A DNA stretch of 64,000 nt. It comes from Olsenella profusa F0195. Lineage in GTDB: Bacteria; Actinomycetota; Coriobacteriia; Coriobacteriales; Atopobiaceae. The DNA lies in assembly GCF_000468755.1 (NCBI RefSeq), contig NZ_AWEZ01000064.1, forward strand, positions 1 to 64,000, in the 5' to 3' direction. A model generated the notes under the pieces. It was not told the DNA's origin and did no database searches. It saw only the letters and a program-made list of their open reading frames with translations. Of the stretch, positions 1-64,000 are shown in pieces; within the stretch, counting starts at the first letter, position 1; every line of letters begins with the position of its first letter. The position numbers and the translations under genes are program-made.

Positions 1-440
1 AAGCGGATCGCTTCGAAATCGTCCTAGCGCTCTTGGAGCGTGTCAAAGCCGAGGGCGGGGATATGCTCGCGAGTGACGTGGCCGAGTTCATCGGCTACGT
101 TCCGAGGCAAGCGGCATACTACCCATCGGCTGGCCAATATCTTGGTCTGTTTGACCGGAGCGAGCGCGGACATGTGAAGCTGACGCCGCTAGCAGAGGCG
201 ATACTTGACTTCAGATATCGTGACCGTCAGCTTGCCTATGTTGCCCTCATGTTCAAACATGAGATATTCCACCGTTTGTTCGGCATCGCATTCAGGAGTG
301 GCACGATGCCTGAGAAAAGTGACGTCATCGAAGTAATGCTAGAGCTGAATGTGTGCAACAACGGTGCCACCGTGGTCAGGCGCGCCACGACCGTCATCAG
401 CTGGCTGAATTGGATTATGGCTCTGCCGGAGGACGATTGA
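1..440 (+). CDS. C-terminal fragment of a DUF7226-like protein (restriction-associated?), cut by window edge
   Basis: The reading frame is open to the first base (frame starting at base 3), so the start lies outside the window. The visible ~145 residues look like a winged-helix-type module: a segment with AAYYPSAGQYLGL, then KLTPLAEAIL, then RQLAYVALMFKHEIFHRLF, ending in a conserved-looking RRATTVISWLNWI. From memory this pattern occurs at the C-terminus of some type II restriction endonuclease-like and related uncharacterised proteins (DUF7226). That family assignment is recall, not a search. No catalytic domain is visible. Its position beside an integrase remnant fits an accessory island. 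The gene ends 54 bases before a strong hairpin. Confidence 0.5.
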   Translation, partial: ADRFEIVLALLERVKAEGGDMLASDVAEFIGYVPRQAAYYPSAGQYLGLFDRSERGHVKLTPLAEAILDFRYRDRQLAYVALMFKHEIFHRLFGIAFRSGTMPEKSDVIEVMLELNVCNNGATVVRRATTVISWLNWIMALPEDD

Positions 441-493
441 CGATGCACAACGCTGTTTCTGCGATAGGGCATGCTACAACCCTTGCTTGTGCC

Positions 494-567
494 AGCGCGG
501 TCGCCAAAGGCGACCGCGCTTCGCTTGACTTTCGCCCCCAGCGGGGGCAATACAGAGGAGGAACGTC
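494..567 (+). promoter_or_regulatory. Tandem hairpins followed by a strong ribosome site
   Basis: A perfect 12-bp inverted repeat (494-505 with 509-520, loop AAA) is followed by a 6-bp hairpin (534-539 with 543-548, loop AGC). An AGAGGAGGAA ribosome site at about 554-563 then precedes an ATG at 569. The first hairpin could terminate the upstream gene, but it lacks a clear T tract. Two stable stems placed directly before a good ribosome site suggest a structured leader. The regulatory role is inferred. Confidence 0.5.
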
Positions 568-568
568 C

Positions 569-805
569 ATGAGGGTGCCCTTTCTCTGTGTGGAGGAGAA
601 CATTTCCTATGGTACACGGGCGTTACGAGGATCCGCCTACGACGCCATCCATTTTCTCCATGGCAGGGACGGTGGCGTTTGGCATCCAACGAGCGTAATG
701 ACAAAGGGTGGTGGACGTGTCACGATGACCGAGGATGGATGTGGCAGTCACGATGTCAATGCCGGGGTGAGGGTCCGCGTGGCGAAGATGTCACGCAGAT
801 CGTGA
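569..805 (+). CDS. Hypothetical protein, possibly a gene remnant
   Basis: A 78-codon frame starts at an ATG six bases after AGAGGAGGAA, the best ribosome site in this stretch, and directly after the two hairpins. The N-terminus begins MRVPFLCVEENISYG. I recognise no domain. The last ~20 codons (from about 748) lie antisense to the conserved end of an integrase remnant, so the true coding part, if any, is probably only the first 50-60 codons joined to unrelated DNA. It may be the 5' stub of a mobile-element gene cut by a deletion. Low confidence that a functional protein is made. Confidence 0.25.
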   Translation: MRVPFLCVEENISYGTRALRGSAYDAIHFLHGRDGGVWHPTSVMTKGGGRVTMTEDGCGSHDVNAGVRVRVAKMSRRS

Positions 806-1002
806 AAGCGCAGCTTAGCACCAGACACGCTGATGACTCCAGCCGTCTTCATGCAAGGCGTCCACGTCTTACCCAGGTAGGACGGAGACGGAAACTTGGT
901 GGGCGTAACCAAGTCGGCGAAGAGGTAGGCTCCGCTCAAGTCGTCCATGTGGTCAACAAAGAGACTATGCCACCCTGTGGTGACACGGGACTCACCATCC
1001 AT
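748..1002 (-). pseudogene. Tyrosine recombinase/phage integrase remnant (C-terminal part)
   Basis: An 84-codon minus-strand frame contains SYLGKTWTPCMKTAGV followed by KLRFHDLRDIFATRTL. The second string matches the H-x-x-R box of tyrosine integrases (usually HDLRHTFAT), here with D-I in place of H-T. The N-terminal arm-binding and core domains, the first catalytic Arg and the C-terminal catalytic Tyr are all missing. The frame stops about 7 residues after the box. Upstream on the minus strand lies the encapsulin promoter, so the missing half is gone rather than out of frame. This is a dead footprint of an integrated element. Confidence 0.65.
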
Positions 1003-1018
1003 CGACGTGCCTATTATA

Positions 1019-1048
1019 TTGAGAATGTATATCAGTTGCAGCTATAAT
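1019..1048 (+). promoter_or_regulatory. Sigma-70-type promoter of the encapsulin operon
   Basis: TTGAGA at 1019-1024 and a perfect TATAAT at 1043-1048 are separated by 18 bases. They sit 40 bases before the ATG of the ferritin-like gene, within locally AT-rich DNA. A ribosome site (AAGGGAG, about 1072) lies between the promoter and the start. No clear iron-repressor operator was recognised. Confidence 0.65.
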
Positions 1049-1087
1049 GGGATAGCTCGCACACCACGTCGAAGGGAGCGGTACACG

Positions 1088-1468
1088 ATGTTTGGAAATC
1101 CTTTTTCCGCAAACGTTGAACGCAAGATGAACAAGGGGGAGCTCATACAGGCAATCAGGGCCGACCTCTCGGGCGAGCTCGAGGCCATCTATGGCTACGA
1201 CGCCCACGTGCAGGCGACGGATGACCCTGTGGCGAAGGCCGTCCTTGCCGACATCAGGGATGAGGAGAAGGCCCACATGGGCGAGCTGCTCACGCTCCTG
1301 AAGTACCTCGACCCCCAAGAGGGCGTCCAGTACGACGCGGGCGCCCAGGAGGTTCAGGAGATGCTCGACGACCTGGGCATCAAGCCCGTCGAGCTTCCCC
1401 AGGTCCTGGAGGGTAACGACACGAACGGCTCCGATGGCGCCAGCACCATCGGCAGCCTCAAGGATTAG
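1088..1468 (+). CDS. Encapsulated ferritin-like protein (EncFtn), encapsulin cargo
   Basis: This is a 126-residue four-helix-dimer ferritin-like protein that oxidises Fe(II) when packed inside an encapsulin shell. The EncFtn metal ligands are visible: Glu32 (in GELEAIYGYDAH), Glu60 and His63 (in IRDEEKAHMGE). Tyr35 and Tyr37 lie in the expected neighbourhood. The C-terminus carries a flexible linker and ends STIGSLKD, which matches the short cargo-loading peptide that binds the inside of family 1 encapsulin shells. The ATG at 1088 is chosen because the conserved family start and a ribosome site fit it; an upstream in-frame codon at 947 would run through the promoter. It is the first gene of a two-gene operon, 12 bases before the shell gene. 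Confidence 0.92.
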   Translation: MFGNPFSANVERKMNKGELIQAIRADLSGELEAIYGYDAHVQATDDPVAKAVLADIRDEEKAHMGELLTLLKYLDPQEGVQYDAGAQEVQEMLDDLGIKPVELPQVLEGNDTNGSDGASTIGSLKD

Positions 1469-1480
1469 GGGGACAGCGTC

Positions 1481-2263
1481 ATGGATTACCTCATGAGGGA
1501 TGACAGCAAGCTCACGGATGTGCAGTGGGATGAGGTCGACGCGAAGGTCATCGCGGCGGCCAAGGCCGTGCTGACGGGCAGGAAGTTCCTCGACATCTAC
1601 GGGCCACTGGGCTCTGGCATACAGATGCTCGAGGCGCCCACCGCGCAGGACGGCGGCAGACGCGCCGTGGAGCTTCCGATGCTCTCTGCCGACTTCACGC
1701 TGTCCTGGCGTGCGATCCAGGCGGCCGAGCGGATGGGCATTCCCCTGTCCTACTCCGAGGTCTCCGTCGCCGCAACCGATTGCGCCCTTCAGGAGGACCG
1801 TATGATCTTCTTGGGCAACGAGGAGTATGGCACCGCTGGCCTGCTCGGCCTGCCCGAGGCGCAGAAGGCCGAGGCGCGGGACTGGTCCGAGGGCGAGAAC
1901 GCGTTCACCGACGTGGCGGGTGGCCTCCAGGCGCTGCTCGAGAGCCAGGTCTACGGCGAGAAGGCCCTGGTCGTGAGCCCTGACGTCTATGTCCAGCTGC
2001 AGAGGATCCAGCCCGGCACGGGCACCTTGGAGGGCAAGCGCATCGCGGCGCTCATCGAGGGCAAGATCTTCCAGACTCCCGTGCTGCCTACCAAGACGGC
2101 TCTTCTGCTGGCCTGTGGCGAGCAGAACATGGACCTCGCCATCGGCCAGGACATGATCACGGGCTATCTCGGTTCCTCCGAGCTCGACCACGACTTCCGC
2201 GTGTTCGAGACGGCGCTCCTGCGCGTCAAGAACCAGAGGGCCGTCGTCGTCTTCCAGGGGTAG
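1481..2263 (+). CDS. Family 1 encapsulin nanocompartment shell protein
   Basis: This 260-residue protein matches the usual length of the linocin M18/Cfp29 family, HK97-fold shells that self-assemble around cargo. Recognisable features are the N-terminal MDYLMRDDSKLT start, the segment GRKFLDIYGPLGSG (about residues 34-47), AIQAAERMGIPL and the central YGEKALVVSPDVY strand. The C-terminus ends in VKNQRAVVVFQ, the usual closing strand. It follows the EncFtn gene by 12 bases and must be co-transcribed. Together they should form an iron-storing or oxidative-stress nanocompartment in the cytosol. The family assignment is very secure; the physiological role is inferred from the cargo. Confidence 0.95.
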   Translation: MDYLMRDDSKLTDVQWDEVDAKVIAAAKAVLTGRKFLDIYGPLGSGIQMLEAPTAQDGGRRAVELPMLSADFTLSWRAIQAAERMGIPLSYSEVSVAATDCALQEDRMIFLGNEEYGTAGLLGLPEAQKAEARDWSEGENAFTDVAGGLQALLESQVYGEKALVVSPDVYVQLQRIQPGTGTLEGKRIAALIEGKIFQTPVLPTKTALLLACGEQNMDLAIGQDMITGYLGSSELDHDFRVFETALLRVKNQRAVVVFQG

Positions 2264-2961
2264 TTGTTGTTTCCTCTATAGGGCGTTGTCCACGCGCGAA
2301 ATGGAAGGAAGGGCCTTTGCACATAGTGTGTGGCCTATCGTGATAGTAATGCTCTAGGAGCGCTGGGAAGGGCCTTCGTCCTCCCAGTGCTCTCACCCTC
2401 CGGACGAGGGTCATCCCTCCCCAGCAGGGTCAGCCATGCGTTAGGGTGCTGGGATATGAGGTCTCCACTTCCTGGTTCCAAGAACGCCTAGCTCACATTT
2501 ACCGCAGTGTTACAGTCTGCGAGACGCTGTGAGCAAGAGACTGGAATGCTTATTCGACATTATCTTTGTTGCGTCATGCCTCTGGCATTGCGGCATCCAC
2601 ACCCCCTGTGTGAGGATATGAATGGGCTGGGCGAACATATATGCTACATAAAGGATTCTTCCGACAATGGCGTAACACTACCACGCAGCGAGAAGCTCGT
2701 CGAGACGCTGCTGACCAAGAACGGCTTTGGGGCACCATGGAAAGAGGTACAACACTACCTCAAGGGCTCGATTGGGCATGGCATCCCACCGAAGACGGTA
2801 GCGTGCCGAGAGGGGCCAGGCATTTATCTGTAGTGCGGATTTCCCCACAGTATACAAGGAGCCTTGGACTGGGGGCGTATAAGAGGCCTAGTTAAGAGGC
2901 CTGGTGTGGGGAAGCGATACTACTTCCTAGGTGATCGCTTGATCTAAGGAGCATAGAGAAC
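2264..2961. other. Gene-poor stretch, nothing firmly recognised
   Basis: About 700 bases separate encapsulin from the GNAT gene. A hairpin with a 9-bp stem and one G-U pair (2360-2368 with 2382-2390) may end the encapsulin transcript, but it has no T tract. A 108-codon open frame (2507-2833, plus) has no recognisable family and a weak ribosome site; I do not call it a gene. The stretch may contain remnants of lost genes. Confidence 0.4.
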
Positions 2962-3423
2962 GTGGTTATCAAGGAGGTTACGAACGCAGTCGAAAGGCAA
3001 CGTGTTACACGCTTGATATTGGAGGACCTGCCTGATTGGTTTGGCATTCCTGAAGCCCGGGAAAGCTATATACACGAGAGTGCCAACCATGCATTCTATG
3101 CGGCATACGATGCGGATCGCCCCATAGGATTTATCTATTTGAGAGAAACGGGAAAAGATACGGTTGAATTGCATGTAATGGGGGTCTTAAAGGAGTACCA
3201 CAGACGGGGCATTGGGAAGAGGCTCTTTGAAGAGGCCAAGGAAATGGCAGTGGCACATGGGTACTCATTCCTCCAGGTGAAGACTGTGCAGATGAGAAGG
3301 TATGATGAGTATGACGCCACCAACCGATTCTACATTTCACTTGGATTTAAGGAGTTTGAGGTACTTCCTACGCTATGGGGCGAAGAAAATCCATGCCAGA
3401 TATATGTGATGTCCCTCAAATAG
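2962..3423 (+). CDS. GNAT-family N-acetyltransferase
   Basis: This 153-residue single-domain acetyltransferase transfers an acetyl group from acetyl-CoA to an unknown amine. The acetyl-CoA loop is visible as HRRGIGKRLFEEA (about residues 79-91), following the beta-4 strand TVELHVMGVL. The closing motif ATNRFYISLGFKEFE is typical of motif B. The start is GTG at 2962, ten bases after AAGGAG. The codon usage and lower GC differ somewhat from the housekeeping genes, which suggests acquisition. It stands alone between a gene-poor stretch and a perfect inverted repeat that probably ends transcription. The substrate cannot be read from the sequence. Confidence 0.85.
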   Translation: MVIKEVTNAVERQRVTRLILEDLPDWFGIPEARESYIHESANHAFYAAYDADRPIGFIYLRETGKDTVELHVMGVLKEYHRRGIGKRLFEEAKEMAVAHGYSFLQVKTVQMRRYDEYDATNRFYISLGFKEFEVLPTLWGEENPCQIYVMSLK

Positions 3424-3469
3424 ACGACGTCCGTGCAAGAGTGTGGATCATCTCGGCATGAAGCGCATG

Positions 3470-3522
3470 TTGCCTGGCCAATGCGCTGGTCGTTGGCATA
3501 CCCCATCGCATTGGCCAGGCAA
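3470..3522. repeat. Perfect 16-bp inverted repeat between convergent genes
   Basis: Bases 3470-3485 and 3507-3522 are exact reverse complements (arm TTGCCTGGCCAATGCG) around a 21-base spacer. The repeat lies between the ends of the GNAT gene and the elp3-like gene. It could work as a bidirectional terminator, but there is no T tract, and the long loop is also compatible with a protein-binding site or a leftover of an element end. Confidence 0.55.
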
Positions 3523-3557
3523 TCATTGCCAAGCAAGAAGCCCCCGGCTCGTGTTAG

Positions 3558-5387
3558 TCACAGCCCCACCCGCTGGTACAGCCCCGCATCCTCGAAGCCC
3601 AGGTGGCGGTAGTACTCGCGCGTTCCCACGGAGCTGATCACATTGAGGCGCACATAGCCCGCATCGCGCGCAATCTGGCGGGAACGAGCCACAAGCGCCC
3701 GGCCCAGCCCCTGGTGTTGCGAGCTGGAGTCGGACTTCCTCAGGTGCGCGGCCTTGCCGTATACATGCACCTCGCGGATCATGGCCTCTCCGGGCCGCAC
3801 GGGCAGCTCCTCGGCTCGCACGTCGAACGCTCCCGCCGCAAGCTCGTCCCAGTGGGGAAGCGAGAGGCGCAGGAAGGCCACAATGCGCCCCTCTGGCGTC
3901 ACCCACTGCAGGAAGTGCTCCGTGGAGACGGCCGTCTCGTAGTGCACGTCATCCATCGTCAGCGCACCCAGGTCAACCTCGGAGCGGGCAATCTCGCGAA
4001 AGCGTATGTCACGCACGCGGCCGGCAAGCCCCTCCGCACGGATGCGCCCCTCGACCATCTGGCGCAGGTTGGTCTTCTTGTTGCCCACGAGGATGTCCGT
4101 GGCGCTGATGTCGCGGATCATGCGCGATATGCGCACGTAGGAAGGGGTGGTCAGCATGTCCGCCACCAACACGTCCATGAGCTCGTCCTCGCTGTAGGGG
4201 CGCCAACGACCCTGCCGGTACTCCCGCACCAGCTGCGTGCCCGCCACAAGCGCGCAGGGATAGAGCTTTATCTCGTCCGGCAGAAAGCCGGGGTCGCTCA
4301 CGAAGGCCTCGAAGTCACGCTTGTCCCCATCGGGCGTCGAACCCAGGAGATTGGCCATAAGGTGCGTGTGCAGCTTGAACCCATAGAGCCTCACGAGCGA
4401 GAACGCCCGCTTGACCTGTGCGACCGTGGCCGCACGGTGGTTGGCGTCCAGCACCTCCTGGCGCGTGGACTGGATGCCCATCTGGATCTTGGTGCAGCCC
4501 AGTCGCCGCGCGCGCGTGAGCAGCTCTGGCGTGATGGCATCGGGGCGCGTCTCTATGACCAGCCCCACCACGCGATGCGCTGCCGTCTCGTTGCGGCGCT
4601 GCTCGCGTTCGAGCTCTTCCATCGTGGTGGTCTGGAATTTGGCGCCGGAGCCGTCAGGCCCAGCGTACAGACGGGCGAACCCCTGGTTGTAGCTCTCCTT
4701 GCCCGCATCGATGCGCGCCTGCTCCGCGGCCACGCGCCGGACGCACTCGTCCGGGCTGTTGGAGAACCCCAGCGCGCGATAGGCCCGAGCGCGCGCGTGC
4801 AGCTCCTCCATGGGGTACGGCCACTCGTTGAGCGCACGGAAGAGCTCCCTCACGAACCACAGCTGGTAGTCCCGAGGGTAGTCGCTCCAGGTGCCGCCCA
4901 GCACGATGAGCTCCACCTTGTCCACGGAGTGGCCCATCTGGTGGAGCGCCTGCAGGCGGGCGGACACCTGCAGGAAGGGGTCGAAGAAGTTCTGCTCGGC
5001 GCGCTGGCAGGCGGGCTCGCTCGCGAGATAGCTCTTGGGCATGCGCAGGTCCGCAGGACAGTAGATGCAGTCGCTCGAGCAGGGATGGGGCCTTGTGAGC
5101 ACCGTGATGGTGGCCACGCCCGAGGCGGTGCGCCGTGGCTTCAGGCGCAGCGTGGCGAGGAGTCGCTCCTCCAGTGCCGCGTCAACGCCCCAACGCTGCC
5201 ACGTGTCGTGCCCCTGCTCCTTCACGTGAAGGTAGTAGGGGAGGAGCTGCCGCTTGTGAACGTGGCGCACGTGGCCCGCGACGCCACGGTTGTGCTCCAT
5301 GAGGATGCCCTCGAGCTCACGGGAGGTGAGCGCGCGGTCCTTCTGCCGGCGCAGGTGTGCGATTATGTCCAGGAGCAGCTCTTCCAT
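3558..5387 (-). CDS. Elp3-family radical SAM/acetyltransferase, tRNA wobble uridine modification
   Basis: Elp3 proteins place a carboxymethyl-type group on C5 of U34 in tRNA, using S-adenosylmethionine and acetyl-CoA. This ~609-residue protein has the N-terminal tRNA-binding region, the radical SAM cluster motif CSSDCIYC followed by PKSYLASEP, and the strand KVELIVLGGTWS. A middle segment reads GLVIETRPDAIT and KIQMGIQST. The C-terminal acetyltransferase half has IREVHVYG, then QHQGLGRALVA, then REYYRHLGFE. All closely resemble bacterial Elp3 of the Dehalococcoides type. The ATG at 5387 is chosen because conserved sequence begins there; a GTG lies two codons upstream. It is divergent, 30 bases apart, from a Trm9-like gene, which strongly suggests one pathway. 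Confidence 0.92.
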   Translation of the reverse strand: MEELLLDIIAHLRRQKDRALTSRELEGILMEHNRGVAGHVRHVHKRQLLPYYLHVKEQGHDTWQRWGVDAALEERLLATLRLKPRRTASGVATITVLTRPHPCSSDCIYCPADLRMPKSYLASEPACQRAEQNFFDPFLQVSARLQALHQMGHSVDKVELIVLGGTWSDYPRDYQLWFVRELFRALNEWPYPMEELHARARAYRALGFSNSPDECVRRVAAEQARIDAGKESYNQGFARLYAGPDGSGAKFQTTTMEELEREQRRNETAAHRVVGLVIETRPDAITPELLTRARRLGCTKIQMGIQSTRQEVLDANHRAATVAQVKRAFSLVRLYGFKLHTHLMANLLGSTPDGDKRDFEAFVSDPGFLPDEIKLYPCALVAGTQLVREYRQGRWRPYSEDELMDVLVADMLTTPSYVRISRMIRDISATDILVGNKKTNLRQMVEGRIRAEGLAGRVRDIRFREIARSEVDLGALTMDDVHYETAVSTEHFLQWVTPEGRIVAFLRLSLPHWDELAAGAFDVRAEELPVRPGEAMIREVHVYGKAAHLRKSDSSSQHQGLGRALVARSRQIARDAGYVRLNVISSVGTREYYRHLGFEDAGLYQRVGL

Positions 5388-5417
5388 GGCCACCCAGTAT
5401 AGCGGGGAGGGAACGGC

Positions 5418-6254
5418 ATGCCCACATGCCCAGACATGAGCCTTGGGCTCGCACGACGCATGGTCACGCTCACCTCCGCCTTCTACCGCGAGCAGGCCGC
5501 ATCGTTTTCGGCCACGCGTCAGTCCGCCTGGCCGGGCTGGGAGCACCTGCTGGAACTGCTGCCACCCGACCCGCCGTCGCTGGGCGTGGTGGACGTGGCC
5601 TGCGGCAACCAACGGCTGGGACGCTTCCTGGAGGAGCGGCTGCCCCACACGCGGCTCTCCTACGTGGGCGTGGACAACTGCAGGGCCCTCGCTGGCGATG
5701 CCCCCCTCGTTGAGGCTGACGTGGCGCGCACGCTGCTCGAGCGTCCCCTGCACCTGGGCCTCCCCGAGGCAGATGCGGCCGTCTCCTTTGGCTTCATGCA
5801 CCACCTGCCCACCTCCGCCGCGCGTGAGCGGCTGCTCTCCTCGCTCGTGGCAGCGGTGCGGCCCGGCGGGCTCGCCGTCGTCTCGCTCTGGCGCTTCATG
5901 GACTCCGACCCGTTGGCCGCCAAGGCGCGCGCGACCACCGCGCGGGCGCTTGGCGCCCTGGGTCTCGCGCAGGGCGAGCTGGGTGCCAACGACTACCTCC
6001 TCGGCTGGCAGGGCAAGCCGGGCGCCTACCGCTTCTGCCATTACGTCGACGATGACGAGGTGCGGGCGCTCACGAGGGCCGTTCCCTCGGCGCAGCCCGT
6101 GGGCACCTTCCCTGCGGATGGCCATGGCGGCGACCTCAACACCTACCTCGTGCTCAGGCGTAAGGGCGCCACCTCTCCCAACGGCAAAAGCGTACCGCCT
6201 GCACAGATTATGGAATCGTTCTCACACCGAGGCCCTAAGATGGGGTCATCTTAG
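5418..6254 (+). CDS. Trm9-like SAM-dependent methyltransferase
   Basis: This is a class I methyltransferase of ~278 residues. The SAM site is VVDVACGNQRLGRFL (motif I), and SFGFMHHLPT plus VRPGGLAVVSLW form the later motifs. Around this core it carries signatures of eukaryotic Trm9/ALKBH8: an N-terminal SFSATRQSAWP (Trm9: HFSQTRYKPWP), MHHLPTSAARERLL (HHWSTRERR) and a late RFCHYVDDDEVRAL (YRYYHLYREGEL). Trm9 methylates the carboxymethyluridine made by the Elp3 pathway, and the neighbour here is elp3. I infer a tRNA U34 carboxymethyl esterase-type methyltransferase. A GGGGAGG ribosome site supports ATG 5418. The last ~25 codons after RRKG look unconserved. No Trm112 partner is visible. Confidence 0.72.
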   Translation: MPTCPDMSLGLARRMVTLTSAFYREQAASFSATRQSAWPGWEHLLELLPPDPPSLGVVDVACGNQRLGRFLEERLPHTRLSYVGVDNCRALAGDAPLVEADVARTLLERPLHLGLPEADAAVSFGFMHHLPTSAARERLLSSLVAAVRPGGLAVVSLWRFMDSDPLAAKARATTARALGALGLAQGELGANDYLLGWQGKPGAYRFCHYVDDDEVRALTRAVPSAQPVGTFPADGHGGDLNTYLVLRRKGATSPNGKSVPPAQIMESFSHRGPKMGSS

Positions 6255-6278
6255 ACATCGACAGAGGGGAAGCGTCCC

Positions 6279-7769
6279 ATGAGCAACGAGTCCTGGCGTC
6301 CCAAGCTCCACCTTTCGGCACACAACGGGTCGGTGAGCGACCCCAACGGGCTCAACCAGTTCCGGGGGACGTATCACTTCTTCAGCCAGTATGCGCCCAC
6401 CTACCCACCCCATGCGGACAGCCCCCACGGGTGGGGCCACTTCACCAGTCGTGACCTTGTGCACTGGGCCTTCCTGGGCTGCCACATCATGCCCGACTGC
6501 CCAAGCGACCGCGATGGGTCCTATTCGGGCGGCGCCTACATACATGACGACGAGCTCTGGCTCTACTACACGGGCAACGTCCGTGACGGCAAGGGCGATG
6601 GCACCCACTCCGGCCGCCTGGCCAACCAGACGCTCATCAAGTCATACAACGGCATCAACTTGGGACCAAAGACGGTGGTCATGCGCAACGACGCCTATCC
6701 GGCCTACTGCAGCTGCCACGTGCGCGATCCCAAGGTGTGGAGCCAGGGCGGGAGCATGCACATGATGCTCGGCGCCCGCACGCGCGCGGACAGCCGCGGC
6801 GCCATCCTCTGCTACTCCTCGCCCGATGGCCTCGTCTGGACGATGGAGGGCTCCGTCACCAACCTGGGCGGAACGCCCTTCGGCTACATGTGGGAGTGCC
6901 CCGATCGCATCGCGCTGGACGGCCGGGAGTACCTGGGCACCTGTCCGCAGGGCATGGCCATGGCCTCCGACCCCGACGACCCTTCCAAGCTCACCTGCCA
7001 GAACGTGCATGCCGCCGGCTACTTCCCGATGGAGGGCACGATCCTGGACGTCATGCATCAGGACACGGGGCTCATGGGCGCGGACGCCCCGCACGCCGCC
7101 ATCGATGCCTCCACGTTCCACGACTGGGACCATGGCTTCGATTACTATGCCTGCCAGACGCTCGTGGACGAACGGGGCCGCACGCTCCTCATTGGCTGGA
7201 TGAGCCTGCCGCACGATGCCAACGACGTGCGTCCCTATGACAACCCCACCACCACATGGAAGGGCTGCCTCACGGTGCCGCGCGTGCTCACGCGCGATGC
7301 GCGGACCGGCCTCATCCTGCAGCATCCCGTCAAGGAGTTCGATGACCTGCGCAGGAGCTCACAGGAGATGGGCCACACCGCCACGGGCTTTGCCACGGAG
7401 CTCTGCCCCAAGGTGGCGGATGTGGTGGTCTCAGGCATCAGGGGCGATCTCGCTATGACGTTCGGCGACTTCCTCACGCTCACCGTCGCGGATGGCATCG
7501 CGACGCTCGGGTTTGCCAGGACCGATGCCGGCACGACTGCCGGGCAGGGGCGCGCCATACGGCGCGCTGCCGTGGACGGCATCAGGGACCTGCGCGTCAT
7601 CGTGGATACCTCCGTGCTGGAGATCTACCTCAACGATGGCGCCGCCGTCTTCTCCACGCGCTACTTCACGGAAGACGAGACGCTGCCGCTCGCCATCCAC
7701 ACCACGGCGGAGCAGGCCACGGTCTATGGCATGGAGCCCCTCTCCATCGACTATCTCGTGGATCGCTAG
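6279..7769 (+). CDS. GH32 beta-fructofuranosidase / sucrose-6-phosphate hydrolase
   Basis: This 496-residue intracellular glycoside hydrolase (no signal peptide) cleaves fructosyl bonds in sucrose, sucrose-6-phosphate or short fructans. The three GH32 catalytic elements are present: nucleophile Asp21 in SDPNG, transition-state Asp150 in RDPKV, and acid/base Glu206 in WECPD. A five-bladed propeller is followed by a C-terminal beta-sandwich (from about residue 345). The N-terminal motif has S where N is more common before DPNG. An AGAGGGGAAG ribosome site supports ATG 6279. No transporter or regulator is adjacent, so the natural substrate is not defined. An 8-bp palindrome at 6235-6254 just upstream might be an operator. 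Confidence 0.88.
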   Translation: MSNESWRPKLHLSAHNGSVSDPNGLNQFRGTYHFFSQYAPTYPPHADSPHGWGHFTSRDLVHWAFLGCHIMPDCPSDRDGSYSGGAYIHDDELWLYYTGNVRDGKGDGTHSGRLANQTLIKSYNGINLGPKTVVMRNDAYPAYCSCHVRDPKVWSQGGSMHMMLGARTRADSRGAILCYSSPDGLVWTMEGSVTNLGGTPFGYMWECPDRIALDGREYLGTCPQGMAMASDPDDPSKLTCQNVHAAGYFPMEGTILDVMHQDTGLMGADAPHAAIDASTFHDWDHGFDYYACQTLVDERGRTLLIGWMSLPHDANDVRPYDNPTTTWKGCLTVPRVLTRDARTGLILQHPVKEFDDLRRSSQEMGHTATGFATELCPKVADVVVSGIRGDLAMTFGDFLTLTVADGIATLGFARTDAGTTAGQGRAIRRAAVDGIRDLRVIVDTSVLEIYLNDGAAVFSTRYFTEDETLPLAIHTTAEQATVYGMEPLSIDYLVDR

Positions 7770-7870
7770 CCTCGCGTAACCATTGGGAAAACGATCCCCA
7801 TGGCAGGGGAGGGTCACCATGTGCAGAGATACAATCCCTCCCGGAGGCGTTTTCTTTGGGAGGTATCTCT

Positions 7871-8353
7871 ATGTCAGGCAAGCGCAAGGACGCCATCACG
7901 TGGGACGAGTTCTTCATGCGGGTGGCGTACGCCGCCAGCCTGCGCAGCAAGGATCCCCAGACGCAGGTGGGTGCCTGCATCGCCGACACCAACCAGCGCA
8001 TCCTCTCCGTAGGCTACAACGGCACGCCGGAGGCACTCTCCGACGAGGAGTTCCCCTGGGACGTCACGGACGACTCCATCCAGGACAAGCACAACTTCGT
8101 GATCCACGCCGAGGCCAACGCCATCCTCAACTACCGCGGTTCGCTCAAGGACGTGCAGGACGGCACCATCTACGTCACGCTGTTCCCCTGCCAGGAGTGC
8201 GCGAAGACCCTGGTGCAAGCGGGCATCGGTGAGGTGGTCTACCTGGACGACAAGTATCATGACACGGAGGGTGCCGAGGTCTCGCGCCTCGTCCTTGACC
8301 GCTGTGGCGTCACGTACCGGCAGGTCTCGCTGCCCGTTGACGCCCTCGTCTGA
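7871..8353 (+). CDS. Deoxycytidylate (dCMP) deaminase
   Basis: This 160-residue zinc enzyme converts dCMP to dUMP and so feeds thymidylate synthesis. The zinc and catalytic residues are His79 and Glu81 in HAEANAIL and Cys107 and Cys110 in PCQEC. The substrate loop GYNGTPEALSD is conserved. The ATG at 7871 is preferred over an in-frame upstream codon because GGGAGG lies at the right distance. It resembles the ComEB-type enzymes of Gram-positive bacteria in length and motifs. The window also carries dut and nrdR, other parts of deoxynucleotide control, though not in the same operon. Confidence 0.92.
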   Translation: MSGKRKDAITWDEFFMRVAYAASLRSKDPQTQVGACIADTNQRILSVGYNGTPEALSDEEFPWDVTDDSIQDKHNFVIHAEANAILNYRGSLKDVQDGTIYVTLFPCQECAKTLVQAGIGEVVYLDDKYHDTEGAEVSRLVLDRCGVTYRQVSLPVDALV

Positions 8354-8398
8354 GGCCGTGGCATGTCACGCCAACCCACGAGCCCCAAGGGAGCCACC

Positions 8399-9466
8399 AT
8401 GAAGACGCACAAGGTCGCACTCATTCCCGGCGATGGCATCGGACCCGAGGTCATCGCCGAGGGAATCAAGGTGCTCGATGCCGTGGCGGCGTACGACGGT
8501 GGCTTCTCCCTTGAGTTCACGGAGTTCCCCTGGGGCTGTGAGCACTACCTCAGGACGGGCGAGATGATGCCGGCCGATGGCATCGACACGCTCAGCCACT
8601 TTGACGCCATCTTCCTGGGCGCCGTGGGCTATCCCGGCGTGCCGGACCACGTCTCCCTGCGCGACCTGCTGCTGCGCATCCGTCACGACTTCGACGAGTA
8701 TGTGAACGTACGCCCTGTGCGCCTGCTCAGGGGTGCCCCGTGTCCCATCAAGGGCGTCAGCCAGGCGGATGTGGACATGACCTTCATCCGCGAGAACTCC
8801 GAGGGGGAGTACGCTGGCAACGGTGCATGGCTCTACAGGGGCACCTCGCGTGAGGTGGTCATACAGGATGGCGTGTTCTCGCGCTACGGCACGGAGCGCG
8901 TCATGCGCTATGCCTTCGAGCTCGCCCGTTCCAAGCACCAGTCGCTCACGAGCATCTCCAAGGGCAACGCCCTCAACTATTCCATGGTGTTCTGGGATCA
9001 GATCTTCGACGAGCTCTCGCAGGAGTATGCCGATGTGGAGACCCATTCCTACCTGGTGGACGCCGCCTCCATGCTCATGGTGAGGGACCCCGCGCGCTTC
9101 CAGGTGGTCGTGGCCTCCAACCTCTTTGGTGACATCCTTACCGACTTGGGTGCCGCCATCGCTGGTGGCATGGGTCTGGCGGCTGGCGCCAACCTCAACC
9201 CCGAGCGGGTCTTCCCCTCCATGTTCGAGCCCGTCCACGGCTCTGCGCCCGACATCGCGGGCCGCGGCATCGCCAACCCGCTCGCGACCGTGTGGTCCGC
9301 CAGCCAGCTCTTGGATCACCTGGGCCACCCGCAGTGGGGCGCGCGCCTCATCGACGCCATCGAGCGACTCCTGGTCGAGGCGAAGACGCTCACGCCCGAC
9401 CTTGGCGGCACGGCCAGCACGCAGCGCGTGGGCGATGCCGTGGTGAGGCTTCTGGCAAACGACTGA
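8399..9466 (+). CDS. ttuC: Tartrate/D-malate dehydrogenase (isocitrate/isopropylmalate dehydrogenase family)
   Basis: This 355-residue NAD-dependent beta-hydroxyacid oxidative decarboxylase starts KVALIPGDGIGPEV. It carries the family loop TFIRENSEGEYAGNG, the divalent-metal aspartates in ASNLFGDILTDL, and the cofactor loop FEPVHGSAPDIAGRG. The sequence VDMTFIRENSEGEY and the length fit the tartrate dehydrogenase/D-malate decarboxylase branch rather than LeuB or Icd. Candidate substrates are D-malate, L-tartrate and meso-tartrate. The ATG at 8399 has an AAGGGAG site, while another ATG 36 bases earlier has none. No other leucine or tartrate genes are nearby, so the physiological substrate is open. 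Confidence 0.82.
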   Translation: MKTHKVALIPGDGIGPEVIAEGIKVLDAVAAYDGGFSLEFTEFPWGCEHYLRTGEMMPADGIDTLSHFDAIFLGAVGYPGVPDHVSLRDLLLRIRHDFDEYVNVRPVRLLRGAPCPIKGVSQADVDMTFIRENSEGEYAGNGAWLYRGTSREVVIQDGVFSRYGTERVMRYAFELARSKHQSLTSISKGNALNYSMVFWDQIFDELSQEYADVETHSYLVDAASMLMVRDPARFQVVVASNLFGDILTDLGAAIAGGMGLAAGANLNPERVFPSMFEPVHGSAPDIAGRGIANPLATVWSASQLLDHLGHPQWGARLIDAIERLLVEAKTLTPDLGGTASTQRVGDAVVRLLAND

Positions 9467-9566
9467 CTGACACGTGAGGGCCGTCCTTCTTTTGCGCTAG
9501 GATGTACTACCGTGACTGCAGGGCTACGCGTGGGGCGGTGCAGGCCGAGCGAGGGGGTACACGCCA

Positions 9567-10313
9567 GTGACACAAGTGAGACATGGCCTTACGCATCGGC
9601 TGTCCGAACGCGTGATGATGGGCGTCGACCCCTCCGTTGCTGGCGCGCAGGCCGCGGGGACGATCACGGCCCCCCTTGGCACCTCGGGGAATCCCTCTCA
9701 TCGGGTGCTGACGGCCGCCAACGCAATCACGATGCTCCGCCTCGTCCTCACGGTCGTGTTCCTCGTGCTCTTCGTGCGGCATATCAACCGAACGCTCGCG
9801 CTTGCCTGCTATGCCGTGGCAGCCGCCACCGACTTCCTCGATGGGCAGGTGGCCCGCCGTACGCAGACGGTCAGCTGGTTGGGCAAGGTCATGGATCCCG
9901 TGATGGATCGCGTGCTGCTCTTCACGGGCGTTCTCGCACTCTTGGTGACCGGCGAGCTCCCGCTCTGGACGGCCGTGTTCGTGATTGGTCGTGACGTCTA
10001 CCTCCTGATTGGTGGGATGATGCTTCAACGCTATCGCAAGCGTCCCGTCGACGTCGCCTACGTGGGCAAGGCCGCCACGGCCGTCCTCATGACGGGCTTC
10101 GTGCTCATGCTGCTCAAGTGGCCGCCGCTTGCAGCGCTCCATCTCGTCCGTGCCGTCTGGTTGCCCGGCATCAACGGCACCGATTCCTGCGTGGGCGTGC
10201 TCTTCGTCTACCTGGGATGCGTCCTGTCCTTCATCACGGCGGTCGTCTATACGCGCACGGGCCTCACCATTCGCAGGAAGTGCCTCGAGTCCCAGGGGGG
10301 CGGGTCTCGATGA
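9567..10313 (+). CDS. CDP-alcohol phosphatidyltransferase
   Basis: This integral membrane enzyme (248 residues, about five or six hydrophobic segments) transfers a phosphatidyl group from CDP-diacylglycerol to an alcohol. The full signature D-x2-D-G-x2-A-R-x8-G-x3-D-x3-D is visible, from TDFLDGQVAR to GKVMDPVMD. The start is GTG 9567 after GAGGGGG, giving a ~45-residue hydrophilic N-terminus; an ATG about 48 bases downstream is possible. A second family member (pgsA) lies at 34227-34880, so this one may make cardiolipin or another lipid. It overlaps the next gene by four bases (ATGA), implying coupling to a cell-wall carboxypeptidase. Confidence 0.85.
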   Translation: MTQVRHGLTHRLSERVMMGVDPSVAGAQAAGTITAPLGTSGNPSHRVLTAANAITMLRLVLTVVFLVLFVRHINRTLALACYAVAAATDFLDGQVARRTQTVSWLGKVMDPVMDRVLLFTGVLALLVTGELPLWTAVFVIGRDVYLLIGGMMLQRYRKRPVDVAYVGKAATAVLMTGFVLMLLKWPPLAALHLVRAVWLPGINGTDSCVGVLFVYLGCVLSFITAVVYTRTGLTIRRKCLESQGGGSR

Positions 10314-11464
10314 GGGCCGGCATCGCACTGGCCACCTTCGCGCTGTGCTCACTCATGGCGGTCGCCGTGGTGCCCCGCGCCTACGCGTATGCCGCTGAGG
10401 TGCCAGAGCCCCAGGTGAGCGAGGCACAGTGCTACTTCGTCTCCGACGGTGCGGGTCACACCATCCTCGAGAGGAACGCCGACCAGCAGATGGAGCCGGC
10501 TTCGATCACCAAGGTCATGACGGCGATGGTCGTTCTGGACTCCGGCGCCAGCCTCGATGCCCCCGCGACCATCACACGTGGGGACTATCAGGATGACGCC
10601 CAGATTGCGGAGCTCAAGCCAGCCGATGGCGTCACCGTGCGCCAGCTGTTCCAGCTCATGCTCATCTATTCCGCCAACGATGCGGCGGACAACCTTGCCA
10701 TCAACGTCTTCGGCTCCATAGACGCCTGTGTGGATCGCATGAACCAGAAGGCACGGGAGCTGGGCATGACGGGCACGCGCTTTGCCAATGTGCACGGCCT
10801 CTCCCAGGATGGCCACTACTCGTGTGCGCGTGACCTCGTGACCATGGGGCGCTACGCCCTCGAGCACTACCCGCTCATCGCCCAGACCGTACACATGCGT
10901 TCCGTGGACGTCACGCTGGGAGGAGAGCAGAGGACCTTCCGCTCCACCGATGACCTCATGGAGACCTATGCGGGGCTGAGGGGCATCAAGACGGGGGTCG
11001 TCGAGAGCGGCAAGGCGTTTTTAGGCGCCTCCACGCATGGTACGGTCTCCGTCTACAGCTGCGTTTTGGGCTGCTCCACCAACGACGGCCGCTTCGCGGA
11101 CACGGAGGCGCTCATGAGCTGGGCCTACGAGCATTACTTCTCATGGCGGCGCATGAGCGAGGCGGCACGGACCGTGCGATGGGTCACGAGCACGCTGAGC
11201 TTCCATGGCAAGTTGGCCATCACGGGCTCGTACGACGTCTACGGCCGCTTCTCGCCCGACGAGCCCATCTCCTATACGGTGCACATGCCTCCCGAGGGCA
11301 CGCTGCAGGATGCCGGCGGCATCTACGGCGTGACCGTGTGGACGCAGGATGGCGTCGCCCCCTGCGCGCAGGTGTTCCGCGCAAGCAAGCGGCTCTATCA
11401 GGTCTCCATGTTCGAGCCCCTCGTGATGTCGCTGCTCTACCCAGCGCCTGTGGAGGCGGCATAG
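10310..11464 (+). CDS. D-alanyl-D-alanine carboxypeptidase (S11, PBP5/DacF type)
   Basis: This exported penicillin-binding protein of 384 residues trims the terminal D-Ala from peptidoglycan stem peptides. A signal peptide with hydrophobic core ALATFALCSLMAVAVV ends near AYA. The three active-site motifs are Ser65-x-x-Lys68 (SITK), Ser121-Ala-Asn123 (SAN) and Lys227-Thr-Gly (KTG). A C-terminal beta-rich domain follows residue ~285. No clear C-terminal amphipathic anchor is seen. Its ATG overlaps the stop of the upstream lipid gene, and a GcvT-like gene follows after nine bases, so the three genes form one operon. Confidence 0.9.
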   Translation: MRAGIALATFALCSLMAVAVVPRAYAYAAEVPEPQVSEAQCYFVSDGAGHTILERNADQQMEPASITKVMTAMVVLDSGASLDAPATITRGDYQDDAQIAELKPADGVTVRQLFQLMLIYSANDAADNLAINVFGSIDACVDRMNQKARELGMTGTRFANVHGLSQDGHYSCARDLVTMGRYALEHYPLIAQTVHMRSVDVTLGGEQRTFRSTDDLMETYAGLRGIKTGVVESGKAFLGASTHGTVSVYSCVLGCSTNDGRFADTEALMSWAYEHYFSWRRMSEAARTVRWVTSTLSFHGKLAITGSYDVYGRFSPDEPISYTVHMPPEGTLQDAGGIYGVTVWTQDGVAPCAQVFRASKRLYQVSMFEPLVMSLLYPAPVEAA

Positions 11465-11473
11465 GGGGAACGC

Positions 11474-12313
11474 ATGGCAACGTCTGTCCTCAGGCAGGAG
11501 CATGAGCTCTTGGGTGGTCTCATCCAAGAGGAGGGGGCGCTCCTGGGTCCCGTTCGCTATGCGGATGAGGACGTGGAGCTGGCGGCCTTTGACGTAGATG
11601 CCGCGCTCGTCGACCTTACGGGCATGGGCATGTGGCTTGTCTCGGGTGCTCCCGCCCAGGCGTTCTGCGAGGCCGCATGTGCGGGCCCCAGGCTTTCCGT
11701 GGGGACGTGCGCCCTTGGGGCCTGCCTGCTGGGGGATGGCAGCGTGGCCTCCGTTCCGCTGCTCGTGCGTACGGGTGCCTCCGAATACCTTATCCTCGAT
11801 GCCTCCCCTCGCATGGACGTGCTCTTCTCGTGGTTGGGCTTTGTGGCACACATCGAGCGAGACGGCGTGAGGCCGTACGATGGGCTTGCCATGTCGGATG
11901 AGACGGCCTCGCTCGTACCCCTCGCGCTCACGGGCCCCACTGCCCCTGCCGTGCTTTCCGACTACGTGCCAGGGGATGTGCACCAACGGCTCCCCCTGGC
12001 TGGCGAGGTTGCCAACCTCGACCTCGACGGCCGCATCACCACCATCGTCTGTGCCCTTGACCTTCCCCAGCCCGCCTATCTGGTGCTGGTGCCACCCATC
12101 TATGCGCGCGCCATATGGCGGAGCCTGCTCTCGTTTGGCTCCGTGATGCCTGTGGGTCACGCTGCCCTGCGCACATGGATGGCGCGGAGGACTGCGGTGC
12201 TCTCACAACTCCCTGTTCCCGATCGCCTGACGATAGGGGAGGGGGAGCTGCGTGCCTCTGGTATGGTGCGCGAGGGTATGGACTTCATCGGGGCACGTGG
12301 TCTTGCGGGCTGA
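11474..12313 (+). CDS. GcvT/YgfZ-like folate-binding protein
   Basis: This 279-residue protein resembles the N-terminal folate-binding domain of aminomethyltransferases and YgfZ. Signs are DVDAALVDLTGMGMWLVSGA (about residues 40-59) followed by a region on presenting a one-carbon unit. It is shorter than GcvT (~360), and the usual C-terminal barrel is reduced. No other glycine cleavage genes are adjacent. It may be a YgfZ-type Fe-S maintenance factor or an unassigned one-carbon enzyme. It has a GGGGGAA ribosome site and follows the carboxypeptidase gene by nine bases. The family-level call is fair; the function is open. Confidence 0.6.
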   Translation: MATSVLRQEHELLGGLIQEEGALLGPVRYADEDVELAAFDVDAALVDLTGMGMWLVSGAPAQAFCEAACAGPRLSVGTCALGACLLGDGSVASVPLLVRTGASEYLILDASPRMDVLFSWLGFVAHIERDGVRPYDGLAMSDETASLVPLALTGPTAPAVLSDYVPGDVHQRLPLAGEVANLDLDGRITTIVCALDLPQPAYLVLVPPIYARAIWRSLLSFGSVMPVGHAALRTWMARRTAVLSQLPVPDRLTIGEGELRASGMVREGMDFIGARGLAG

Positions 12314-12397
12314 GTATTCCCATGCATGCCACCTCTCGCCTACAATGGGGCTGAGACGTTTGTCACGTTCTACCTTTGCATTTGGAGGGAGAGTGCT

Positions 12398-13624
12398 ATG
12401 TCCTATGACTTCTCGACCCTGCCGCGCCGTGCCCATCATGGTTCCGCAAAGTGGGAGGCTATGGCGAGGAAGGTGCCTGATCTCTCGCCCGAGGTGGTTC
12501 CTTTGTCCGTTGCGGACATGGAGTTCGTGCCCGCGCCACCCATCACCAAGGCCCTCAAGGACTATCTCGACGAGCAGCCCCTCGGATACCCTGCCCCCAC
12601 GGAGGAGTTCTATGACGCCTGTACGGGCTGGCAGAGTCGCCGGCACGGCTGGGAGCCCGACAAGACGTCCCTCGTGAACACGCCGGGTGTGGTGCCCGCC
12701 ATCTATACAGCCGTGCGCACGCTCACCGAGCCACGGGACGGCGTCATCATCCAGCCTCCCGTGTACTATCCGTTCGCCCGCGCCATCAGGGACAATGGTC
12801 GTACCGTCGTGGAGAGCCCCCTTTGCCGCGAGCTGACGCAGGATGGCGGGCTTGCCTATTCCATGGACTTCGAGGGACTCGAGGAGCTGGTCAAGGATCC
12901 CGCCAACACGATGCTCGTGCTGTGCAGCCCGCATAACCCCGTAGGCAGGGTATGGAGTGCCGTCGAGCTCAGGAGGCTCCTGGACATATGCGTCGCCCAT
13001 GACGTCATAATCGTTGCCGACGAGATCCATGACGACCTCGTCATGCCGGGCTACAAGCACAGTGCCCTCATGCGGGTTGCCGAGGGCGGTGAGTACGACC
13101 GTCTCGTCATCTGCACCGCCCCCTCCAAGACCTTCAACATCACGGGCATACAGTCCGCACAGATCTTCATCACCGACGAGGAGCTGCGCAGGCGCTTCCG
13201 GCGGGGGCTGGCCGAGATCGGCACGGACTCACTCAACTCCCTTGCCTACGTTGCGACCACGGCGGCCTACACGGCCCGTGACGAGTGGCTCGACGAGCTC
13301 GTTGCCGTCATCTGGAGCAACTACCAGCTGCTCAGGGGAATGGTGGAGCGCTATCTGCCCGACGTGCGGATCGCGCCGCTTGAGGGCACCTACCTTGCCT
13401 GGCTCGACTTCAGGGCCTGGGGAATGACCGATCGTGAGCTTGAGGACTTCATGGAGGGGGAGGCCTCCGTCTTCGCGGAGGGGGGATACCTCTTTGGCAC
13501 GGGTGGGGAGGGGTTTGTGCGCCTCAACCTTGCCTGTCCCCGCGAGGTGCTCGAGAGTGCGCTGGAGCGTCTGGTCTATGCCACCAACCAGCGTGCGCGT
13601 CCCTGCGAGAGGGATGACCGATGA
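12398..13624 (+). CDS. MalY/PatB-family pyridoxal-phosphate C-S lyase
   Basis: This 408-residue fold-type I PLP enzyme belongs to the cystathionine beta-lyase MalY/PatB group, which splits C-S bonds and releases a thiol, pyruvate and ammonia. It shows the N-terminal KWEAM and SVADMEF, the substrate region QPPVYYPF, the CSPHNPVGRVW motif, DEIHDDLVMPG (PLP-binding Asp) and the Schiff-base Lys244 in APSKTFN. An ATG at 12398 with GGAGGGAG upstream fits the family start. The stop overlaps the ATG of a RidA gene by four bases. PLP beta-lyases release 2-aminoacrylate, which RidA proteins deaminate, so the pairing makes biochemical sense. Confidence 0.9.
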   Translation: MSYDFSTLPRRAHHGSAKWEAMARKVPDLSPEVVPLSVADMEFVPAPPITKALKDYLDEQPLGYPAPTEEFYDACTGWQSRRHGWEPDKTSLVNTPGVVPAIYTAVRTLTEPRDGVIIQPPVYYPFARAIRDNGRTVVESPLCRELTQDGGLAYSMDFEGLEELVKDPANTMLVLCSPHNPVGRVWSAVELRRLLDICVAHDVIIVADEIHDDLVMPGYKHSALMRVAEGGEYDRLVICTAPSKTFNITGIQSAQIFITDEELRRRFRRGLAEIGTDSLNSLAYVATTAAYTARDEWLDELVAVIWSNYQLLRGMVERYLPDVRIAPLEGTYLAWLDFRAWGMTDRELEDFMEGEASVFAEGGYLFGTGGEGFVRLNLACPREVLESALERLVYATNQRARPCERDDR

Positions 13625-14001
13625 AGTATGCCATCAACGCACCTGCCGTTCCCGATGCCGAGGGCAGCTACTCCGCTGGCACCACGGCCGGCCGCCTCAT
13701 CTTTACCGCAGGTCAGCTGGGTCTCGATGTCCACGATCCCGGCACGCTCGTGGAGGGTGGCACGCGGGCCGAGCTCGAGCGTGCCCTGCAGCTCACGTCA
13801 CTGCTGCTTGAGGAGTGCGACTGCACGTTGAATGACATTGCCACGGTAACGGTGCTCCTCACGAGTCTTGATGACCTTCCGGTGGTGGATGAGTGCTTCT
13901 CGCGTCACTTTGCCATGCCGGCGCCCGCACGTAGCGTCGCGGAGGTCTCACGTCTGCCCAAGGGCGCACATGTGGAGTTGAGCTGTGTGGCATGCAGATA
14001 G
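13621..14001 (+). CDS. RidA-family enamine/imine deaminase
   Basis: This 126-residue trimeric cytosolic protein hydrolyses reactive enamine/imine intermediates such as 2-aminoacrylate. The signature AEGSYSAG near the N-terminus, the IFTAGQLGLD strand and PARSVAEVSRLPKGAHVEL near the C-terminus are typical. Arg104 corresponds to the carboxylate-binding Arg of the active subgroup. It overlaps the C-S lyase gene by four bases, so the two are translationally coupled. Length and motifs are complete. It could be a Rid subgroup other than RidA itself; a phylogeny would decide. Confidence 0.88.
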   Translation: MKYAINAPAVPDAEGSYSAGTTAGRLIFTAGQLGLDVHDPGTLVEGGTRAELERALQLTSLLLEECDCTLNDIATVTVLLTSLDDLPVVDECFSRHFAMPAPARSVAEVSRLPKGAHVELSCVACR

Positions 14002-14049
14002 GAACGCTATCATAGGTTTTGTTGACATAGTCGAAAGGGGAGACGTCCC

Positions 14050-14481
14050 ATGCAGTCCAATGGCAACAAGGCAGACATGGATGCCACGGAGATCTTCAGG
14101 GTTCCTGCCACCGATGCCACGACGCCCGATCTCATGACTTCCGTCCCACCAGCGTATCCGACGCTCGCCATCGTGAAGGGTCCCCAGACGGGCTCCGTGC
14201 TCGAGCTCGATGGCGACCTCATCACGGTGGGGCGCGACCCTGCCAATGCGGTCTTCCTCAATGACATGACGGTCTCACGCCACCATGCCCGCATCGACCT
14301 CTCGGGCATGGGGTCGGGCTATGCCACTATCGAGGACCTCGGTTCGCTCAACGGCACGTGGGTGGACGGCGCAATCGTCAGCAAGGCCGTGCTTCGTGAT
14401 GGCTCCACCGTCCAGATTGGCACCTTCCGCATGGTGTTCCATGCCAACAGGAAGGCCGCACGCATCAAAACCGAGGACTAG
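14050..14481 (+). CDS. FHA-domain protein, GarA/OdhI-like
   Basis: This 143-residue protein has a short N-terminal tail and one forkhead-associated domain. The FHA core shows LITVGRDPANAVFLND, SRHHARI and SLNGTWVDG, the phosphothreonine-binding residues. The tail contains DATEIFRVP, similar to the TxxF segment phosphorylated by Ser/Thr kinases in GarA and OdhI. Those proteins bind and inhibit TCA-cycle and glutamate enzymes when unphosphorylated. The next gene is a MerR regulator, as beside garA in mycobacteria, which supports the call. Six bases separate the two genes. Confidence 0.8.
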   Translation: MQSNGNKADMDATEIFRVPATDATTPDLMTSVPPAYPTLAIVKGPQTGSVLELDGDLITVGRDPANAVFLNDMTVSRHHARIDLSGMGSGYATIEDLGSLNGTWVDGAIVSKAVLRDGSTVQIGTFRMVFHANRKAARIKTED

Positions 14482-14486
14482 CCTTC

Positions 14487-15269
14487 ATGGCGGATGCCAG
14501 GTACCTCACCATAGGAAAGGTCGTGAAGCGCCTGCAGGGGCAGTATCCTGACCTCTCCATCTCAAAGGTGCGCTATCTCGAGGACGAGGGGCTGCTCGAG
14601 CCCTCTCGCACGCCCTCGGGGTACCGTCTGTACTCCCCGTCTGACGTTCGCCGGCTGGAGACCATCCTGTACCTGCAGAAGAACCGCTTCCTGCCCCTGC
14701 AGGTCATCAAGGAACAGCTCGATAACGAGAAGAACGGCGTCTTTGGGGCCGTTTTGAGTGATGTCGAACCGCAGGAGGACACCCAGACCACCTCGAGGCT
14801 GCATCCCATAGACCGCATGCCCGAGCTGCTTGGCACGCCCGTGAGCTTTGTGCGCGAGCTTGCCGAGGCGGGGCTCATCGGCCTCAAGCGCTCGCCTCAT
14901 GGGCGCGATCTGGTGGATGGACGCGACTTCGCCCTCATCCGCACATGTGACCGGCTGCGCCACTTTGGGATTGGCCCCAAGAACCTGCGTCAGTATGTGA
15001 CGGCCGCCAACCGCGAGAGCGCCATGTTCGAGCAGGCGCTTGTGGTGTTCGCCCGAAAGGGTGGCGGTGTGCAGATGGAGGACACCCCGGAGAACCGCCA
15101 ACAGTTTGCCGATGCCATGCAGCAGATGCTCTCGCTCACTGCCCAGGTGCGCGACATTCTGCTGCGTCGTCAGATATCCACCGCCTTTTCGCAGATGAGC
15201 GAGGGGGAGGGCGGCAAGAGGACCAGAGAGCGCGAGAGGAACGAACGTGGCCATTACTACAGATCTTGA
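14487..15269 (+). CDS. MerR-family regulator, FtsR/Rv1828-like
   Basis: This 260-residue protein has an N-terminal winged-helix domain (YLTIGKVVKRL, then SISKVRYLEDEGLL and GYRLYSPSDVRRLE) and a second helical domain with its own HTH-like segment at about residues 105-170. This two-domain form and the position next to a GarA-like gene match the actinobacterial FtsR/Rv1828 group, regulators of division genes. No metal or drug ligand cysteines are visible. Its end overlaps the start of apt by 23 bases, in another frame. Target promoters are not visible here. Confidence 0.75.
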   Translation: MADARYLTIGKVVKRLQGQYPDLSISKVRYLEDEGLLEPSRTPSGYRLYSPSDVRRLETILYLQKNRFLPLQVIKEQLDNEKNGVFGAVLSDVEPQEDTQTTSRLHPIDRMPELLGTPVSFVRELAEAGLIGLKRSPHGRDLVDGRDFALIRTCDRLRHFGIGPKNLRQYVTAANRESAMFEQALVVFARKGGGVQMEDTPENRQQFADAMQQMLSLTAQVRDILLRRQISTAFSQMSEGEGGKRTRERERNERGHYYRS

Positions 15270-15783
15270 GAGGTATATCGTCGACGTCCCCGACTATCCC
15301 GAGCCGGGCGTGATCTTCAAGGACATCACGCCACTCATGGCTTCGCCGGAGGGTCTGCATGCCTCCGTCGATAAGATTGTCAGCCACTTCGGAGATATCG
15401 GCATCACCAAGGTCGTTGGGGCCGAGGCACGTGGCTTCCTCATCGGTGCCCCCGTCGCCTACCGGCTGGGTGCCGGCTTCGTGCCCGCACGCAAGCCCGG
15501 CAAGCTCCCCCGTGCCGTGTACTCCCAGAGCTACGAGCTCGAATACGGTACCGACGAACTGCAGATTCACCAAGATGCCCTCGATGCTGACGACAGGGTG
15601 CTCATCGTGGACGACCTCGTGGCCACGGGCGGCACCTGCGTCGCCACCGCCAAGCTCATCGAACAGGCCAACGCGGAGGTCATGGGCTTCTCCTTCATCC
15701 TGGAGCTTGCCTACCTCAACCCGCGTGACGTCATCTCCAAGGAGTTCGACCAGGAGGTCTTCACCCTCATTCAGGTGGGGTAG
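15247..15783 (+). CDS. apt: Adenine phosphoribosyltransferase
   Basis: This 178-residue purine salvage enzyme makes AMP from adenine and PRPP. The N-terminal DYPEPGVIFKDITPLM, the flexible loop ARKPGKLP and the PRPP motif VLIVDDLVATGGT are all present, and the length is normal. The start is GTG 15247 with AGAGGA upstream, inside the 3' end of the MerR gene, so translation is probably coupled. With the minus-strand purine permease at 20278-21591 it forms part of base salvage, but in a separate transcript. Confidence 0.95.
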   Translation: MAITTDLERYIVDVPDYPEPGVIFKDITPLMASPEGLHASVDKIVSHFGDIGITKVVGAEARGFLIGAPVAYRLGAGFVPARKPGKLPRAVYSQSYELEYGTDELQIHQDALDADDRVLIVDDLVATGGTCVATAKLIEQANAEVMGFSFILELAYLNPRDVISKEFDQEVFTLIQVG

Positions 15784-15911
15784 GGGGCACGGGTGCACCT
15801 CATGGCGTTCACCACAACCCCTTCACAGGCCATTGTCCATTCTATGAAGGCGCGTGAAGAAGGGGACAGTAACAGCTAAAATTCTTAGCGTTATGCGAAA
15901 GGAGGACGTTC

Positions 15912-17222
15912 TTGATAACCAACCATCATCTTCAGTCCGTCGCACGTCGTGCCGTCGCATGTGGTCTCACCGCCGCACTCGTGTTCGCAAGTGCCGCCCC
16001 TGTCGCCTATGCCGACCCCCAGTCCGACCTCGATGCAGCACGACAGCAGATCGAGTCCCTCACCAGCTCCCTGAGCGATCTCCAGGACAAGCTGGCAACC
16101 GCCTCCTCTGACCTTGAGAACACGCAGTATGACATCGACGAGAACCAGTCCAAGATCGACGACACGCAGCAGCAGCTGGACGTCGCCAAGGATGACCTGA
16201 GCCAGAACGTGCACGATTCCTACACCAGCGGTGGCATCTCTCTGATGGACATCGTGGCGGGGTCAGACAGCTTCTCGGACTTCGTCACCAACGTGTATTA
16301 CGCCACACGCATGAGCGATGCCCAGTCGGAGAAGATCTCCGCGGTCACCACCCTGCAATCCCAGCTCAAGAGCGAGCGGAGCGACCTCGAGGCCAGGCAG
16401 GCACGTCAGCAGCAGACCATCGACAGCATCAACTCCCAGATCGACGAGTACAACCAGAAGGTTGCCAAGGCGCAGGACTACTACAACAGCCTGAGCGCGG
16501 AGGTCCAGCAGCAGCTGGCCCAAGAGGCCGCGAGCGAGGTCGCCGGGGCCAACGAGAACGGCACCGAGCCGTCCACGGCCGCGGCCACCGTCACCCAGCT
16601 TGCCAGTGGTACCGCCACGGCGCCCGAGGCGCAGAATGCCGCGCAGCCCACAAGCGACTCCAGCGATTCCAGCGACAATTCGAATGCCGCCCCCACCTCG
16701 AACGGCTCCAATGGCTCTGACAATGGGTCCAAGGGCGGCAATGGCAGCAACCCCAGCAATGGCGGATCGAACGGCACGGCTACCACGACCTCGAAGTCCA
16801 CGACCACCTCGAAGCCCACGACCTCGAAGCCACAGTCCGCACCATCATCCAGTGGTGGTGGCAGCAAGGGCACATCCAGCAGCGCAAGCGCCGGCGGTGG
16901 CGTCTCCACCGCCTATGCCATGATTGGCGTCCCCTATGTGTGGGGTGGAACGAGCGCGAGTGGCGTGGACTGTTCCGGTCTCGTCAACGTGTGCTATGGC
17001 GGCAAGCGCGGGCGCACCACCTATCAGATGATTGCCAGCCTCAAGGCCTCGGGTGACTGGAAGACGGACAAGAGCCAGCTCCAGGTGGGCGACCTCGTCT
17101 TCCCGAGCACGGGACACGTGGGCATCTACATTGGTAACAACAAGATGATCCATGCTCCCAGCCCCGGTCGTGCCGTCTGCATCACCACGGTGTACGCCTT
17201 CATCGGAGGCGGCACGTATTAA
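15912..17222 (+). CDS. Secreted NlpC/P60 peptidoglycan endopeptidase with coiled coil
   Basis: This is a 436-residue exported wall hydrolase. A signal peptide ends near AYA (about residue 34). A long coiled coil of the FtsX-activated/PcsB type follows (residues ~36-200, rich in Q, D, S and L). Then comes a low-complexity S/G/T/N linker (~245-325) and a C-terminal NlpC/P60 domain with catalytic Cys354 in DCSGLV, His402 in GHVGIYIG and a further His in MIHAPSPG. The start is TTG 15912, decided by AAAGGAGG seven bases upstream. A strong terminator follows the gene. It likely cuts stem peptides during growth or division. Confidence 0.9.
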   Translation: MITNHHLQSVARRAVACGLTAALVFASAAPVAYADPQSDLDAARQQIESLTSSLSDLQDKLATASSDLENTQYDIDENQSKIDDTQQQLDVAKDDLSQNVHDSYTSGGISLMDIVAGSDSFSDFVTNVYYATRMSDAQSEKISAVTTLQSQLKSERSDLEARQARQQQTIDSINSQIDEYNQKVAKAQDYYNSLSAEVQQQLAQEAASEVAGANENGTEPSTAAATVTQLASGTATAPEAQNAAQPTSDSSDSSDNSNAAPTSNGSNGSDNGSKGGNGSNPSNGGSNGTATTTSKSTTTSKPTTSKPQSAPSSSGGGSKGTSSSASAGGGVSTAYAMIGVPYVWGGTSASGVDCSGLVNVCYGGKRGRTTYQMIASLKASGDWKTDKSQLQVGDLVFPSTGHVGIYIGNNKMIHAPSPGRAVCITTVYAFIGGGTY

Positions 17223-17259
17223 GCGGGCTTTGGCCGCGCGGCATGAATCGCTATGATAC

Positions 17260-17292
17260 GAGGGGGACGAACGGGGTTCGTCCCCCTCTTGT
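17260..17292 (+). terminator. Terminator of the NlpC/P60 gene
   Basis: A perfect 12-bp GC-rich stem (17260-17271 with 17277-17288) with a five-base loop lies 38 bases after the stop codon and is followed by TTGT. The stem is very stable though the T tract is short. Confidence 0.75.
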
Positions 17293-17328
17293 GGCAGGTG
17301 GGGTAGGCAGGGGCAAGCGCGATGGGGG

Positions 17329-18951
17329 ATGGGCACCACGCAGGCGATAAAGACGGACGCTCGCGCCCAGGTAAGCAGGCGGAACTCGCGTCGCTTCCAG
17401 CTCGACATGGTATGGGAGGGCGTCCTCGTGGGGCTTGCCGCCGGCGGCATCGTCACGCTCTACCGTCTGTGCCTGACGCTGGCCGAGCGCACGCTCAGGT
17501 TCATCATCCCGTTCGCACAGGCACACCCCATGGCCCTCGCAGGGCTCATCGCCCTCATGGCCGCGTGCTGTCTGGTTGTGGCCAAGCTTGTCAGCTGGGA
17601 GCCCTATACGCAGGGATCCGGCATCCCCCAGGTGGATGCCGAGGTCATGGGCAAGCTTGACATGCCCTGGCATCGTGTGCTGGCGGCAAAGTTCACGGAG
17701 GGGACGCTCCTGGCGCTCTCCGGACTCTCCCTGGGACGCGAGGGTCCCTCCATTCAGCTGGGCGGCATGGGTGGCAAGGCCATCTCAAGGCTGCTGCGCC
17801 GCGGAAGGGGGGAGGAGCGCCTGCTCGTGACCTGCGGGGCTGCCGCAGGCATGAGTGCCGCCTTCAATGCGCCGCTCACCGGCACGCTCTTCGCCATCGA
17901 GGAGATACACAAGGAGTTCACGCCCTCGCTCATCATCTCCGCCATGGCATCGGCCGTGTCCGCCGACTTCCTGGTGTCCCAGGTGCTGGGGGTGCGGCCC
18001 GTGCTCCGGCTCGCGTTCGTCCAGGACCTCCCGCACGTCTACTATGTGCTCGTCCTGCTCATGGGCCTGGTCATGGGGCTTCTGGGCGCCCTTCACAACA
18101 GGGGGATGTTCCTGCTCAACGAGGGCCTCTATGGCACGGTGCTTGCCAGGGTTCCCTATGGGGGAAGGCTCGCCTTGCCCTTCGCGCTCACGCTCGTCGC
18201 CGCGTTCGCGGCGCCCCTGCTCCTTGACGGCGGGGATGCCATTGTCGAACTGCTCAAATACCCCACCATGGTGCCCTTCCTGACGCTCGTGCTCCTCTTA
18301 GTGGGGAAGTACGCCCTCACCTCAATGTGCTTTGCGTCAGGCGCCCCGGGCGGCACGCTCTTCCCCCTATGCGTCATGGGCATGCTCGCGGGAGCGGTCT
18401 ATGGTAACGTTCTTACGAACACATGTTCCATGAATGCGATGTACATCGTCAACTTCATGGTGTTGGGCATAGCAGGACTGTTCTCGTCGGTGGTGCGCGC
18501 CCCGGTCACGGGCGTCGTCCTAGCGTTCGAGCTCACGGGTAGCATGGACTCGCTGCTCGCAGCTTCCATCGTATCGATCGTGGCGTATGTCGTCGCCAAC
18601 ATCACCAGGACGGATCCGTTCTACGAGAGGCTCCTGGGCAATCTGTTGGACGTCACCGCGAAGACCCCACGCGTGCGCCATAAGAAGGAGAAGGTGCTGC
18701 ACGACTACACCGTGGGTGCCGGCAGCCTGCTCGAGGGCCGGTGCCTCAGGGACATCGACTGGCCGAGGGGCTCGATGATCGTGACGGTGTACCGTGCCGG
18801 GACGGAGATCGTACCCAATGGCGACACGCGCCTGCAGGCGCTGGATGACCTGCTCGTCATCATGGACATGCGCGCCGAGGACAGCATACAGGACCATGTC
18901 TGGCGCCTCTGCCGAAGCTCGTTGGCGACCGAGCACACACCGAGACGGTAG
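17329..18951 (+). CDS. ClC-family chloride transporter with C-terminal RCK/TrkA-C domain
   Basis: This polytopic membrane protein (540 residues) belongs to the ClC Cl-/H+ exchangers and channels. The selectivity motifs are GSGIPQ (~residues 89-94), GREGPSIQ with the gating Glu (~142-149) and GGTLFP (~342-347). The inner proton glutamate region reads FAIEEIHKEFTP. After ~residue 445 a cytosolic domain of ~90 residues resembles TrkA-C, a ligand-sensing module. A fluoride riboswitch was looked for upstream and not seen, and the residues do not point to the fluoride-specific branch. An ATG seven bases earlier lies in a different frame. Confidence 0.9.
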   Translation: MGTTQAIKTDARAQVSRRNSRRFQLDMVWEGVLVGLAAGGIVTLYRLCLTLAERTLRFIIPFAQAHPMALAGLIALMAACCLVVAKLVSWEPYTQGSGIPQVDAEVMGKLDMPWHRVLAAKFTEGTLLALSGLSLGREGPSIQLGGMGGKAISRLLRRGRGEERLLVTCGAAAGMSAAFNAPLTGTLFAIEEIHKEFTPSLIISAMASAVSADFLVSQVLGVRPVLRLAFVQDLPHVYYVLVLLMGLVMGLLGALHNRGMFLLNEGLYGTVLARVPYGGRLALPFALTLVAAFAAPLLLDGGDAIVELLKYPTMVPFLTLVLLLVGKYALTSMCFASGAPGGTLFPLCVMGMLAGAVYGNVLTNTCSMNAMYIVNFMVLGIAGLFSSVVRAPVTGVVLAFELTGSMDSLLAASIVSIVAYVVANITRTDPFYERLLGNLLDVTAKTPRVRHKKEKVLHDYTVGAGSLLEGRCLRDIDWPRGSMIVTVYRAGTEIVPNGDTRLQALDDLLVIMDMRAEDSIQDHVWRLCRSSLATEHTPRR

Positions 18952-18965
18952 GGTACGGCAGATGG

Positions 18966-19026
18966 GGCGTCTCATTTATTACTTTACATAAGATATATTA
19001 TCATGGTTTATATGAGATCGATATGG
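18966..19026. other. AT-rich island between convergent genes
   Basis: About 60 bases of unusually AT-rich DNA lie just past the ClC gene, with short imperfect inverted repeats (TCTCAT near 18970 and ATGAGA near 19012). No gene is seen. It may hold the ClC terminator or a promoter. Confidence 0.3.
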
Positions 19027-19088
19027 GGTCATTGGTGTGCCTTGGAGCGTCCCAGACACGGCGCTGGTCGTGCCTGCCTCTGCCACTG

Positions 19089-19127
19089 AAAAGGTCCCGC
19101 GTGCGGACATGAGCCAGCACGCGGGAC
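19089..19127 (-). terminator. Rho-independent terminator of trxB
   Basis: An 11-bp perfect stem (19094-19104 with 19117-19127) has a 12-base loop. Read on the minus strand it is followed by CTTTTC (19089-19093). It lies 46 bases after the trxB stop. Confidence 0.8.
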
Positions 19128-19172
19128 AGATCGACCGAGAGACCTCGCACGATTCATCTCCACCCTTCGGAT

Positions 19173-20120
19173 CTATCCCTCGATGGGCTGCCCAAGGTAC
19201 GAGGCGACGCTCGTGGCCGCGACGGCGCCGTCAGCCGTTGCGGTTACGATCTGGCGCAGTGACTTCTGCCGAATGTCGCCTGCCGCAAAGAGTCCCGGCA
19301 CGGAGGTCTCCATGCGGTCGTTGGTGATGACATAGCCGTGGTCATCCAGCTTCACGAGGCCCCTCACAAGCCCCGTTGCGGGAACCCTGCCCACGAACAC
19401 GAACACGCCAAACGAGCCCTCGTCATAGGTCTCCATGGACTCCTCGCCGGTCACGGTGTCGCGGAACGTGATGTCCCTCGGCAGGACATCGCCAGCGACC
19501 TTCGTGACGCTTGTGTTGTAGCGGATGCTGGCCTTGGGGTTCTCCTCGATCTGTCTGCCCACGGAGGCCTGGGCTCGCAGATGGTCCTTGCGGACGACCA
19601 TGGTCACCTTGTCGGCAAACTTCGTGAGGAACAGCGCCTCCTCGGCGGCAGAGTTGCCACCACCAATGACGAACACCTGTTTGCCCCTATAGAACATGCC
19701 GTCACAGGTGGCGCAGTATGAGACGCCGTGGCCCCCGAAGGCTTCCTCGCCCTCGAAGCCAACATGGCGTGGCGTGGCGCCACCGGAGATGATGACCGTC
19801 TTGGTGTCATAGGTGCCCTCCGCTGTCTCCACGACGAACCCCGAACCATCCTCCTTGCGCGCAAGGGAGGCCACCTGTCCCATCTTGATGGAGGCGCCCA
19901 GGTCGATGGCCTGCTTCTGCATGGCATCCGTCAGCGAGAAGCCATCCGTGTGCGGCACGCCGGGATAGTTATCCACCTCGCTCGTAAGGATGATCTGGCC
20001 GCCGACCGCCTCCTGTTCGAGCGTGACGGCATCGAGAAGCGCACGGGCCCCATAGATGGCGGCGGACAGCCCCGCGGGGCCACCACCGATGATGACCAGG
20101 TCCTTCTGCTGTTCGGACAT
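19173..20120 (-). CDS. trxB: Thioredoxin reductase
   Basis: This 315-residue FAD/NADPH flavoenzyme reduces thioredoxin. The FAD motif GGGPAGLSAAIYGARA is at residues 12-27, the redox-active Cys136 and Cys139 lie in SYCATCDG, the NADPH motif is GGGNSAAEEALFL, and the C-terminal FAD loop reads GLFAAGDIR. The length is normal. The ribosome site GAAAGG supports the ATG. It is monocistronic with its own terminator. No thioredoxin gene lies in the window. Confidence 0.96.
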   Translation of the reverse strand: MSEQQKDLVIIGGGPAGLSAAIYGARALLDAVTLEQEAVGGQIILTSEVDNYPGVPHTDGFSLTDAMQKQAIDLGASIKMGQVASLARKEDGSGFVVETAEGTYDTKTVIISGGATPRHVGFEGEEAFGGHGVSYCATCDGMFYRGKQVFVIGGGNSAAEEALFLTKFADKVTMVVRKDHLRAQASVGRQIEENPKASIRYNTSVTKVAGDVLPRDITFRDTVTGEESMETYDEGSFGVFVFVGRVPATGLVRGLVKLDDHGYVITNDRMETSVPGLFAAGDIRQKSLRQIVTATADGAVAATSVASYLGQPIEG

Positions 20121-20227
20121 CTCACAACGACCTTTCTAGAGAGAGCGTTCATGGCATGAATTGTCACTGGAATGCTACCCATTAGGGTATGTGCCTTTCA
20201 GTCGCCCCGGACCTGTGTGCAGACGAA

Positions 20228-20247
20228 GAGGGGGCGTCTGCCCCCTC
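20228..20247 (-). terminator. Terminator hairpin after the purine permease
   Basis: An 8-bp GC-rich stem (20228-20235 with 20240-20247) with a four-base loop lies 30 bases past the permease stop and is followed on the minus strand by TTCGTCT. The T tract is weak. Confidence 0.6.
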
Positions 20248-20277
20248 CCCTCTTGTATGGCTCCTGGCTACGTCCCG

Positions 20278-21591
20278 CTACGACACGAGGAAGTAGATGA
20301 GGAACGCGAGCGCGGCGACCCACATGAGCGGCTTGACCTTGCGCACCTGGCCCGTCGCCACGGCGACGACCACGTAGGCGATGAAGCCCAGGCCAATGCC
20401 CGAGGAGATGGAGTACGTCATCGGAATGCCCGCGATGATCAGGAAGGATGGCAGGCCCTCGAGCAGATCGTTCCACTGGATCTCCAGGGCTTCGGAGAGC
20501 ATGAGGTAGCCAACGTAGACAAGGGCCCCACAGGTGGCTGCACCGGGGATGACGGCAATGACAGGTGCGAAGAACGCGGCGATGAGGAACAGGACACCTG
20601 CGAACACGGACGAGAGGCCCGTGCGGCCGCCGTCGGCCGCGCCGGACGCGGACTCCACGAACGTCGTGACGGAGGAGGCGCCGAGCAGGCCACCGACCCA
20701 TGCGGCGCAGGAGTCAACGATCAGGATCGTGCACATGTCCTTGACGCTGCCATCCTCCTCGAGGAAGTCGCCCTGCTTGGCCACGGCCATCGCCGTGCCC
20801 ATGGTGTCAAAGAAGTCGGACATCATGAGTGAGAATGCGAGCACGAGCAGCGTAGGGGTGGTCATGACCTTGAGGAGGCCGATGGTACCGTTCGCATCCG
20901 CCTGAAACGGGGCCCCAAAGCTCGAGAAGTCCGGCAACGAGAGCATGCCCTGGGGAGCCTGGGTGAGCCCCAGGGGGATGCCGCAGATGACGGCGACGAT
21001 GATGCCCAGCAGCAGCGCGCCACGCAACCTGAGCGCCACGAAGACGATGGTGGCGACGATGGAGATGACACCTAGGATGAAGGCGGGGCTCGTGACCTTG
21101 CCCAGGGCGAGGATGGTGCTGCCGTCCCCCGTGATGATGCCGGCATTGGCCAGGCCGATCATGGCTATGAAGAGGCCGAGGCCCACCGAGATGCCATGGC
21201 GCAGCGAGATGGGAATGGCATCCATGATGGCTTGCCTGAGACCACAGAGCACCAGGACCAGGATGACGACGCCCTCGACGAAGATGACGCCCATGGCGGC
21301 ATGCCAGTCACCGTTGCAGAGCGTCGTCGTGGCAACGGCGATCATGGAGTTAATGCCCAGGCCAGAGGCAAGCGCGAGCGGGCGGTTGGCAAAGATGCCC
21401 ATGAGGATGGTCATGATGCCGGCACCAAAGCAGGTGCTGGTGATGGTTGCAGAGATGGGAACGCCCGCATTCGAGAGAATGAGGGGGTTCAGCGCGATGA
21501 TGTACGACATTGCCAGGAAGGTCGTGAGGCCGGCCCGTACCTCTTGGCCGGTAGAAGACCCCCGTTGGCTGACCTTAAAGAACGAATCCAT
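20278..21591 (-). CDS. NCS2-type guanine/hypoxanthine permease (AzgA/PbuG-like)
   Basis: This 437-residue protein has about 12-14 hydrophobic segments and belongs to the AzgA branch of nucleobase/cation symporters. Characteristic strings are TTFLAMSYIIALNPLILS near the N-terminus, SGLGINSMIA, FSLMMSDFFDTMGT (about residue 265) and GGLLGASSVTTFVES. It should import guanine, hypoxanthine or adenine driven by protons. Only 88 bases separate it from the next gene, and no purine riboswitch could be recognised there. It probably starts from its own promoter after the dut terminator. Confidence 0.9.
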   Translation of the reverse strand: MDSFFKVSQRGSSTGQEVRAGLTTFLAMSYIIALNPLILSNAGVPISATITSTCFGAGIMTILMGIFANRPLALASGLGINSMIAVATTTLCNGDWHAAMGVIFVEGVVILVLVLCGLRQAIMDAIPISLRHGISVGLGLFIAMIGLANAGIITGDGSTILALGKVTSPAFILGVISIVATIVFVALRLRGALLLGIIVAVICGIPLGLTQAPQGMLSLPDFSSFGAPFQADANGTIGLLKVMTTPTLLVLAFSLMMSDFFDTMGTAMAVAKQGDFLEEDGSVKDMCTILIVDSCAAWVGGLLGASSVTTFVESASGAADGGRTGLSSVFAGVLFLIAAFFAPVIAVIPGAATCGALVYVGYLMLSEALEIQWNDLLEGLPSFLIIAGIPMTYSISSGIGLGFIAYVVVAVATGQVRKVKPLMWVAALAFLIYFLVS

Positions 21592-21631
21592 GAAACTCCC
21601 CTTCTGTACCTGCCGTCATGGGCACGCGAAC

Positions 21632-21659
21632 GAAAAAAAGGAGGCATCCCCGATGCCTC
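21632..21659 (-). terminator. Strong rho-independent terminator of nrdR-dut
   Basis: An 8-bp stem (21641-21648 with 21652-21659) with loop CCC is followed on the minus strand by a run of seven T (21633-21639). It is the clearest intrinsic terminator in the window, 20 bases past the dut stop. Confidence 0.92.
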
Positions 21660-21679
21660 AAGCACCTGGCGTCTTGAAG

Positions 21680-22126
21680 CTAGACGCCACTGGAACCAAA
21701 GCCGCCCGTGCCCCTGTCCGTCTCATCCAACTCGCCGACCTCCCTGAGACACACCTCGGGCACCTTCTGGATGACCAGCTGGGCGATGCGCTCGCCCCTG
21801 GTGATAGTGATGTCGTGCGTGGCGTCGAGATTGACGACGCACACCTTGAGCTCCCCGCGGTAGTGCGCGTCGATGAGGCCGGGGGTGTTGGCCATAGAAA
21901 GGCCCTCCTTGAAGGCGAGGCCACTTCTCGGCTGCACAAAGCCGGCATATCCCTCGGGGACGGCTATGGCAAGCCCCGTGGGGACGAGGCGCCGCTCGAG
22001 GGGCCTGAGGACAACGTCCTCGTTTGCCCTCAGGTCGAGGCCGGCATCGCCCGCATGGGCATAGGAGGGCAGCTCGATCGACGGGTCGAGGCGCTTGATA
22101 GGTAGAGAGATCCTGTCATTACCCAT
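21680..22126 (-). CDS. dut: dUTP pyrophosphatase
   Basis: This 148-residue trimeric enzyme hydrolyses dUTP to dUMP. All five motifs are visible: HAGDAGLDLRA, PRSGLA, GLIDAHYRGELKV (nucleotide-binding Asp and Tyr), RGERIAQLVI and the flexible C-terminal RGTGGFGSSG. The ATG at 22126 is chosen because it gives the normal N-terminus; it overlaps the nrdR stop by eight bases (ATGGGTAA), so the two genes are coupled. The pairing of a dNTP-pool enzyme with the ribonucleotide reductase repressor makes functional sense. Confidence 0.95.
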   Translation of the reverse strand: MGNDRISLPIKRLDPSIELPSYAHAGDAGLDLRANEDVVLRPLERRLVPTGLAIAVPEGYAGFVQPRSGLAFKEGLSMANTPGLIDAHYRGELKVCVVNLDATHDITITRGERIAQLVIQKVPEVCLREVGELDETDRGTGGFGSSGV

Positions 22127-22571
22127 TGATGAGGCTCCGTAGCTCTTCTTCGAACTCGTCAATGTCCTTGAAGTCGCGATAAACCGAGGCAAAGCGCACA
22201 TAGGCAACTTTGTCTATATCAACGAGGCGCTGGAGGACCATCTTGCCCAGCTCCTGGGAGTTCACCTCGACCGTGCCGGAGTCCCTGAGCTCACTGAGGA
22301 TGCTGTCAATGAGACCATCGAGCCGCTCCAGCGGAACGTTGCGCTTGATGGTGGCCACCATGAGCCCCCGCATGATCTTTGTGCGATCGAAGGCCTCCTT
22401 GTGGCCATCCTTCTTGACGACCATGATGGGCATCTCTTCGCGACGCTCGTAGGTGGTAAAGCGCGTACCACACCTGATGCACTCTCGGCGGCGGCGAATG
22501 GCGTCATTGTTCTCGGACGGGCGAGAGTCGACGACCTTCGACTCCTCGCAACCACACTTGGGACAGCGCAT
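22119..22571 (-). CDS. nrdR: Transcriptional repressor NrdR
   Basis: This 150-residue protein senses ATP/dATP and represses ribonucleotide reductase genes. The N-terminal zinc ribbon uses Cys3, Cys6, Cys31 and Cys34 (MRCPKCG and CIRCG). The ATP-cone domain follows from about residue 46 (PIMVVKKDGHKEAFDRTKI). ATG 22571 is chosen since AGGAGGAG lies directly upstream and the conserved sequence starts there. No nrd gene or NrdR box was recognised in the window. Confidence 0.96.
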   Translation of the reverse strand: MRCPKCGCEESKVVDSRPSENNDAIRRRRECIRCGTRFTTYERREEMPIMVVKKDGHKEAFDRTKIMRGLMVATIKRNVPLERLDGLIDSILSELRDSGTVEVNSQELGKMVLQRLVDIDKVAYVRFASVYRDFKDIDEFEEELRSLING

Positions 22572-22676
22572 ACTCCTCCTCATATATGTACAAATGGAGG
22601 ATACCACAGGATCACGCGGCTCAGCCTTCTACGTGACCAAACCGCAATCCTCTATGCGATAGGGCCGTGACTGTGA

Positions 22677-23129
22677 TCATGCTGTGGAGGTGGGGATGAC
22701 GAGCTTCTGGCCGGGCACAAGCCCGTCAGCAGAGACCCCATTGTGCTGTTCGATCCAAGAGACGATACGTCCGTCATCGACTCCGGCAATGCCATGCTCA
22801 TGAGCGATGCTCCACAGGGAGTCTCCCTGCCGCACCGCTATCGTTACGGTGTCTGCCCGATCCAGCGCCTGTTGTGCGGCGGCTGCAGATGTGATGCCCG
22901 AAAGGATCAGTGCGCCTACGGAAAGGACGCAGACGAGAAGGGCCCCAAGGACAAGCGTGTGCGGCCGAAGGCGCCCCTCGCGCCTGACACGCACATCGGC
23001 GAGGTGGCGCTGTGCCGTGGCACCGCCCTCGAGCATCACGAGACCACGGTGCTGCCGAGGTCTGAGCGCTGCCGTGCCAGCGATGGGAAATGCTGCGACA
23101 CCGTTCTGGATGCGTCTGTAGGACTGCAT
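22677..23129 (-). CDS. LysM membrane protein, YneA-like SOS cell-division inhibitor candidate
   Basis: This 150-residue protein has a ~55-residue basic N-terminus, one membrane segment (HTLVLGALLVCVLSVGALIL, about 57-76) and a C-terminal LysM domain (TIAVRQGDSLWSIAHEHG to LVPGQKLVIP). The layout, an N-terminal anchor with an external LysM, and the divergent position next to lexA match YneA of Bacillus, which blocks division during the SOS response. Its promoter (minus strand) is followed by two LexA-box-like sites. GGGGAGT precedes the ATG. The N-terminal extension is longer than in YneA. Function is inferred from context. Confidence 0.72.
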   Translation of the reverse strand: MQSYRRIQNGVAAFPIAGTAALRPRQHRGLVMLEGGATAQRHLADVRVRREGRLRPHTLVLGALLVCVLSVGALILSGITSAAAAQQALDRADTVTIAVRQGDSLWSIAHEHGIAGVDDGRIVSWIEQHNGVSADGLVPGQKLVIPTSTA

Positions 23130-23196
23130 GGCTTACTCCCCTCCCGGCGTGTGTACGAGACTGGTATACCAAGACCACGCGACAGCAATTGCCAAA

Positions 23197-23276
23197 AGAA
23201 CACGTGTACTGCGAACATATGTGCTACTATAGGGACAATGACGCTCACTGTCAAGCAAAGAGAGAACATGTGTTTG
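23197..23276. promoter_or_regulatory. Divergent SOS control region: three LexA-box-like sites and the LysM-gene promoter
   Basis: Three sites resemble the Gram-positive LexA box CGAACRNRYGTTYG: 23197-23210 (AGAACACGTGTACT, 11 of 14), 23212-23225 (CGAACATATGTGCT, 12 of 14) and 23263-23276 (AGAACATGTGTTTG, 13 of 14). On the minus strand TTGACA (23249-23254), a 17-base spacer and TATAGT (23226-23231) form a near-consensus promoter for the LysM gene. The first two sites lie just downstream of it, and the third lies 43 bases before lexA. The arrangement fits joint LexA repression. Confidence 0.75.
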
Positions 23277-23318
23277 TATTTTTGCTACGCTACCTAGTCA
23301 CGGGGACGAGGGGGACCA

Positions 23319-23966
23319 ATGGCCAAGGACAGGCTCAGCAAGAGACAGCAGTCCATCTACGACTTCATCTGCTCCTACACCACCGAACATGGCTATCCGC
23401 CCTCGGTGAGGGAGATTGGCACGGCCGTGGGGCTGGCCTCGCCCTCGACGGTTCATATGCACCTGAAGGTCCTTCAGGAGCGTGGCCTCATCAAGCGCGA
23501 CTCCAAGAAGCCGCGCACCATTGAGGTGGTTGAGGACGACCTGCCCGGCGGACAAGCGCTTGCGTCGGTGGAGGAGCATGTGAGCGAGGGAACCATCTCC
23601 CTTCCCCTTATCGGCCGCGTCGCCGCAGGCACCCCCATTCTTGCCGAGCAGAATGTGGAGGATCAGCTCACGCTCCCCGCCAGTGTCGTCGGCAGCGGCA
23701 GCTCCTTCCTGCTGAAGGTCCATGGCACATCGATGGTCAACAAGGGGATTCTCGACGGTGACATCATTGCCGTACGCGAGCAGCATGATGCCCAGGATGG
23801 CGAGATCGTCGTGGCCCTCATAGACGATTCCGCCACGGTCAAGACCTTCTACCGGGAGGAGGGTCGCATCCGCCTCCAGCCGGAGAATGACACGATGGAT
23901 CCCATCTACGTACGGAATCCCATCATCCTGGGTAAGGTCGTCGCACTCATGAGGACCATTGCCTAG
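23319..23966 (+). CDS. lexA: LexA SOS repressor
   Basis: This 215-residue repressor-protease has an N-terminal winged HTH (GYPPSVREIGTAVGLASPST, ~25-44) and a C-terminal S24 peptidase domain. The self-cleavage site is Ala103-Gly104 (VAAGTPI). The catalytic dyad is Ser138 (HGTSMV) and Lys175 (ATVKTF). Activated RecA triggers the cleavage. It is divergent from the YneA-like gene with shared LexA-type sites. Downstream it nearly abuts a membrane acyltransferase gene. The start is ATG with GAGGGGGA upstream. Confidence 0.96.
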   Translation: MAKDRLSKRQQSIYDFICSYTTEHGYPPSVREIGTAVGLASPSTVHMHLKVLQERGLIKRDSKKPRTIEVVEDDLPGGQALASVEEHVSEGTISLPLIGRVAAGTPILAEQNVEDQLTLPASVVGSGSSFLLKVHGTSMVNKGILDGDIIAVREQHDAQDGEIVVALIDDSATVKTFYREEGRIRLQPENDTMDPIYVRNPIILGKVVALMRTIA

Positions 23967-23973
23967 GCTGCGG

Positions 23974-24723
23974 ATGGCCCCGCAGCCGAGGCGCTCGTCG
24001 CGGCTGCGCCTCATCGACACCGTGAGGGGGTGCTCCGTCGTGTCGATGGTGCTCTTTCACCTCTCGTACGATCTCGTGACGCTGAGGGGGCGCACGCTCC
24101 CCCTGTTCCATTCGCCCTTCGAGGACGTGTGGCGTGCGTCAATCGGCTGGACGTTTCTCTTCATTGCCGGCATGATGTGCGCCCTCTCGCGGGACAACTA
24201 CAGGCGTGCCGGCAAATATCTGGTGGTTGCCGCGCTCATCTATGGGGTCACCACCATCGCTGCCGTGGACACGCCCATCAGCTTTGGCATCATCTTCTGC
24301 ATGGGCGCGTCCACGCTCGTTGCGGCACTGCTCAGGTCGGCAGGGCTCCTCAGGGGCCGCCGTTCCTGGCTGTGCTCGATCCCTCTCATGGCACTCTTCC
24401 TCGCCTGTCTGCGCGTTCCCCAGGGGCTGGTGGGTGTGGGACAATTCGTTCTGCAGCTGCCCCGGCAGCTCTATGCCACACCCTACCTCGCTCCCCTGGG
24501 CTTTCCGGGGCCGCACTTCGCCTCGGGGGACTATTACCCCCTACTCCCCTACTCGCTGCTCTTTCTCGCTGGCGCAGGCATCGGGGCCTCGCTCGGCGCC
24601 CATGGCTTCCCAGCGTTCCTGCACTCGGTGGGCCTGAGGCCGCTTGAGTTCGTAGGTAGGCATGCCCTGCCCATCTATGTGCTGCACCAACCCATGCTGC
24701 TCCTGCTGAGCCTGTTCCTCTAG
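23974..24723 (+). CDS. DUF1624/HGSNAT-type membrane protein
   Basis: This polytopic protein of ~249 residues has about seven hydrophobic segments and starts with RLRLIDTVRGCSVVSMVLFH, the typical opening of the heparan-alpha-glucosaminide N-acetyltransferase catalytic domain (DUF1624). It also has WTFLFIAGMM and the late FVGRHALPIYVLHQP, which are common to this acyltransferase superfamily. The substrate is unknown; a surface glycan or lipid is possible. ATG 23974 is used; a TTG five codons earlier would overlap lexA. Its stop overlaps the stop of the convergent hflX. Confidence 0.75.
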   Translation: MAPQPRRSSRLRLIDTVRGCSVVSMVLFHLSYDLVTLRGRTLPLFHSPFEDVWRASIGWTFLFIAGMMCALSRDNYRRAGKYLVVAALIYGVTTIAAVDTPISFGIIFCMGASTLVAALLRSAGLLRGRRSWLCSIPLMALFLACLRVPQGLVGVGQFVLQLPRQLYATPYLAPLGFPGPHFASGDYYPLLPYSLLFLAGAGIGASLGAHGFPAFLHSVGLRPLEFVGRHALPIYVLHQPMLLLLSLFL

Positions 24724-26042
24724 GCCCCCACTCGCCCTTGCGCCTCCCCTGCGTCACTCACGCCATAGGGTTCGAGCGTGTCCGCCATACGCCTAGGGAC
24801 ACGGGCCGTCACAAGCAGGCCGCCCTGCTCGTAACGCTCGCGCACGATCTGGCCGCGCTCATGAACCAGCTTCACGAGCAGTCCCTTGTCGTGGGGGATG
24901 AGGCTTGTGATGGTAACGTCGCCGCGCGCGGCCTCGCGTGCGATGCGATACAGCAGGCCATCCGTCCCCGTCCCCGTAAGCGCCGAGACGAACTCCGCAT
25001 CTGGGTGCAGTGCCTCCATGCCATGTACCACCTCGCGGTCGAGCTGGTCGCACTTGTTGTACACGACCACCGAGGCGATGTCCGCCGCACCTATGTCAGC
25101 GAGAATGGCGTCGACGGCATCGATCTGTCGCTCGCAGTTGGGATCACTCGCGTCGGCAACCTTCAGCACGAGTTCGGCGGCCCGAGCCTCTGCCAGCGTG
25201 GACTTGAACGACTCCACGAGGTTCGTCGGGAGCTTTTGGATGAACCCCACCGTGTCCGTCAGGGTGATGCGTCGACCGGCCTTTAGGTCGAGCGAGCGTG
25301 TGGTGGGGTCGAGGGTGGCGAAGAGCTCGTCTCTGGCATAGACGTCCGCACCTGTCAGACGGTTGAGCAACGTGGACTTCCCGGCATTGGTGTAGCCGAC
25401 CAGGGCCACCCGGTAGATTCCCGAGTCCCAGCGCGCCCTGCTCTGCATGCGTCGTCGCTTGTCCAGCTCCTTGAGCTCGCGGCAAAGGTGCGAGATGCGG
25501 TCGCGTACCAGACGACGATCGATCTCCAGCTGGCTTTCGCCCTGGCCGAAACGGCTGCCGATGCCGCCGCGTGCCTGCTCTCCCACCAGGTGACTCCACA
25601 TGCCCCTCAGACGCGGGAGCACATACTGCAGCTGTGCCAGCTGCACCTGCAGGCGCCCCTCATGCGTGGTGGCGTGCTTGCCAAAGATGTCCAGGATGAG
25701 CGCCGTGCGATCGATGACCTTGACGGAGTCTCCCACGATTCGCTCGAGGCTCGTCTGCTGGGAGGGAGTCAGCTCATCGTCGAATATCACTACGTCAACG
25801 TCAAGGGCTCGTACCATGCGCACGAGCTCCTCGGTCTTGCCGCTGCCGATGAAGGTGCGCGACACGGGCTTCCGAAGCCTTTGTGTGAGTTGTCCCACCA
25901 CGACGGCCCCGTCCGTTACCGCCAGGCGGCCGAGTTCCGCCATCGAGTCCCTGAGGGGCCACGCTGCGGTGCCAAGGTCGACGCCCACCAGGAGTGCGCG
26001 CTCCGGTACCGGTGCCGTGGACCGAGGTTTGAATCGAGCCAT
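24720..26042 (-). CDS. hflX: GTPase HflX
   Basis: This 440-residue ribosome-associated GTPase can split stalled or hibernating 70S ribosomes. The N-terminal HflX domain (VVVGQLTQ, FIGSGKTEEL, IFDDELTPSQQ) and a charged helical linker (RFGQGESQLEIDRR) precede the G domain with GYTNAGKST, the DTVGF Walker B-type motif and NKCD. The C-terminus carries a short extra domain. It is the last gene of the minus-strand miaB-miaA-hflX run, the same association seen in many bacteria. Confidence 0.95.
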   Translation of the reverse strand: MARFKPRSTAPVPERALLVGVDLGTAAWPLRDSMAELGRLAVTDGAVVVGQLTQRLRKPVSRTFIGSGKTEELVRMVRALDVDVVIFDDELTPSQQTSLERIVGDSVKVIDRTALILDIFGKHATTHEGRLQVQLAQLQYVLPRLRGMWSHLVGEQARGGIGSRFGQGESQLEIDRRLVRDRISHLCRELKELDKRRRMQSRARWDSGIYRVALVGYTNAGKSTLLNRLTGADVYARDELFATLDPTTRSLDLKAGRRITLTDTVGFIQKLPTNLVESFKSTLAEARAAELVLKVADASDPNCERQIDAVDAILADIGAADIASVVVYNKCDQLDREVVHGMEALHPDAEFVSALTGTGTDGLLYRIAREAARGDVTITSLIPHDKGLLVKLVHERGQIVRERYEQGGLLVTARVPRRMADTLEPYGVSDAGEAQGRVGA

Positions 26043-26064
26043 GCGTCACCCTTCCACAGTTTGG

Positions 26065-27011
26065 TCAGCTCCTCCTGCGGCAGGCGTCCCGGGATGTCTG
26101 GATCCCAGACAGTACCTGTCCCACCAGCTCGTCAGGGGGCAACGTCGCATCGAGGGGACGCGCCCTCCCGTCGCGCCTGAGCCAAGAGAGCTGACGCTTG
26201 GCGTAGTGGCGCGTCCTTCGCTTGATGAGCTCGCGAGCCTCATCCAGGGAGCAATCGCCCCTCAGGGCGGCGAGCACCTCCTTGTATCCAATGGCCTGCC
26301 CAGCCGTCATGCCCTCGGTGAGCCCCTGCGCCCTGAGGCTCTCGACCTCCTGGACGAGTCCCTGGGAGAACATCCGATCGACTCGCGCATCGATGCGCTC
26401 GTACAGCACGGCACGTGGCAGCATCATGGCATACAGCTGCGTCAGGTAATGGGGGGTGCGCTGCCTGAGACCCTCGTGCTGGCGCGCATAGCTCACACCC
26501 TCGTCGAGCATCTCGAGGGCACGCACCACGCGCCGCATGTTATGGGGGTGAACGAGCTCGGCGCTCTTGGGGTCGCGCATGGCAAGCTCCCGATGAAGCG
26601 CCTCGGCACCCTCCGCCTCGGCCATCCGCTCCCACCTCAAGCGCGTCCCACTGCCACGCCTGCCCTGGGGAAACGACACCTCGTCTATCACGGCGTCGAG
26701 GTAGAGGCCCGTACCGCCGCAGAGGATGGGAACCTGCCCTTGGGACAGCAGCACGTCGACGCATGCGCGCGCCTCGGACTGGAAGCGTTTGACGGAGTAG
26801 TCCTCGCGCACGTCCGCCACGTCCACCATGAGGAGCGGAGCCTCGCGCCCGGCAGGAGGCGTCTTGGCCGTGCCGATGTCCATGCCGCGATACACCTGCA
26901 TGGCGTCCACGGAGATGACGGCGCCCCCCAACCTCATGGCAAGCGCATCGGCGAGCGAGCTCTTGCCTGACGCGGTCGGGCCAACGATGGCCACGATGGG
27001 GCCGGGGGATG

Positions 27012-27015
<4 letters not shown>
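26065..27015 (-). CDS. miaA: tRNA dimethylallyltransferase
   Basis: This 316-residue enzyme adds a dimethylallyl group to N6 of A37 in tRNAs reading UNN codons. The P-loop GPTASGKS lies at 12-19. The SVDAMQVYRGMDIGTAKT and GGTGLYLDAVID motifs and the C-terminal TRHYAKRQLSWLRRD are diagnostic. It overlaps miaB by four bases, so the enzymes for the two successive A37 steps (prenylation, then methylthiolation) are coupled. Confidence 0.96.
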
Positions 27016-28378
<1,363 letters not shown>

Positions 28379-28379
<1 letters not shown>

Positions 28380-28696
28380 TAGGCGACCACACTCGTGGGA
28401 TCCGTCGGCTCGACCATGGCGGCCTGAGGCGTAATGCGATGCACGTAGATGGCGATGCGTATGGCCGTCCGCGTCTGGCCATTGATCTCGATGTCAGAGA
28501 AGGTGGGCGCGCAGGAGATGTCCACCCCCGTCGGGATGAGAAAGCCGCGCGCGATGGCAATCGCCTTGACTGCCTGGTTGACGGCACCCGCTCCGACGGA
28601 TTGGATATTGACGGGCACGCCGTCCTTGACCATGCCGGCAATGGCACCTGCGACCGACGCAGGCGATGACTTGCTCGACACCTTGAGAAAATCCAT
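28379..28696 (-). CDS. spoVS: SpoVS (stage V sporulation protein S family)
   Basis: This 105-residue Alba-fold protein starts MDFLKVSSKSSPASVAGAIA and contains VGAGAVNQAVKAIAIARGF, nearly identical to the Bacillus family pattern. It probably binds nucleic acid. In Bacillus spoVS lies in the recA-rny-ymdB-spoVS-miaB region; the same order around rny and miaB is seen here, with a different gene between. The C-terminus (after about residue 86) is somewhat longer. ATG 28696 has GGGAG upstream; longer frames lack support. No other sporulation gene is present in the window. Confidence 0.93.
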
Positions 28697-28794
28697 GTGT
28701 GACTCCCATTTGCCGCATACGCATGTCTGCATGCGCGGTACTTCGTTTGTGGCCCATGACGAGCATTTTCTGTATGGTACAGCATATGGGAAAG

Positions 28795-29880
28795 TCAATC
28801 ATCTTGAATGACGGAGAACGTGACCGTAATCTTGTCCGAACGCACACTCACCTGTGGCTCACGTTCCAAGCTGAGATAGTAGCGCTCCGCCAGCCTTGCA
28901 AAGTCCCGCTCCATCGCGCGGGAGAACTCGCCCAGGTCATCCTTGGAGACATGCAGGTGGCGCTGGTCACGCGCGAGGTTGACCGACGAGCGTGCGTGTC
29001 CTCGGCCAGAGGGTTCGTGCGTGCGGCAGGCAAGGACGTCGCGCAGGGGCCGTATCTGGCCCGAGAGTATGCGATGGGCCGTGCGCTCGCTCACCTCCAG
29101 GCCGATGGACGCGGCAATGGATAGCAGGTCGTACGCGTCCGAGGCGAGGGCGAAGCGCTCCACGCAGCCCAGGGTGCCGAAGTCATCCACGAAGAGCAGG
29201 CTCGTGGGATCGATGCGTCCCTGGGACACCTTGACCAGGGTCGCCACGATCTCTGCCGGGGAGCCCAGGTACACATGGCACTCCCCCCGCTCCTCGAGGG
29301 CAAACTCCACACAGGTCCGGATGACGTTATGGGGGCCGTTCACGACATGTGGGACGCCCTCGTCATCACGCTCGATGATGGGCCAGCTGGACTGGTCGGC
29401 ACGCTCGGAAAGGGCGCTCGTGTCGCTGAGCACCTGGATGGAGGATCCCTGGCCAGGGGCCGAGCACACCACGCGTGCCGAGAGCACGTTCTCGCGAACG
29501 GAGTAGAGGGCCATGCCACGCCCATGGACGCCCCACCGGTCCGTGCGCAGGGCGTCGAGCTTGGAGGTCACACGCGCATCGAAGATGCGGTCCTGGAGGG
29601 CCGACGGGATGCCAGCGCCATCATCGATCACCGTGAGGGTGCGGATGCCCCCCTCACGCGAGGAAGACACGAAGATGCTGCGAGCCCCCGCGTCACGGGA
29701 GTTTCGCAGCATCTCGATGACGATGTCCTCCAGGTGGCGGATGTCCTGCTGGGCCTGGCGTCGCTCGGCCTCGGAGACCTTCAGGCGCACGTAGCCATCC
29801 CCCAGGTTCTCGTCCACCCTGAGCGCACGTTCCCCGCCCATGGCGGAGATGAACCCCTCGAGTGAGCCCGCCCCAGACAT
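28795..29880 (-). CDS. GHKL-type ATP-binding protein between rny and spoVS
   Basis: This 361-residue protein has an N-terminal Bergerat ATPase fold: N-box EMLRNSRDAGA (Glu56, Asn60), G1 box DDGAGIP and G2 box GVHGRGMALYSV. This resembles MutL/Hsp90-type ATPases more than histidine kinases, because there is no phosphoacceptor His and no sensor. The region after ~residue 200 has no recognisable domain; it includes a possible HTH-like stretch with SERTAHRILSGQIRPL. It follows rny by six bases and precedes spoVS, so it shares their transcript. I do not recognise a characterised homologue. Confidence 0.7.
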   Translation of the reverse strand: MSGAGSLEGFISAMGGERALRVDENLGDGYVRLKVSEAERRQAQQDIRHLEDIVIEMLRNSRDAGARSIFVSSSREGGIRTLTVIDDGAGIPSALQDRIFDARVTSKLDALRTDRWGVHGRGMALYSVRENVLSARVVCSAPGQGSSIQVLSDTSALSERADQSSWPIIERDDEGVPHVVNGPHNVIRTCVEFALEERGECHVYLGSPAEIVATLVKVSQGRIDPTSLLFVDDFGTLGCVERFALASDAYDLLSIAASIGLEVSERTAHRILSGQIRPLRDVLACRTHEPSGRGHARSSVNLARDQRHLHVSKDDLGEFSRAMERDFARLAERYYLSLEREPQVSVRSDKITVTFSVIQDD

Positions 29881-29886
29881 CGGAGG

Positions 29887-31443
29887 CTACTTGGCGATGT
29901 CGACGGCGCGGGACTCGCGGATGACCACGACGCGCACCTGGCCGGGATACTGCATCTCGTCCTCGATCTGCCTGGCGATGTCGTGCGCGAGCACGGTTGC
30001 CTGGGCATCGGAGATCCTCTCGGGCTGAACCATCACATGCAGCTCGCGACCGGCCTGCATGGCATAGGTGCGCTCGACGCCCTCATGGGCGTTCGAGATC
30101 TCCTCGAGCTTCTCGAGGCGCTTGATGTAGGTCTCGGCGCTCTCACGGCGCGCACCGGGACGTGCGGCAGAGATGGCGTCGGCGGCCTGCACGAGGACGT
30201 CGAGCACCGTGTTGGGCTCGACGTCCGCATGGTGCGCCTCGATGGCATGGACGATCTCGGGCTTCTCGCCATACCGACGACAGAGGTCGGCGCCGATGAC
30301 GGCATGTGGCCCCTCCACGTCACTGTCGATGGCCTTGCCGATGTCATGCAGGAGGCCGGCACGCTTGGCAGGCGCCTCGGGAAGCCCGAGTTCGGCGGCC
30401 ATCATGGCGCAGAGCTGTGCCACCTGGATGGAGTGATTGAGCACGTTCTGGCCGAAGGACGTGCGGTAGCGAAGGCGACCCAAGGTCTTGACGACCTCGG
30501 GGTGCAGGTCGTGAATGCCGCATTCATAGGTGGCCTGCTCGCCAGCCTCCTGGATGCGCTCGCCCACGAGGGTCTCCGCCTTCTTGTACAGCTCCTCGAT
30601 GCGCGCGGGATGGATGCGTCCGTCTGCGATGAGGTTCTCGAGGGCCACGCGTGCGGTCTCGCGGCGAACGGGGTCGAAGCTGGAGAGCACGACGGTCTCG
30701 GGCGTGTCGTCGATGACGAGCGAGACACCGGACACCTGCTCGAACGTGCGGATGTTGCGGCCCTCGCGACCGATGATGCGACCCTTGAGGTCATCGGATG
30801 GGATGTGCACGGAGGTCACCGTGATCTCGCCCGCCTGGTCGGAGGCACAGCGCTGGATAGCCGTGGATACGATCTCGCGCGCCGTCTTATCAGCCTGGGC
30901 ACGCACGCGCTGCTCGCTCTCTCGCAGGATCTGTGCCTCCTCGCGCACGGAGTCGGCGCGCACACGCTCGATGAACTCCCGGTGCGCCTCCTCCTTGGTG
31001 AGCGCTGCAATGCGCTCGAGCTCGGAGGTCTGCCTGGCATAGAGGCCATCGATCTCGCCCTTGCGCCTGTCTATCTGGCCCTGCATGCTGGAAAGCTGGT
31101 GCTCCTTGCGATCCAGCGCGTCATTGCGACGGTCGAGTGACTCCTCGCGCTGCATGACGCGCCTCTCGAGGTCCTGAAGCTCCTGCTTGCGACGCTTCTC
31201 GTCCGCTTCGGAGCGCTGCTTGAGCTGAAGGATCTCCTCGCGGGCCTCCACGAGGGCGGTCTTCTTGGCGTTCTCCGCATCGTGCGCGGCGTCCGCCGCA
31301 ATGCGCTTCGCCTCGCCCTGCGCATCGTCCAATGCCCGGTTTGCCTGCTGAACCTTTGAGTTGTTGCCGTTGGAGACAACGAGGTAGGCGATGAGCGCGC
31401 CTACCAGGAGTCCCACGACCCCGATGATGATGTAGATTGGCAT
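29887..31443 (-). CDS. rny: Ribonuclease Y
   Basis: This 518-residue membrane-anchored endoribonuclease starts mRNA decay. An N-terminal membrane segment ([19 protein letters not shown]) is followed by a long coiled coil (~35-205), a KH domain ([15 protein letters not shown]) and an HD domain with the metal motif LLHDIGKA and HHADVEP. All parts are complete. RNase J (rnj) and PNPase are also encoded in this window, the usual partners of RNase Y in Gram-positive RNA decay. The gene starts after a ~245-base gap from recX, which probably holds its promoter. Confidence 0.96.
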
Positions 31444-31688
31444 GCTTACTCCTCAGATGCTTTGTCCATGTGTTCAGGAGACCGTCCCATGAGAGGCGGA
31501 ACCCGTCATCCGAGACGCAGCCTGCTGCAAGTACCTGCGTATGAAGAGCTGGACGCAATGCTGACAGAATAGACAAACGCATGGCGCGCATGCGTGAGAC
31601 GACTCGGAGAACATAGCCATCGTATGTGCTGGCTGGACTGCTGTCAAATCGCTGCGGCAGACGGTGCGCCGCAGGGGCCGGCAATGGG

Positions 31689-32381
31689 TCAGAGGGCACC
31701 CTCGTCTCTGAGCCGGGAGGCAACGGCATGGGCGACGTCGAGCGAGAAGCCGCGTGCGCCCAGGAAGCGCACGACCTTGGCATAGGGATCCCCGCCCGTA
31801 AAGCGGCGGTGCGCCGCCACCTCATAGGCGCGCTCGGCCTCCCCCTCATCGGGAAGGTAGGCATCGGGCCAGCCGGGAACATCGGCAGGCTCGATGCCCT
31901 TCTGTGCCAAGGCGCGCTCGATGCGGGAGCGCCCCCATCCGGCATATGCCTTAGAGCGGATGAAGACGTCGGCGTAGCGGGCGTCATTGACGATGCCCGC
32001 CTCGATCGCGCGGGCGATGCACGCCTCGACGGCGCCCTTCCAATAGCCGTCAGCCAAGAGCTTCTCCCTCAGCTCATGGCTTGAGTAGTCGCGCCTGTTT
32101 ACGAGGCCCGCGATACGATCGCGTGCCTTGGCCTCCTGGAGCCGTCTGAGCATGGAGACCAGCTCGGTGCGCGATGTGGGGGCGAACTCCCCCGAACGCC
32201 GACGACCTCTGGCCGCCTTGCCAACGGACAACGGAACGGCAAGCTCCTCGATGGAGCCGTCGGCTGCCGTCACGGCGATGGTCGCACGAGGCTTTTGCCC
32301 TCCGAGGGAAGGGGTGCCCGCCCCTCGTTCGGGGAGCGAGACGCTCCATGCGAGCCCCGACTGATGGGCGGACGGCGCCAT
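31689..32381 (-). CDS. recX: Regulatory protein RecX
   Basis: This 230-residue, mostly helical protein binds RecA filaments and limits their activity. The RecX repeats show as NRRDYSSHELREKLLADGY, NDARYADVFIRSKAYAGWGR and the final VVRFLGARGFSLDVAHAV. The first ~70 residues are a poorly conserved extension. It starts nine bases after recA, so it is co-transcribed and under the same SOS control. Confidence 0.9.
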   Translation of the reverse strand: MAPSAHQSGLAWSVSLPERGAGTPSLGGQKPRATIAVTAADGSIEELAVPLSVGKAARGRRRSGEFAPTSRTELVSMLRRLQEAKARDRIAGLVNRRDYSSHELREKLLADGYWKGAVEACIARAIEAGIVNDARYADVFIRSKAYAGWGRSRIERALAQKGIEPADVPGWPDAYLPDEGEAERAYEVAAHRRFTGGDPYAKVVRFLGARGFSLDVAHAVASRLRDEGAL

Positions 32382-32390
32382 GCCGCGCGC

Positions 32391-33497
32391 CTACTCCGTG
32401 CGCTCGGGCTCTGGGGTGGCATCGCCATCGGCGACAGGCTCGCCCACACGCTCGTCACCCAATTCGAGACCGCAGGCGACGCGTACCTTGTGGTCGATCT
32501 CATCGCGAAGGTCGGGGTTGGTCGTCAAAAACTCCTTGACGGCCTCGCGCCCCTGACCCAAGCGCTCCTCTCCATAGGTGAACCAGGAGCCTGACTTGGT
32601 GACGATGTCGTAGTCCACTGCCATGTCGAGAATGGAACCCTCCTTGGAGATCCCCGTGCCATACATGATGTCGAACTCGGCCTGCTTGAAGGGAGGGGCG
32701 ACCTTGTTCTTGACGACCTTGACCTTCACGCGGTTGCCGACGTTCTCGCCGTTCCTCTTGATGGAGTCTGTGCGGCGGATGTCCATGCGCACCGATGAGA
32801 AGAACTTGAGCGCGCGCCCACCGGGCGTGGTCTCGGGGTTGCCGAACATGACGCCAATCTTCTCGCGCAGCTGGTTGATGAAGATGCACGTGGTGTTTGA
32901 CCTGGAGAGTGACCCCGCCAGCTTGCGGAGGGCCTGACTCATGAGGCGCGCCTGGAGACCAACGGTCGTGTCTCCAATCTCCCCCTCGATCTCCGCACGG
33001 GGAACGAGGGCGGCCACGGAGTCGATGACCACGACGTCTATGGCACCGGAGCGCACGAGCATGTCGCAAATCTCAAGTGCCTGCTCACCTGTATCGGGCT
33101 GAGAGATGAGCACCTCGTCGATGTCCACACCGATGCGTGCCGCATAGCCTGGGTCGAGTGCGTGCTCTGCGTCGATGAAGGCGACGACGCCACCCATGGC
33201 CTGCGCCTCGGCAAGGATCTCCAGGGAGAGTGTCGTCTTGCCCGATGACTCGGGGCCGTAGATCTCGACGATGCGGCCACGCGGGACGCCACCGATGCCC
33301 AGTGCGGCGTCGAGCGCCAACGAACCTGTGGGGATGGCCTCTATCTCCATCGTCGGACCACCGTCACCAAAGCGCATGATGGACCCCTTGCCGAACTTCT
33401 TCTCAATCTCTGATGTGGTGACGGAGACCATCTTGTCGCGCTCTTCGCCATAGGTCTTCTCGTGAACCTCACGTGGGGTGCCCTTGCTACGTGCCAT
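32391..33497 (-). CDS. recA: RecA recombinase
   Basis: This 368-residue ATP-dependent strand-exchange protein is also the LexA co-protease. The Walker A motif GPESSGKTT is at 81-89, [12 protein letters not shown] forms Walker B and loop L1, and [21 protein letters not shown] forms loop L2. The acidic C-terminal tail ends PEPERTE. The strong promoter with an SOS box upstream and the divergent lexA pair at 23 kb give a complete local SOS circuit. recX follows at once. Confidence 0.98.
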
Positions 33498-33526
33498 GCC
33501 GTCTCCTTGTCCTGGGATGCACAGAC

Positions 33527-33555
33527 ATCATATGCGAACAGTCGTTCGGTGTCAA
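33527..33555 (-). promoter_or_regulatory. recA promoter with SOS box in the spacer
   Basis: On the minus strand TTGACA (33550-33555), a 17-base spacer and TATGAT (33527-33532) form a near-consensus promoter 30 bases before the recA ATG. The spacer contains CGAACGACTGTTCG (33535-33548), a LexA-box match whose two 5-base arms are exact reverse complements. Bound LexA would block RNA polymerase directly. Confidence 0.9.
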
Positions 33556-33715
33556 TCGAACGGCACAATGGTAGCAGCCGTCACTGGCGGCATGCTTGCC
33601 AAGAAATGCTGAAGCCTGCATGACAACGTCGCGCCTGACAATGGCGTCGGCAGGCACCTGCGCACAGCGACGGGGCGCGGCGGCTGCGCACGGAGGGGGC
33701 GGCCAAGCGGCAGGC

Positions 33716-34234
33716 CTAGGACTTCAACAACTCGTCACAAAGCAGGCCGAGCGCAACGTACACGGCCTTGCGCCTCACCGTGCCCCTGTCCCCCGAGAAC
33801 ACATGGCGTTCGCTCCGCTCGCCCCGGGAGGACGCCACGCCAAACCAGACCGTGCCAACGGGCTTGCCCGGCTCGGCACCCCCCGGTCCGGCAATGCCCG
33901 TGGTCGCGATGGCCACATCGGCCCTCAGCACCCTGCGGGCGCCGGCCGCCATCTGCTCGGCGCATTCGCGCGAGACGGCACCGATGGAGGGCTCGTCGAG
34001 GATGGCGCCTTCGACCCCCAGCACCTCGTGCTTGACGGAGATGGCATACGAGACGATGCCACCGCGTACGGCGAGCGAGCTGCCCGGAATGGCCGTGAGC
34101 GCACCGGACACGAGACCGCCCGTACATGATTCGGCGGTACCCACCGTGCGACCGTCGCGTGTCGCAGCGCTCACGACCCGTTGCGCCCGCGCAAGGACGT
34201 CCTCGTTGGTGCATGAGACATCACCCCTATCCAT
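33716..34234 (-). CDS. pncC: CinA C-terminal-domain protein (nicotinamide-nucleotide amidase, PncC)
   Basis: This 172-residue protein corresponds to the amidohydrolase half of CinA, which deamidates nicotinamide mononucleotide to recycle NAD. The active-site segment GTAESCTGGLVSGALT and the later TTGIAGPGG plus KPVGTVWFG are visible. The N-terminal molybdopterin-like domain of full CinA is absent, as in stand-alone PncC. It overlaps the pgsA end by eight bases and precedes recA, the classic pgsA-cinA-recA order. Confidence 0.92.
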   Translation of the reverse strand: MDRGDVSCTNEDVLARAQRVVSAATRDGRTVGTAESCTGGLVSGALTAIPGSSLAVRGGIVSYAISVKHEVLGVEGAILDEPSIGAVSRECAEQMAAGARRVLRADVAIATTGIAGPGGAEPGKPVGTVWFGVASSRGERSERHVFSGDRGTVRRKAVYVALGLLCDELLKS

Positions 34235-34880
34235 CGGTGTCCTCCTCGGAGGCAGACAGGTAGGGCCAGGCCTTCATGAAGTAGTCGACGCCCGACCAGG
34301 CAGTGAGGGCGACGGCAATCCACAGCAGCACCTGCGATACGCCCATCAATGCCCATGTGGCCGCCAGGATGCGGCCGTATGCCTCCGTGTAGAGGAGGCC
34401 GGGTGGGAAGGGGAATGCCCGGAGCGCATTGCCCAGCAGCAGGCCCGCGATGGATGCCATCGTGGTTGCCGTCTTCCACTTTCCAAGGTTGCTGGCGGCG
34501 ATGACCTCGCCCGCAGATGCCGCCACCATACGCAGCCCCGACACCAGGAACTCGCGTGCCACGACGACGAGGATGACCACGGCACGCACCGAGCCAACCT
34601 GCAGGAGAAAGACGAGCGCCACCACCACGACGAGCTTGTCCGCGATGGGGTCAAGGAACTTGCCGAACACGGTGACCTCGTTGCGACTTCTTGCGAGATA
34701 GCCATCGAGCTTGTCCGTGAGGGACAGCAGGATGAAGAGGATTGCCGTCACGATCCAGAGGACGCCCTGGCACGACCCCGGCGTCACGGCAAGCTCGGCG
34801 ACGAGGAGCCATGCGGGAACGAGCGCCACGCGGGCGCAGGTCACGACATTGGCCAGCGTCCATATGCCCCTGTGAGCCAT
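34227..34880 (-). CDS. pgsA: CDP-diacylglycerol-glycerol-3-phosphate 3-phosphatidyltransferase
   Basis: This 217-residue integral membrane enzyme makes phosphatidylglycerol phosphate. The CDP-alcohol signature runs from TDKLDGYLAR through GKFLDPIADK. An N-terminal WTLANVVTCARVALVP segment is typical of PgsA. Its start abuts rimO (the stop and start share one base) and its end overlaps cinA, so all are in one operon. It is the better pgsA candidate of the two family members in this window. Confidence 0.92.
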   Translation of the reverse strand: MAHRGIWTLANVVTCARVALVPAWLLVAELAVTPGSCQGVLWIVTAILFILLSLTDKLDGYLARSRNEVTVFGKFLDPIADKLVVVVALVFLLQVGSVRAVVILVVVAREFLVSGLRMVAASAGEVIAASNLGKWKTATTMASIAGLLLGNALRAFPFPPGLLYTEAYGRILAATWALMGVSQVLLWIAVALTAWSGVDYFMKAWPYLSASEEDTDG

Positions 34881-36268
34881 CAGCTGCCTCCTCCACCCTT
34901 GACGACCTCGCCAACGAGCTCATAGCAGAACGAATCGACCAGCCGCACCTTGAGCACGTCACCCACCGTAGCAGTGCCCTCCTCGATGTGTACGGCGCCG
35001 TCGCAGTCGGGTGCCTGGAACCAGGCGTGCCCAATCAGCTCGGTCCCCTCCTCGCCCTCCTCGACGCCATCGATGATGACATCGGTGACCTCGCCCACGT
35101 GCTTGGCGGTGGCGGCGAAGCCCAACTGCTCCGCGACGTCCAGGAGACGCTGTGCGCGATCGAGCTTGTCCCCCTCGTCCACCTGGCCGTCAAGGTGGGC
35201 GGCACGCGTGCCTTCCTCGCGGGAGTACGGGAAGACGGAGGTGTAGTCGAACTCCTCCTCCCGTACGAAGTCGAGTAGTCCCTCGAACTCCTCCTCCGTC
35301 TCGCCGGGAAAGCCCACGAGTCCCGTGGTCCTCAGCACCATGCCATCGATCTCGCGGCGCAAGCGGGCAAAGAGCGCACGCAGCTCGTCCTCGGAGCCAG
35401 ACCGTCCCATGCGTGCGAGCATGCGCCCGGAGCAGTGCTGAATGGGGATGTCGATGTAGTCGAGTACCTCGGGCGTGTCCCGAATGACACTGATGAGGTC
35501 GTCTGTCATGCCCTCGGGCTGGAGGTAGAGCACACGCACCCACCCCTGGTGGGGGCGCACGATCCCGGCCACCTGGCGCAGCAGCCACGCAAGGTTCGTC
35601 CCGTCGTCAAGGTCGCTGCCCCAGATGCCCGTGTCCTGCCCGATGAGGACCACCTCGCGCACGCCACCCTCCATGAGGGAGGCGACCTCGGCGAGGATCT
35701 CCGGCGCGGGGCGGGAGAGGTAGTGCCCGCGGATGTAGGGAATGGCACAGAACGTGCAGTAGCGGTCGCAGCCATCGGAGATCTTGACGTAGGCACTCGT
35801 GCCCTCCACGGTGCGCAGGCTCGTACTGCTTCCGATGCTGGTTCCCGCCACCTCCCGGCGGACGCGGTCAATCCCGAGCACGTCATCGACGACTCCCACG
35901 ATGCCGTCCTCCTCGTCGGCGCGCACGAAGGCGGCGACCTCGGGAAGCTGATCGGGCAGCTCGGCACCGTAGCGCGAGGGCACGCAGCCACACATGATGA
36001 TGGGCCGCGAGCGCACGCCGTCCTTCACGTCATCCGCGAGCTCGAGTGTCGCCTCGATGGACTCCGAGGTGGCGGCGGCAAGGAAGGAGCAGGTGTTGAT
36101 GAGCACGACGTCCGCATCCTCGACCTCTGTGACCTCGCCAAAGCCACCTTGCAACAGCAGGGCGCGCATGCGGTCGGTGTCCACCTCGTTCTTGGCACAG
36201 CCAAGCGTCACGAACAGGCAGGTGCCCAACGTGCTATCGGTAGTTGGCAAACTGGAGGGGCTGGCCAT
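34880..36268 (-). CDS. rimO: Ribosomal protein S12 methylthiotransferase RimO
   Basis: This 462-residue radical SAM enzyme methylthiolates an aspartate of ribosomal protein S12. N-terminal cluster ligands are Cys24, Cys60 and Cys95, and the radical SAM motif is CDRYCTFC (Cys167, Cys171, Cys174). The IPYIRGHYLSR and DIPIQHCSGRML segments separate RimO from MiaB and MtaB. A C-terminal TRAM domain is present. With ATG 36268 it overlaps the end of yajQ by 35 bases; a TTG twelve codons later would shorten this. The ATG is kept but is not certain. Confidence 0.95.
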   Translation of the reverse strand: MASPSSLPTTDSTLGTCLFVTLGCAKNEVDTDRMRALLLQGGFGEVTEVEDADVVLINTCSFLAAATSESIEATLELADDVKDGVRSRPIIMCGCVPSRYGAELPDQLPEVAAFVRADEEDGIVGVVDDVLGIDRVRREVAGTSIGSSTSLRTVEGTSAYVKISDGCDRYCTFCAIPYIRGHYLSRPAPEILAEVASLMEGGVREVVLIGQDTGIWGSDLDDGTNLAWLLRQVAGIVRPHQGWVRVLYLQPEGMTDDLISVIRDTPEVLDYIDIPIQHCSGRMLARMGRSGSEDELRALFARLRREIDGMVLRTTGLVGFPGETEEEFEGLLDFVREEEFDYTSVFPYSREEGTRAAHLDGQVDEGDKLDRAQRLLDVAEQLGFAATAKHVGEVTDVIIDGVEEGEEGTELIGHAWFQAPDCDGAVHIEEGTATVGDVLKVRLVDSFCYELVGEVVKGGGGS

Positions 36269-36731
36269 AGTCAGCGTTCCTTAGCATGGAGATGACCTGC
36301 TGGAGCATGTCGCGCGAGGGGGAGCTCACCCGGAGCTTGTCTCCCTCGATGGTTACCTTGCACTTGAGCTTGAGGGCGCGCACATCCTTGGAGAGGCGCC
36401 CTGCCGTCTCCTTGTCGATGCCTTGGACGAAGGTGCCCGACTGCCGTACCGAGGCGCCGGCCGCAGCCTCGACCCTGCCCCAGTCGAGTGCCGAGAGATC
36501 TATCTGGCGTCTGGCGAGCTTTGAGCCAAGCATGTCGCGCACCTGGCCACAGACGAACTCCGACGGCGCGCCTATCGTGAAGGTGGCGTCCCGCTTGGAG
36601 AAGCTGATGGTGGCGCCGGTCTGCTTGAGGTCGTAGCGCTGCGAAAGCTCGCGTACGGCCTGCTGATAGGCATTGTCAGCCTCCTGCAGGTCCACGACGG
36701 AGACGATGTCGAAGCTGGACTCTTTGGCCAT
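36234..36731 (-). CDS. YajQ-family cyclic di-GMP/nucleotide-binding protein
   Basis: This 165-residue UPF0234 protein has tandem ferredoxin-like folds. It begins SSFDIVSVVDLQEADNA, has SQRYDLKQTGATISF and closes with MLRNADYGQPLQFANYR, all family hallmarks. Homologues bind c-di-GMP or RNA; the role in actinobacteria is unclear. No diguanylate cyclase lies nearby. It sits between rodZ and rimO in the operon, and its 3' end overlaps rimO. Confidence 0.9.
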   Translation of the reverse strand: MAKESSFDIVSVVDLQEADNAYQQAVRELSQRYDLKQTGATISFSKRDATFTIGAPSEFVCGQVRDMLGSKLARRQIDLSALDWGRVEAAAGASVRQSGTFVQGIDKETAGRLSKDVRALKLKCKVTIEGDKLRVSSPSRDMLQQVISMLRNADYGQPLQFANYR

Positions 36732-36767
36732 GATGCGCCCTTTCTGGTAGGTGGTCGTGCGATGTGG

Positions 36768-38276
36768 CTAGCTCTTCTTGCCCGTGGCACCCGGCGAACC
36801 GGAGTTGGAGGTCGTGCCCTTGCCGTTGGTCGAGCCACCCGTTGATGAGGACGAGGAGCTCCCCTTGCCGCTTGTGCCCGAGGACGAGCTGCCGTTCGAT
36901 CCGCCGGAGCCACCAGAGCCTCCCGAGGTGCCCTTCGATGAGTCCGAGGAGGATCCCGTGCCGCTTCCCGAGCCGTCTGTGCTGGCAGGGGTGCCCTGGA
37001 TGGTGATGGTGCCCAGCCCGGAGGCCTTTGTCTCGAAGCTCTGCGTCTCTCCGTTCTTGGAGACCGTGACCACGGAGACGTTGCTCACATGGATGGTGAT
37101 GGACTGCGTGACGGTATAGCTCTGATCCCACGGACCCGTCACCTGCTGTGCCATGACGCTCTTGCCATCACACTTGATCTCCACCCACGAGACGCCGCCG
37201 CTGGCAACGGAGACCTCGACCTCCGTGGGTTCCGTGGAGGTCTGGTCGGTTGGGTCCGTGGCATCGCCCATGGAGTCGGAGGGGTTCGAGGTGCTCTGCG
37301 TGCTCTGGCTGGATGACGTCTGTGCCGTTGTCTGCGTGGTGCTTACGACCGAGCTTCCGCGCGCGTCACGTTGCGCACCACTCGCGCAGGAGCTCACCGA
37401 GAATATGATGATGGCCGTGAGTATGGCCACGATGACGAAGGTGAGGATCACGAGACGGCGGGTCTCCCCACCCAGGATGCCTGAGGGGACCCTGCGATTG
37501 CGCGGGTCAGACTGGCCTGCACGACCGCGGTTTGCCCCCGCACGCCGTCGCACCCTGGGCCTATCGACACGCACGATGTTGCGCGAGGAACGCCGACCCG
37601 TGGCAGTGGATGCCGCCTCGTAGGGGCTGGCGGTGCCGTAGCGCAGGTCATCCTCGAAGTCGCTTGGGGTGACCTCACGGCGTGTGATGCGCCCGCCCGC
37701 GCTGGGCGCAAGTGGCACGTCGTTGCGGCGCGCACGCTCGGATCGCGTCTGGCGCGTGCGCGTGCGGCCATACTGGGAAGCCCTGCGCTGCTCTTGCTCG
37801 CGCGTGACGTCGCGTCCCGTGTAGCGCCGCTCGCCTGTGCGGGAGCGGCGGCGCGCCGCCTCGTAGACGCCCCCCTCCTCGCCCTTCACACGTGCGGGCG
37901 AGGTGGTCGCGTAGTCATCGAGGTCACCAGCATAGCCGCCCGACGTGGGGAGCAGGCCTCGGCTGCCCTGGTAACCCGTGGGACTTGCGGCAGCGCCACG
38001 GTCCCTGCGATTGCTGCGGCCAACCTCCCGTTCCCATGCATGCAGGTCGGACGAGAACTGCTGGGTGATCACGCGGGGGTTGAGTCCCAAGTAGCGCGCA
38101 TACGAGGAAAGCATGCCTTGGGCATACCCGCTCTTGGGCATGTTGCCAAAGTCGCCATCCTCAAAGGCGATGAGCACCTGCTCCTTGAGCTTCAGCTGCT
38201 CGGCCGCCTGCACGACGGATAGGCCCAGCCTGCGGCGGCGGTCGACGAGCATCTCGCTAAAGCGTGGACGAGCCAC
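36768..38276 (-). CDS. rodZ: RodZ-like protein: HTH, membrane segment, extracellular domain
   Basis: This 502-residue protein has an N-terminal Cro/C1-type HTH (LGLSVVQAAEQLKLKEQVLI, ~18-37, then YAQGMLSSYARYLGLN), a long Arg-rich disordered linker (~85-270), one membrane segment (~275-294) and an outer DUF4115-like beta domain (~350-430). It ends in a Ser/Gly/Thr low-complexity tail of about 70 residues. RodZ links cell shape machinery to the membrane in rods. The linker and tail are unusually long. It lies just after ftsK, as ymfM lies near ftsK-like genes in Bacillus. Confidence 0.85.
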   Translation of the reverse strand: MARPRFSEMLVDRRRRLGLSVVQAAEQLKLKEQVLIAFEDGDFGNMPKSGYAQGMLSSYARYLGLNPRVITQQFSSDLHAWEREVGRSNRRDRGAAASPTGYQGSRGLLPTSGGYAGDLDDYATTSPARVKGEEGGVYEAARRRSRTGERRYTGRDVTREQEQRRASQYGRTRTRQTRSERARRNDVPLAPSAGGRITRREVTPSDFEDDLRYGTASPYEAASTATGRRSSRNIVRVDRPRVRRRAGANRGRAGQSDPRNRRVPSGILGGETRRLVILTFVIVAILTAIIIFSVSSCASGAQRDARGSSVVSTTQTTAQTSSSQSTQSTSNPSDSMGDATDPTDQTSTEPTEVEVSVASGGVSWVEIKCDGKSVMAQQVTGPWDQSYTVTQSITIHVSNVSVVTVSKNGETQSFETKASGLGTITIQGTPASTDGSGSGTGSSSDSSKGTSGGSGGSGGSNGSSSSGTSGKGSSSSSSTGGSTNGKGTTSNSGSPGATGKKS

Positions 38277-38280
38277 AGGA

Positions 38281-40809
38281 CTACACCTCCTGATACGTTG
38301 CCTCTTGTGCCCTCAGGTCCTCAAGCCCCTCCTTGTCGAGGAGCACCTCACGTGGCTTGGAGCCATCGGGTGGCCCGACGACGCCCTTGCTCTCGAGCAT
38401 GTCCATGATACGACCCGCGCGAGCATAACCCACCTTGAGCCTGCGCTGAAGTCCCGAAGTCGACCCCAACTGAGACTCCACTACGATCTGCGCGGCCTCC
38501 CACACGAGAGGGTCGTCCGTCTCCTCGAAGTCGCCGCCAGGGGCGTCGCCTGCGCCCGGCTGACCAGGGACCACCTGGGTGAGGATCTCCTCATGGTAGT
38601 CCGGCTCCGCCTGACCGCGGATGAAGTCCACCACGCTGTTGATCTCACTGTCGGAGGTGTAGCAACCCAGTACGCGCTTGGGCGAGAGTCCGCGGTCCTT
38701 GAAGAGCATGTCACCGTTGCCCAGGAGTCGCTCGGCTCCGGTCTCGTCCAGGATGACGCGCGAGTCGATGCCCGAGGACACCTTGAGGGCCACCCTGCTG
38801 TCGATGTTGGACTTGATGAGGCCCGTGACCACGTTGGCCGAGGGGCGTTGCGTGGCGATGACCAGATGGATGCCGGCGGCGCGTGCCAGCTGCGCGATGC
38901 GCACGATAGAGGCCTCCACGTCCTTGCCCGCAACCATCATGAGGTCGGAGAGCTCGTCGATGATGACCACGAGGAAGGGCATGGGCTCGGGTGGGTTGTC
39001 CATCTCGGCGAGCTTGCCCGAGACGCACATCCTGTTGTAGCTCTTGATCTCGCGTGCGCCCACCTTGGCGAACACCTTGAGCCGGCGTTCCATCTCTGAG
39101 ACCGCCCACGCTAGGGCGCTCGCCGCCTGGCGTGGCTCGGTGACCACAGGCACATACAGGTGGGGCAGGCCGTTATAGGCCGAGAACTCCACGCGCTTGG
39201 GGTCTATCATGATGAGGCGCACCTGCTTGGGCGTGGTGCGCATGAGCAGAGACATGATCATGGAGTTGATCATGACCGACTTGCCCGATCCGGTCGTACC
39301 GGCCACGAGCATGTGCGGCATCTTGGAGATGTCCGCGATGACGGGCTTGCCCGCAGAGTCACGGCCGATGGCCACCTCAAGGGGACCTCCCTTGGCATAG
39401 GGCAGAACGTCGCCTAGGTGCACGTTCTGGCGCGTCCTGTTGGGGATCTCGATGCCCACGTAGGAGGTTCCGGGGATGGGTGCGAAGATGCGCACCTTCT
39501 CGGCGGCCAGGGTGAGCGCGATGTCATCCTCGAGGTTGCGGATCTTGTTGACCCGCTCCCCCTCCCCCATCTCGATGCGAAAGGTGGTCACGAGTGGCCC
39601 CGAGACGTAGTCCACCACACGGCTCCTGAGGCCAAACTCCTCGAGCGTGCCCTGCAGGCGCATCCTGGTGGTGTCAAGCTCCTCGCGCGAGCTGGCACTT
39701 GCCGCGCTGTTGGGGTTGGACGAGAGCATGGAGAAGGACGGGAGCCCATAGCCGTCCGTCTCGTCGCCGGGGCGGGGCACAGTCTGCGCCCGCGCGACCT
39801 TCGTCTCGCAGGCTGCGGACATGCCTGTGCTGGGACCTGTCGTGCGCTTGGTGCCACGACGACGCCTCGTCTTGCCGACCACTGCGTCCTGCAGGAAGTC
39901 GGGCACGTTGGCATGGGGCTCCGCCTCGGTCGCAGGGGCCTGGGCCGTCTCGGACGCTGCCGGCTCCGCGACGTCCACGTCAAGGTCGGGATGACGCCTG
40001 CGCTTCAGCAGGTGCGTGGGCGCGGCCTGCTCGTCCATACCATCCGCCGTGGCAGCCGCGTCGCGATTGCGCCTCAGCACGGTCGTCGTGCGGTTGCCTA
40101 GGAAGGACGTCTTCTGAGCCGTGGCCCCATCCCCCTCAAAGGGTACCTCAGCGGCATCGACACCAGCGGGCTCGGATGCCGTCATCGAGCGTAACCCCTC
40201 CCGTCGCGCCCGGGTGTCCTCGTGGGCGTCGCGCACGGTGCGCAGGGCATCACGCAGGTGCGTGACCATATCGGAGACGGAGAAGCCACATACCACGATG
40301 CCGGCGACGACCACGCCCACCAGGATGACGTTGCCCACGATGCGGCCGACGGAGACCAGCAGGCCCCATGCGATGGCACCGCCCACATACCCGCCGCGCG
40401 CGACGACGGTCTCCGGCACCAGCACCGCATCCGGATGGGCATCGGCAAGGGACATGTTGATGGAAAGGATGCCCAGGATGGCAAGGACTATAAGCACGAG
40501 CCCAAGGGCGATCCTGCCCGAGATGGGGCCGTCATCATCCACGAAGAACGTCGCCGCAACGACGATGAGGGCGATGGGACAGAGGATGGCCCCCACGCCA
40601 AAGCAGAGTTCGAGGAACTGACCCATGGCCCGTGTGACCACCGCGCTCGAGGGGGCGACGACGGACACGATCATGGCTATGGAGGCGACTATGAGCCCCA
40701 CGCCAACGAGGTCGCCCACCACCGTCCCCCTGATGGGAGTGGGCTCCGGCGAAGCCTGCCTCCTTGGCTTTCCCTGTTGTGCTGCGTTTGTTCTGCGTTG
40801 TGCGGCCAT
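38281..40809 (-). CDS. ftsK: DNA translocase FtsK/SpoIIIE
   Basis: This 842-residue motor pumps the chromosome terminus through the division septum. Four or five N-terminal membrane segments (~30-190) are followed by a variable linker with many charged residues, then the alpha-beta RecA-like motor with Walker A GTTGSGKS, Walker B VVIIDELSDLMM and ATQRPSANVVTG. The C-terminal gamma winged helix (SQLGSTSGLQRRLKVGYARA) reads the DNA polarity signals. It follows rnj by six bases. Confidence 0.96.
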   Translation of the reverse strand: MAAQRRTNAAQQGKPRRQASPEPTPIRGTVVGDLVGVGLIVASIAMIVSVVAPSSAVVTRAMGQFLELCFGVGAILCPIALIVVAATFFVDDDGPISGRIALGLVLIVLAILGILSINMSLADAHPDAVLVPETVVARGGYVGGAIAWGLLVSVGRIVGNVILVGVVVAGIVVCGFSVSDMVTHLRDALRTVRDAHEDTRARREGLRSMTASEPAGVDAAEVPFEGDGATAQKTSFLGNRTTTVLRRNRDAAATADGMDEQAAPTHLLKRRRHPDLDVDVAEPAASETAQAPATEAEPHANVPDFLQDAVVGKTRRRRGTKRTTGPSTGMSAACETKVARAQTVPRPGDETDGYGLPSFSMLSSNPNSAASASSREELDTTRMRLQGTLEEFGLRSRVVDYVSGPLVTTFRIEMGEGERVNKIRNLEDDIALTLAAEKVRIFAPIPGTSYVGIEIPNRTRQNVHLGDVLPYAKGGPLEVAIGRDSAGKPVIADISKMPHMLVAGTTGSGKSVMINSMIMSLLMRTTPKQVRLIMIDPKRVEFSAYNGLPHLYVPVVTEPRQAASALAWAVSEMERRLKVFAKVGAREIKSYNRMCVSGKLAEMDNPPEPMPFLVVIIDELSDLMMVAGKDVEASIVRIAQLARAAGIHLVIATQRPSANVVTGLIKSNIDSRVALKVSSGIDSRVILDETGAERLLGNGDMLFKDRGLSPKRVLGCYTSDSEINSVVDFIRGQAEPDYHEEILTQVVPGQPGAGDAPGGDFEETDDPLVWEAAQIVVESQLGSTSGLQRRLKVGYARAGRIMDMLESKGVVGPPDGSKPREVLLDKEGLEDLRAQEATYQEV

Positions 40810-40815
40810 GCGTCG

Positions 40816-42477
40816 CTAGACCTCCATGACGACCGGTATGACCATGGGACGGGTGTGGGTCTTGCTCCACAGGAAGTTGGTGAGGGAATTGCGCACGTTC
40901 TTGCGCAGGGTGTCTGTGTTTGCGCCGCCCTTCTGGGAGCTCTGGGAGACGGTGCGCCTCACGAGATCCTGGGCATCCTCGGCAAGCCCGTCCGAGGAAA
41001 ACGAGACGCCCCTCATGGCAAGCTCCACATCGACGACCTTGCCACCGCGACTGGAGACCGTGGCAACGCAGGTGACGATGCCGTCGCTCGCTAGCTTCTG
41101 ACGGTCGCGGAAGACCACGGGGTCGCCGTCGGTGACGGAGAGGCCGTCCACGTACACGACGCCGGACTCCACCGGATCGCCCCACTTGACCGTGCCGCCA
41201 CGCATCTCGAGCGCATCGCCATTGTCCGCGATGAAGATGCGGCCGCGCGGGATGCCCATCTGCTCGCCCAGCGTGGCGTGGGCACGCAGGTGCACGGCCT
41301 CGCCGTGCACCGGCATGAAGTAGTGTGGGCGCGTCATAGCCAGCATGAGCTTGAGCTCCTCCTGGCTGCCATGACCTGAGACATGCACCAGCGTGCTCGA
41401 CTTGTCGAACACCGTACAGCCAATCTTGGAAAGGGCGTTGATGATGTTCTGGACGCTCTTCTCATTGCCGGGAACGGGCGTGGCGGAGATGATGACCGTG
41501 TCAGAGGACGTGATGGTGAGCGAGCGATGGTCGCCGGTGGCCATGCGCGCAAGGGCGCTCATGGGCTCACCCTGGCTGCCCGTGCAGAGCACCACGATCT
41601 TGTTGTCGGGAATGTCCTGCACGTCGAAGGCGTCGATGATGTCATCCTGGGAGATCTTGAGATAGCCCAGGTCGCGTGCGACCTTGGTGTTGTTGACCAT
41701 GGAGCGGCCCGTGACGACCACCTTGCGACCCACCGCGCAGGCGGCATCGCACACCTGCTGGAGTCGGTGGATGTGACTCGAGAACGAGGCCACGAACACG
41801 CGCCCCGTGGCGTTCTTGATGATGTGCCTGAGCGATGGGCCCACGGCGGCCTCGGAGGGCGTGAAGCCCGGACGCGTGGCGTTGGTGGAGTCAGAGAGCA
41901 GAAGGTCGATGCCCATGGTGGAGAAGCGCGAGATGGCCTGATAGTTGGGCGTCACGCCATCGATGGGCGTCTGGTCGAGCTTGAAGTCGCCCGTATGCAT
42001 GACGGACCCTGCGGGCGTGCGCATGTAGATGCCAAGCGCCGCCGGGATGGAGTGCGTCATCGAGAAGAAGTCGATGCTGAAGGAGCCCAGATTGAGATGG
42101 GTGCCGTTCTGCACCTCACGGAACCTGGGCGCATTGATCCTGAACTCGGAGAGCTTGTTCTCGATGAAGCCCAGCGTGAGCTTGCTGGAGTAGACGGGCA
42201 CCTTGCGCGTGAGGTCCGCGAGCAGGTACGGAAGGGCGCCGATGTGGTCCTCGTGACCGTGGGTGATGAGGATGCCCCTCAGCTTCTGCTCGTTCTCGAG
42301 GACGTAGGTGTAGTCAGGCAGGACGAGGTCGATGCCCGGTTGGTCATCATCGGGGAACATGAGTCCCGCGTCGATGAGGATCATGTCGTTCCCGTACTCG
42401 AAGGCCGTCATGTTCTTGCCGATGCCGTCGAGTCCGCCCAGAGGAATGATCCTCAGGGGAGTGTTGCCTTTTGCCAT
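40816..42477 (-). CDS. rnj: Ribonuclease J
   Basis: This 553-residue metallo-beta-lactamase/beta-CASP ribonuclease has 5'-exo- and endonuclease activity. Metal ligands are in HGHEDH (73-78) and in HTGDFKLD, with beta-CASP motifs in LLSDSTNATRPG and VPGNE, and HVSGHGSQEELK later. A C-terminal domain follows residue ~450. It heads the block containing ftsK, rodZ and yajQ, and its RNA-decay partners RNase Y and PNPase are encoded within 12 kb. A terminator of the upstream flavin gene lies in the 216-base gap before it. Confidence 0.95.
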   Translation of the reverse strand: MAKGNTPLRIIPLGGLDGIGKNMTAFEYGNDMILIDAGLMFPDDDQPGIDLVLPDYTYVLENEQKLRGILITHGHEDHIGALPYLLADLTRKVPVYSSKLTLGFIENKLSEFRINAPRFREVQNGTHLNLGSFSIDFFSMTHSIPAALGIYMRTPAGSVMHTGDFKLDQTPIDGVTPNYQAISRFSTMGIDLLLSDSTNATRPGFTPSEAAVGPSLRHIIKNATGRVFVASFSSHIHRLQQVCDAACAVGRKVVVTGRSMVNNTKVARDLGYLKISQDDIIDAFDVQDIPDNKIVVLCTGSQGEPMSALARMATGDHRSLTITSSDTVIISATPVPGNEKSVQNIINALSKIGCTVFDKSSTLVHVSGHGSQEELKLMLAMTRPHYFMPVHGEAVHLRAHATLGEQMGIPRGRIFIADNGDALEMRGGTVKWGDPVESGVVYVDGLSVTDGDPVVFRDRQKLASDGIVTCVATVSSRGGKVVDVELAMRGVSFSSDGLAEDAQDLVRRTVSQSSQKGGANTDTLRKNVRNSLTNFLWSKTHTRPMVIPVVMEV

Positions 42478-42639
42478 GTGAGCCGTGGTTCCTTTCTGAG
42501 TGCGATAAAGCCGCCATGCTATCCACTTGTTCGGCCCTCAAGGGTGCCGATGCCGTTTCTGGTTCCCTTAATCCAGTCCATTGTAGCCTTGGTGCCGCTG
42601 GTCACAAAGCTCTGCCATGGTCTTATGCAATGTCTCCAA

Positions 42640-42668
42640 GAGGGGCCTCGCACACGGCGAGGCCCCTC
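42640..42668 (-). terminator. Terminator hairpin after the flavin oxidoreductase locus
   Basis: A perfect 12-bp stem (42640-42651 with 42657-42668) with a five-base loop lies 25 bases after the minus-strand stop. The following bases (CTTGG) give only a poor T tract. Confidence 0.65.
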
Positions 42669-42693
42669 GCCCGTCTCATGCCAGCGTGAGAGG

Positions 42694-44659
42694 CTACCCC
42701 AGGAGCGCCCGCGCCACATCGTAGCCCGTGCGCGTCGCCTCCTGAATCCTCCCCACACCCGTGGCATCCCCCGCCTCGGCGATGGCGATGCCGCTCTCGC
42801 GCAACCATGACGGGACGGGCATCGGCTCCGTGCCCAGCGAGAGCACCAGGTGGTCGAAGGTGGCCGTCAGAGTCGTCCCGTCCGCCCTCTCGAACGCCGC
42901 GGACCCGTCCGAGACGGACGTCAGCCGGGTGTCCGTGAACATCCTGGCGTCCGTCTGGCCCAGCCGCCCCATGATGTCGATCCTGTTCTGGAAGAAGAGG
43001 TCCGGGCCGATCTCGTCGAGCATCTCGTAGAGCTCCACGTGATTGCCCTGGGCAGCGAGCATCTCGGCGCATTCGATGCCCGTCATGCCGGACCCCACCA
43101 CGCAGACGCGCTCGCCCGAGATGGCGGGGTCTGCCATGATGGCCTCCGGTGGCGTGAGGACGCGGGGGTCATCGAGCCCCTCGATGGACGCGGGCCTGAT
43201 GGGCTCGGAGCCTGCCGCCCACACGACGGCCCGGGGCGCCAGCTCTGCGAGTGCGGCCTCGTCGAACGCCGTGCTGGTGCGAACCTCCACGTCCCACCTG
43301 GCAAGCTGGGACTGGTAGTACCGGACGAGCCAGCCGAGGCGCCACTTCTTGGGCGGGTGCTCGGCCAGCACGAGCTGGCCCCCGACCTGGGAGTCCCTCT
43401 CGAAGACGACCGGCCTGTAGCCCCGTTGCGCCAGCACGATCGCCGCGACGAGCCCTGCGGGGCCGGAGCCCACCACCGCCACGGGACTGCCGTCCCCATC
43501 CCGCTCGATGGGGGCAAGGTCGCACTCGCGCCCGGCCTCGGGGTTCACGGAGCAGACCATGGGCGTGTAGGGGTCCTCGTGCGCGGCCATGAGGCTCTCG
43601 ATGCAGCGCATGCAGCTGATGCAGGGGCGGATCTCGTCCGCCCTGCCAGCGCGCACCTTGTTCGACCAGTCGGGGTCCGCAAAGAACTGGCGGGCGGATC
43701 CCACCAGGGCCACGCCCCCCTCGATGAGGTCCATGGCCGTCTCGGGATGGCGCACCACCGAACAGGCGATGACGGGGATGCCGACCGCGGCCGCGATGGT
43801 CCTGCCGCTGACGGACTTCCAGCCCTCGTCAAAGCCGACGGGCTCCCACGCCCAATTCATGGTCTCGTAGTTGCCCGCGGAGATGTCGAGGGCATCGGCA
43901 CCCCAGACCTCGAACAGCCTGCAGTACTCCACGGCGAGTGGCAGGGTGATGCCGTCGTCGATGCCCACCATGCGCAGGTACTCGTCAGCCGTGAGGCGTA
44001 CCAGTATGGGGAAGTCGGGACTCGTCCGCTCGCGGATGCCCCGGATGATGCGCCGCACGATCTCCGCACGGCCTTCGGGAGAGCCCCCGAACTCGTCATC
44101 GCGGTGGTTCGTGTAGGGGCGAGAGGAACTGGCAGAGCAGGTAGCCATGGGCGCAGTGCAGCTCCACGGCATCGAAGCCGGCCTTCTGGGCGCGGACGCC
44201 TGCGGCGATGAAGGCATCGATGACCTCGAGCACCTCGTCGTGCGTGAGGGCGCGTGTGAGCGCATGCGTGAGCTTCGACTCCTGGCCCGAGGGGCTCACC
44301 AGGATACCGTCGGGAGCGAGGGCAGGCGTGCCCTGGCAGCCGGGATGGTAGATCTCCAGGCCAAACTTGGCGCCCGTTCCGTGAACCACATCCACCATGG
44401 CCTTGAAGCTGGGGATCTTGTCATCCGCGTCCAAAAGGAGGTTGCGGGCGTCACCACGCCCCGCCCCATCCATCACGGAGCAGATCTCCGTGAGCACGAG
44501 GCCGCAGCCACCTTGGCCACGGCGGGCATAGAAGGCCGCCTCGCGCGCGCTGGCGTTGCCGTCCAGCTCCGCATAGTAGTTGCCCATGGGCTCGAAGACC
44601 ACGCGGTTGGGCACCACCATCCCGTTGATGGTCACCGGCTCGAACAGCCTATCGAACAT
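42694..44659 (-). pseudogene. NADH:flavin oxidoreductase / 2,4-dienoyl-CoA reductase-like gene with a frameshift
   Basis: Two minus-strand frames together make one ~655-residue enzyme. The first (44659 to 44096) is the start of an OYE-like FMN barrel, from MFDRLFEPVTINGMVVPNR to HGYLLCQFLSP. The rest continues in another frame from TNHRDDEFGGS to 42694. It contains the Fe-S cysteines CISCMRC, the FAD/NAD motif VVGSGPAGLVAAIV and the second dinucleotide fold VVGSGMTGIECAEML. One extra base near 44115-44119 (TAGGGG on the plus strand) breaks the frame inside the conserved SP-x-TN-x-R motif. Otherwise the gene looks intact, so it is a recent mutation, a phase-variable site or a sequencing error. 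BaiCD- and FadH-like enzymes reduce enoyl or steroid-type double bonds. Confidence 0.85.
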
Positions 44660-44869
44660 GCCATCCCCTCTCCATGCACTCTATTTTCCCCTGCGCCCAA
44701 GATAGGCTCTCGAGGGGTAGGGGGACAACGGGAAAGCGGCGGATGGACGTACGTCCCGGGCGGCGGACACGCCGTTTGTGAGCAGCTGCTTTCGGCTTGT
44801 GACAGCAGAGGCGGCGAGCGGTAGGATGGTCTCATCCGAACCCCGATGCCCTGCGCAAGGAGGCCACCC

Positions 44870-45439
44870 ATGAGGCTGGACAAGGCACGGACCGCTCTCC
44901 TCGTCATAGACGTCCTGGTCACCAAGGGCGAGGACACGCTCTATACCCAAGACCCCGCCGAGCAGGGGCTCGTGGGGGCATCCGTGAGGGTCGTGGACGC
45001 CGCGCGCGCGATGGGGTTGCCCGTCATCTTCTGCTGCGATCAGCACATCCCCGGACTCGACCGTGAGCTTGACCTGTGGGGAGACCATGGCATCAAGGGC
45101 CTGGCCATCCCCAACCCGGCACTGCGGGCGGGGTCGGGCGAGAGGGACTTCATCATCCCCAAGCGCCGCTACTCGGGGTTCTTCCAGACGGACCTCGACC
45201 TCACCCTGCGCGAGCTGGGCGTGGACACGCTCATAGCCGTTGGCGAGGACACCAACATCTGTGTGCTGCACACCCTGGCGGATGCCTACTTCCTGGGCTA
45301 TGGGACCATCGTGGTGGAGGATGCCACGCGCACCTTCCTGTGCGGCACGCAGGAGGCGGGCATCGAGCACTGCCGGCGGTGCTTTGGATCCACCATCACG
45401 ACGACCGAGGAGCTGGTGACAGCGCTCGCACAGGCGTGA
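44870..45439 (+). CDS. Isochorismatase-like cysteine hydrolase
   Basis: This 189-residue Rossmann-like hydrolase has the catalytic triad of the nicotinamidase/isochorismatase superfamily: Asp14 (VIDVLV), Lys98 (IIPKRRYSGF) and Cys131 (DTNICVLHT). A cis-peptide motif before the Cys is present in modified form (VGEDTNIC). Nicotinamidase is one possibility, but the metal-binding DxHxxxH motif is not evident; QHIPGLD stands in that place. The ATG at 44870 has AAGGAGG seven bases upstream. It is divergent from the flavin oxidoreductase and is followed by a 41-codon membrane peptide gene. Confidence 0.85.
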   Translation: MRLDKARTALLVIDVLVTKGEDTLYTQDPAEQGLVGASVRVVDAARAMGLPVIFCCDQHIPGLDRELDLWGDHGIKGLAIPNPALRAGSGERDFIIPKRRYSGFFQTDLDLTLRELGVDTLIAVGEDTNICVLHTLADAYFLGYGTIVVEDATRTFLCGTQEAGIEHCRRCFGSTITTTEELVTALAQA

Positions 45440-45489
45440 GCGGACGGTAATGTCCCGGATGTATGGCGTCCACTAGACGAGGAGCGATC

Positions 45490-45615
45490 ATGGCCTTTGA
45501 TCCCTATGTGGTGTTCATCCAAGCAATGGCCTATGTGAAGGAGCTTTTGGGGCTGGCACTGATGATGCTGGGGTGCATCGCGCTGGTGAAGTACCTACGC
45601 ACGCCTCATACGTAA
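45490..45615 (+). CDS. Small single-pass membrane protein (41 residues)
   Basis: A short frame starts at ATG 45490, six bases after GAGGAG, and ends at TAA 45613-45615. The peptide begins MAFDPYVVFIQAM, has one hydrophobic helix (LLGLALMMLGCIALV, ~19-33) and a basic end KYLRTPHT, so a positive-inside orientation with the C-terminus in the cytosol is likely. It lies 50 bases after the cysteine hydrolase gene and may share its transcript. I recognise no family. The good ribosome site and clean membrane topology argue for a real gene. Confidence 0.6.
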   Translation: MAFDPYVVFIQAMAYVKELLGLALMMLGCIALVKYLRTPHT

Positions 45616-45655
45616 GAGATCTTCTGCGGCAACATACGGTATGTGGTGCACACAC

Positions 45656-45687
45656 AGGACCACCCACATGGTGGGCGGCCCTGCTTT
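45656..45687. terminator. Hairpin between convergent transcripts
   Basis: Bases 45656-45667 and 45671-45682 can pair over 12 positions in the minus-strand transcript (two G-U pairs), with A-C mismatches on the plus strand. A GCTTTT follows on the plus side. It lies between the small membrane gene and the end of pnp and may stop either transcript. Confidence 0.45.
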
Positions 45688-45735
45688 TCACCTCTGGTAT
45701 TTGCACTGAGGCAGAACTGGCTGCGACACCGAGGC

Positions 45736-47955
45736 CTATCCCTCGTGGTGACGACGGGGCTGGCGGCCGGAGCCGTTGCCCGTGCCCCTGTCGCCCGGAT
45801 GACGATGCCCACGCGCGTGGCGCGTACCGTTGTGCTCGTGGGACGCGCCGGGACCGGCGGGAGCCTCGGGCTTGTCGAGACGATCCAGGCTCACCTTGCC
45901 CTTCTCGTCCACCTCGATGACCTTGACCTTGACCTCGTCACCGATGTTGAGGACGTTCTCGACCTTCTCCACGCGACCCTTGGCGACGCGGGAGATGTGC
46001 AGCAGGCCGTCCTTGCCCGGCAGTAGCTCGACGAAGGCACCGAAGGGCTGGATGTTGACCACGCGACCAGTGTACTCCTCGCCCATCTCGGGCACCTTGA
46101 CGATGGCCTTGATGCGCTCGGCGGCCTCCGTACCCGCGCCACCGGTGCCGGCGATGAAGACGGTGCCGTCCTCCTGGATGTCGATCGTGGCGCCCGTGTC
46201 GTCCTGGATGCCACGGATGACCTTGCCGCCGGAGCCGATGACGTCGCGGATCTTGTCCGTGGGGATGGAGAGGCTGATGATGGAGGGCGCCGTCTCCTTG
46301 GTGGACGTGCGCGGCGCGGGAATCTCGTCGAGCATGGCGTCGAGGATGAGCATGCGGCCCTCGTGCGCCTGTTGGAGTGCCTGCCTCAGGATCTCGGGCG
46401 TGAGGCCGGTGGCCTTGTTGTCCATCTGCATGGCCGTGATGCCCTTGGTGGTGCCGCACACCTTGAAGTCCATGTCACCCAGGAAGTCCTCGAGGCCCTG
46501 GATGTCGGTGAGGACCACCGTCTTGCCCTCCTCTTGGATGAGGCCCATGGCCACACCGGAGACGGGGCGCCTGAGCGGCACGCCCGCGTCCATGAGGGCG
46601 AGCGTCGAGCCGCAGGTGGATGCCATCGAGGAGGAGCCGTTGGACTCCATGACCTCGGAGACCACGCGGATGGTGTAGGGAAACTCGTCCTCGGAGGGGA
46701 TCACGGGCAGCAGTGCCCGTTCGGCCAGGTTGCCGTGACCGATCTCGCGGCGCTTGGGGCTGCCCATGCGACCCGTCTCGCCGGTGCAGAACGGCGGGAA
46801 GTTGTAGTGGTGGATGTAGCGCTTGCCGTCGACCGGCTCGATGGTGTCAAGACGCTGCCACTCGTTGAGCATGCCGAGGGTGGCCACGGAGAGCACCTGG
46901 GTCTGACCACGCTGGAAGAGGCCGGAGCCATGCACGAGCGGCAGGTAGTTGGGCTTCACCATGAGCGGGCGCACCTCGGTGGCGGAGCGTCCGTCCACGC
47001 GCTCGCCGGTCTCCACGACCATCGTGCGCATGGCGTGCTTCTCGAGGCTCTTGAGCTCCACGGGGATGGCGCGGCCCCACTCGACCTGCTCCTCCTCGGA
47101 GAACTCGGCCCGGATGGCCTCCTTCAGGTCCTCGACCCTGCCCATGCGGGAGAGCTTGTCTGCGTTCTTGAGGGCGGCGCTCATCTCCTCGAAGTGCGCC
47201 CATACGCGCTCATGCACCTCGGGCACGGGCTGGTCAAGCTCGTAGTGCCGCTGGACGATGGGGCCGCCCACCTCCTCTACCTTGGCAAAGAACCTCTTCT
47301 CCTCCTTGCAGAAGGCCGCGATGGCCTCCTGGCCAAAGGCCATGGCGGCCAGCATGTCCTCCTCGGAGATCTCCTGGGCGCCCGCCTCGAGCATGGAGAT
47401 GAAGGTGGCTGAGCCCGCGAGCTCGAGGTCGAGGTCGGACGCATCGCGCTCCTCATAGGTGGGGTTCACGACGAACTCGCCGGTCTCGACGTTGCGACCG
47501 ATGCGCACGCCGGCCAGCGGACCCTCGAAGGGCACGCCACCCACCGTGAGCGCCGCGGAGGCGCCCATGATGGAGATGGTGTCGACGGAGTTCACCTGAT
47601 CGGCCACGAGTGGCATGGCCACGATCTGGACCTCGTTGCGAAAGCCCTCCGGGAAGGACGGGCGGATGGGGCGATCGATCATGCGGGCCGTGAGGGTGGC
47701 CTTCTCGGAGGGACGGGCCTCGCGCTTGAGGTAGCCGCCGGGGATGCGGCCCACGGCGTACATCTTCTCGATGAAGTCAACGGTGAGCGGGAAGAAGTCG
47801 TAGTTCTTGCGCTCCTTGGAGACCACCACGGTCACGTTGACCGTAGAGTCGCCGCAGGACACCAGGCACTCTCCGGTAGCCTGCTTTGCGAGCTCGCCTG
47901 TGGTGAGGGCATAGTGCTTGCCATAGAGGTCGAACTCGTGCGTAACCTTTGCCAT
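45736..47955 (-). CDS. pnp: Polynucleotide phosphorylase
   Basis: This 739-residue phosphorolytic 3'-5' exoribonuclease has two RNase PH domains, KH and S1. Recognisable strings are FFPLTVDFIEKMYAVGRIPGG, RMIDRPIRPSFPEGF, FPPFCTGETGRMGSPKRREI and STCGSTLALMDAGVP. The KH loop is IGSGGKVIRGI and the S1 domain runs EYTGRVVNIQPFGAFVELLPG. The last ~35 residues form a His/Arg/Gly-rich tail not typical of enterobacterial PNPase. It lies downstream of rpsO with a terminator between, the usual rpsO-pnp order. AGAGGAAAAG precedes the ATG. Confidence 0.97.
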   Translation of the reverse strand: MAKVTHEFDLYGKHYALTTGELAKQATGECLVSCGDSTVNVTVVVSKERKNYDFFPLTVDFIEKMYAVGRIPGGYLKREARPSEKATLTARMIDRPIRPSFPEGFRNEVQIVAMPLVADQVNSVDTISIMGASAALTVGGVPFEGPLAGVRIGRNVETGEFVVNPTYEERDASDLDLELAGSATFISMLEAGAQEISEEDMLAAMAFGQEAIAAFCKEEKRFFAKVEEVGGPIVQRHYELDQPVPEVHERVWAHFEEMSAALKNADKLSRMGRVEDLKEAIRAEFSEEEQVEWGRAIPVELKSLEKHAMRTMVVETGERVDGRSATEVRPLMVKPNYLPLVHGSGLFQRGQTQVLSVATLGMLNEWQRLDTIEPVDGKRYIHHYNFPPFCTGETGRMGSPKRREIGHGNLAERALLPVIPSEDEFPYTIRVVSEVMESNGSSSMASTCGSTLALMDAGVPLRRPVSGVAMGLIQEEGKTVVLTDIQGLEDFLGDMDFKVCGTTKGITAMQMDNKATGLTPEILRQALQQAHEGRMLILDAMLDEIPAPRTSTKETAPSIISLSIPTDKIRDVIGSGGKVIRGIQDDTGATIDIQEDGTVFIAGTGGAGTEAAERIKAIVKVPEMGEEYTGRVVNIQPFGAFVELLPGKDGLLHISRVAKGRVEKVENVLNIGDEVKVKVIEVDEKGKVSLDRLDKPEAPAGPGASHEHNGTRHARGHRHPGDRGTGNGSGRQPRRHHEG

Positions 47956-48004
47956 TTCTTTTCCTCTGCTATCTCCGCCTGCCCCATTGCAGGCGGGCCG
48001 TCAT

Positions 48005-48032
48005 GAAAGAGGAGCGCCCGCAGGCGCCCCTC
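48005..48032 (-). terminator. Terminator/attenuator between rpsO and pnp
   Basis: A 10-bp stem with one G-U pair (48009-48018 with 48023-48032), a four-base loop and a following TTTC on the minus strand lie 18 bases past the rpsO stop. It probably reduces read-through into pnp. Confidence 0.7.
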
Positions 48033-48050
48033 ACATAGCCATATGTGATG

Positions 48051-48329
48051 CTACTGGATGTTGTCGCGGATGCCCAGGCTCTTGATGAGCGAACGATAGG
48101 CCTCGACGTCCTGCCTCTTGATGTAGGAGAGCAGGCGACGGCGCTGGCCGACGAGCATGAGCAGGCCGCGGCGGGTGTGGTAGTCCTTCTTGTGGGACTT
48201 CATGTGCTCGGTGAGGCCCTTGATGCGCTCGGAAAGCAGGGCGACCTGGACGGCGGCGGAACCGGAGTCCCTCTCGTCCTTGCCGTACTGCTTGATGAGC
48301 TCGGCCTTGCGCTCCTTGGTGACTGCCAT
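48051..48329 (-). CDS. rpsO: 30S ribosomal protein S15
   Basis: This 92-residue primary rRNA-binding protein contacts the 16S central domain. [20 protein letters not shown] and [20 protein letters not shown] are near-invariant family strings. The ATG at 48329 has AGAGGATCC upstream; longer in-frame starts upstream lack support. rpsO-pnp order is conserved across bacteria, and PNPase also processes the joint transcript. Confidence 0.97.
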
Positions 48330-48595
48330 GGTGGATCCTCTCTTTCGTATGATTCGCCTCGGACTGGGACGGCCGCCTGGCATGGGCGGGCCACCAAGTG
48401 GGAGGTACAGACTTGGATAGAGTACCATGCCTGTCATGCGAAGTCACACGGGATGGGCGGCATGCATGCAAACCCGCAGCTTGCACACATTGCGTGCCAG
48501 GCGACGTCCGTGTTACGAGCTGCGCACGGCGCCCCATGAGGCGGTATCGTAGGCATGGAGTACCCCAAAGACGTCCATCTGAAGGGATGATATCC

Positions 48596-49717
48596 ATGCG
48601 CTGTCCTACCTGCGGAACCGAACAACCCGACGAATCGGCCGTGTGCACGACGTGTGGGACACGGCTGGGCCAGCAAGTGTCCCAGGATGCGTCGGGAACC
48701 TCGTCGTCGCCTGTCGCACCTCCAGCCGGGCAGCCCTCGGTCCGGCCGCCTGCCATGCCACAGATGCCCGGTGTGCCTGTGCCGCCGACGTATACGACGC
48801 CTGCAGAGCCGCTCCCCCCGCAGCAGACGCCTCATGGTCACATGTTTTCTGCCGTCGTGACAGGCGTCGTCGTGGCAGCCGCCTGCGCCGCCATCGTGGT
48901 CGCCCTCTCGCTCAGCGGCGCCATCACGCTCAGGCCCGAGCAGGAGATCCGCGCCGATGAGGATGCCGTGATCGCCTCGCAGCAACCCACGCTCCTCACG
49001 GGAACCACGCTCACGGAAGACCAGCTCGACTACCCCGTGGCAAGCTACACATATAATGGCGTGGTGCACGTGATCAGTGCCCGAGAGGTCATCATGTATG
49101 GCTCCTCCCTTGAGGCGGCAAAGAACGATGACGGCACCTACACCATGCCCACAGCCGACACGGTGCTCAGCATAGTGCGCACCAACGCTCTCCTGGAGGA
49201 GGCCAAAAACCAAGGCATCACGGTTTCCGATGAGGAGGTGAGTGCCTACGCGCGTCAGTATAGCGGCACTGATGACTTTGATGACATCGCCCAGCGCTAT
49301 GGCATAGAGGTCGATGAAGCCAAGGAGCAGGTCACTCATGCTGCGACGCTATTAAAGCTCAAGGACAAGGTGACCAACGGTCCGATAGGTGATGTGCCGA
49401 CAGCGCCCGACCAGCCGAGTGATGGCAACCCGGATATGACGTCGGTAGACTATGCCCGCTACATCATCGACCTTGCCGGGGACGAATGGGATGCCGAGGC
49501 AGGCACGTGGAGGGATCCCGACAGTCCCTACGCACTGGCACTGGCCGGTTATGAGGTGACCAACGACTCGGCGTCCTACGCCGCGGCACAGGCTGCGTAC
49601 GCGGTCGCCGTCCAGAAGTATCAGCAGGCAACACAAGCGGCGAGCAAGACTTGGACGGACTATGTGAACAGCGTGTTTGGAGCTGCAGACGTCCACATCG
49701 GTACCCTCGTGTCGTAG
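48596..49717 (+). CDS. Zinc-ribbon membrane protein with SurA-like chaperone domain
   Basis: This 373-residue protein starts with a zinc ribbon (MRCPTCG and CTTCG, four cysteines), then a Pro/Gln-rich linker (~30-80) and one membrane segment (AVVTGVVVAAACAAIVVALSL, ~84-104). An outer region carries a SurA/trigger-factor-like N-domain signature (EEAKNQGITVSDEEVSAYARQ then DDIAQRYGIEVDEAKEQV, ~200-255). No parvulin PPIase domain follows. It may be an extracytoplasmic foldase or a cell-surface scaffold with a cytosolic metal-binding head. ATG 48596 has AAGGGATGA upstream. Function is inferred only from layout. Confidence 0.6.
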   Translation: MRCPTCGTEQPDESAVCTTCGTRLGQQVSQDASGTSSSPVAPPAGQPSVRPPAMPQMPGVPVPPTYTTPAEPLPPQQTPHGHMFSAVVTGVVVAAACAAIVVALSLSGAITLRPEQEIRADEDAVIASQQPTLLTGTTLTEDQLDYPVASYTYNGVVHVISAREVIMYGSSLEAAKNDDGTYTMPTADTVLSIVRTNALLEEAKNQGITVSDEEVSAYARQYSGTDDFDDIAQRYGIEVDEAKEQVTHAATLLKLKDKVTNGPIGDVPTAPDQPSDGNPDMTSVDYARYIIDLAGDEWDAEAGTWRDPDSPYALALAGYEVTNDSASYAAAQAAYAVAVQKYQQATQAASKTWTDYVNSVFGAADVHIGTLVS

Positions 49718-49828
49718 GCCCAGCTCTTCTCGCTGTTTCCCCTCTTTGAAAATGTCTTGGCATAGGTAGAAAGGTGGATAATCAGGGGACCCGACGCCCC
49801 GTCCGCTGCCGACAGGAAGGACTCCCCG

Positions 49829-50650
49829 ATGCCACACAGGCCCAAGCTCCTCGCGCTCGACATGGATGGAACGCTGCTCACGAGCACGAAGCAGATAGCG
49901 GCCCAGACGTCCGAGGCCCTGGCGGCCCTCTGTGCCACGGGCGTCACCATCGCGCTCTCCACCGGTCGCGGGCCGGCGGAGCTCAACGACTTCGCGGGGC
50001 GGCTCCCCTGGGCTTCGCTTGGCTCGCTCTGTAGTGGCGGTCTCGTATATGACCTGCGCGCCGGCAGGCCCCTCGCGAGCACGCCCATCCCCGATGCAGA
50101 GGCCTTGGCCTGCATCGGGGCCGGCGGGCGCGAGGGTGCCATGGTGCACCTGAGCACCACCACCCGCTCCGTCACGCAGACGGGCTTCATCGAGCACTGC
50201 GAGGACTATGCCGTGGGCGTCTACAAGCCCATGTTCCGCCGGCAGTGGGATTGCTCGGACGACCTTACGGCCTACGTCGCCGACCATCCCAACGCCGTCA
50301 TCAAGATAGACATCTACCACCCCAGCCCCGCGGCCCGCGAGAGAACGCTCGCCCAGCTCTCGGCGGACACGTCCCTTGCGCTCAAGCGTGCGGAGACCAC
50401 CTCGGTGGAGTGCACCGCCCGCGGCGTCGACAAGGCCCTCGGCCTCATGCGTCTGTGCGGGCTGTTGGGCATCGACCGTGCCGACGTGGTGGCCATCGGC
50501 GATGATGACAACGACCTCGACGCACTCGAGGTGGCGGGGACGGCCGTTGCCATGGGCAACGCGAACGAGCGCGTGCAGGCCGTCTGTGACCTGGTCGTTG
50601 CGGACAACGACCACAACGGCATCGTCGAGGCCATCGAGTGGCTCTTCTAG
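49829..50650 (+). CDS. Cof-type HAD-IIB phosphatase
   Basis: This 273-residue cytosolic hydrolase of the HAD superfamily has nucleophile Asp in LALDMDGTLLTS (motif I), ALSTGRG (motif II), a Lys in the ALKRAE/DKALGL region (motif III) and AIGDDDNDLDAL (motif IV). The C2 cap between motifs II and III is the Cof type. Substrates of such enzymes are usually sugar phosphates, FMN or related phosphates, and the specific one cannot be read. It is monocistronic and convergent with recO. Confidence 0.9.
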   Translation: MPHRPKLLALDMDGTLLTSTKQIAAQTSEALAALCATGVTIALSTGRGPAELNDFAGRLPWASLGSLCSGGLVYDLRAGRPLASTPIPDAEALACIGAGGREGAMVHLSTTTRSVTQTGFIEHCEDYAVGVYKPMFRRQWDCSDDLTAYVADHPNAVIKIDIYHPSPAARERTLAQLSADTSLALKRAETTSVECTARGVDKALGLMRLCGLLGIDRADVVAIGDDDNDLDALEVAGTAVAMGNANERVQAVCDLVVADNDHNGIVEAIEWLF

Positions 50651-50822
50651 GCCATCCGTCCGAGTCGTTCGCATTCTTTGGGAGGGGCCTGCGCATTCCT
50701 CTCAACATAACCACAGGTAGCTGTGTTATTGACTCTACAGTTTATCGCGGATGGCGGCCCAACAGTGCATACGACTCCATCAGCCGGGAGGAGAGATTGC
50801 ATACGACTCAGGAAGGGGCAGC

Positions 50823-51575
50823 CTAGACGCTGAGCAGGAACTCGAAGGCGCGCAGGCGCGCGTCGAGATGCGTGGCGGCCCACCGGTGCGCGAGCGAGAC
50901 CAGCTCCGTCGAGGTCTCGAGGTCGATCCCCGATGCCAGGAGCGCGTCGAAGGTGAGCCCGATGAGGGAGCAGAGCCAGTCGCGTCGCGCCGGGCCCATC
51001 TCCTCGGCACCCGGCACGTCCTTGGCGCAGCTCGCGCACAGCACGCCGCCCGCGCGCACGGAGAAGTACGAGACATCCGCATCCCCACAGGCCACGCACG
51101 AGTCGAGCGCGGGGCGCCACCCTGCATGGGCCAGCACCTTGAAGGCGTAGGTCGCGACGACCAGGTCGAGATGCTCCTGGTCCGCGGCCTGCTCGACGGC
51201 CGCCAGTGCGCGTGAGCAGATGGGATACAAAAAGCCGTCCTTGCTGTCCTGAAAGCACGTGAGGCGGGCGACCTCGGCGATGGCGCTTGCGGCGCTCAAG
51301 CGCGCGAAGTCTCCGCGTATACGCTGGTGTGCATCGACGAGCGACGCCTCGGAGACGATGTCCAGCGCCCCCCTGCCCTTGGCCAGCAGGAAGTCCGTCT
51401 CCGAGAAGAGCTCCACACGCGAGGCGAGGCGTCCACCCGGCTTGCGGGCACCCTTGGCAACGGCGCGCACCTCGGCTCCCGACGCCGCGAGCAGCGTGAG
51501 GATGAGGTCCTGCTCCGCGAGCTTCGTGCGGTCGAGTACGATGGCGCTCGTACGGTATGTACGCCGACCCGCCAT
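50823..51575 (-). CDS. recO: DNA repair protein RecO
   Basis: This 250-residue mediator loads RecA in the RecFOR pathway. The N-terminal OB fold (YRTSAIVLDRTKLAEQDLIL) is followed by a helical domain and a zinc site with Cys160, Cys163, Cys180 and Cys183 (CVACG and CASC). ATG 51575 gives the usual start; it begins eight bases after era. The recO-era-dgkA-ybeY-phoH order is widely conserved in Gram-positive bacteria. Confidence 0.95.
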   Translation of the reverse strand: MAGRRTYRTSAIVLDRTKLAEQDLILTLLAASGAEVRAVAKGARKPGGRLASRVELFSETDFLLAKGRGALDIVSEASLVDAHQRIRGDFARLSAASAIAEVARLTCFQDSKDGFLYPICSRALAAVEQAADQEHLDLVVATYAFKVLAHAGWRPALDSCVACGDADVSYFSVRAGGVLCASCAKDVPGAEEMGPARRDWLCSLIGLTFDALLASGIDLETSTELVSLAHRWAATHLDARLRAFEFLLSV

Positions 51576-51583
51576 AGCTTGGC

Positions 51584-52516
51584 CTACTCCTCCACCGTGA
51601 GGCCCATGTGACGGATCTCGTTCTGGTCGCGTCGCCACTGCGGACGCACGTGCACCGTCAGGTCGAGGAAGACCCTGGCTCCCAGCAGTCGCTCGACATC
51701 CACGCGCGCCGCACTGCCGATGCGCTTGATCACGGTGCCCTTCCTGCCGATGACCATGGCCTTCTGCCCCTCGCGCTCAACCACGATGGTGCAGGTGACA
51801 GAGGCGTGCCCGTCGTGGGCCCACGCGATGTCATTGCAGAGCACGCCCACGGAGTGGGGCACCTCCTGTCTCATGTTGAGAAGGACCTTCTCGCGCACGA
51901 ACTCGGCCACGAGCTCCTCGTCGGTCATGTCCACGTCCATGTCCTCGGGGAACCATCGCGGTCCCACGGGCAGATGCGCTGACACGAGGCTCACGAACGA
52001 GCGGACGTTGAAGCCCTCCTTGGCCGAGAGCACGAGCGCGTCATCGAAGGGGGTCAACCCTCGACCTGCCTCGAGCTGAGCCTGAGCCTTTTCGGGTTCG
52101 ACCAGGTCAGCCTTGGTGATGACGAGCAGTTTGTAGGGAGCCTTGGACTCCTGCACGTGGCGGGCCACCCACTCGTCTCCCCTGCCCACCGGTTTGGTGG
52201 CATCGATCAGGAGGCTCGCTATGTCCACCTCCGCGAGCTCGGCGATCGCTGCCCTGTTGAGCTCCTTGCCCAGGGTGTCCTTGGGCTTGTGCAGCCCCGG
52301 CGTGTCCACGATCACGAGCTGGGAGTCCGGTGTGTTCACGACGGCCCTCATGCGGCGGCGCGTGGTCTGAGCCACGGGGCCCGTGATGGCGATCTTGCCG
52401 CCGTAGCAGGCATTGAGCAGCGTGGACTTGCCCACGTTGGGCCGCCCCACCAATGCGACGAAACCGCTGTGGAACTCTTGAGTCTTGGGGGCGCTTGTGT
52501 CCGTGTCCATGGGCAT
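51584..52516 (-). CDS. era: GTPase Era
   Basis: This ~310-residue GTPase helps 16S rRNA maturation and 30S assembly. The G domain shows GRPNVGKSTLLNA, the TTRRRMRAV switch region, DTPGLHKP and TKAD. A C-terminal KH domain contains EREGQKAMVIGRKGTVIK. Two ATGs, at 52516 and 52510, both follow AAGGTAAGG; the first is used here. It lies 26 bases after dgkA. Confidence 0.95.
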   Translation of the reverse strand: MPMDTDTSAPKTQEFHSGFVALVGRPNVGKSTLLNACYGGKIAITGPVAQTTRRRMRAVVNTPDSQLVIVDTPGLHKPKDTLGKELNRAAIAELAEVDIASLLIDATKPVGRGDEWVARHVQESKAPYKLLVITKADLVEPEKAQAQLEAGRGLTPFDDALVLSAKEGFNVRSFVSLVSAHLPVGPRWFPEDMDVDMTDEELVAEFVREKVLLNMRQEVPHSVGVLCNDIAWAHDGHASVTCTIVVEREGQKAMVIGRKGTVIKRIGSAARVDVERLLGARVFLDLTVHVRPQWRRDQNEIRHMGLTVEE

Positions 52517-52542
52517 CCTTACCTTGGGAAACTGGGGAGGGG

Positions 52543-52920
52543 TCAGCGGAAGAACAGCGCGTTCACGTACACGCAGATGCCCGCAAGGGCCACGAGCAGT
52601 GTGGTCACCCAGGTCGCTGCCGCCGCGACGTCCTTTGCGCGGCCCGCGAGCGGATGGAACTCGGGGCTCACGAGGTCCACCACGGTCTCGATGGCGGTGT
52701 TCAGAAGCTCGCTGGCCAGCACGACGGCTATGCAGATGAGGATGATGGCCCAGCTCACGAGGTCGAGCTGGCACACGAAGCCCATCGCGATGGCAAGCGC
52801 CCCACCGGCCAGCATCACCTTGAAGTTGCGCTCCTGCAGCGCTGCGCTCCTGAAGCCCTGAAAGGCGAAGAGAAAGCTCCTGCGGAACGAGGGGTGGTGC
52901 GGGTTCTTGCCGGGGATCAT
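52543..52920 (-). CDS. dgkA: Diacylglycerol/undecaprenol kinase (DgkA family)
   Basis: This 125-residue integral membrane kinase has three hydrophobic helices. The catalytic and nucleotide region reads ELLNTAIETVVDLVSP and AGRAKDVAAAA, which is family-invariant. In Gram-positive bacteria the enzyme mostly phosphorylates undecaprenol, recycling the cell-wall lipid carrier. Its ATG overlaps the ybeY stop by four bases, indicating coupling. Confidence 0.95.
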   Translation of the reverse strand: MIPGKNPHHPSFRRSFLFAFQGFRSAALQERNFKVMLAGGALAIAMGFVCQLDLVSWAIILICIAVVLASELLNTAIETVVDLVSPEFHPLAGRAKDVAAAATWVTTLLVALAGICVYVNALFFR

Positions 52921-53426
52921 CGATCCTCACCCTCCCGATGCCGCGTGAGCGTCACGGGGTCGATGGGCGCGTCCGTGGCGATCCTGACCACTAGCGCATC
53001 CTCGCGAGCCTCCATGATCGCGGCCTCCGCATCGTCGAGATGGTCATACCCCAGAAGATGCAGCAGGCCATGTACGAGCAGCAGGCGGAACTCATCCGCA
53101 TACGTGGTGCCGAACTCCCGCGCCTGACGCTCGATGTAGGCGGGTGCCAACACGACGTCTCCCAGTTCGCAGGGCTCACCGGGGGCGAGGTCGGGATCAT
53201 CGGGTCGCTCGCACCCGAGCGAGAGCACGTCGGTCGGCCTGTCCTGGCCGCGCCACGCGCGGTTGAGGGCGCGCATGCGCCCGTCCGTGACCACGCTCAC
53301 CGAGACGGAACAGGGCCGAGTGACCTCCTCCTCGGCGAACACGAGGGCGACATCCGCCTCCAGCTCGCGAAGGTCGATGGGGGCCGACACCCCCTCGTCA
53401 CACGAGACGTCGACCTCACTCGTCAT
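52917..53426 (-). CDS. ybeY: Endoribonuclease YbeY
   Basis: This 169-residue metalloenzyme works in 16S rRNA 3'-end processing and 70S quality control. The zinc motif HGLLHLLGYDH is intact, and the preceding RALNRAWRGQDRPTDVLSLG is typical. ATG 53426 is chosen since it gives a normal N-terminus; it overlaps the phoH stop by 11 bases. Neighbours era, recO and phoH match the conserved ribosome/RNA-maturation cluster. Confidence 0.96.
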   Translation of the reverse strand: MTSEVDVSCDEGVSAPIDLRELEADVALVFAEEEVTRPCSVSVSVVTDGRMRALNRAWRGQDRPTDVLSLGCERPDDPDLAPGEPCELGDVVLAPAYIERQAREFGTTYADEFRLLLVHGLLHLLGYDHLDDAEAAIMEAREDALVVRIATDAPIDPVTLTRHREGEDR

Positions 53427-54441
53427 GGAAGGCACCTCCCGTCCCCTGTGATGCGATCCCCGCCTGGTCATAGGCATCCACGATGCGCGCCACCAGGCTG
53501 TGACGCACGATGTCACCCACATCGAGGTCTACGAACTCGATGCCCTCCAGACCGTTCAGCACGCTCCGGGCGCTCTCGAGGCCACCCCTGCCCAGGAGGT
53601 CGCGCTGGGATCGGTCACCCGTCACCACGAACGTGGACGAGAACCCCAGGCGCGTGAGGAACATCTTCATCTGCTCGGGCGTGGTGTTCTGCGCCTCGTC
53701 CAGGATCACGAAGGCGTCGTTCAGCGTGCGTCCGCGCATGAAGGCGAGAGGCGCGATCTCGATGGTCCCCTGCTCGATGAGGGCATTGCCGCGCTCGACG
53801 TCGGTGAGGTCGAAGAGGGCGTCGTAGAGGGGACGCACGTATGGGTCGAGCTTCTCCTGCAGCGTGCCCGGCAGGTATCCAAGCGACTCCCCCGCCTCCA
53901 CGACGGGGCGCGTGAGCACGATACGACTCACCTCGTGGCGCTTGAGCGCCGCCACCGCCATGGCCATGGCGAGGTAGGTCTTGCCGGTGCCTGCGGGCCC
54001 CATGCCGAACGTGATGGTGTTGGCGGCGATGGAGTCCACGTAGCGCTGCTGCCCTGCCGTCTTGGGGCGCACCGCACGGCCGCGATATGTGAGCAGAATG
54101 CTCGAGGCGCTCTCGCTCGCCTCCTGGGCACCACACCCCACCTGACCGATGATGAGGTCAACATCCTCGGCCGTGGGCACGTCTCCCCGCTCGACGAGAT
54201 GGATGAGACGCGAGAACACGCTCGTGACCTGCTCGACCTCGGCGGAGGCGCCCATCACGAGAATCTGGTCCCCTCGTACGGTGATGATGGCATCGAAGGC
54301 GCCCTCGATGCGCCTGAGCAGCGCGTCGCTCGGCCCCATGAGCATCAGGGGGTCAACGGAATCCGGTATGGTGAGTCTCACATGGGTAGGCTGCATAGAT
54401 TCCGTGTGGTCCCTTCTCGCACGAGCGTCTGTGCCCCTCAT
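53416..54441 (-). CDS. phoH: PhoH-family ATPase
   Basis: This 341-residue protein has an N-terminal KH-like region and a RecA-like ATPase core with Walker A GPAGTGKTYLAMAMA and Walker B VILDEAQNTT, followed by VVTGDRSQRDL. PhoH proteins are thought to help RNA metabolism along with YbeY. ATG 54441 overlaps the mtaB stop (ATGA); an ATG at 54396 (MQPTHV) is the other option and would remove a poorly conserved 15-residue leader. The domain is complete in either case. Confidence 0.93.
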   Translation of the reverse strand: MRGTDARARRDHTESMQPTHVRLTIPDSVDPLMLMGPSDALLRRIEGAFDAIITVRGDQILVMGASAEVEQVTSVFSRLIHLVERGDVPTAEDVDLIIGQVGCGAQEASESASSILLTYRGRAVRPKTAGQQRYVDSIAANTITFGMGPAGTGKTYLAMAMAVAALKRHEVSRIVLTRPVVEAGESLGYLPGTLQEKLDPYVRPLYDALFDLTDVERGNALIEQGTIEIAPLAFMRGRTLNDAFVILDEAQNTTPEQMKMFLTRLGFSSTFVVTGDRSQRDLLGRGGLESARSVLNGLEGIEFVDLDVGDIVRHSLVARIVDAYDQAGIASQGTGGAFHDE

Positions 54442-55703
54442 GATAGCCTGCCGAGCAGGCTCGCGTCATCCAAGACGGAGCGGACGCACGCCCGCACGAG
54501 GGATCCCACGGGTACCGAGGGATCAAGGTGCAGGTCAAAGAGGCCGCCCGTCACACCGCGGCCCGCGCGCTCCACAAGGACCAGCTGCTCGGATCCCACC
54601 ATGCGCTCGGCCTCCGACCGGCGCATGCGACGGGCCAGCTCCCGCATGCGACGGCTCCGTCGTGCCATCTCCCGGGGGTCGACCTGCCTGGGCGCCGTGG
54701 CGGCGGGTGTGCCGGGACGCCTGGAGTAGCGGAACACGTGCATGCGCGAGAAGGCCATCTCCTCGCAGAAGGCCAGGCTCTCCTCGAACTCGCCCTCGGT
54801 CTCGCCAGGAAAGCCCACGATGAGGTCCGTCCCCAGCGAGAGCTTGGGCAGCCGATCGCGTGCGTATGCCACGACCTGGCGATACGCCGCCGTATCGTAG
54901 GCCCGGCACATGCGCCTGAGCGTGGCATCCGATCCCGACTGCAGGCACACGTGCAGGAAGGGGGCCACGCGCCCGCCGTGACGTGCCATGGCGTCCACCA
55001 GCCGCTCCGTCACGTCGGGCGGCTCGATGGAGCCGATGCGCACGCGCCCCACGTCCGAACGCGCCATGACGAGGTCGAGAAGCCCCGCAAGGTCGAGCCC
55101 ACCGTCCCGATAGCGGCCGATGTTGATGCCCGTGAGCACGACCTCCCGCGCCCCTCGCCCGCAGGTCTCGTCCAGACGGCTCAGCACCTCGACCGCCGGG
55201 AGCGAACGGCCTCTGCCCCGTGCCTTCCATACGATGCAGTAGCTACAGCGGTTGTCACAACCGTCCTGGATCTTGATCGCGGGTCTCGTGCGCCCCGTGG
55301 GCGTCACGCCCTCGCAGGCAGACGGTACGCCACCCCCTTGGCCCACCAGCGAGATGACGCGCCCTGCCACCAACGACTTGTCCGCCTCGACGGTCACGTT
55401 GGGGGCAAGGCCCGAGAGCTCCGACGCAAAGAGGCTGGCAACGCAGCCTGTGACGATGACCTCGGGCGCCTGTGCGAGCGTCGCCATGCGACGCACCGTC
55501 TTGCGCGTCTTTGCCTCGGCCTCACCCGTCACGGCACAGCTGTTGACCACGATGGCGTCCGCGGCCGCGGGTGCGGTGGGGACAAGCCCAGCGGCCTCGA
55601 GCCGCGCCGCGATGTCGTCGAGCTCCACGCGGTTGACGCGACAGCCTAGGTTGACGAAGGCGACGGAACCGCCGCTCACGAACGCTTCCTCCCGCGGCGC
55701 CAC
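54438..55703 (-). CDS. mtaB: tRNA t6A37 methylthiotransferase MtaB
   Basis: This 421-residue radical SAM enzyme adds methylthio to t6A37 in ANN-reading tRNAs. Cluster ligands are Cys21 (NLGCRVN), Cys56, Cys87 and the radical SAM cysteines 149, 153 and 156 (CDNRCSYC). [12 protein letters not shown] and [13 protein letters not shown] are typical. It has the short C-terminal TRAM-like end of MtaB rather than the MiaB form. Its start overlaps dnaJ by 28 bases in another frame. dnaJ-mtaB-phoH order matches many Firmicutes and actinobacteria. Confidence 0.93.
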
Positions 55704-56857
55704 GCCCGGTTGCCACGCCGCTCGCCCGCCCGGGCGTCAGGACCCGACGCCCCACCCGCACTCCTGCCCCTGCGGACGTCCACCATCCGCGCGATGGCGT
55801 CGCGCTCCTCGTGCGTAAGGTCCTGGGGCGTGCTCACCTGCACGATGCAGAACAGGTTGCCACGGGCATTGGAACCCAGACGGGGCATCCCGCGCCCCTC
55901 CACGCGAATCTGTTCCCCGTACTGCGTGCCTCCCGGAATGGCGACCCCCACGACCTCGTCCGCCAGAATGCCGCAAACGCTCACGGTGGTTCCCACGACG
56001 GCTTCGAGGGAATCGACCGTCACCCTGCAGAAGAGGTCATCGCCCTGACGCTCGAACGTGGCATGCTGCTCGACGTCAATGGAGACCACGAGGTCACCGG
56101 ACGTGGCACCCCGTACGCCCGCCTCGCCCCTGCCCGTAAGCGAGAGCGATTGTCCCGCATGCACGCCTGCGGGCACCTTGACCTCCACGGTCTCGCGCGA
56201 GGGCGTGCGACCTTGGCCGTCGCAGGTCTCGCAGGGCTTGTCGATCACCTGGCCGGTGCCACCGCAGTCGGGACACACGCTCTGTGACTGCATCTGCCCA
56301 AAGATGGTGCGCTGGACCTCGACCACGCGACCGGTGCCGCCGCAGCGCTTGCAGGTGGCCTGGTGGCCGCCCTCGGCAGCGCCCGTGCCACCGCAGTCGT
56401 CACAGGGGGCAAGGCGCTCGTAGGAGATGGTCTTGGTGCAGCCCGCCGCCGCCTCCTCGAGGGTGATGTGCAGCGTGATGCCCATGTTGCGGCCCTGCGT
56501 GCGCCCGTTGCGCTGCCCCGAGGAGCCACCCCGGCCCCCAAAGAATGAGTCAAAGATGTCATTGATGCCAAAGCCGCCACCAAAGATGTCTGACATGTCC
56601 ACATAGTCGGCCCCAAAGCCGCCGGGGCCCTCGGCGGTGCCATATCGATCGTAGTTGGCACGCTTGCGCTCGTCGGACAGGACGGCATATGCCTCGTTGA
56701 CCTGCTTGAACTTCTCCTCGGCATGAGGGTCGTCACTCACGTCGGGATGCAGCTGGCGCGCCTTTCTCAAGAAGGCGCGCTTTATCGTCTTGGCGTCAGC
56801 CGAACGGTCGACGCCCAAGATGTCGTAGTAGTCAGTCTCAGATGCTGCCAATCTCAC
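55676..56857 (-). CDS. dnaJ: Chaperone DnaJ
   Basis: This ~393-residue Hsp40 has a J domain ([15 protein letters not shown] in LHPDVS), a G/F-rich stretch, four zinc repeats ([32 protein letters not shown]) and a complete C-terminal substrate-binding region. The ORF has no ATG at the expected place; GTG 56857, four bases after GGGAG, is used, while TTG 56851 or TTG 56860 are alternatives. The C-terminus has a basic tail ([14 protein letters not shown]). No dnaK or grpE is next to it, so this is probably a DnaJ2-type locus. Confidence 0.92.
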
Positions 56858-56914
56858 CAATCTCCCAAGCAAACGTCAACGTACATCCACTGCCACGCGC
56901 CACCATGGCTCACC

Positions 56915-58018
56915 TTATCTGCCGGTGTAACCGGAATAGCCCATGGAGACGCACCCCTGCATCCACTCAAACAGCAGCGCAAAGAAGATCGCGTTGGTTG
57001 CACCTCCGGCCATGGCACGCGAGCCCTGCTGCCACCATCTCTTAGGGTGCCTGACCCCCTCGCGGAAGGCAAACCAGCTTCCCAAGAGCAGCAGCACCAC
57101 GATGATGCCAGCCATGGACGCAAGGTCATTGAAGATGAGGCCCAGTAGGATGAAGGGCAGTGCGAACCCCAGCGTGGAGAAGCCAAACTGCTGTCGGGGT
57201 GTCACGCGCTCCCCCGCCACGCTCACGCGGCACACGAAGTCGCCCGCCTCGCTGCCGTTGGTGCCCGCATTGCCCATGCCCGACACGCGCACCTCGTCGC
57301 CATCGTGCGCGTGGGCGGGAATCGTGACCACCACCTCGCTCGCAGAGAGCACGCGACCGCTGCCCCCGCAGGTCGGGCAGGGATCGATGACCACCTTGCC
57401 CGTGCCCTCGCACTCGGGGCATTCCATCTCGAACATGCCGATGCCGAAGAGTCCCGTGAGGTCCACGGACATGTGGCCCGTGCCTCCGCAGGTGGGGCAG
57501 GTCTCGGCATGCTCGCGGTGCACGGAGCCCTGACCCGCACAGGCATCGCAGCTCACATAGCGCTGGTAGGTGACGCCACGCGTACAGCCCTCCCGTGCCG
57601 CCTCCTGGTCGAGCTCCACCTCGTAGATGACATCGGCACCGGCCTTGGGGTTGTAGGAGCGTGAGCGGACCGTCCGACCTGCCCGGCCTCCAAAGCCATC
57701 GAAGGGGAAGCCCCAGCCAAAGGGCGATCCCCACACATCGCCCCCATAGGTTCGTGGGTCCTGAGGTGGCGCACCGGCCCCATAGCCAAAGGAAGCACCG
57801 GAACGCATGGCATCATAGCGGCGGCGCTTGTCGTCATCGGACAGGACGGCGTAGGCTTCGGAGACCTCCTTGAAGCGCTCCTCGGCATCCGGTGCCTTGT
57901 TGACGTCCGGATGGAGCTTGCGTGCCTTCTGCTGGAAGGCGCGGCGGATGTCATCCTTGGATGCACTCTTGTCAACGCCAAGGATCGCGTAGTAGTCCTT
58001 CTCGTTCATGGACGCCAT
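56915..58018 (-). CDS. Membrane-anchored DnaJ-like protein
   Basis: This 367-residue protein has a J domain (HPD at 36-38), a glycine/aromatic-rich linker and the four-repeat zinc region ([32 protein letters not shown]), plus one beta module ([16 protein letters not shown]). The second C-terminal beta domain and dimerisation region are replaced by about three hydrophobic segments (~281-297, 301-318 and ~337-352). It would place a J domain and zinc finger at the inner membrane face. ATG 58018 has GGGAG eight bases upstream. It lies 57 bases before dnaJ, presumably after a gene duplication. Confidence 0.8.
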
Positions 58019-58049
58019 AGAGGGGTCTCCCAAAGCTGTAAAGGCTGGA

Positions 58050-58083
58050 CAACCTCTTGATTATCCCCCATCACGGGAGGTTG
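58050..58083. repeat. Short inverted repeat between the RpiR gene end and the DnaJ-like gene
   Basis: CAACCTC (58050-58056) and GAGGTTG (58077-58083) form a 7-bp inverted repeat with a 20-base spacer, 32 bases upstream of the DnaJ-like start. It does not match CIRCE or the HAIR motif. It may be an operator or a weak terminator of the RpiR gene. Confidence 0.3.
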
Positions 58084-58134
58084 ATTCACATGGCGCAAAG
58101 CAAACAGAAGGAGGAAAGTGGACGTGGGGATGGT

Positions 58135-58977
58135 CTACTCCTTCCAAGAGGCAATTTCGAGTTCTGTCTCCTCCCCCTTCTTCTCCTTTGTCACTCCCAG
58201 CTCCATATTGATGGCGTACAGGATGGCGTCAGCCATGAGTAGTTCACCTAAGTGGCTCTCAAGGCCATGCTGTATCTTCGTTAGAATGCCATCGCTTGAC
58301 CCAGAGTCTATCGCGCAGTGTGCTGCCTTGCCAATCGTAGACTCGAGGTCGCCGGTCATTGCAATCACCTTGAGCTTGTGTCGTTTCGCAAACTTGACGA
58401 TTTGCAAGGTTATCGTTGATGATCCCGACTTCGAAATGGCAACGAGCACGTCGCCAGGGCCCGAATTGGCGACGTAGTTCATGGTGTTTTCGGGGACTGC
58501 CGAAGAGAACGACCGAATCCCAAAGCGATTGAGCCGAAAGGATACGTCCTGCGCAATGGCGGCAGTGTTTCCGGCACCGGTAACGACAACTATGTCCGCC
58601 TTGCAAAGCATCTTGGCGGCCTTTGCAATGGCTTCTTTGTTGCCTTCGTTCTCCAGGGTCTTAAGGCGGGCAATATCCGTGTTGATGACGTGACCGATGG
58701 GATCCTCATCGATGTTGTCCGTCTCGGTGGTACCTCTATAGCCGATGTCGCGGGACATGGCAAGACGCATCTGGTAATATCCCTTAAAACCCGCGTGCTG
58801 GCACATCCTTACAATCGTTGCATCGCTGACCCCACTTGCCTTTGCAAGGGTGGATGTACTCATCTCAAGCACTGACTCGGGATTGGCCATGACATACTTG
58901 GCAACTTTACGCTCTGCGTCATGCAGCTTTGGGTAGGAGCCACGAAGAGTATCGATAACGCTGGTTTGCTTGTTCAT
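58135..58977 (-). CDS. RpiR-family transcriptional regulator (HTH + SIS)
   Basis: This 280-residue regulator has an N-terminal HTH_6 domain (LHDAERKVAKYVMANPE and TLAKASGVSDATIVRMCQHAGF, ~20-75) and a C-terminal sugar isomerase (SIS) domain that binds phosphosugars (VVVTGAGNTAAIAQDV and VLVAISKSGSSTIT). ATG 58977 with GAGGGG upstream fits the family start. It lies just downstream of the lyxose/PTS operon on the same strand, behind a strong hairpin, and is the likely sensor of its phosphorylated product. The base composition is lower in GC than the neighbouring dnaJ genes, as in the whole sugar operon. Confidence 0.9.
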   Translation of the reverse strand: MNKQTSVIDTLRGSYPKLHDAERKVAKYVMANPESVLEMSTSTLAKASGVSDATIVRMCQHAGFKGYYQMRLAMSRDIGYRGTTETDNIDEDPIGHVINTDIARLKTLENEGNKEAIAKAAKMLCKADIVVVTGAGNTAAIAQDVSFRLNRFGIRSFSSAVPENTMNYVANSGPGDVLVAISKSGSSTITLQIVKFAKRHKLKVIAMTGDLESTIGKAAHCAIDSGSSDGILTKIQHGLESHLGELLMADAILYAINMELGVTKEKKGEETELEIASWKE

Positions 58978-59058
58978 GTGAACATACCCCTCGCTGTCGC
59001 CAACTATCGTTAACAGTAGCTGATATCTCTCGTGACATGCTCCGTTATTCCTGGGTGT

Positions 59059-59093
59059 GTCTCCCAACGTGCCCTTACGGCACGTTGGGAGAC
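59059..59093 (-). terminator. Strong hairpin at the end of the lyxose/PTS operon
   Basis: A perfect 15-bp stem (59059-59073 with 59079-59093) and a five-base loop lie 15 bases past the lyxose isomerase stop and before the RpiR gene. No T tract follows on either strand, so termination may be factor-assisted; an RNA-stabilising role is also possible. Confidence 0.75.
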
Positions 59094-59108
59094 AGTGCGC
59101 CTTTGTGG

Positions 59109-59798
59109 TTAAAACGTAACATAATGCTTGTAGTCGGCATAGACGAGGTGGCGAGCTGGTTCGTCCTCCTCAACGCCGGGGATACGGTCTCCTACGTCAA
59201 TGAAGTTGTTATCGGTGAAGTCATCGTTACACTTGGAGACCTCAAAGGCCATGACATCACCCTCTCCAGGAATCGCCTGCCAGGTGTGATACTGATGGGG
59301 ACGCAACGTGATGCTCTCACCGGGGCTGAGCACGATACTACCGCCTGCCGGTACCGTCACGTTCCGTCCGTCCACATCTATGGTGACATCCTCATTTGAA
59401 AAGCCATCGTCATCCGCTGCCTGATAGAGCGTGAGTGACAGACGACCACCCCCTCGGTTGATAATGTCTTCCATTTTGTTCCAATGGTAATGATACGGGA
59501 GAATCTGGGAGTCCATGACATAGAGAAGCTTCTCGCAGTAGGGCTTTTGGTAGACCTCAGGCTTATGAACATTGCCATTCCTGAAGACAAAGGAGGTCAA
59601 TCCCGTCTTCTTGAAGTCTCCACCAAAGTCGGTAACATCCCATCCGAGCATGTTGTCGACTATCTCCCGATGATCCTCGCCAATCCCCTTCCACTCATCC
59701 GGCGTCAGGTATGCAAAGGGCGGAAGCGGCAGCCTGAACTCATCCCTACACGCCCTCATCACGTATTCGATGGCCGTATTGATCTCAGAGCGCCTCAT
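59109..59798 (-). CDS. D-lyxose isomerase (cupin)
   Basis: This 229-residue cupin metalloenzyme interconverts D-lyxose and D-xylulose (and D-mannose and D-fructose). The metal motif lies in YHYHWNKMEDIINRGGG (two His and a Glu), with a second His in RPHQYHTWQ. The N-terminal MRRSEINTAI start is typical. It overlaps the DUF4432 gene by 14 bases and belongs to an operon with xylulokinase, which would phosphorylate the D-xylulose formed. The family assignment is strong. Confidence 0.9.
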   Translation of the reverse strand: MRRSEINTAIEYVMRACRDEFRLPLPPFAYLTPDEWKGIGEDHREIVDNMLGWDVTDFGGDFKKTGLTSFVFRNGNVHKPEVYQKPYCEKLLYVMDSQILPYHYHWNKMEDIINRGGGRLSLTLYQAADDDGFSNEDVTIDVDGRNVTVPAGGSIVLSPGESITLRPHQYHTWQAIPGEGDVMAFEVSKCNDDFTDNNFIDVGDRIPGVEEDEPARHLVYADYKHYVTF

Positions 59799-60879
59799 GT
59801 GATCTCTCCTCTACTTGTACAGTGTCGCTAATGAACTGACGCACCTCGTCAGGATCGTCATAGATACGCAGCCTCACACCAAAGTGTCTGCGCTCCTGCG
59901 GCCCAATCGTCTTCATACGCCCTGCCGTACGTTCCGCGCTTCTTCCGCTCACAAAGGCATTCCCCGGTTCGATCCCCGCCACGTAGTTACCCTCTCCGAG
60001 AAACTTCCATTGCGTCAGACAGTCCAGTTCGTTGCGGAGGAACCGAATGCCAACCGCAAGGCCTATACCCTCGTTCGCAATGCCTGCCGTGCAGATGCCC
60101 CTTTGGTCAGCGAGCTGATGATAGTAGACGATGTCCTTGTAATGAGGCGTGGGGGCGAGGTAACACCAGTAGGGCTCTAGGCATGCGGCCGCATCACGGT
60201 CACGTGGTTCCACTGAACAGGAACGCCCGACAAATCGTGCGCCAGCATCCAATAGTGGATGCCCGAAGTTGAAATGGTAGAGAATCATGAGCTCAGACTC
60301 TTCGAACCCCTCGTTCTCCACCGTGTCGTCCACCTTAATCTCGTTACGCCCCACATCAATGAAAATCTTTCGATGTAGCACGAGGTTGCATCTCAGCGCC
60401 TTGGACTCTCTGACGTCACCAGAAACGAATATGCATTCCCGACCGTCATGTTCGGTCATCCCGTAAGAGACTGCCGTCGCGGGGATGTTTGAAATCCTGC
60501 CATGCAGGGGAAGGATCTCCCCACCATCCCGCTCGGGGCTACCGGTCGACGTAAGCCCACCGGTGACGAGCAGGCCGCCACCGTAACTCCTGAGCCAGCC
60601 ATCCTCGTATGCCTCGTAGTAGTCAGGGGCAACTTCCTGGTTGTATGATTGGTAAGAGATGGGCACGCCATGTAGGGCAAGCCTACCCAAATCCATCCCG
60701 CGGCTGGAGTTGACCTCCAGTATGAGACCTGCCCCATTGTTCACCTGCAGAATATGACTCCCCTGGGAGCGGCCCTCTTCGAGAACGAAGCGCCGCACGC
60801 CACAGAGCTGCGACGGATCACCGAAATATCGGCGGACGTCAGCACCCACATATGTCCGCCCCCTGACCGTCGCCCTCAT
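59785..60879 (-). CDS. DUF4432 (aldose-epimerase-like) protein
   Basis: This 364-residue protein of the galactose mutarotase-like fold shows EVNSSRGMDLGRLALHGVP, GLLVTGGLTSTGSPE, LPLHGRISNIPA and LYHFNFGHPLLDAGA, which mark the DUF4432 family. The His in LHGR and in HFNFGHP could act in catalysis. It may help anomer or epimer conversion of the transported sugar, but no activity is established for the family to my knowledge. It overlaps xylB by four bases and the isomerase by 14, so all three are co-translated. Confidence 0.75.
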   Translation of the reverse strand: MRATVRGRTYVGADVRRYFGDPSQLCGVRRFVLEEGRSQGSHILQVNNGAGLILEVNSSRGMDLGRLALHGVPISYQSYNQEVAPDYYEAYEDGWLRSYGGGLLVTGGLTSTGSPERDGGEILPLHGRISNIPATAVSYGMTEHDGRECIFVSGDVRESKALRCNLVLHRKIFIDVGRNEIKVDDTVENEGFEESELMILYHFNFGHPLLDAGARFVGRSCSVEPRDRDAAACLEPYWCYLAPTPHYKDIVYYHQLADQRGICTAGIANEGIGLAVGIRFLRNELDCLTQWKFLGEGNYVAGIEPGNAFVSGRSAERTAGRMKTIGPQERRHFGVRLRIYDDPDEVRQFISDTVQVEERSHEAL

Positions 60880-62354
60880 GACAGCATCATCTTCCGCTCA
60901 TGGAAAAAGTCCCGCAGTGAGGGGTATAGATGCCGATAGGATTCGTAGGCTTCCTCATAGCGTGGAATCGCACTCTCATCCGGCGTAATCCTGTGACCTT
61001 CCTGGGGCAGTGAGGCACAGGCCTCGCTGACGCTTTCGTATGCCCCTGCAGCAACAAGTCCCAAGATGCAGGAGCCTAAGCCCGGTCCCCTTTCGCCGTC
61101 CAAGACGAAGACCTCGCGTCCCAAGACACTTGCGACGATGCGTACCCAGAGGGCATTACGAGAGCCGCCACCACAGAGGGATACCTCCGAGACGTCCATC
61201 TCCGTCGACAGCGTGCGCTCGAAACTATCCCTCAGCGCAAACGCAACGCCCTCCATCACCGCCTGCGTCATCTGGTCGGCATGCGTGTCAAGGCTCATGC
61301 CCAGGAAGGCACCTCGGGCCTCGGCATCGTTGATGGGCGAACGTTCTCCCATCAGATAGGGCAGGAACATGACAGGGTTGTCTCCTAGGCGTACCCTCTC
61401 TAGGTTCTTGGAAACGCTATTACCTAGGACGTCATTCCACCAGGTATAGGCAGATGCTGCGCTCAGAATGCATCCCATGAGGTAATAGCCACCCGTGGCA
61501 TCGGCAAATGAGTGCAGGGCCGCATGTGGCTCACAGCGAAACCTCTTGGAGGGGGTGATGACTGTTCCGCTCGTTCCGATGGAAAGGAGGCACTGGCCCT
61601 CGTGCACGACACCACATCCCACGGCGGCGACGGCGTTGTCTCCCCCACCGGCCACCACAAGCGTTTCAGGACGCAACCCGAGCACCGAGGCCACATCGGG
61701 ACGAAGCGTCCCCACCGCTTCGTAGCTCTCATGGACCTGCGGGAGTGCGCTAACGTCAATGCCGCACCTCTCAAGCATCTCCGGCTGCCAACGTCTGTGC
61801 CTCACGTCAAAGAGGAGGGTACCGCTTGCATCCGAGACGTCCGTGCAGAAGGCTCCCGTGAGCTTGTATGCCAGATAGTCCTTGGGAAGCATCAGCTTCG
61901 CCATGCGTGCGAAGTTGTTCGCCTCGTTTCTGCGCAACCAAAGGACCTTAGGAGCCGTAAAGCCCGGGAAGGCGATGTTGGCACACCAGGAGAGCAGTCG
62001 CTCCCTTCCCACGTGCTCGTTGAGGTAGATGCACTCCTGTGTGCTGCGTCCGTCGTTCCAGAGAATCGCAGGACGAACCACCGTGTCATCCTCATCAAGG
62101 ACAACGAGACCATGCATCTGTCCGCAGAAGCTCATGGCGCGCACGGAGCTTGGGTCAGCCTTGGCCGACGCAAGGCACTCTTTGACCCCCATGAGAGACT
62201 CCCTGTACCAATCCTCGGGATTCTGCTCAGACCAACCACTGCGGGGATGTTCGCAGGGGTACGCTCGCGTGGCGGTCGCCAACACCTTCCCCCGTTCGTC
62301 AGCAAGAATGACCTTGACGGACGAGGTGCCCAGATCTATACCAAGTACCTGCAT
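60876..62354 (-). CDS. xylB: Xylulokinase
   Basis: This 492-residue FGGY carbohydrate kinase opens VLGIDLGTSSVKVILAD (phosphate-1 loop). It has FCGQMHGLVVLDED with the catalytic-region sequence, NDGRSTQEC, SDASGTLLFDV and the C-terminal LCGGGSRNALWVRIVASVLG. The pattern fits xylulokinase better than glycerol or ribulo kinases. ATG 62354 has GAGAGGAA upstream. It would make D-xylulose-5-phosphate from the product of the lyxose isomerase in the same operon. The link with PTS genes is unusual. Confidence 0.88.
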   Translation of the reverse strand: MQVLGIDLGTSSVKVILADERGKVLATATRAYPCEHPRSGWSEQNPEDWYRESLMGVKECLASAKADPSSVRAMSFCGQMHGLVVLDEDDTVVRPAILWNDGRSTQECIYLNEHVGRERLLSWCANIAFPGFTAPKVLWLRRNEANNFARMAKLMLPKDYLAYKLTGAFCTDVSDASGTLLFDVRHRRWQPEMLERCGIDVSALPQVHESYEAVGTLRPDVASVLGLRPETLVVAGGGDNAVAAVGCGVVHEGQCLLSIGTSGTVITPSKRFRCEPHAALHSFADATGGYYLMGCILSAASAYTWWNDVLGNSVSKNLERVRLGDNPVMFLPYLMGERSPINDAEARGAFLGMSLDTHADQMTQAVMEGVAFALRDSFERTLSTEMDVSEVSLCGGGSRNALWVRIVASVLGREVFVLDGERGPGLGSCILGLVAAGAYESVSEACASLPQEGHRITPDESAIPRYEEAYESYRHLYPSLRDFFHERKMMLS

Positions 62355-62433
62355 GCTCGCACGTTCCTCTCCGGGAGGTGCCCAAGCTGGCACCCCCGAT
62401 GTTCAATCATGCAGCTCATAAGGAGCGAAGCCA

Positions 62434-63525
62434 TCAATTTTCGGTAAAGCTGAGGTCATCGAAGCTCACGTCGTCTCCCGCATCGATGCCGGCAGCAGCG
62501 TCCTCTGGCTTATGCTTCAAGAACTGCAGGGCAATTGCGAAGACCACTGATCCGATTGCCAGAGCAATGAGCCAAAGAACCGGCTTGTTGATACCGGGAA
62601 TGGCAACAAAACCGCCCGATGGGACCTTAGAGGAGATGTCCCACAGCCCACAGAGCGCGCCGCTCACGCCTGCCCCAAGCGCTGTGCAGATAGTGATGCG
62701 GAAAAAGTCGTTCAGGATGATGGGAAAGGATCCCTCTGTGATCTGGAAGACGCCCATTACGAATGCCGTCTTGATGGCTTCCGTCTCCTCCCTCGAGAAA
62801 AGCTTTCTCTTGGTTGCGATGGAGATGAGGTAGCCGATGGTAAGGCCGAAGGGTGCAATCATGCTTGCCTGAATGAGATTTGCGATGGGCCCTCCCTGAC
62901 CCTCGGACAGGAGACCGACACTGAAGGCAAAGACCACCTTATTGATGGGACCGCCGTAGTCAACGGCAGAGAGAATGCCCACCACGAGACCAAACAGCAC
63001 GGATGCGCCCATGTTTCCTGACATAGATTTCAGCAGGCCCGTAATGGCATCGGTTAACCACGTGATGGGAACGCCGATAACATACTGCATAGCAAGACCA
63101 ATGACGAGCGATCCAATGAGTGGAAGGATGAGCTGCGGCAAAAGCCCTTGTACCCAGCCGGGAACCCTTAAGCTCTTAAGGAGCCACCTTGTCAGGAAGC
63201 CAACAAGGAAGCCGGAAATAATGCCGCCGATAAAGCCGAATCCGCTTGACTTGCAGAGGATGCCAAGCACCACGCCAGGTGCAATGCCGGCCTTGTCCGC
63301 AATTGAGTACGAAATACCTGCCGAAACGATGACGGGAATGAAGCCGAGGCACGTGCCTCCAAGCGTGGTAAGCAAATCAGGAAGGGATATCGTCGCACTG
63401 AAGGCATCCAGCGATGTTCCCCCAAGCAAGTTACCAATAACCATGAGCATGCCCGATGCGGCAACGTAGGGAATGAGGTATGCGATTGCCGTCATAAGAT
63501 GCTTTTTCAACTGAAGATTCTTCAC
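62434..63525 (-). CDS. Fructose-type PTS permease, IIC component
   Basis: This 363-residue membrane protein has about eight to ten hydrophobic segments and forms the sugar channel of a fructose-family PTS. Conserved strings are GVSYSI-like SAGISYSIADKAGIAPG, GFGFIGGIISGFLVGF, VDYGGPINKVVFAF and ITEGSFPIIL with the key Glu. The IIB and IIA parts are separate genes upstream. The C-terminus has an acidic tail. The transported sugar is unknown; the enzymes downstream suggest a pentose or a related sugar. Confidence 0.92.
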   Translation of the reverse strand: MKNLQLKKHLMTAIAYLIPYVAASGMLMVIGNLLGGTSLDAFSATISLPDLLTTLGGTCLGFIPVIVSAGISYSIADKAGIAPGVVLGILCKSSGFGFIGGIISGFLVGFLTRWLLKSLRVPGWVQGLLPQLILPLIGSLVIGLAMQYVIGVPITWLTDAITGLLKSMSGNMGASVLFGLVVGILSAVDYGGPINKVVFAFSVGLLSEGQGGPIANLIQASMIAPFGLTIGYLISIATKRKLFSREETEAIKTAFVMGVFQITEGSFPIILNDFFRITICTALGAGVSGALCGLWDISSKVPSGGFVAIPGINKPVLWLIALAIGSVVFAIALQFLKHKPEDAAAGIDAGDDVSFDDLSFTEN

Positions 63526-63582
63526 TCGTTCCTCCCTATGTGAGATGTATGCATGGATATATGGCCCGTTCCAAGGCGTGTT

Positions 63583-63894
63583 CTATGCAGAAAGCATTCG
63601 CTCGAGCTTCTGGATGAGCCCATTGGCATTCTTCACGACAGCGCTCGTTGGAACCTCAACCACCTTCTTGCCCTTGAAGCGCTCGCGTCCCGTGATCGAA
63701 ACATCAACGGCAAGGATTACGACATCGGCATTGCGTATCTGCTCAGAGGTCAGTTCATTTTCCTGTCCGATGACGCCCTGTGTCTCGACGCAGATCTCGT
63801 GACCCCTGGCCGTGGCGGCGTCAACTAACTTCTGCTGTGCTAAATAGGTATGGGCTATGCCTGCCACACAGGCACAGACGCCTACAATCCTCAT
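63583..63894 (-). CDS. Fructose-type PTS IIB component
   Basis: This 103-residue cytosolic domain carries the phosphocysteine near the N-terminus in VCACVAGIAHTYLAQ (the family pattern is CPTGIAHT). The C-terminal AVDVSITGRERFKG is typical of the fructose subfamily. It receives phosphate from IIA and passes it to the sugar in IIC. AAAGGGGAGAG lies just before the ATG. It sits between the IIA gene and the IIC gene. Confidence 0.93.
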   Translation of the reverse strand: MRIVGVCACVAGIAHTYLAQQKLVDAATARGHEICVETQGVIGQENELTSEQIRNADVVILAVDVSITGRERFKGKKVVEVPTSAVVKNANGLIQKLERMLSA

Positions 63895-63921
63895 TCTCTC
63901 CCCTTTCCTTTCCGTACATTG

Positions 63922-64000
63922 CTACCTAAAGCAGTCGATCACCTCTCCTGGGCTGTCCGCGCCAAGGAGCCTTTCCGTTACCTCGTCGCTTGCGAGATGG
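63922..64000 (-). CDS. PTS IIA component, C-terminal end, cut by window edge
   Basis: A minus-strand frame is open from the window edge to TAG at 63922-63924 and encodes 25 visible residues ending LGADSPGEVIDCFR. The pattern LASDEVTERLLGADSPGEV matches the last helix of fructose/mannitol-type IIA domains. The IIB gene follows after 27 bases. The phosphohistidine region is outside the window, so the call rests on this end and on operon context. Confidence 0.7.
   Translation of the reverse strand, partial: HLASDEVTERLLGADSPGEVIDCFR

Follow-up and report, generated by a model that had tools for sequence, protein, structure and literature searches.

Why an operon whose PTS would deliver a phosphorylated sugar should also encode an isomerase and a kinase belonging to families that act on free sugars is the question raised at one end of a 64,000-nucleotide stretch of Olsenella profusa F0195 (contig NZ_AWEZ01000064.1, positions 1 to 64,000; hereafter the window). 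The genes named in the original prediction were all found there as full-length, closely spaced ORFs on the minus strand, and the conflict it described is real for the genes within the window. The three ways out that it listed (separate entry of the two sugars, a dephosphorylation step or other substrates), however, miss a fourth, namely an aldolase that frees the sugar. It also suggested looking upstream for the rest of the operon, and an EIIA and a class II aldolase were found beyond the end of the window (Table 1). The fourth way out is suggested only by this outside sequence: the first gene of the operon encodes an aldolase, an enzyme able to free a sugar from a phosphorylated one.

The eight genes are read here, tentatively, as one catabolic route in which the aldolase would turn the product of the PTS into a free sugar, a reading that we consider possible rather than probable. 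A fructose-type PTS would import a long-chain ketose and phosphorylate it at C1; the class II aldolase would then cleave this ketose-1-phosphate, releasing DHAP and a free aldose; the DUF4432 protein would interconvert the ring forms of the freed aldose; the D-lyxose/D-mannose isomerase would convert this aldose into a ketose (D-xylulose, or D-fructose), which the XylB-type kinase would phosphorylate; and the RpiR regulator would control the operon. All of these reactions are predicted, chiefly that the aldolase acts on a ketose-1-phosphate whose far end is unphosphorylated.

The genes, their order and their conserved company can be read from the sequences compared. The operon runs on the minus strand in the order aldolase-EIIA-EIIB-EIIC-XylB-DUF4432-D-lyxose isomerase-RpiR, with intergenic gaps of 39, 27, 57, 40, -4 and -14 bp from the aldolase through the isomerase. 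Pfam and NCBIfam profile searches revealed neither a phosphatase nor a second importer among the eight genes, so that an extra phosphatase in the operon was ruled out; a 1-phosphofructokinase (PfkB), the mark of the fructose (fru) PTS operon, was also absent from the eight. For the regulator, which carries HTH_6 and SIS domains, the ATG at 58977 is a likelier start than the TTG at 59067, which would give a longer ORF. The inverted repeat preceding the regulator gene may act as a terminator or an attenuator; no riboswitch or other known RNA was matched in the 64-kb window at the Rfam gathering score. The sequence also shows horizontal arrival of the operon: the segment that holds it has a G+C content of 54.7% as against 65.0% in the flanks, and is missing in G177, the only genome of the same species compared.

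Table 1. Features of the operon and of the segment that carries it (contig coordinates, identical to window positions up to 64,000).
Feature	Position	Strand	Evidence or remark
Class II aldolase gene, first of the operon	64423-65292	-	outside the window
PTS EIIA, fructose family	63922..64000 (3' end, 79 bases in the window); whole gene 63922-64383	-	
PTS EIIB, fructose family, ACVAGIAHT loop	63583..63894	-	Pfam, NCBIfam
PTS EIIC, fructose family	62434..63525	-	Pfam, NCBIfam
Xylulokinase-type FGGY kinase	60876..62393	-	XylB model TIGR01312 (NCBIfam), 543.3 bits, cut-off 380.25
DUF4432 protein, probable aldose 1-epimerase (mutarotase)	59785..60879	-	Pfam, structure matches
D-lyxose/D-mannose isomerase family (PF07385, cupin)	59109..59798	-	Pfam, NCBIfam, structure match, alignment
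RpiR/MurR-family regulator (HTH_6 + SIS), last gene	58135..58977	-	Pfam
Perfect inverted repeat, 16 bp arms, 5 nt loop	59058..59094		between isomerase and regulator genes
7,496-bp segment	58113-65608 (58113..64000 within the window)		
Paired GAAATTTCGT/ACGAAATTTC elements	65327-65369		inside the 7,496-bp segment, beyond the window

The PTS components appear able to phosphorylate a sugar. The fructose-family EIIA, EIIB and EIIC are encoded by three separate genes; EIIC scored 58.4 bits against PTS_EIIC and EIIB 72 against PTS_IIB (Pfam), and the fructose models of NCBIfam gave 209.6 bits for EIIC (cut-off 157.55) and 99.9 for EIIB (76.85). EIIB has the ACVAGIAHT loop with its cysteine, and EI (601 bits) and HPr (97.8 bits) are encoded elsewhere in the genome. 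The presence of EIIA, EIIB with its loop cysteine, EI and HPr speaks against facilitated diffusion, by which EIIC would admit unphosphorylated D-lyxose (or xylulose) and the isomerase and XylB would act as in ordinary D-lyxose use. Such entry has a precedent, D-xylose reportedly entering lactobacilli through the mannose PTS (Chaillou, 1999), and the kinase lies far above the TIGR01312 cut-off; facilitated diffusion would, however, leave no task for the aldolase, which is present in 8/9 of the PTS loci considered below, and is regarded as very improbable.

Of the two enzymes that appear to act on free sugars, the kinase carries FGGY_N and FGGY_C domains (Pfam) and the isomerase scored 285.9 bits against Lyx_isomer (PF07385; gathering cut-off 20.8). 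At 213 bits, the isomerase missed the cut-off of 350 of the D-lyxose/D-mannose isomerase equivalog NF051472, so that 'D-lyxose isomerase' is used here as a family name and the activity is only predicted. Its sole close solved structure is 3KMH/3MPB, whose metal/catalytic-region residues H103, H105, K108, E110, D111 and H171 are invariant in the seven relatives aligned. DUF4432 (296.1 bits, Pfam) had been described as having no known reaction, a statement that can be softened, as the protein most closely resembles aldose 1-epimerases (mutarotases) and is probably one; DUF4432 would thereby gain a likely reaction. The PDB entry that it matches best is 3TY1, both in sequence (5e-35) and in fold (4.6e-21, from a model with a pLDDT of 59.8 and with YidC domains also matching well). 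A profile comparison with PF01263 proteins, made with only five and four sequences, gave 0.1% and hence no support for homology. True aldose epimerases (PF01263) occupy the place of DUF4432 in three PTS loci, and a mutarotase-like protein adjoins the isomerase in seven of the nine (four DUF4432, three PF01263), an arrangement that would be senseless unless a free aldose were present. Neither a mutarotase nor XylB adjoins the isomerase in the Pectinatus locus, L010 ends after the isomerase and the E. coli locus has no mutarotase gene.

Gene neighbourhoods were compared for 52 isomerase loci, nine with a PTS and 43 without; a set of 46 loci had been found by motifs of the window isomerase and hence does not form a random sample. 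Relatives of the operon occur in Selenomonadaceae, lactobacilli and E. coli. An aldolase lies within the same gene run in 8 of the 9 PTS loci as against 7 of the 43 others (Fisher p = 6.6e-5, with relatedness ignored and three Lactobacillus, two Mitsuokella and pairs of Propionispira as non-independent relatives); the ninth locus, L009, begins 634 bases before EIIC, so that its upstream side is missing. A neighbour in L099 that resembled phosphomannose isomerase (21.3 bits, cut-off 22) was not used.

These neighbourhoods also bear on whether the operon serves two sugars, with the PTS and the aldolase taking one ketose (its ketose-1-phosphate yielding DHAP and a small aldehyde) and the mutarotase, the isomerase and XylB taking free D-lyxose or D-mannose brought in by an unlinked carrier. 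The halves can stand alone, as the isomerase occurs without a PTS in 43/52 loci, in some of them next to alpha-mannosidases of GH92 or GH38, and the same-class neighbourhoods of the PRK08185 aldolase subfamily contain a fructose-type EIIC in 15/15, a ROK kinase in 10/15 and the isomerase in 0/15. Against this, both halves are kept in a single gene run at eight separate loci in several phyla, and the eight-gene window operon has no free-sugar importer; two independent sugars seem somewhat unlikely. Among the ROK kinases, the three scanned had the fructokinase ScrK as their best fit, and that next to the E. coli PTS had the fructokinase PRK09557; all four scores lay below the model cut-offs. A PTS, a PRK08185 aldolase and a free-sugar kinase thus form a recurring set, which speaks for the single proposed route.

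The linear order may also be reversed, with free D-lyxose or D-mannose isomerised, the ketose phosphorylated at C1 and the aldolase yielding DHAP and glycolaldehyde or glyceraldehyde. This order fits the ABC-type loci having an isomerase, an aldolase and an FGGY or PfkB kinase (L006, L011, L018, L019), in which the isomerase and aldolase pair lies beside a free-sugar importer. The EcSI locus of E. coli O157/O55 (D-lyxose isomerase 3KMH/3MPB) is of this type: its PF07385 isomerase adjoins a class II ketose-phosphate aldolase as in the window, but with an ABC importer and a PfkB kinase in place of a PTS, so that the O157 operon was ruled out as a PTS-linked example. For the ABC-type loci the order isomerase-kinase-aldolase is just as plausible, which counts against the proposed route. 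For the window operon it is considered distinctly improbable, since the PTS would be left without a role; moreover, the ABC-type L015, L017 and L052 have two FGGY kinases, one beyond its need.

The aldolase itself scored 408.9 bits against PRK08185 (cut-off 405; the E. coli copy, 525.9) and 270.9 against the ketose-bisphosphate model TIGR00167 (cut-off 215.6), and missed, at 282.3 bits, the cut-off of 343.05 of the class II fructose-1,6-bisphosphate aldolase equivalog TIGR01859. The basic residue of the 'DPR' motif of FBA contacts C6 of FBP according to a Listeria paper (PMC4973958), whose Arg257 is 258 in the alignment numbering used here. The window enzyme has Asn at this position (EPN), and the 26 rows labelled PRK08185-like have N in 19, K in three, a gap in two, and M and A in one each. 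Lys (DPK), not Arg, was found in 15/15 controls, which are ordinary aldolases of the same class, and three Lactobacillus operons also have an aldolase with Lys (EPK); since Lys may still bind phosphate, the argument from this residue is not clean, and loss of phosphate-binding residues is weakened as proof. Because the controls vary at the Ser of the SEG motif as well, that residue was set aside. Second among the solved relatives of the window aldolase is YdjI (6OFU), which also lacks the basic residue and reportedly favours C7-C9 ketose-1-phosphates. It differs in that its substrate has a charged end and that the ydj cluster of E. coli K-12, unlike the window operon, is not known to contain a PTS.

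The same enzyme could instead act in an ordinary ketose route, in which the ketose-1-phosphate from the PTS receives a second phosphate from the XylB-like (or ROK) kinase before the bisphosphate is cleaved by the aldolase, and free aldose would join from the side through the isomerase. Such an order is the textbook one for fructose and tagatose and agrees with the TIGR00167 score. To our knowledge, however, neither FGGY nor ROK kinases act on sugar phosphates, the operon has no PfkB-type 1-phosphofructokinase and the Arg for the C6 phosphate is replaced by Asn in the window enzyme; this route is judged improbable.

With D-lyxose or D-mannose as the freed aldose, the single proposed route would have to start from the import of an L-gluco octulose or nonulose. 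We know of no source of such C8/C9 ketoses for the bacterium, and no report of PTS uptake of such an octulose or nonulose was found in the literature searched. Rabbit aldolase forms D-glycero-L-gluco-octulose from DHAP and D-lyxose (PMC5854111), and D-erythro-L-gluco-nonulose is reported from avocado. A bolder and unlikely version would make the window operon and a frz-like island of E. coli PTS routes for C8/C9 ketoses, with D-glycero-L-gluco-octulose (DHAP + D-lyxose) and D-erythro-L-gluco-nonulose (DHAP + D-mannose) being imported, phosphorylated at C1 and cut in the window system, and one lyxose/mannose isomerase serving both.

Operons of this kind are known but unexplained, and that of the window is a variant for which a testable prediction of the substrate can be made. 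The E. coli island (L005; 6.9 kb, present in 1,581 of 5,426 E. coli genomes) is probably, as we take it from gene content, size and its site between genes recognised as yicI and yicH, the frz operon of extraintestinal pathogenic E. coli (ExPEC; Rouquet et al., J Bacteriol, 2009), whose reported size is 7,227 bp; we know of no sugar identified for frz. The island has in common with the window a fructose-type EIIA, EIIB and EIIC, the PRK08185 aldolase and the PF07385 isomerase, but further encodes another class II aldolase, together with a kinase of the ROK family and a regulator of the PRD/Mga type, none of which is among the eight window genes, where XylB, DUF4432 and RpiR are found instead. 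The existence and effects of frz are on record in PMC12928451 and PMC3325963, the former tying it to ExPEC fitness, adhesion and internalisation. If the aldolase does free the sugar, a class of sugars to test would be at hand for frz, for the operons of Selenomonadaceae and bee lactobacilli, and for the numerous sets that combine a PTS, a PRK08185 aldolase and a ROK kinase. The same logic would account for a wider oddity, that enzymes for free sugars stand behind a PTS; sucrose operons offer an analogy, with the second half there being released by a hydrolase instead of an aldolase.

In the EIIC tree the window groups with four rows from Selenomonadaceae (100/100, on a long branch flagged by the program), whereas the aldolase tree does not join them, and congruence of the two trees was dropped as an argument. 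The PTS operons of Mitsuokella, Propionispira, Pectinatus and Lactobacillus (L013, L010, L022, L038, L042, L046) resemble that of the window in having EIIB, EIIC, a PRK08185-like aldolase and the isomerase in one run, but differ in gene order and in their PRD-type regulators, where seen. XylB is shared with the Mitsuokella and Lactobacillus operons, while Mitsuokella and Propionispira have a PF01263 epimerase where the window has DUF4432.

The PTS, isomerase, kinase and DUF4432 genes of the original prediction were all found on the minus strand (58135-63894) of the window, which covers bases 1-64000 of a contig of 109,378 bases. Examination of the upstream sequence, proposed there as the place for the remainder of the operon, adds a fructose-type EIIA gene and then a class II aldolase gene at the operon start. 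The seven metabolic genes are separated by at most 57 bp, with overlap in two pairs, and a 16-bp hairpin sits between the isomerase and the regulator genes. The paired elements GAAATTTCGT and ACGAAATTTC, with 23 bp between them and about 35 bp upstream of the aldolase start, occur once in 19 kb (0 of 200 shuffles) and, with up to one mismatch allowed, nowhere in the window; they are a possible candidate site for the regulator.

Features of the operon and of related loci
Feature	Position	Strand	Remark
Class II aldolase, 289 aa	contig 64423-65292, beyond window	minus	first gene of operon
EIIA, fructose-type	contig 63922-64383	minus	after aldolase
EIIB	63583-63894	minus	precedes EIIC in transcription
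EIIC	62434-63525	minus	after EIIB
FGGY kinase	60876-62393	minus	after EIIC
DUF4432	59785-60879	minus	after FGGY kinase
PF07385 isomerase	59109-59798	minus	after DUF4432
RpiR regulator	58135 to about 58977	minus	last in operon
Perfect 32-bp inverted repeat, 3-nt loop	L003 9466-9532 (contig 65465-65531)		just upstream of operon, lying between operon and ABC1-kinase gene
Tandem DnaJ-type genes	55676-56872 and 56915-58033	minus	directly adjoin operon
Second aldolase set, same genome	L097 (G000:C20:56000-74000), about 6765-12754		without isomerase; common to same-species G177
Methyltransferase-like gene, G177	L112 8663-9484		methyltransferase domain
Isomerase relative, G298 (same family)	L111 4378-6057		40% identical; adjoins xylose-isomerase-like TIM barrel protein; not PTS

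PTS import would yield a phosphorylated sugar, a ketose-1-phosphate, whereas the isomerase and the xylulokinase belong to free-sugar families. The aldolase could reconcile the two because, placed between them, it would split the ketose-1-phosphate into DHAP and a free aldose, and free sugars would then serve the putative mutarotase, the isomerase and the xylulokinase. This explanation is preferred here, tentatively and at somewhat less than even confidence.

Isomerase neighbourhoods were compared at 52 loci (46 from species-representative genomes, four from a plasmid collection, the window operon and the G298 locus). PTS genes share the isomerase's gene run at nine: the window, E. coli L005, Mitsuokella L009 and L013, Propionispira L010, Pectinatus L022 and Lactobacillus L038, L042 and L046. 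An aldolase is present in eight of these, the exception being L009, whose contig begins 634 bases before EIIC, and in 7 of the 43 loci without PTS (L006, L011, L015, L017, L018, L019 and L052), giving a Fisher's p of 6.6e-5 with a statistic that ignores kinship. All seven carry an ABC importer with an FGGY or PfkB kinase. Separate entry of a PTS sugar and a free sugar in parallel is possible but less probable than release by the aldolase, and facilitated diffusion of free sugar via EIIC is the least probable of the explanations. The ABC-type loci L015, L017 and L052 each encode a pair of FGGY kinases, and their aldolase relative of 335 aa has differing catalytic motifs (HLDHVQH, LGTEHRA). Further isomerase loci adjoin PfkB kinases or alpha-mannosidases of families GH92 or GH38, a sign that free mannose is frequently encountered by this isomerase family.

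A mutarotase-like gene adjoins the isomerase in seven of the nine PTS loci (DUF4432 in four, PF01263 in three). The only PDB sequence match of the DUF4432 protein is 3TY1, a 'hypothetical aldose 1-epimerase' (5e-35), which also leads the fold matches of a structure model whose quality is modest (mean pLDDT 59.8, pTM 0.68). Of the five matches ranked after it, four bear the title galactose mutarotase or aldose 1-epimerase, with YidC periplasmic domains close behind. H126, H202 and E304 are invariant across five DUF4432 proteins and resemble, and may correspond to, the catalytic His, His and Glu of GalM, for which PDB titles list the mutants H96N, H170N and E304A. Profile comparison of DUF4432 with PF01263 proteins gave no support.

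The window aldolase keeps the catalytic motifs HLDHG, GTAHG, LHGGS and KVNISSD and has Asn at the position of the DPR arginine. Among 26 aldolases labelled PRK08185-like according to best seed, this position holds N in 19, K in three (all Lactobacillus), a gap in two, and M and A in one each; Lys occupies it in 15/15 ordinary same-class aldolases. By these counts, with the Lys of the controls, the window, E. coli and Selenomonadaceae aldolases have lost a basic residue kept by fructose-1,6-bisphosphate aldolases (FBAs), while the Lactobacillus ones kept theirs. YdjI, which favours C7-C9 ketose-1-phosphates, likewise lacks the basic residue of the DPR motif. According to PMC4973958, where numbering is off by one, the DPR arginine interacts with carbon 6 of fructose-1,6-bisphosphate. 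The ordinary bisphosphate route, a second phosphate followed by the aldolase, appears improbable, and the reverse linear order, isomerase to kinase to aldolase, similarly so.

The window aldolase narrowly passes the PRK08185 model (408.9 bits, cut-off 405), which is matched above cut-off in 14/197 same-class genomes. Fifteen neighbourhoods in the class (14 places above cut-off outside the window operon and one at 389.5 bits) all contain a fructose-type EIIC, with an RpiR gene in 14, a ROK kinase in 10, a second class II aldolase in nine and the isomerase in none; two aldolase sets include a Gfo/Idh oxidoreductase. A second set in the window's own genome (contig C20) combines PTS genes, two class II aldolases, a ROK kinase and RpiR. 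Three ROK kinases scanned each have ScrK fructokinase as top model (222.8, 239.5 and 260.5 bits, below the cut-off of 400), and release of free sugar by the aldolase would also explain such fructokinase-like genes in isomerase-free sets.

At E. coli L005 the isomerase is accompanied by EIIA, EIIB and EIIC, a pair of class II aldolases, a PRD/Mga regulator and a ROK kinase (top model fructokinase PRK09557, 318.7 bits, below the cut-off of 443); this set occurs in 1,581/5,426 E. coli genomes. Its gene content agrees with that of the frz operon of ExPEC. PMC12928451 (2026) gives a frz region of 7,227 bp in BEN2908 with reported fitness, adhesion and internalisation phenotypes; on this footing, L005 is likely, though not proven, to be frz. 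The window operon resembles frz in transporter, aldolase and isomerase and differs in kinase, mutarotase-like gene and regulator.

Candidate substrates were derived with a Fischer-projection script for DHAP and aldose adducts, which recovers the three adducts given in PMC5854111 (D-ribose, L-arabinose and D-lyxose). Applied further, this rule pairs D-lyxose with D-glycero-L-gluco-octulose and D-mannose with D-erythro-L-gluco-nonulose, while DHAP plus D-glucose gives D-erythro-L-galacto-nonulose. Both nonuloses are listed as avocado sugars (PMC6826385; a title among the references of PMC5854111). For the L-gluco octulose no plant record was found, and it is absent from the Table 1 octuloses of the PMC5854111 review; no octulose, nonulose or mannoheptulose was paired with a PTS among the literature matches listed. 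The specific C8 or C9 substrate is put forward at low confidence.

The operon segment of 7,496 bases (contig 58113-65608) is absent from the same-species genome G177, which has a 1,021-bp stretch with the methyltransferase-like gene at this site and matches the two flanks at 99.6% and 99.0% identity. Segment G+C is 54.7% vs 65.0% in the flanks. PF07385 is present in only 1/296 class genomes sampled, the window's own, and a relative of the isomerase in 2/140 family genomes, the second on a contig of 7.1 kb and among other neighbouring genes. Given this absence, lower G+C and rarity, the operon is strain-variable and was probably acquired. The tandem DnaJ-type genes have a 119-bp stretch in common at 74% identity.
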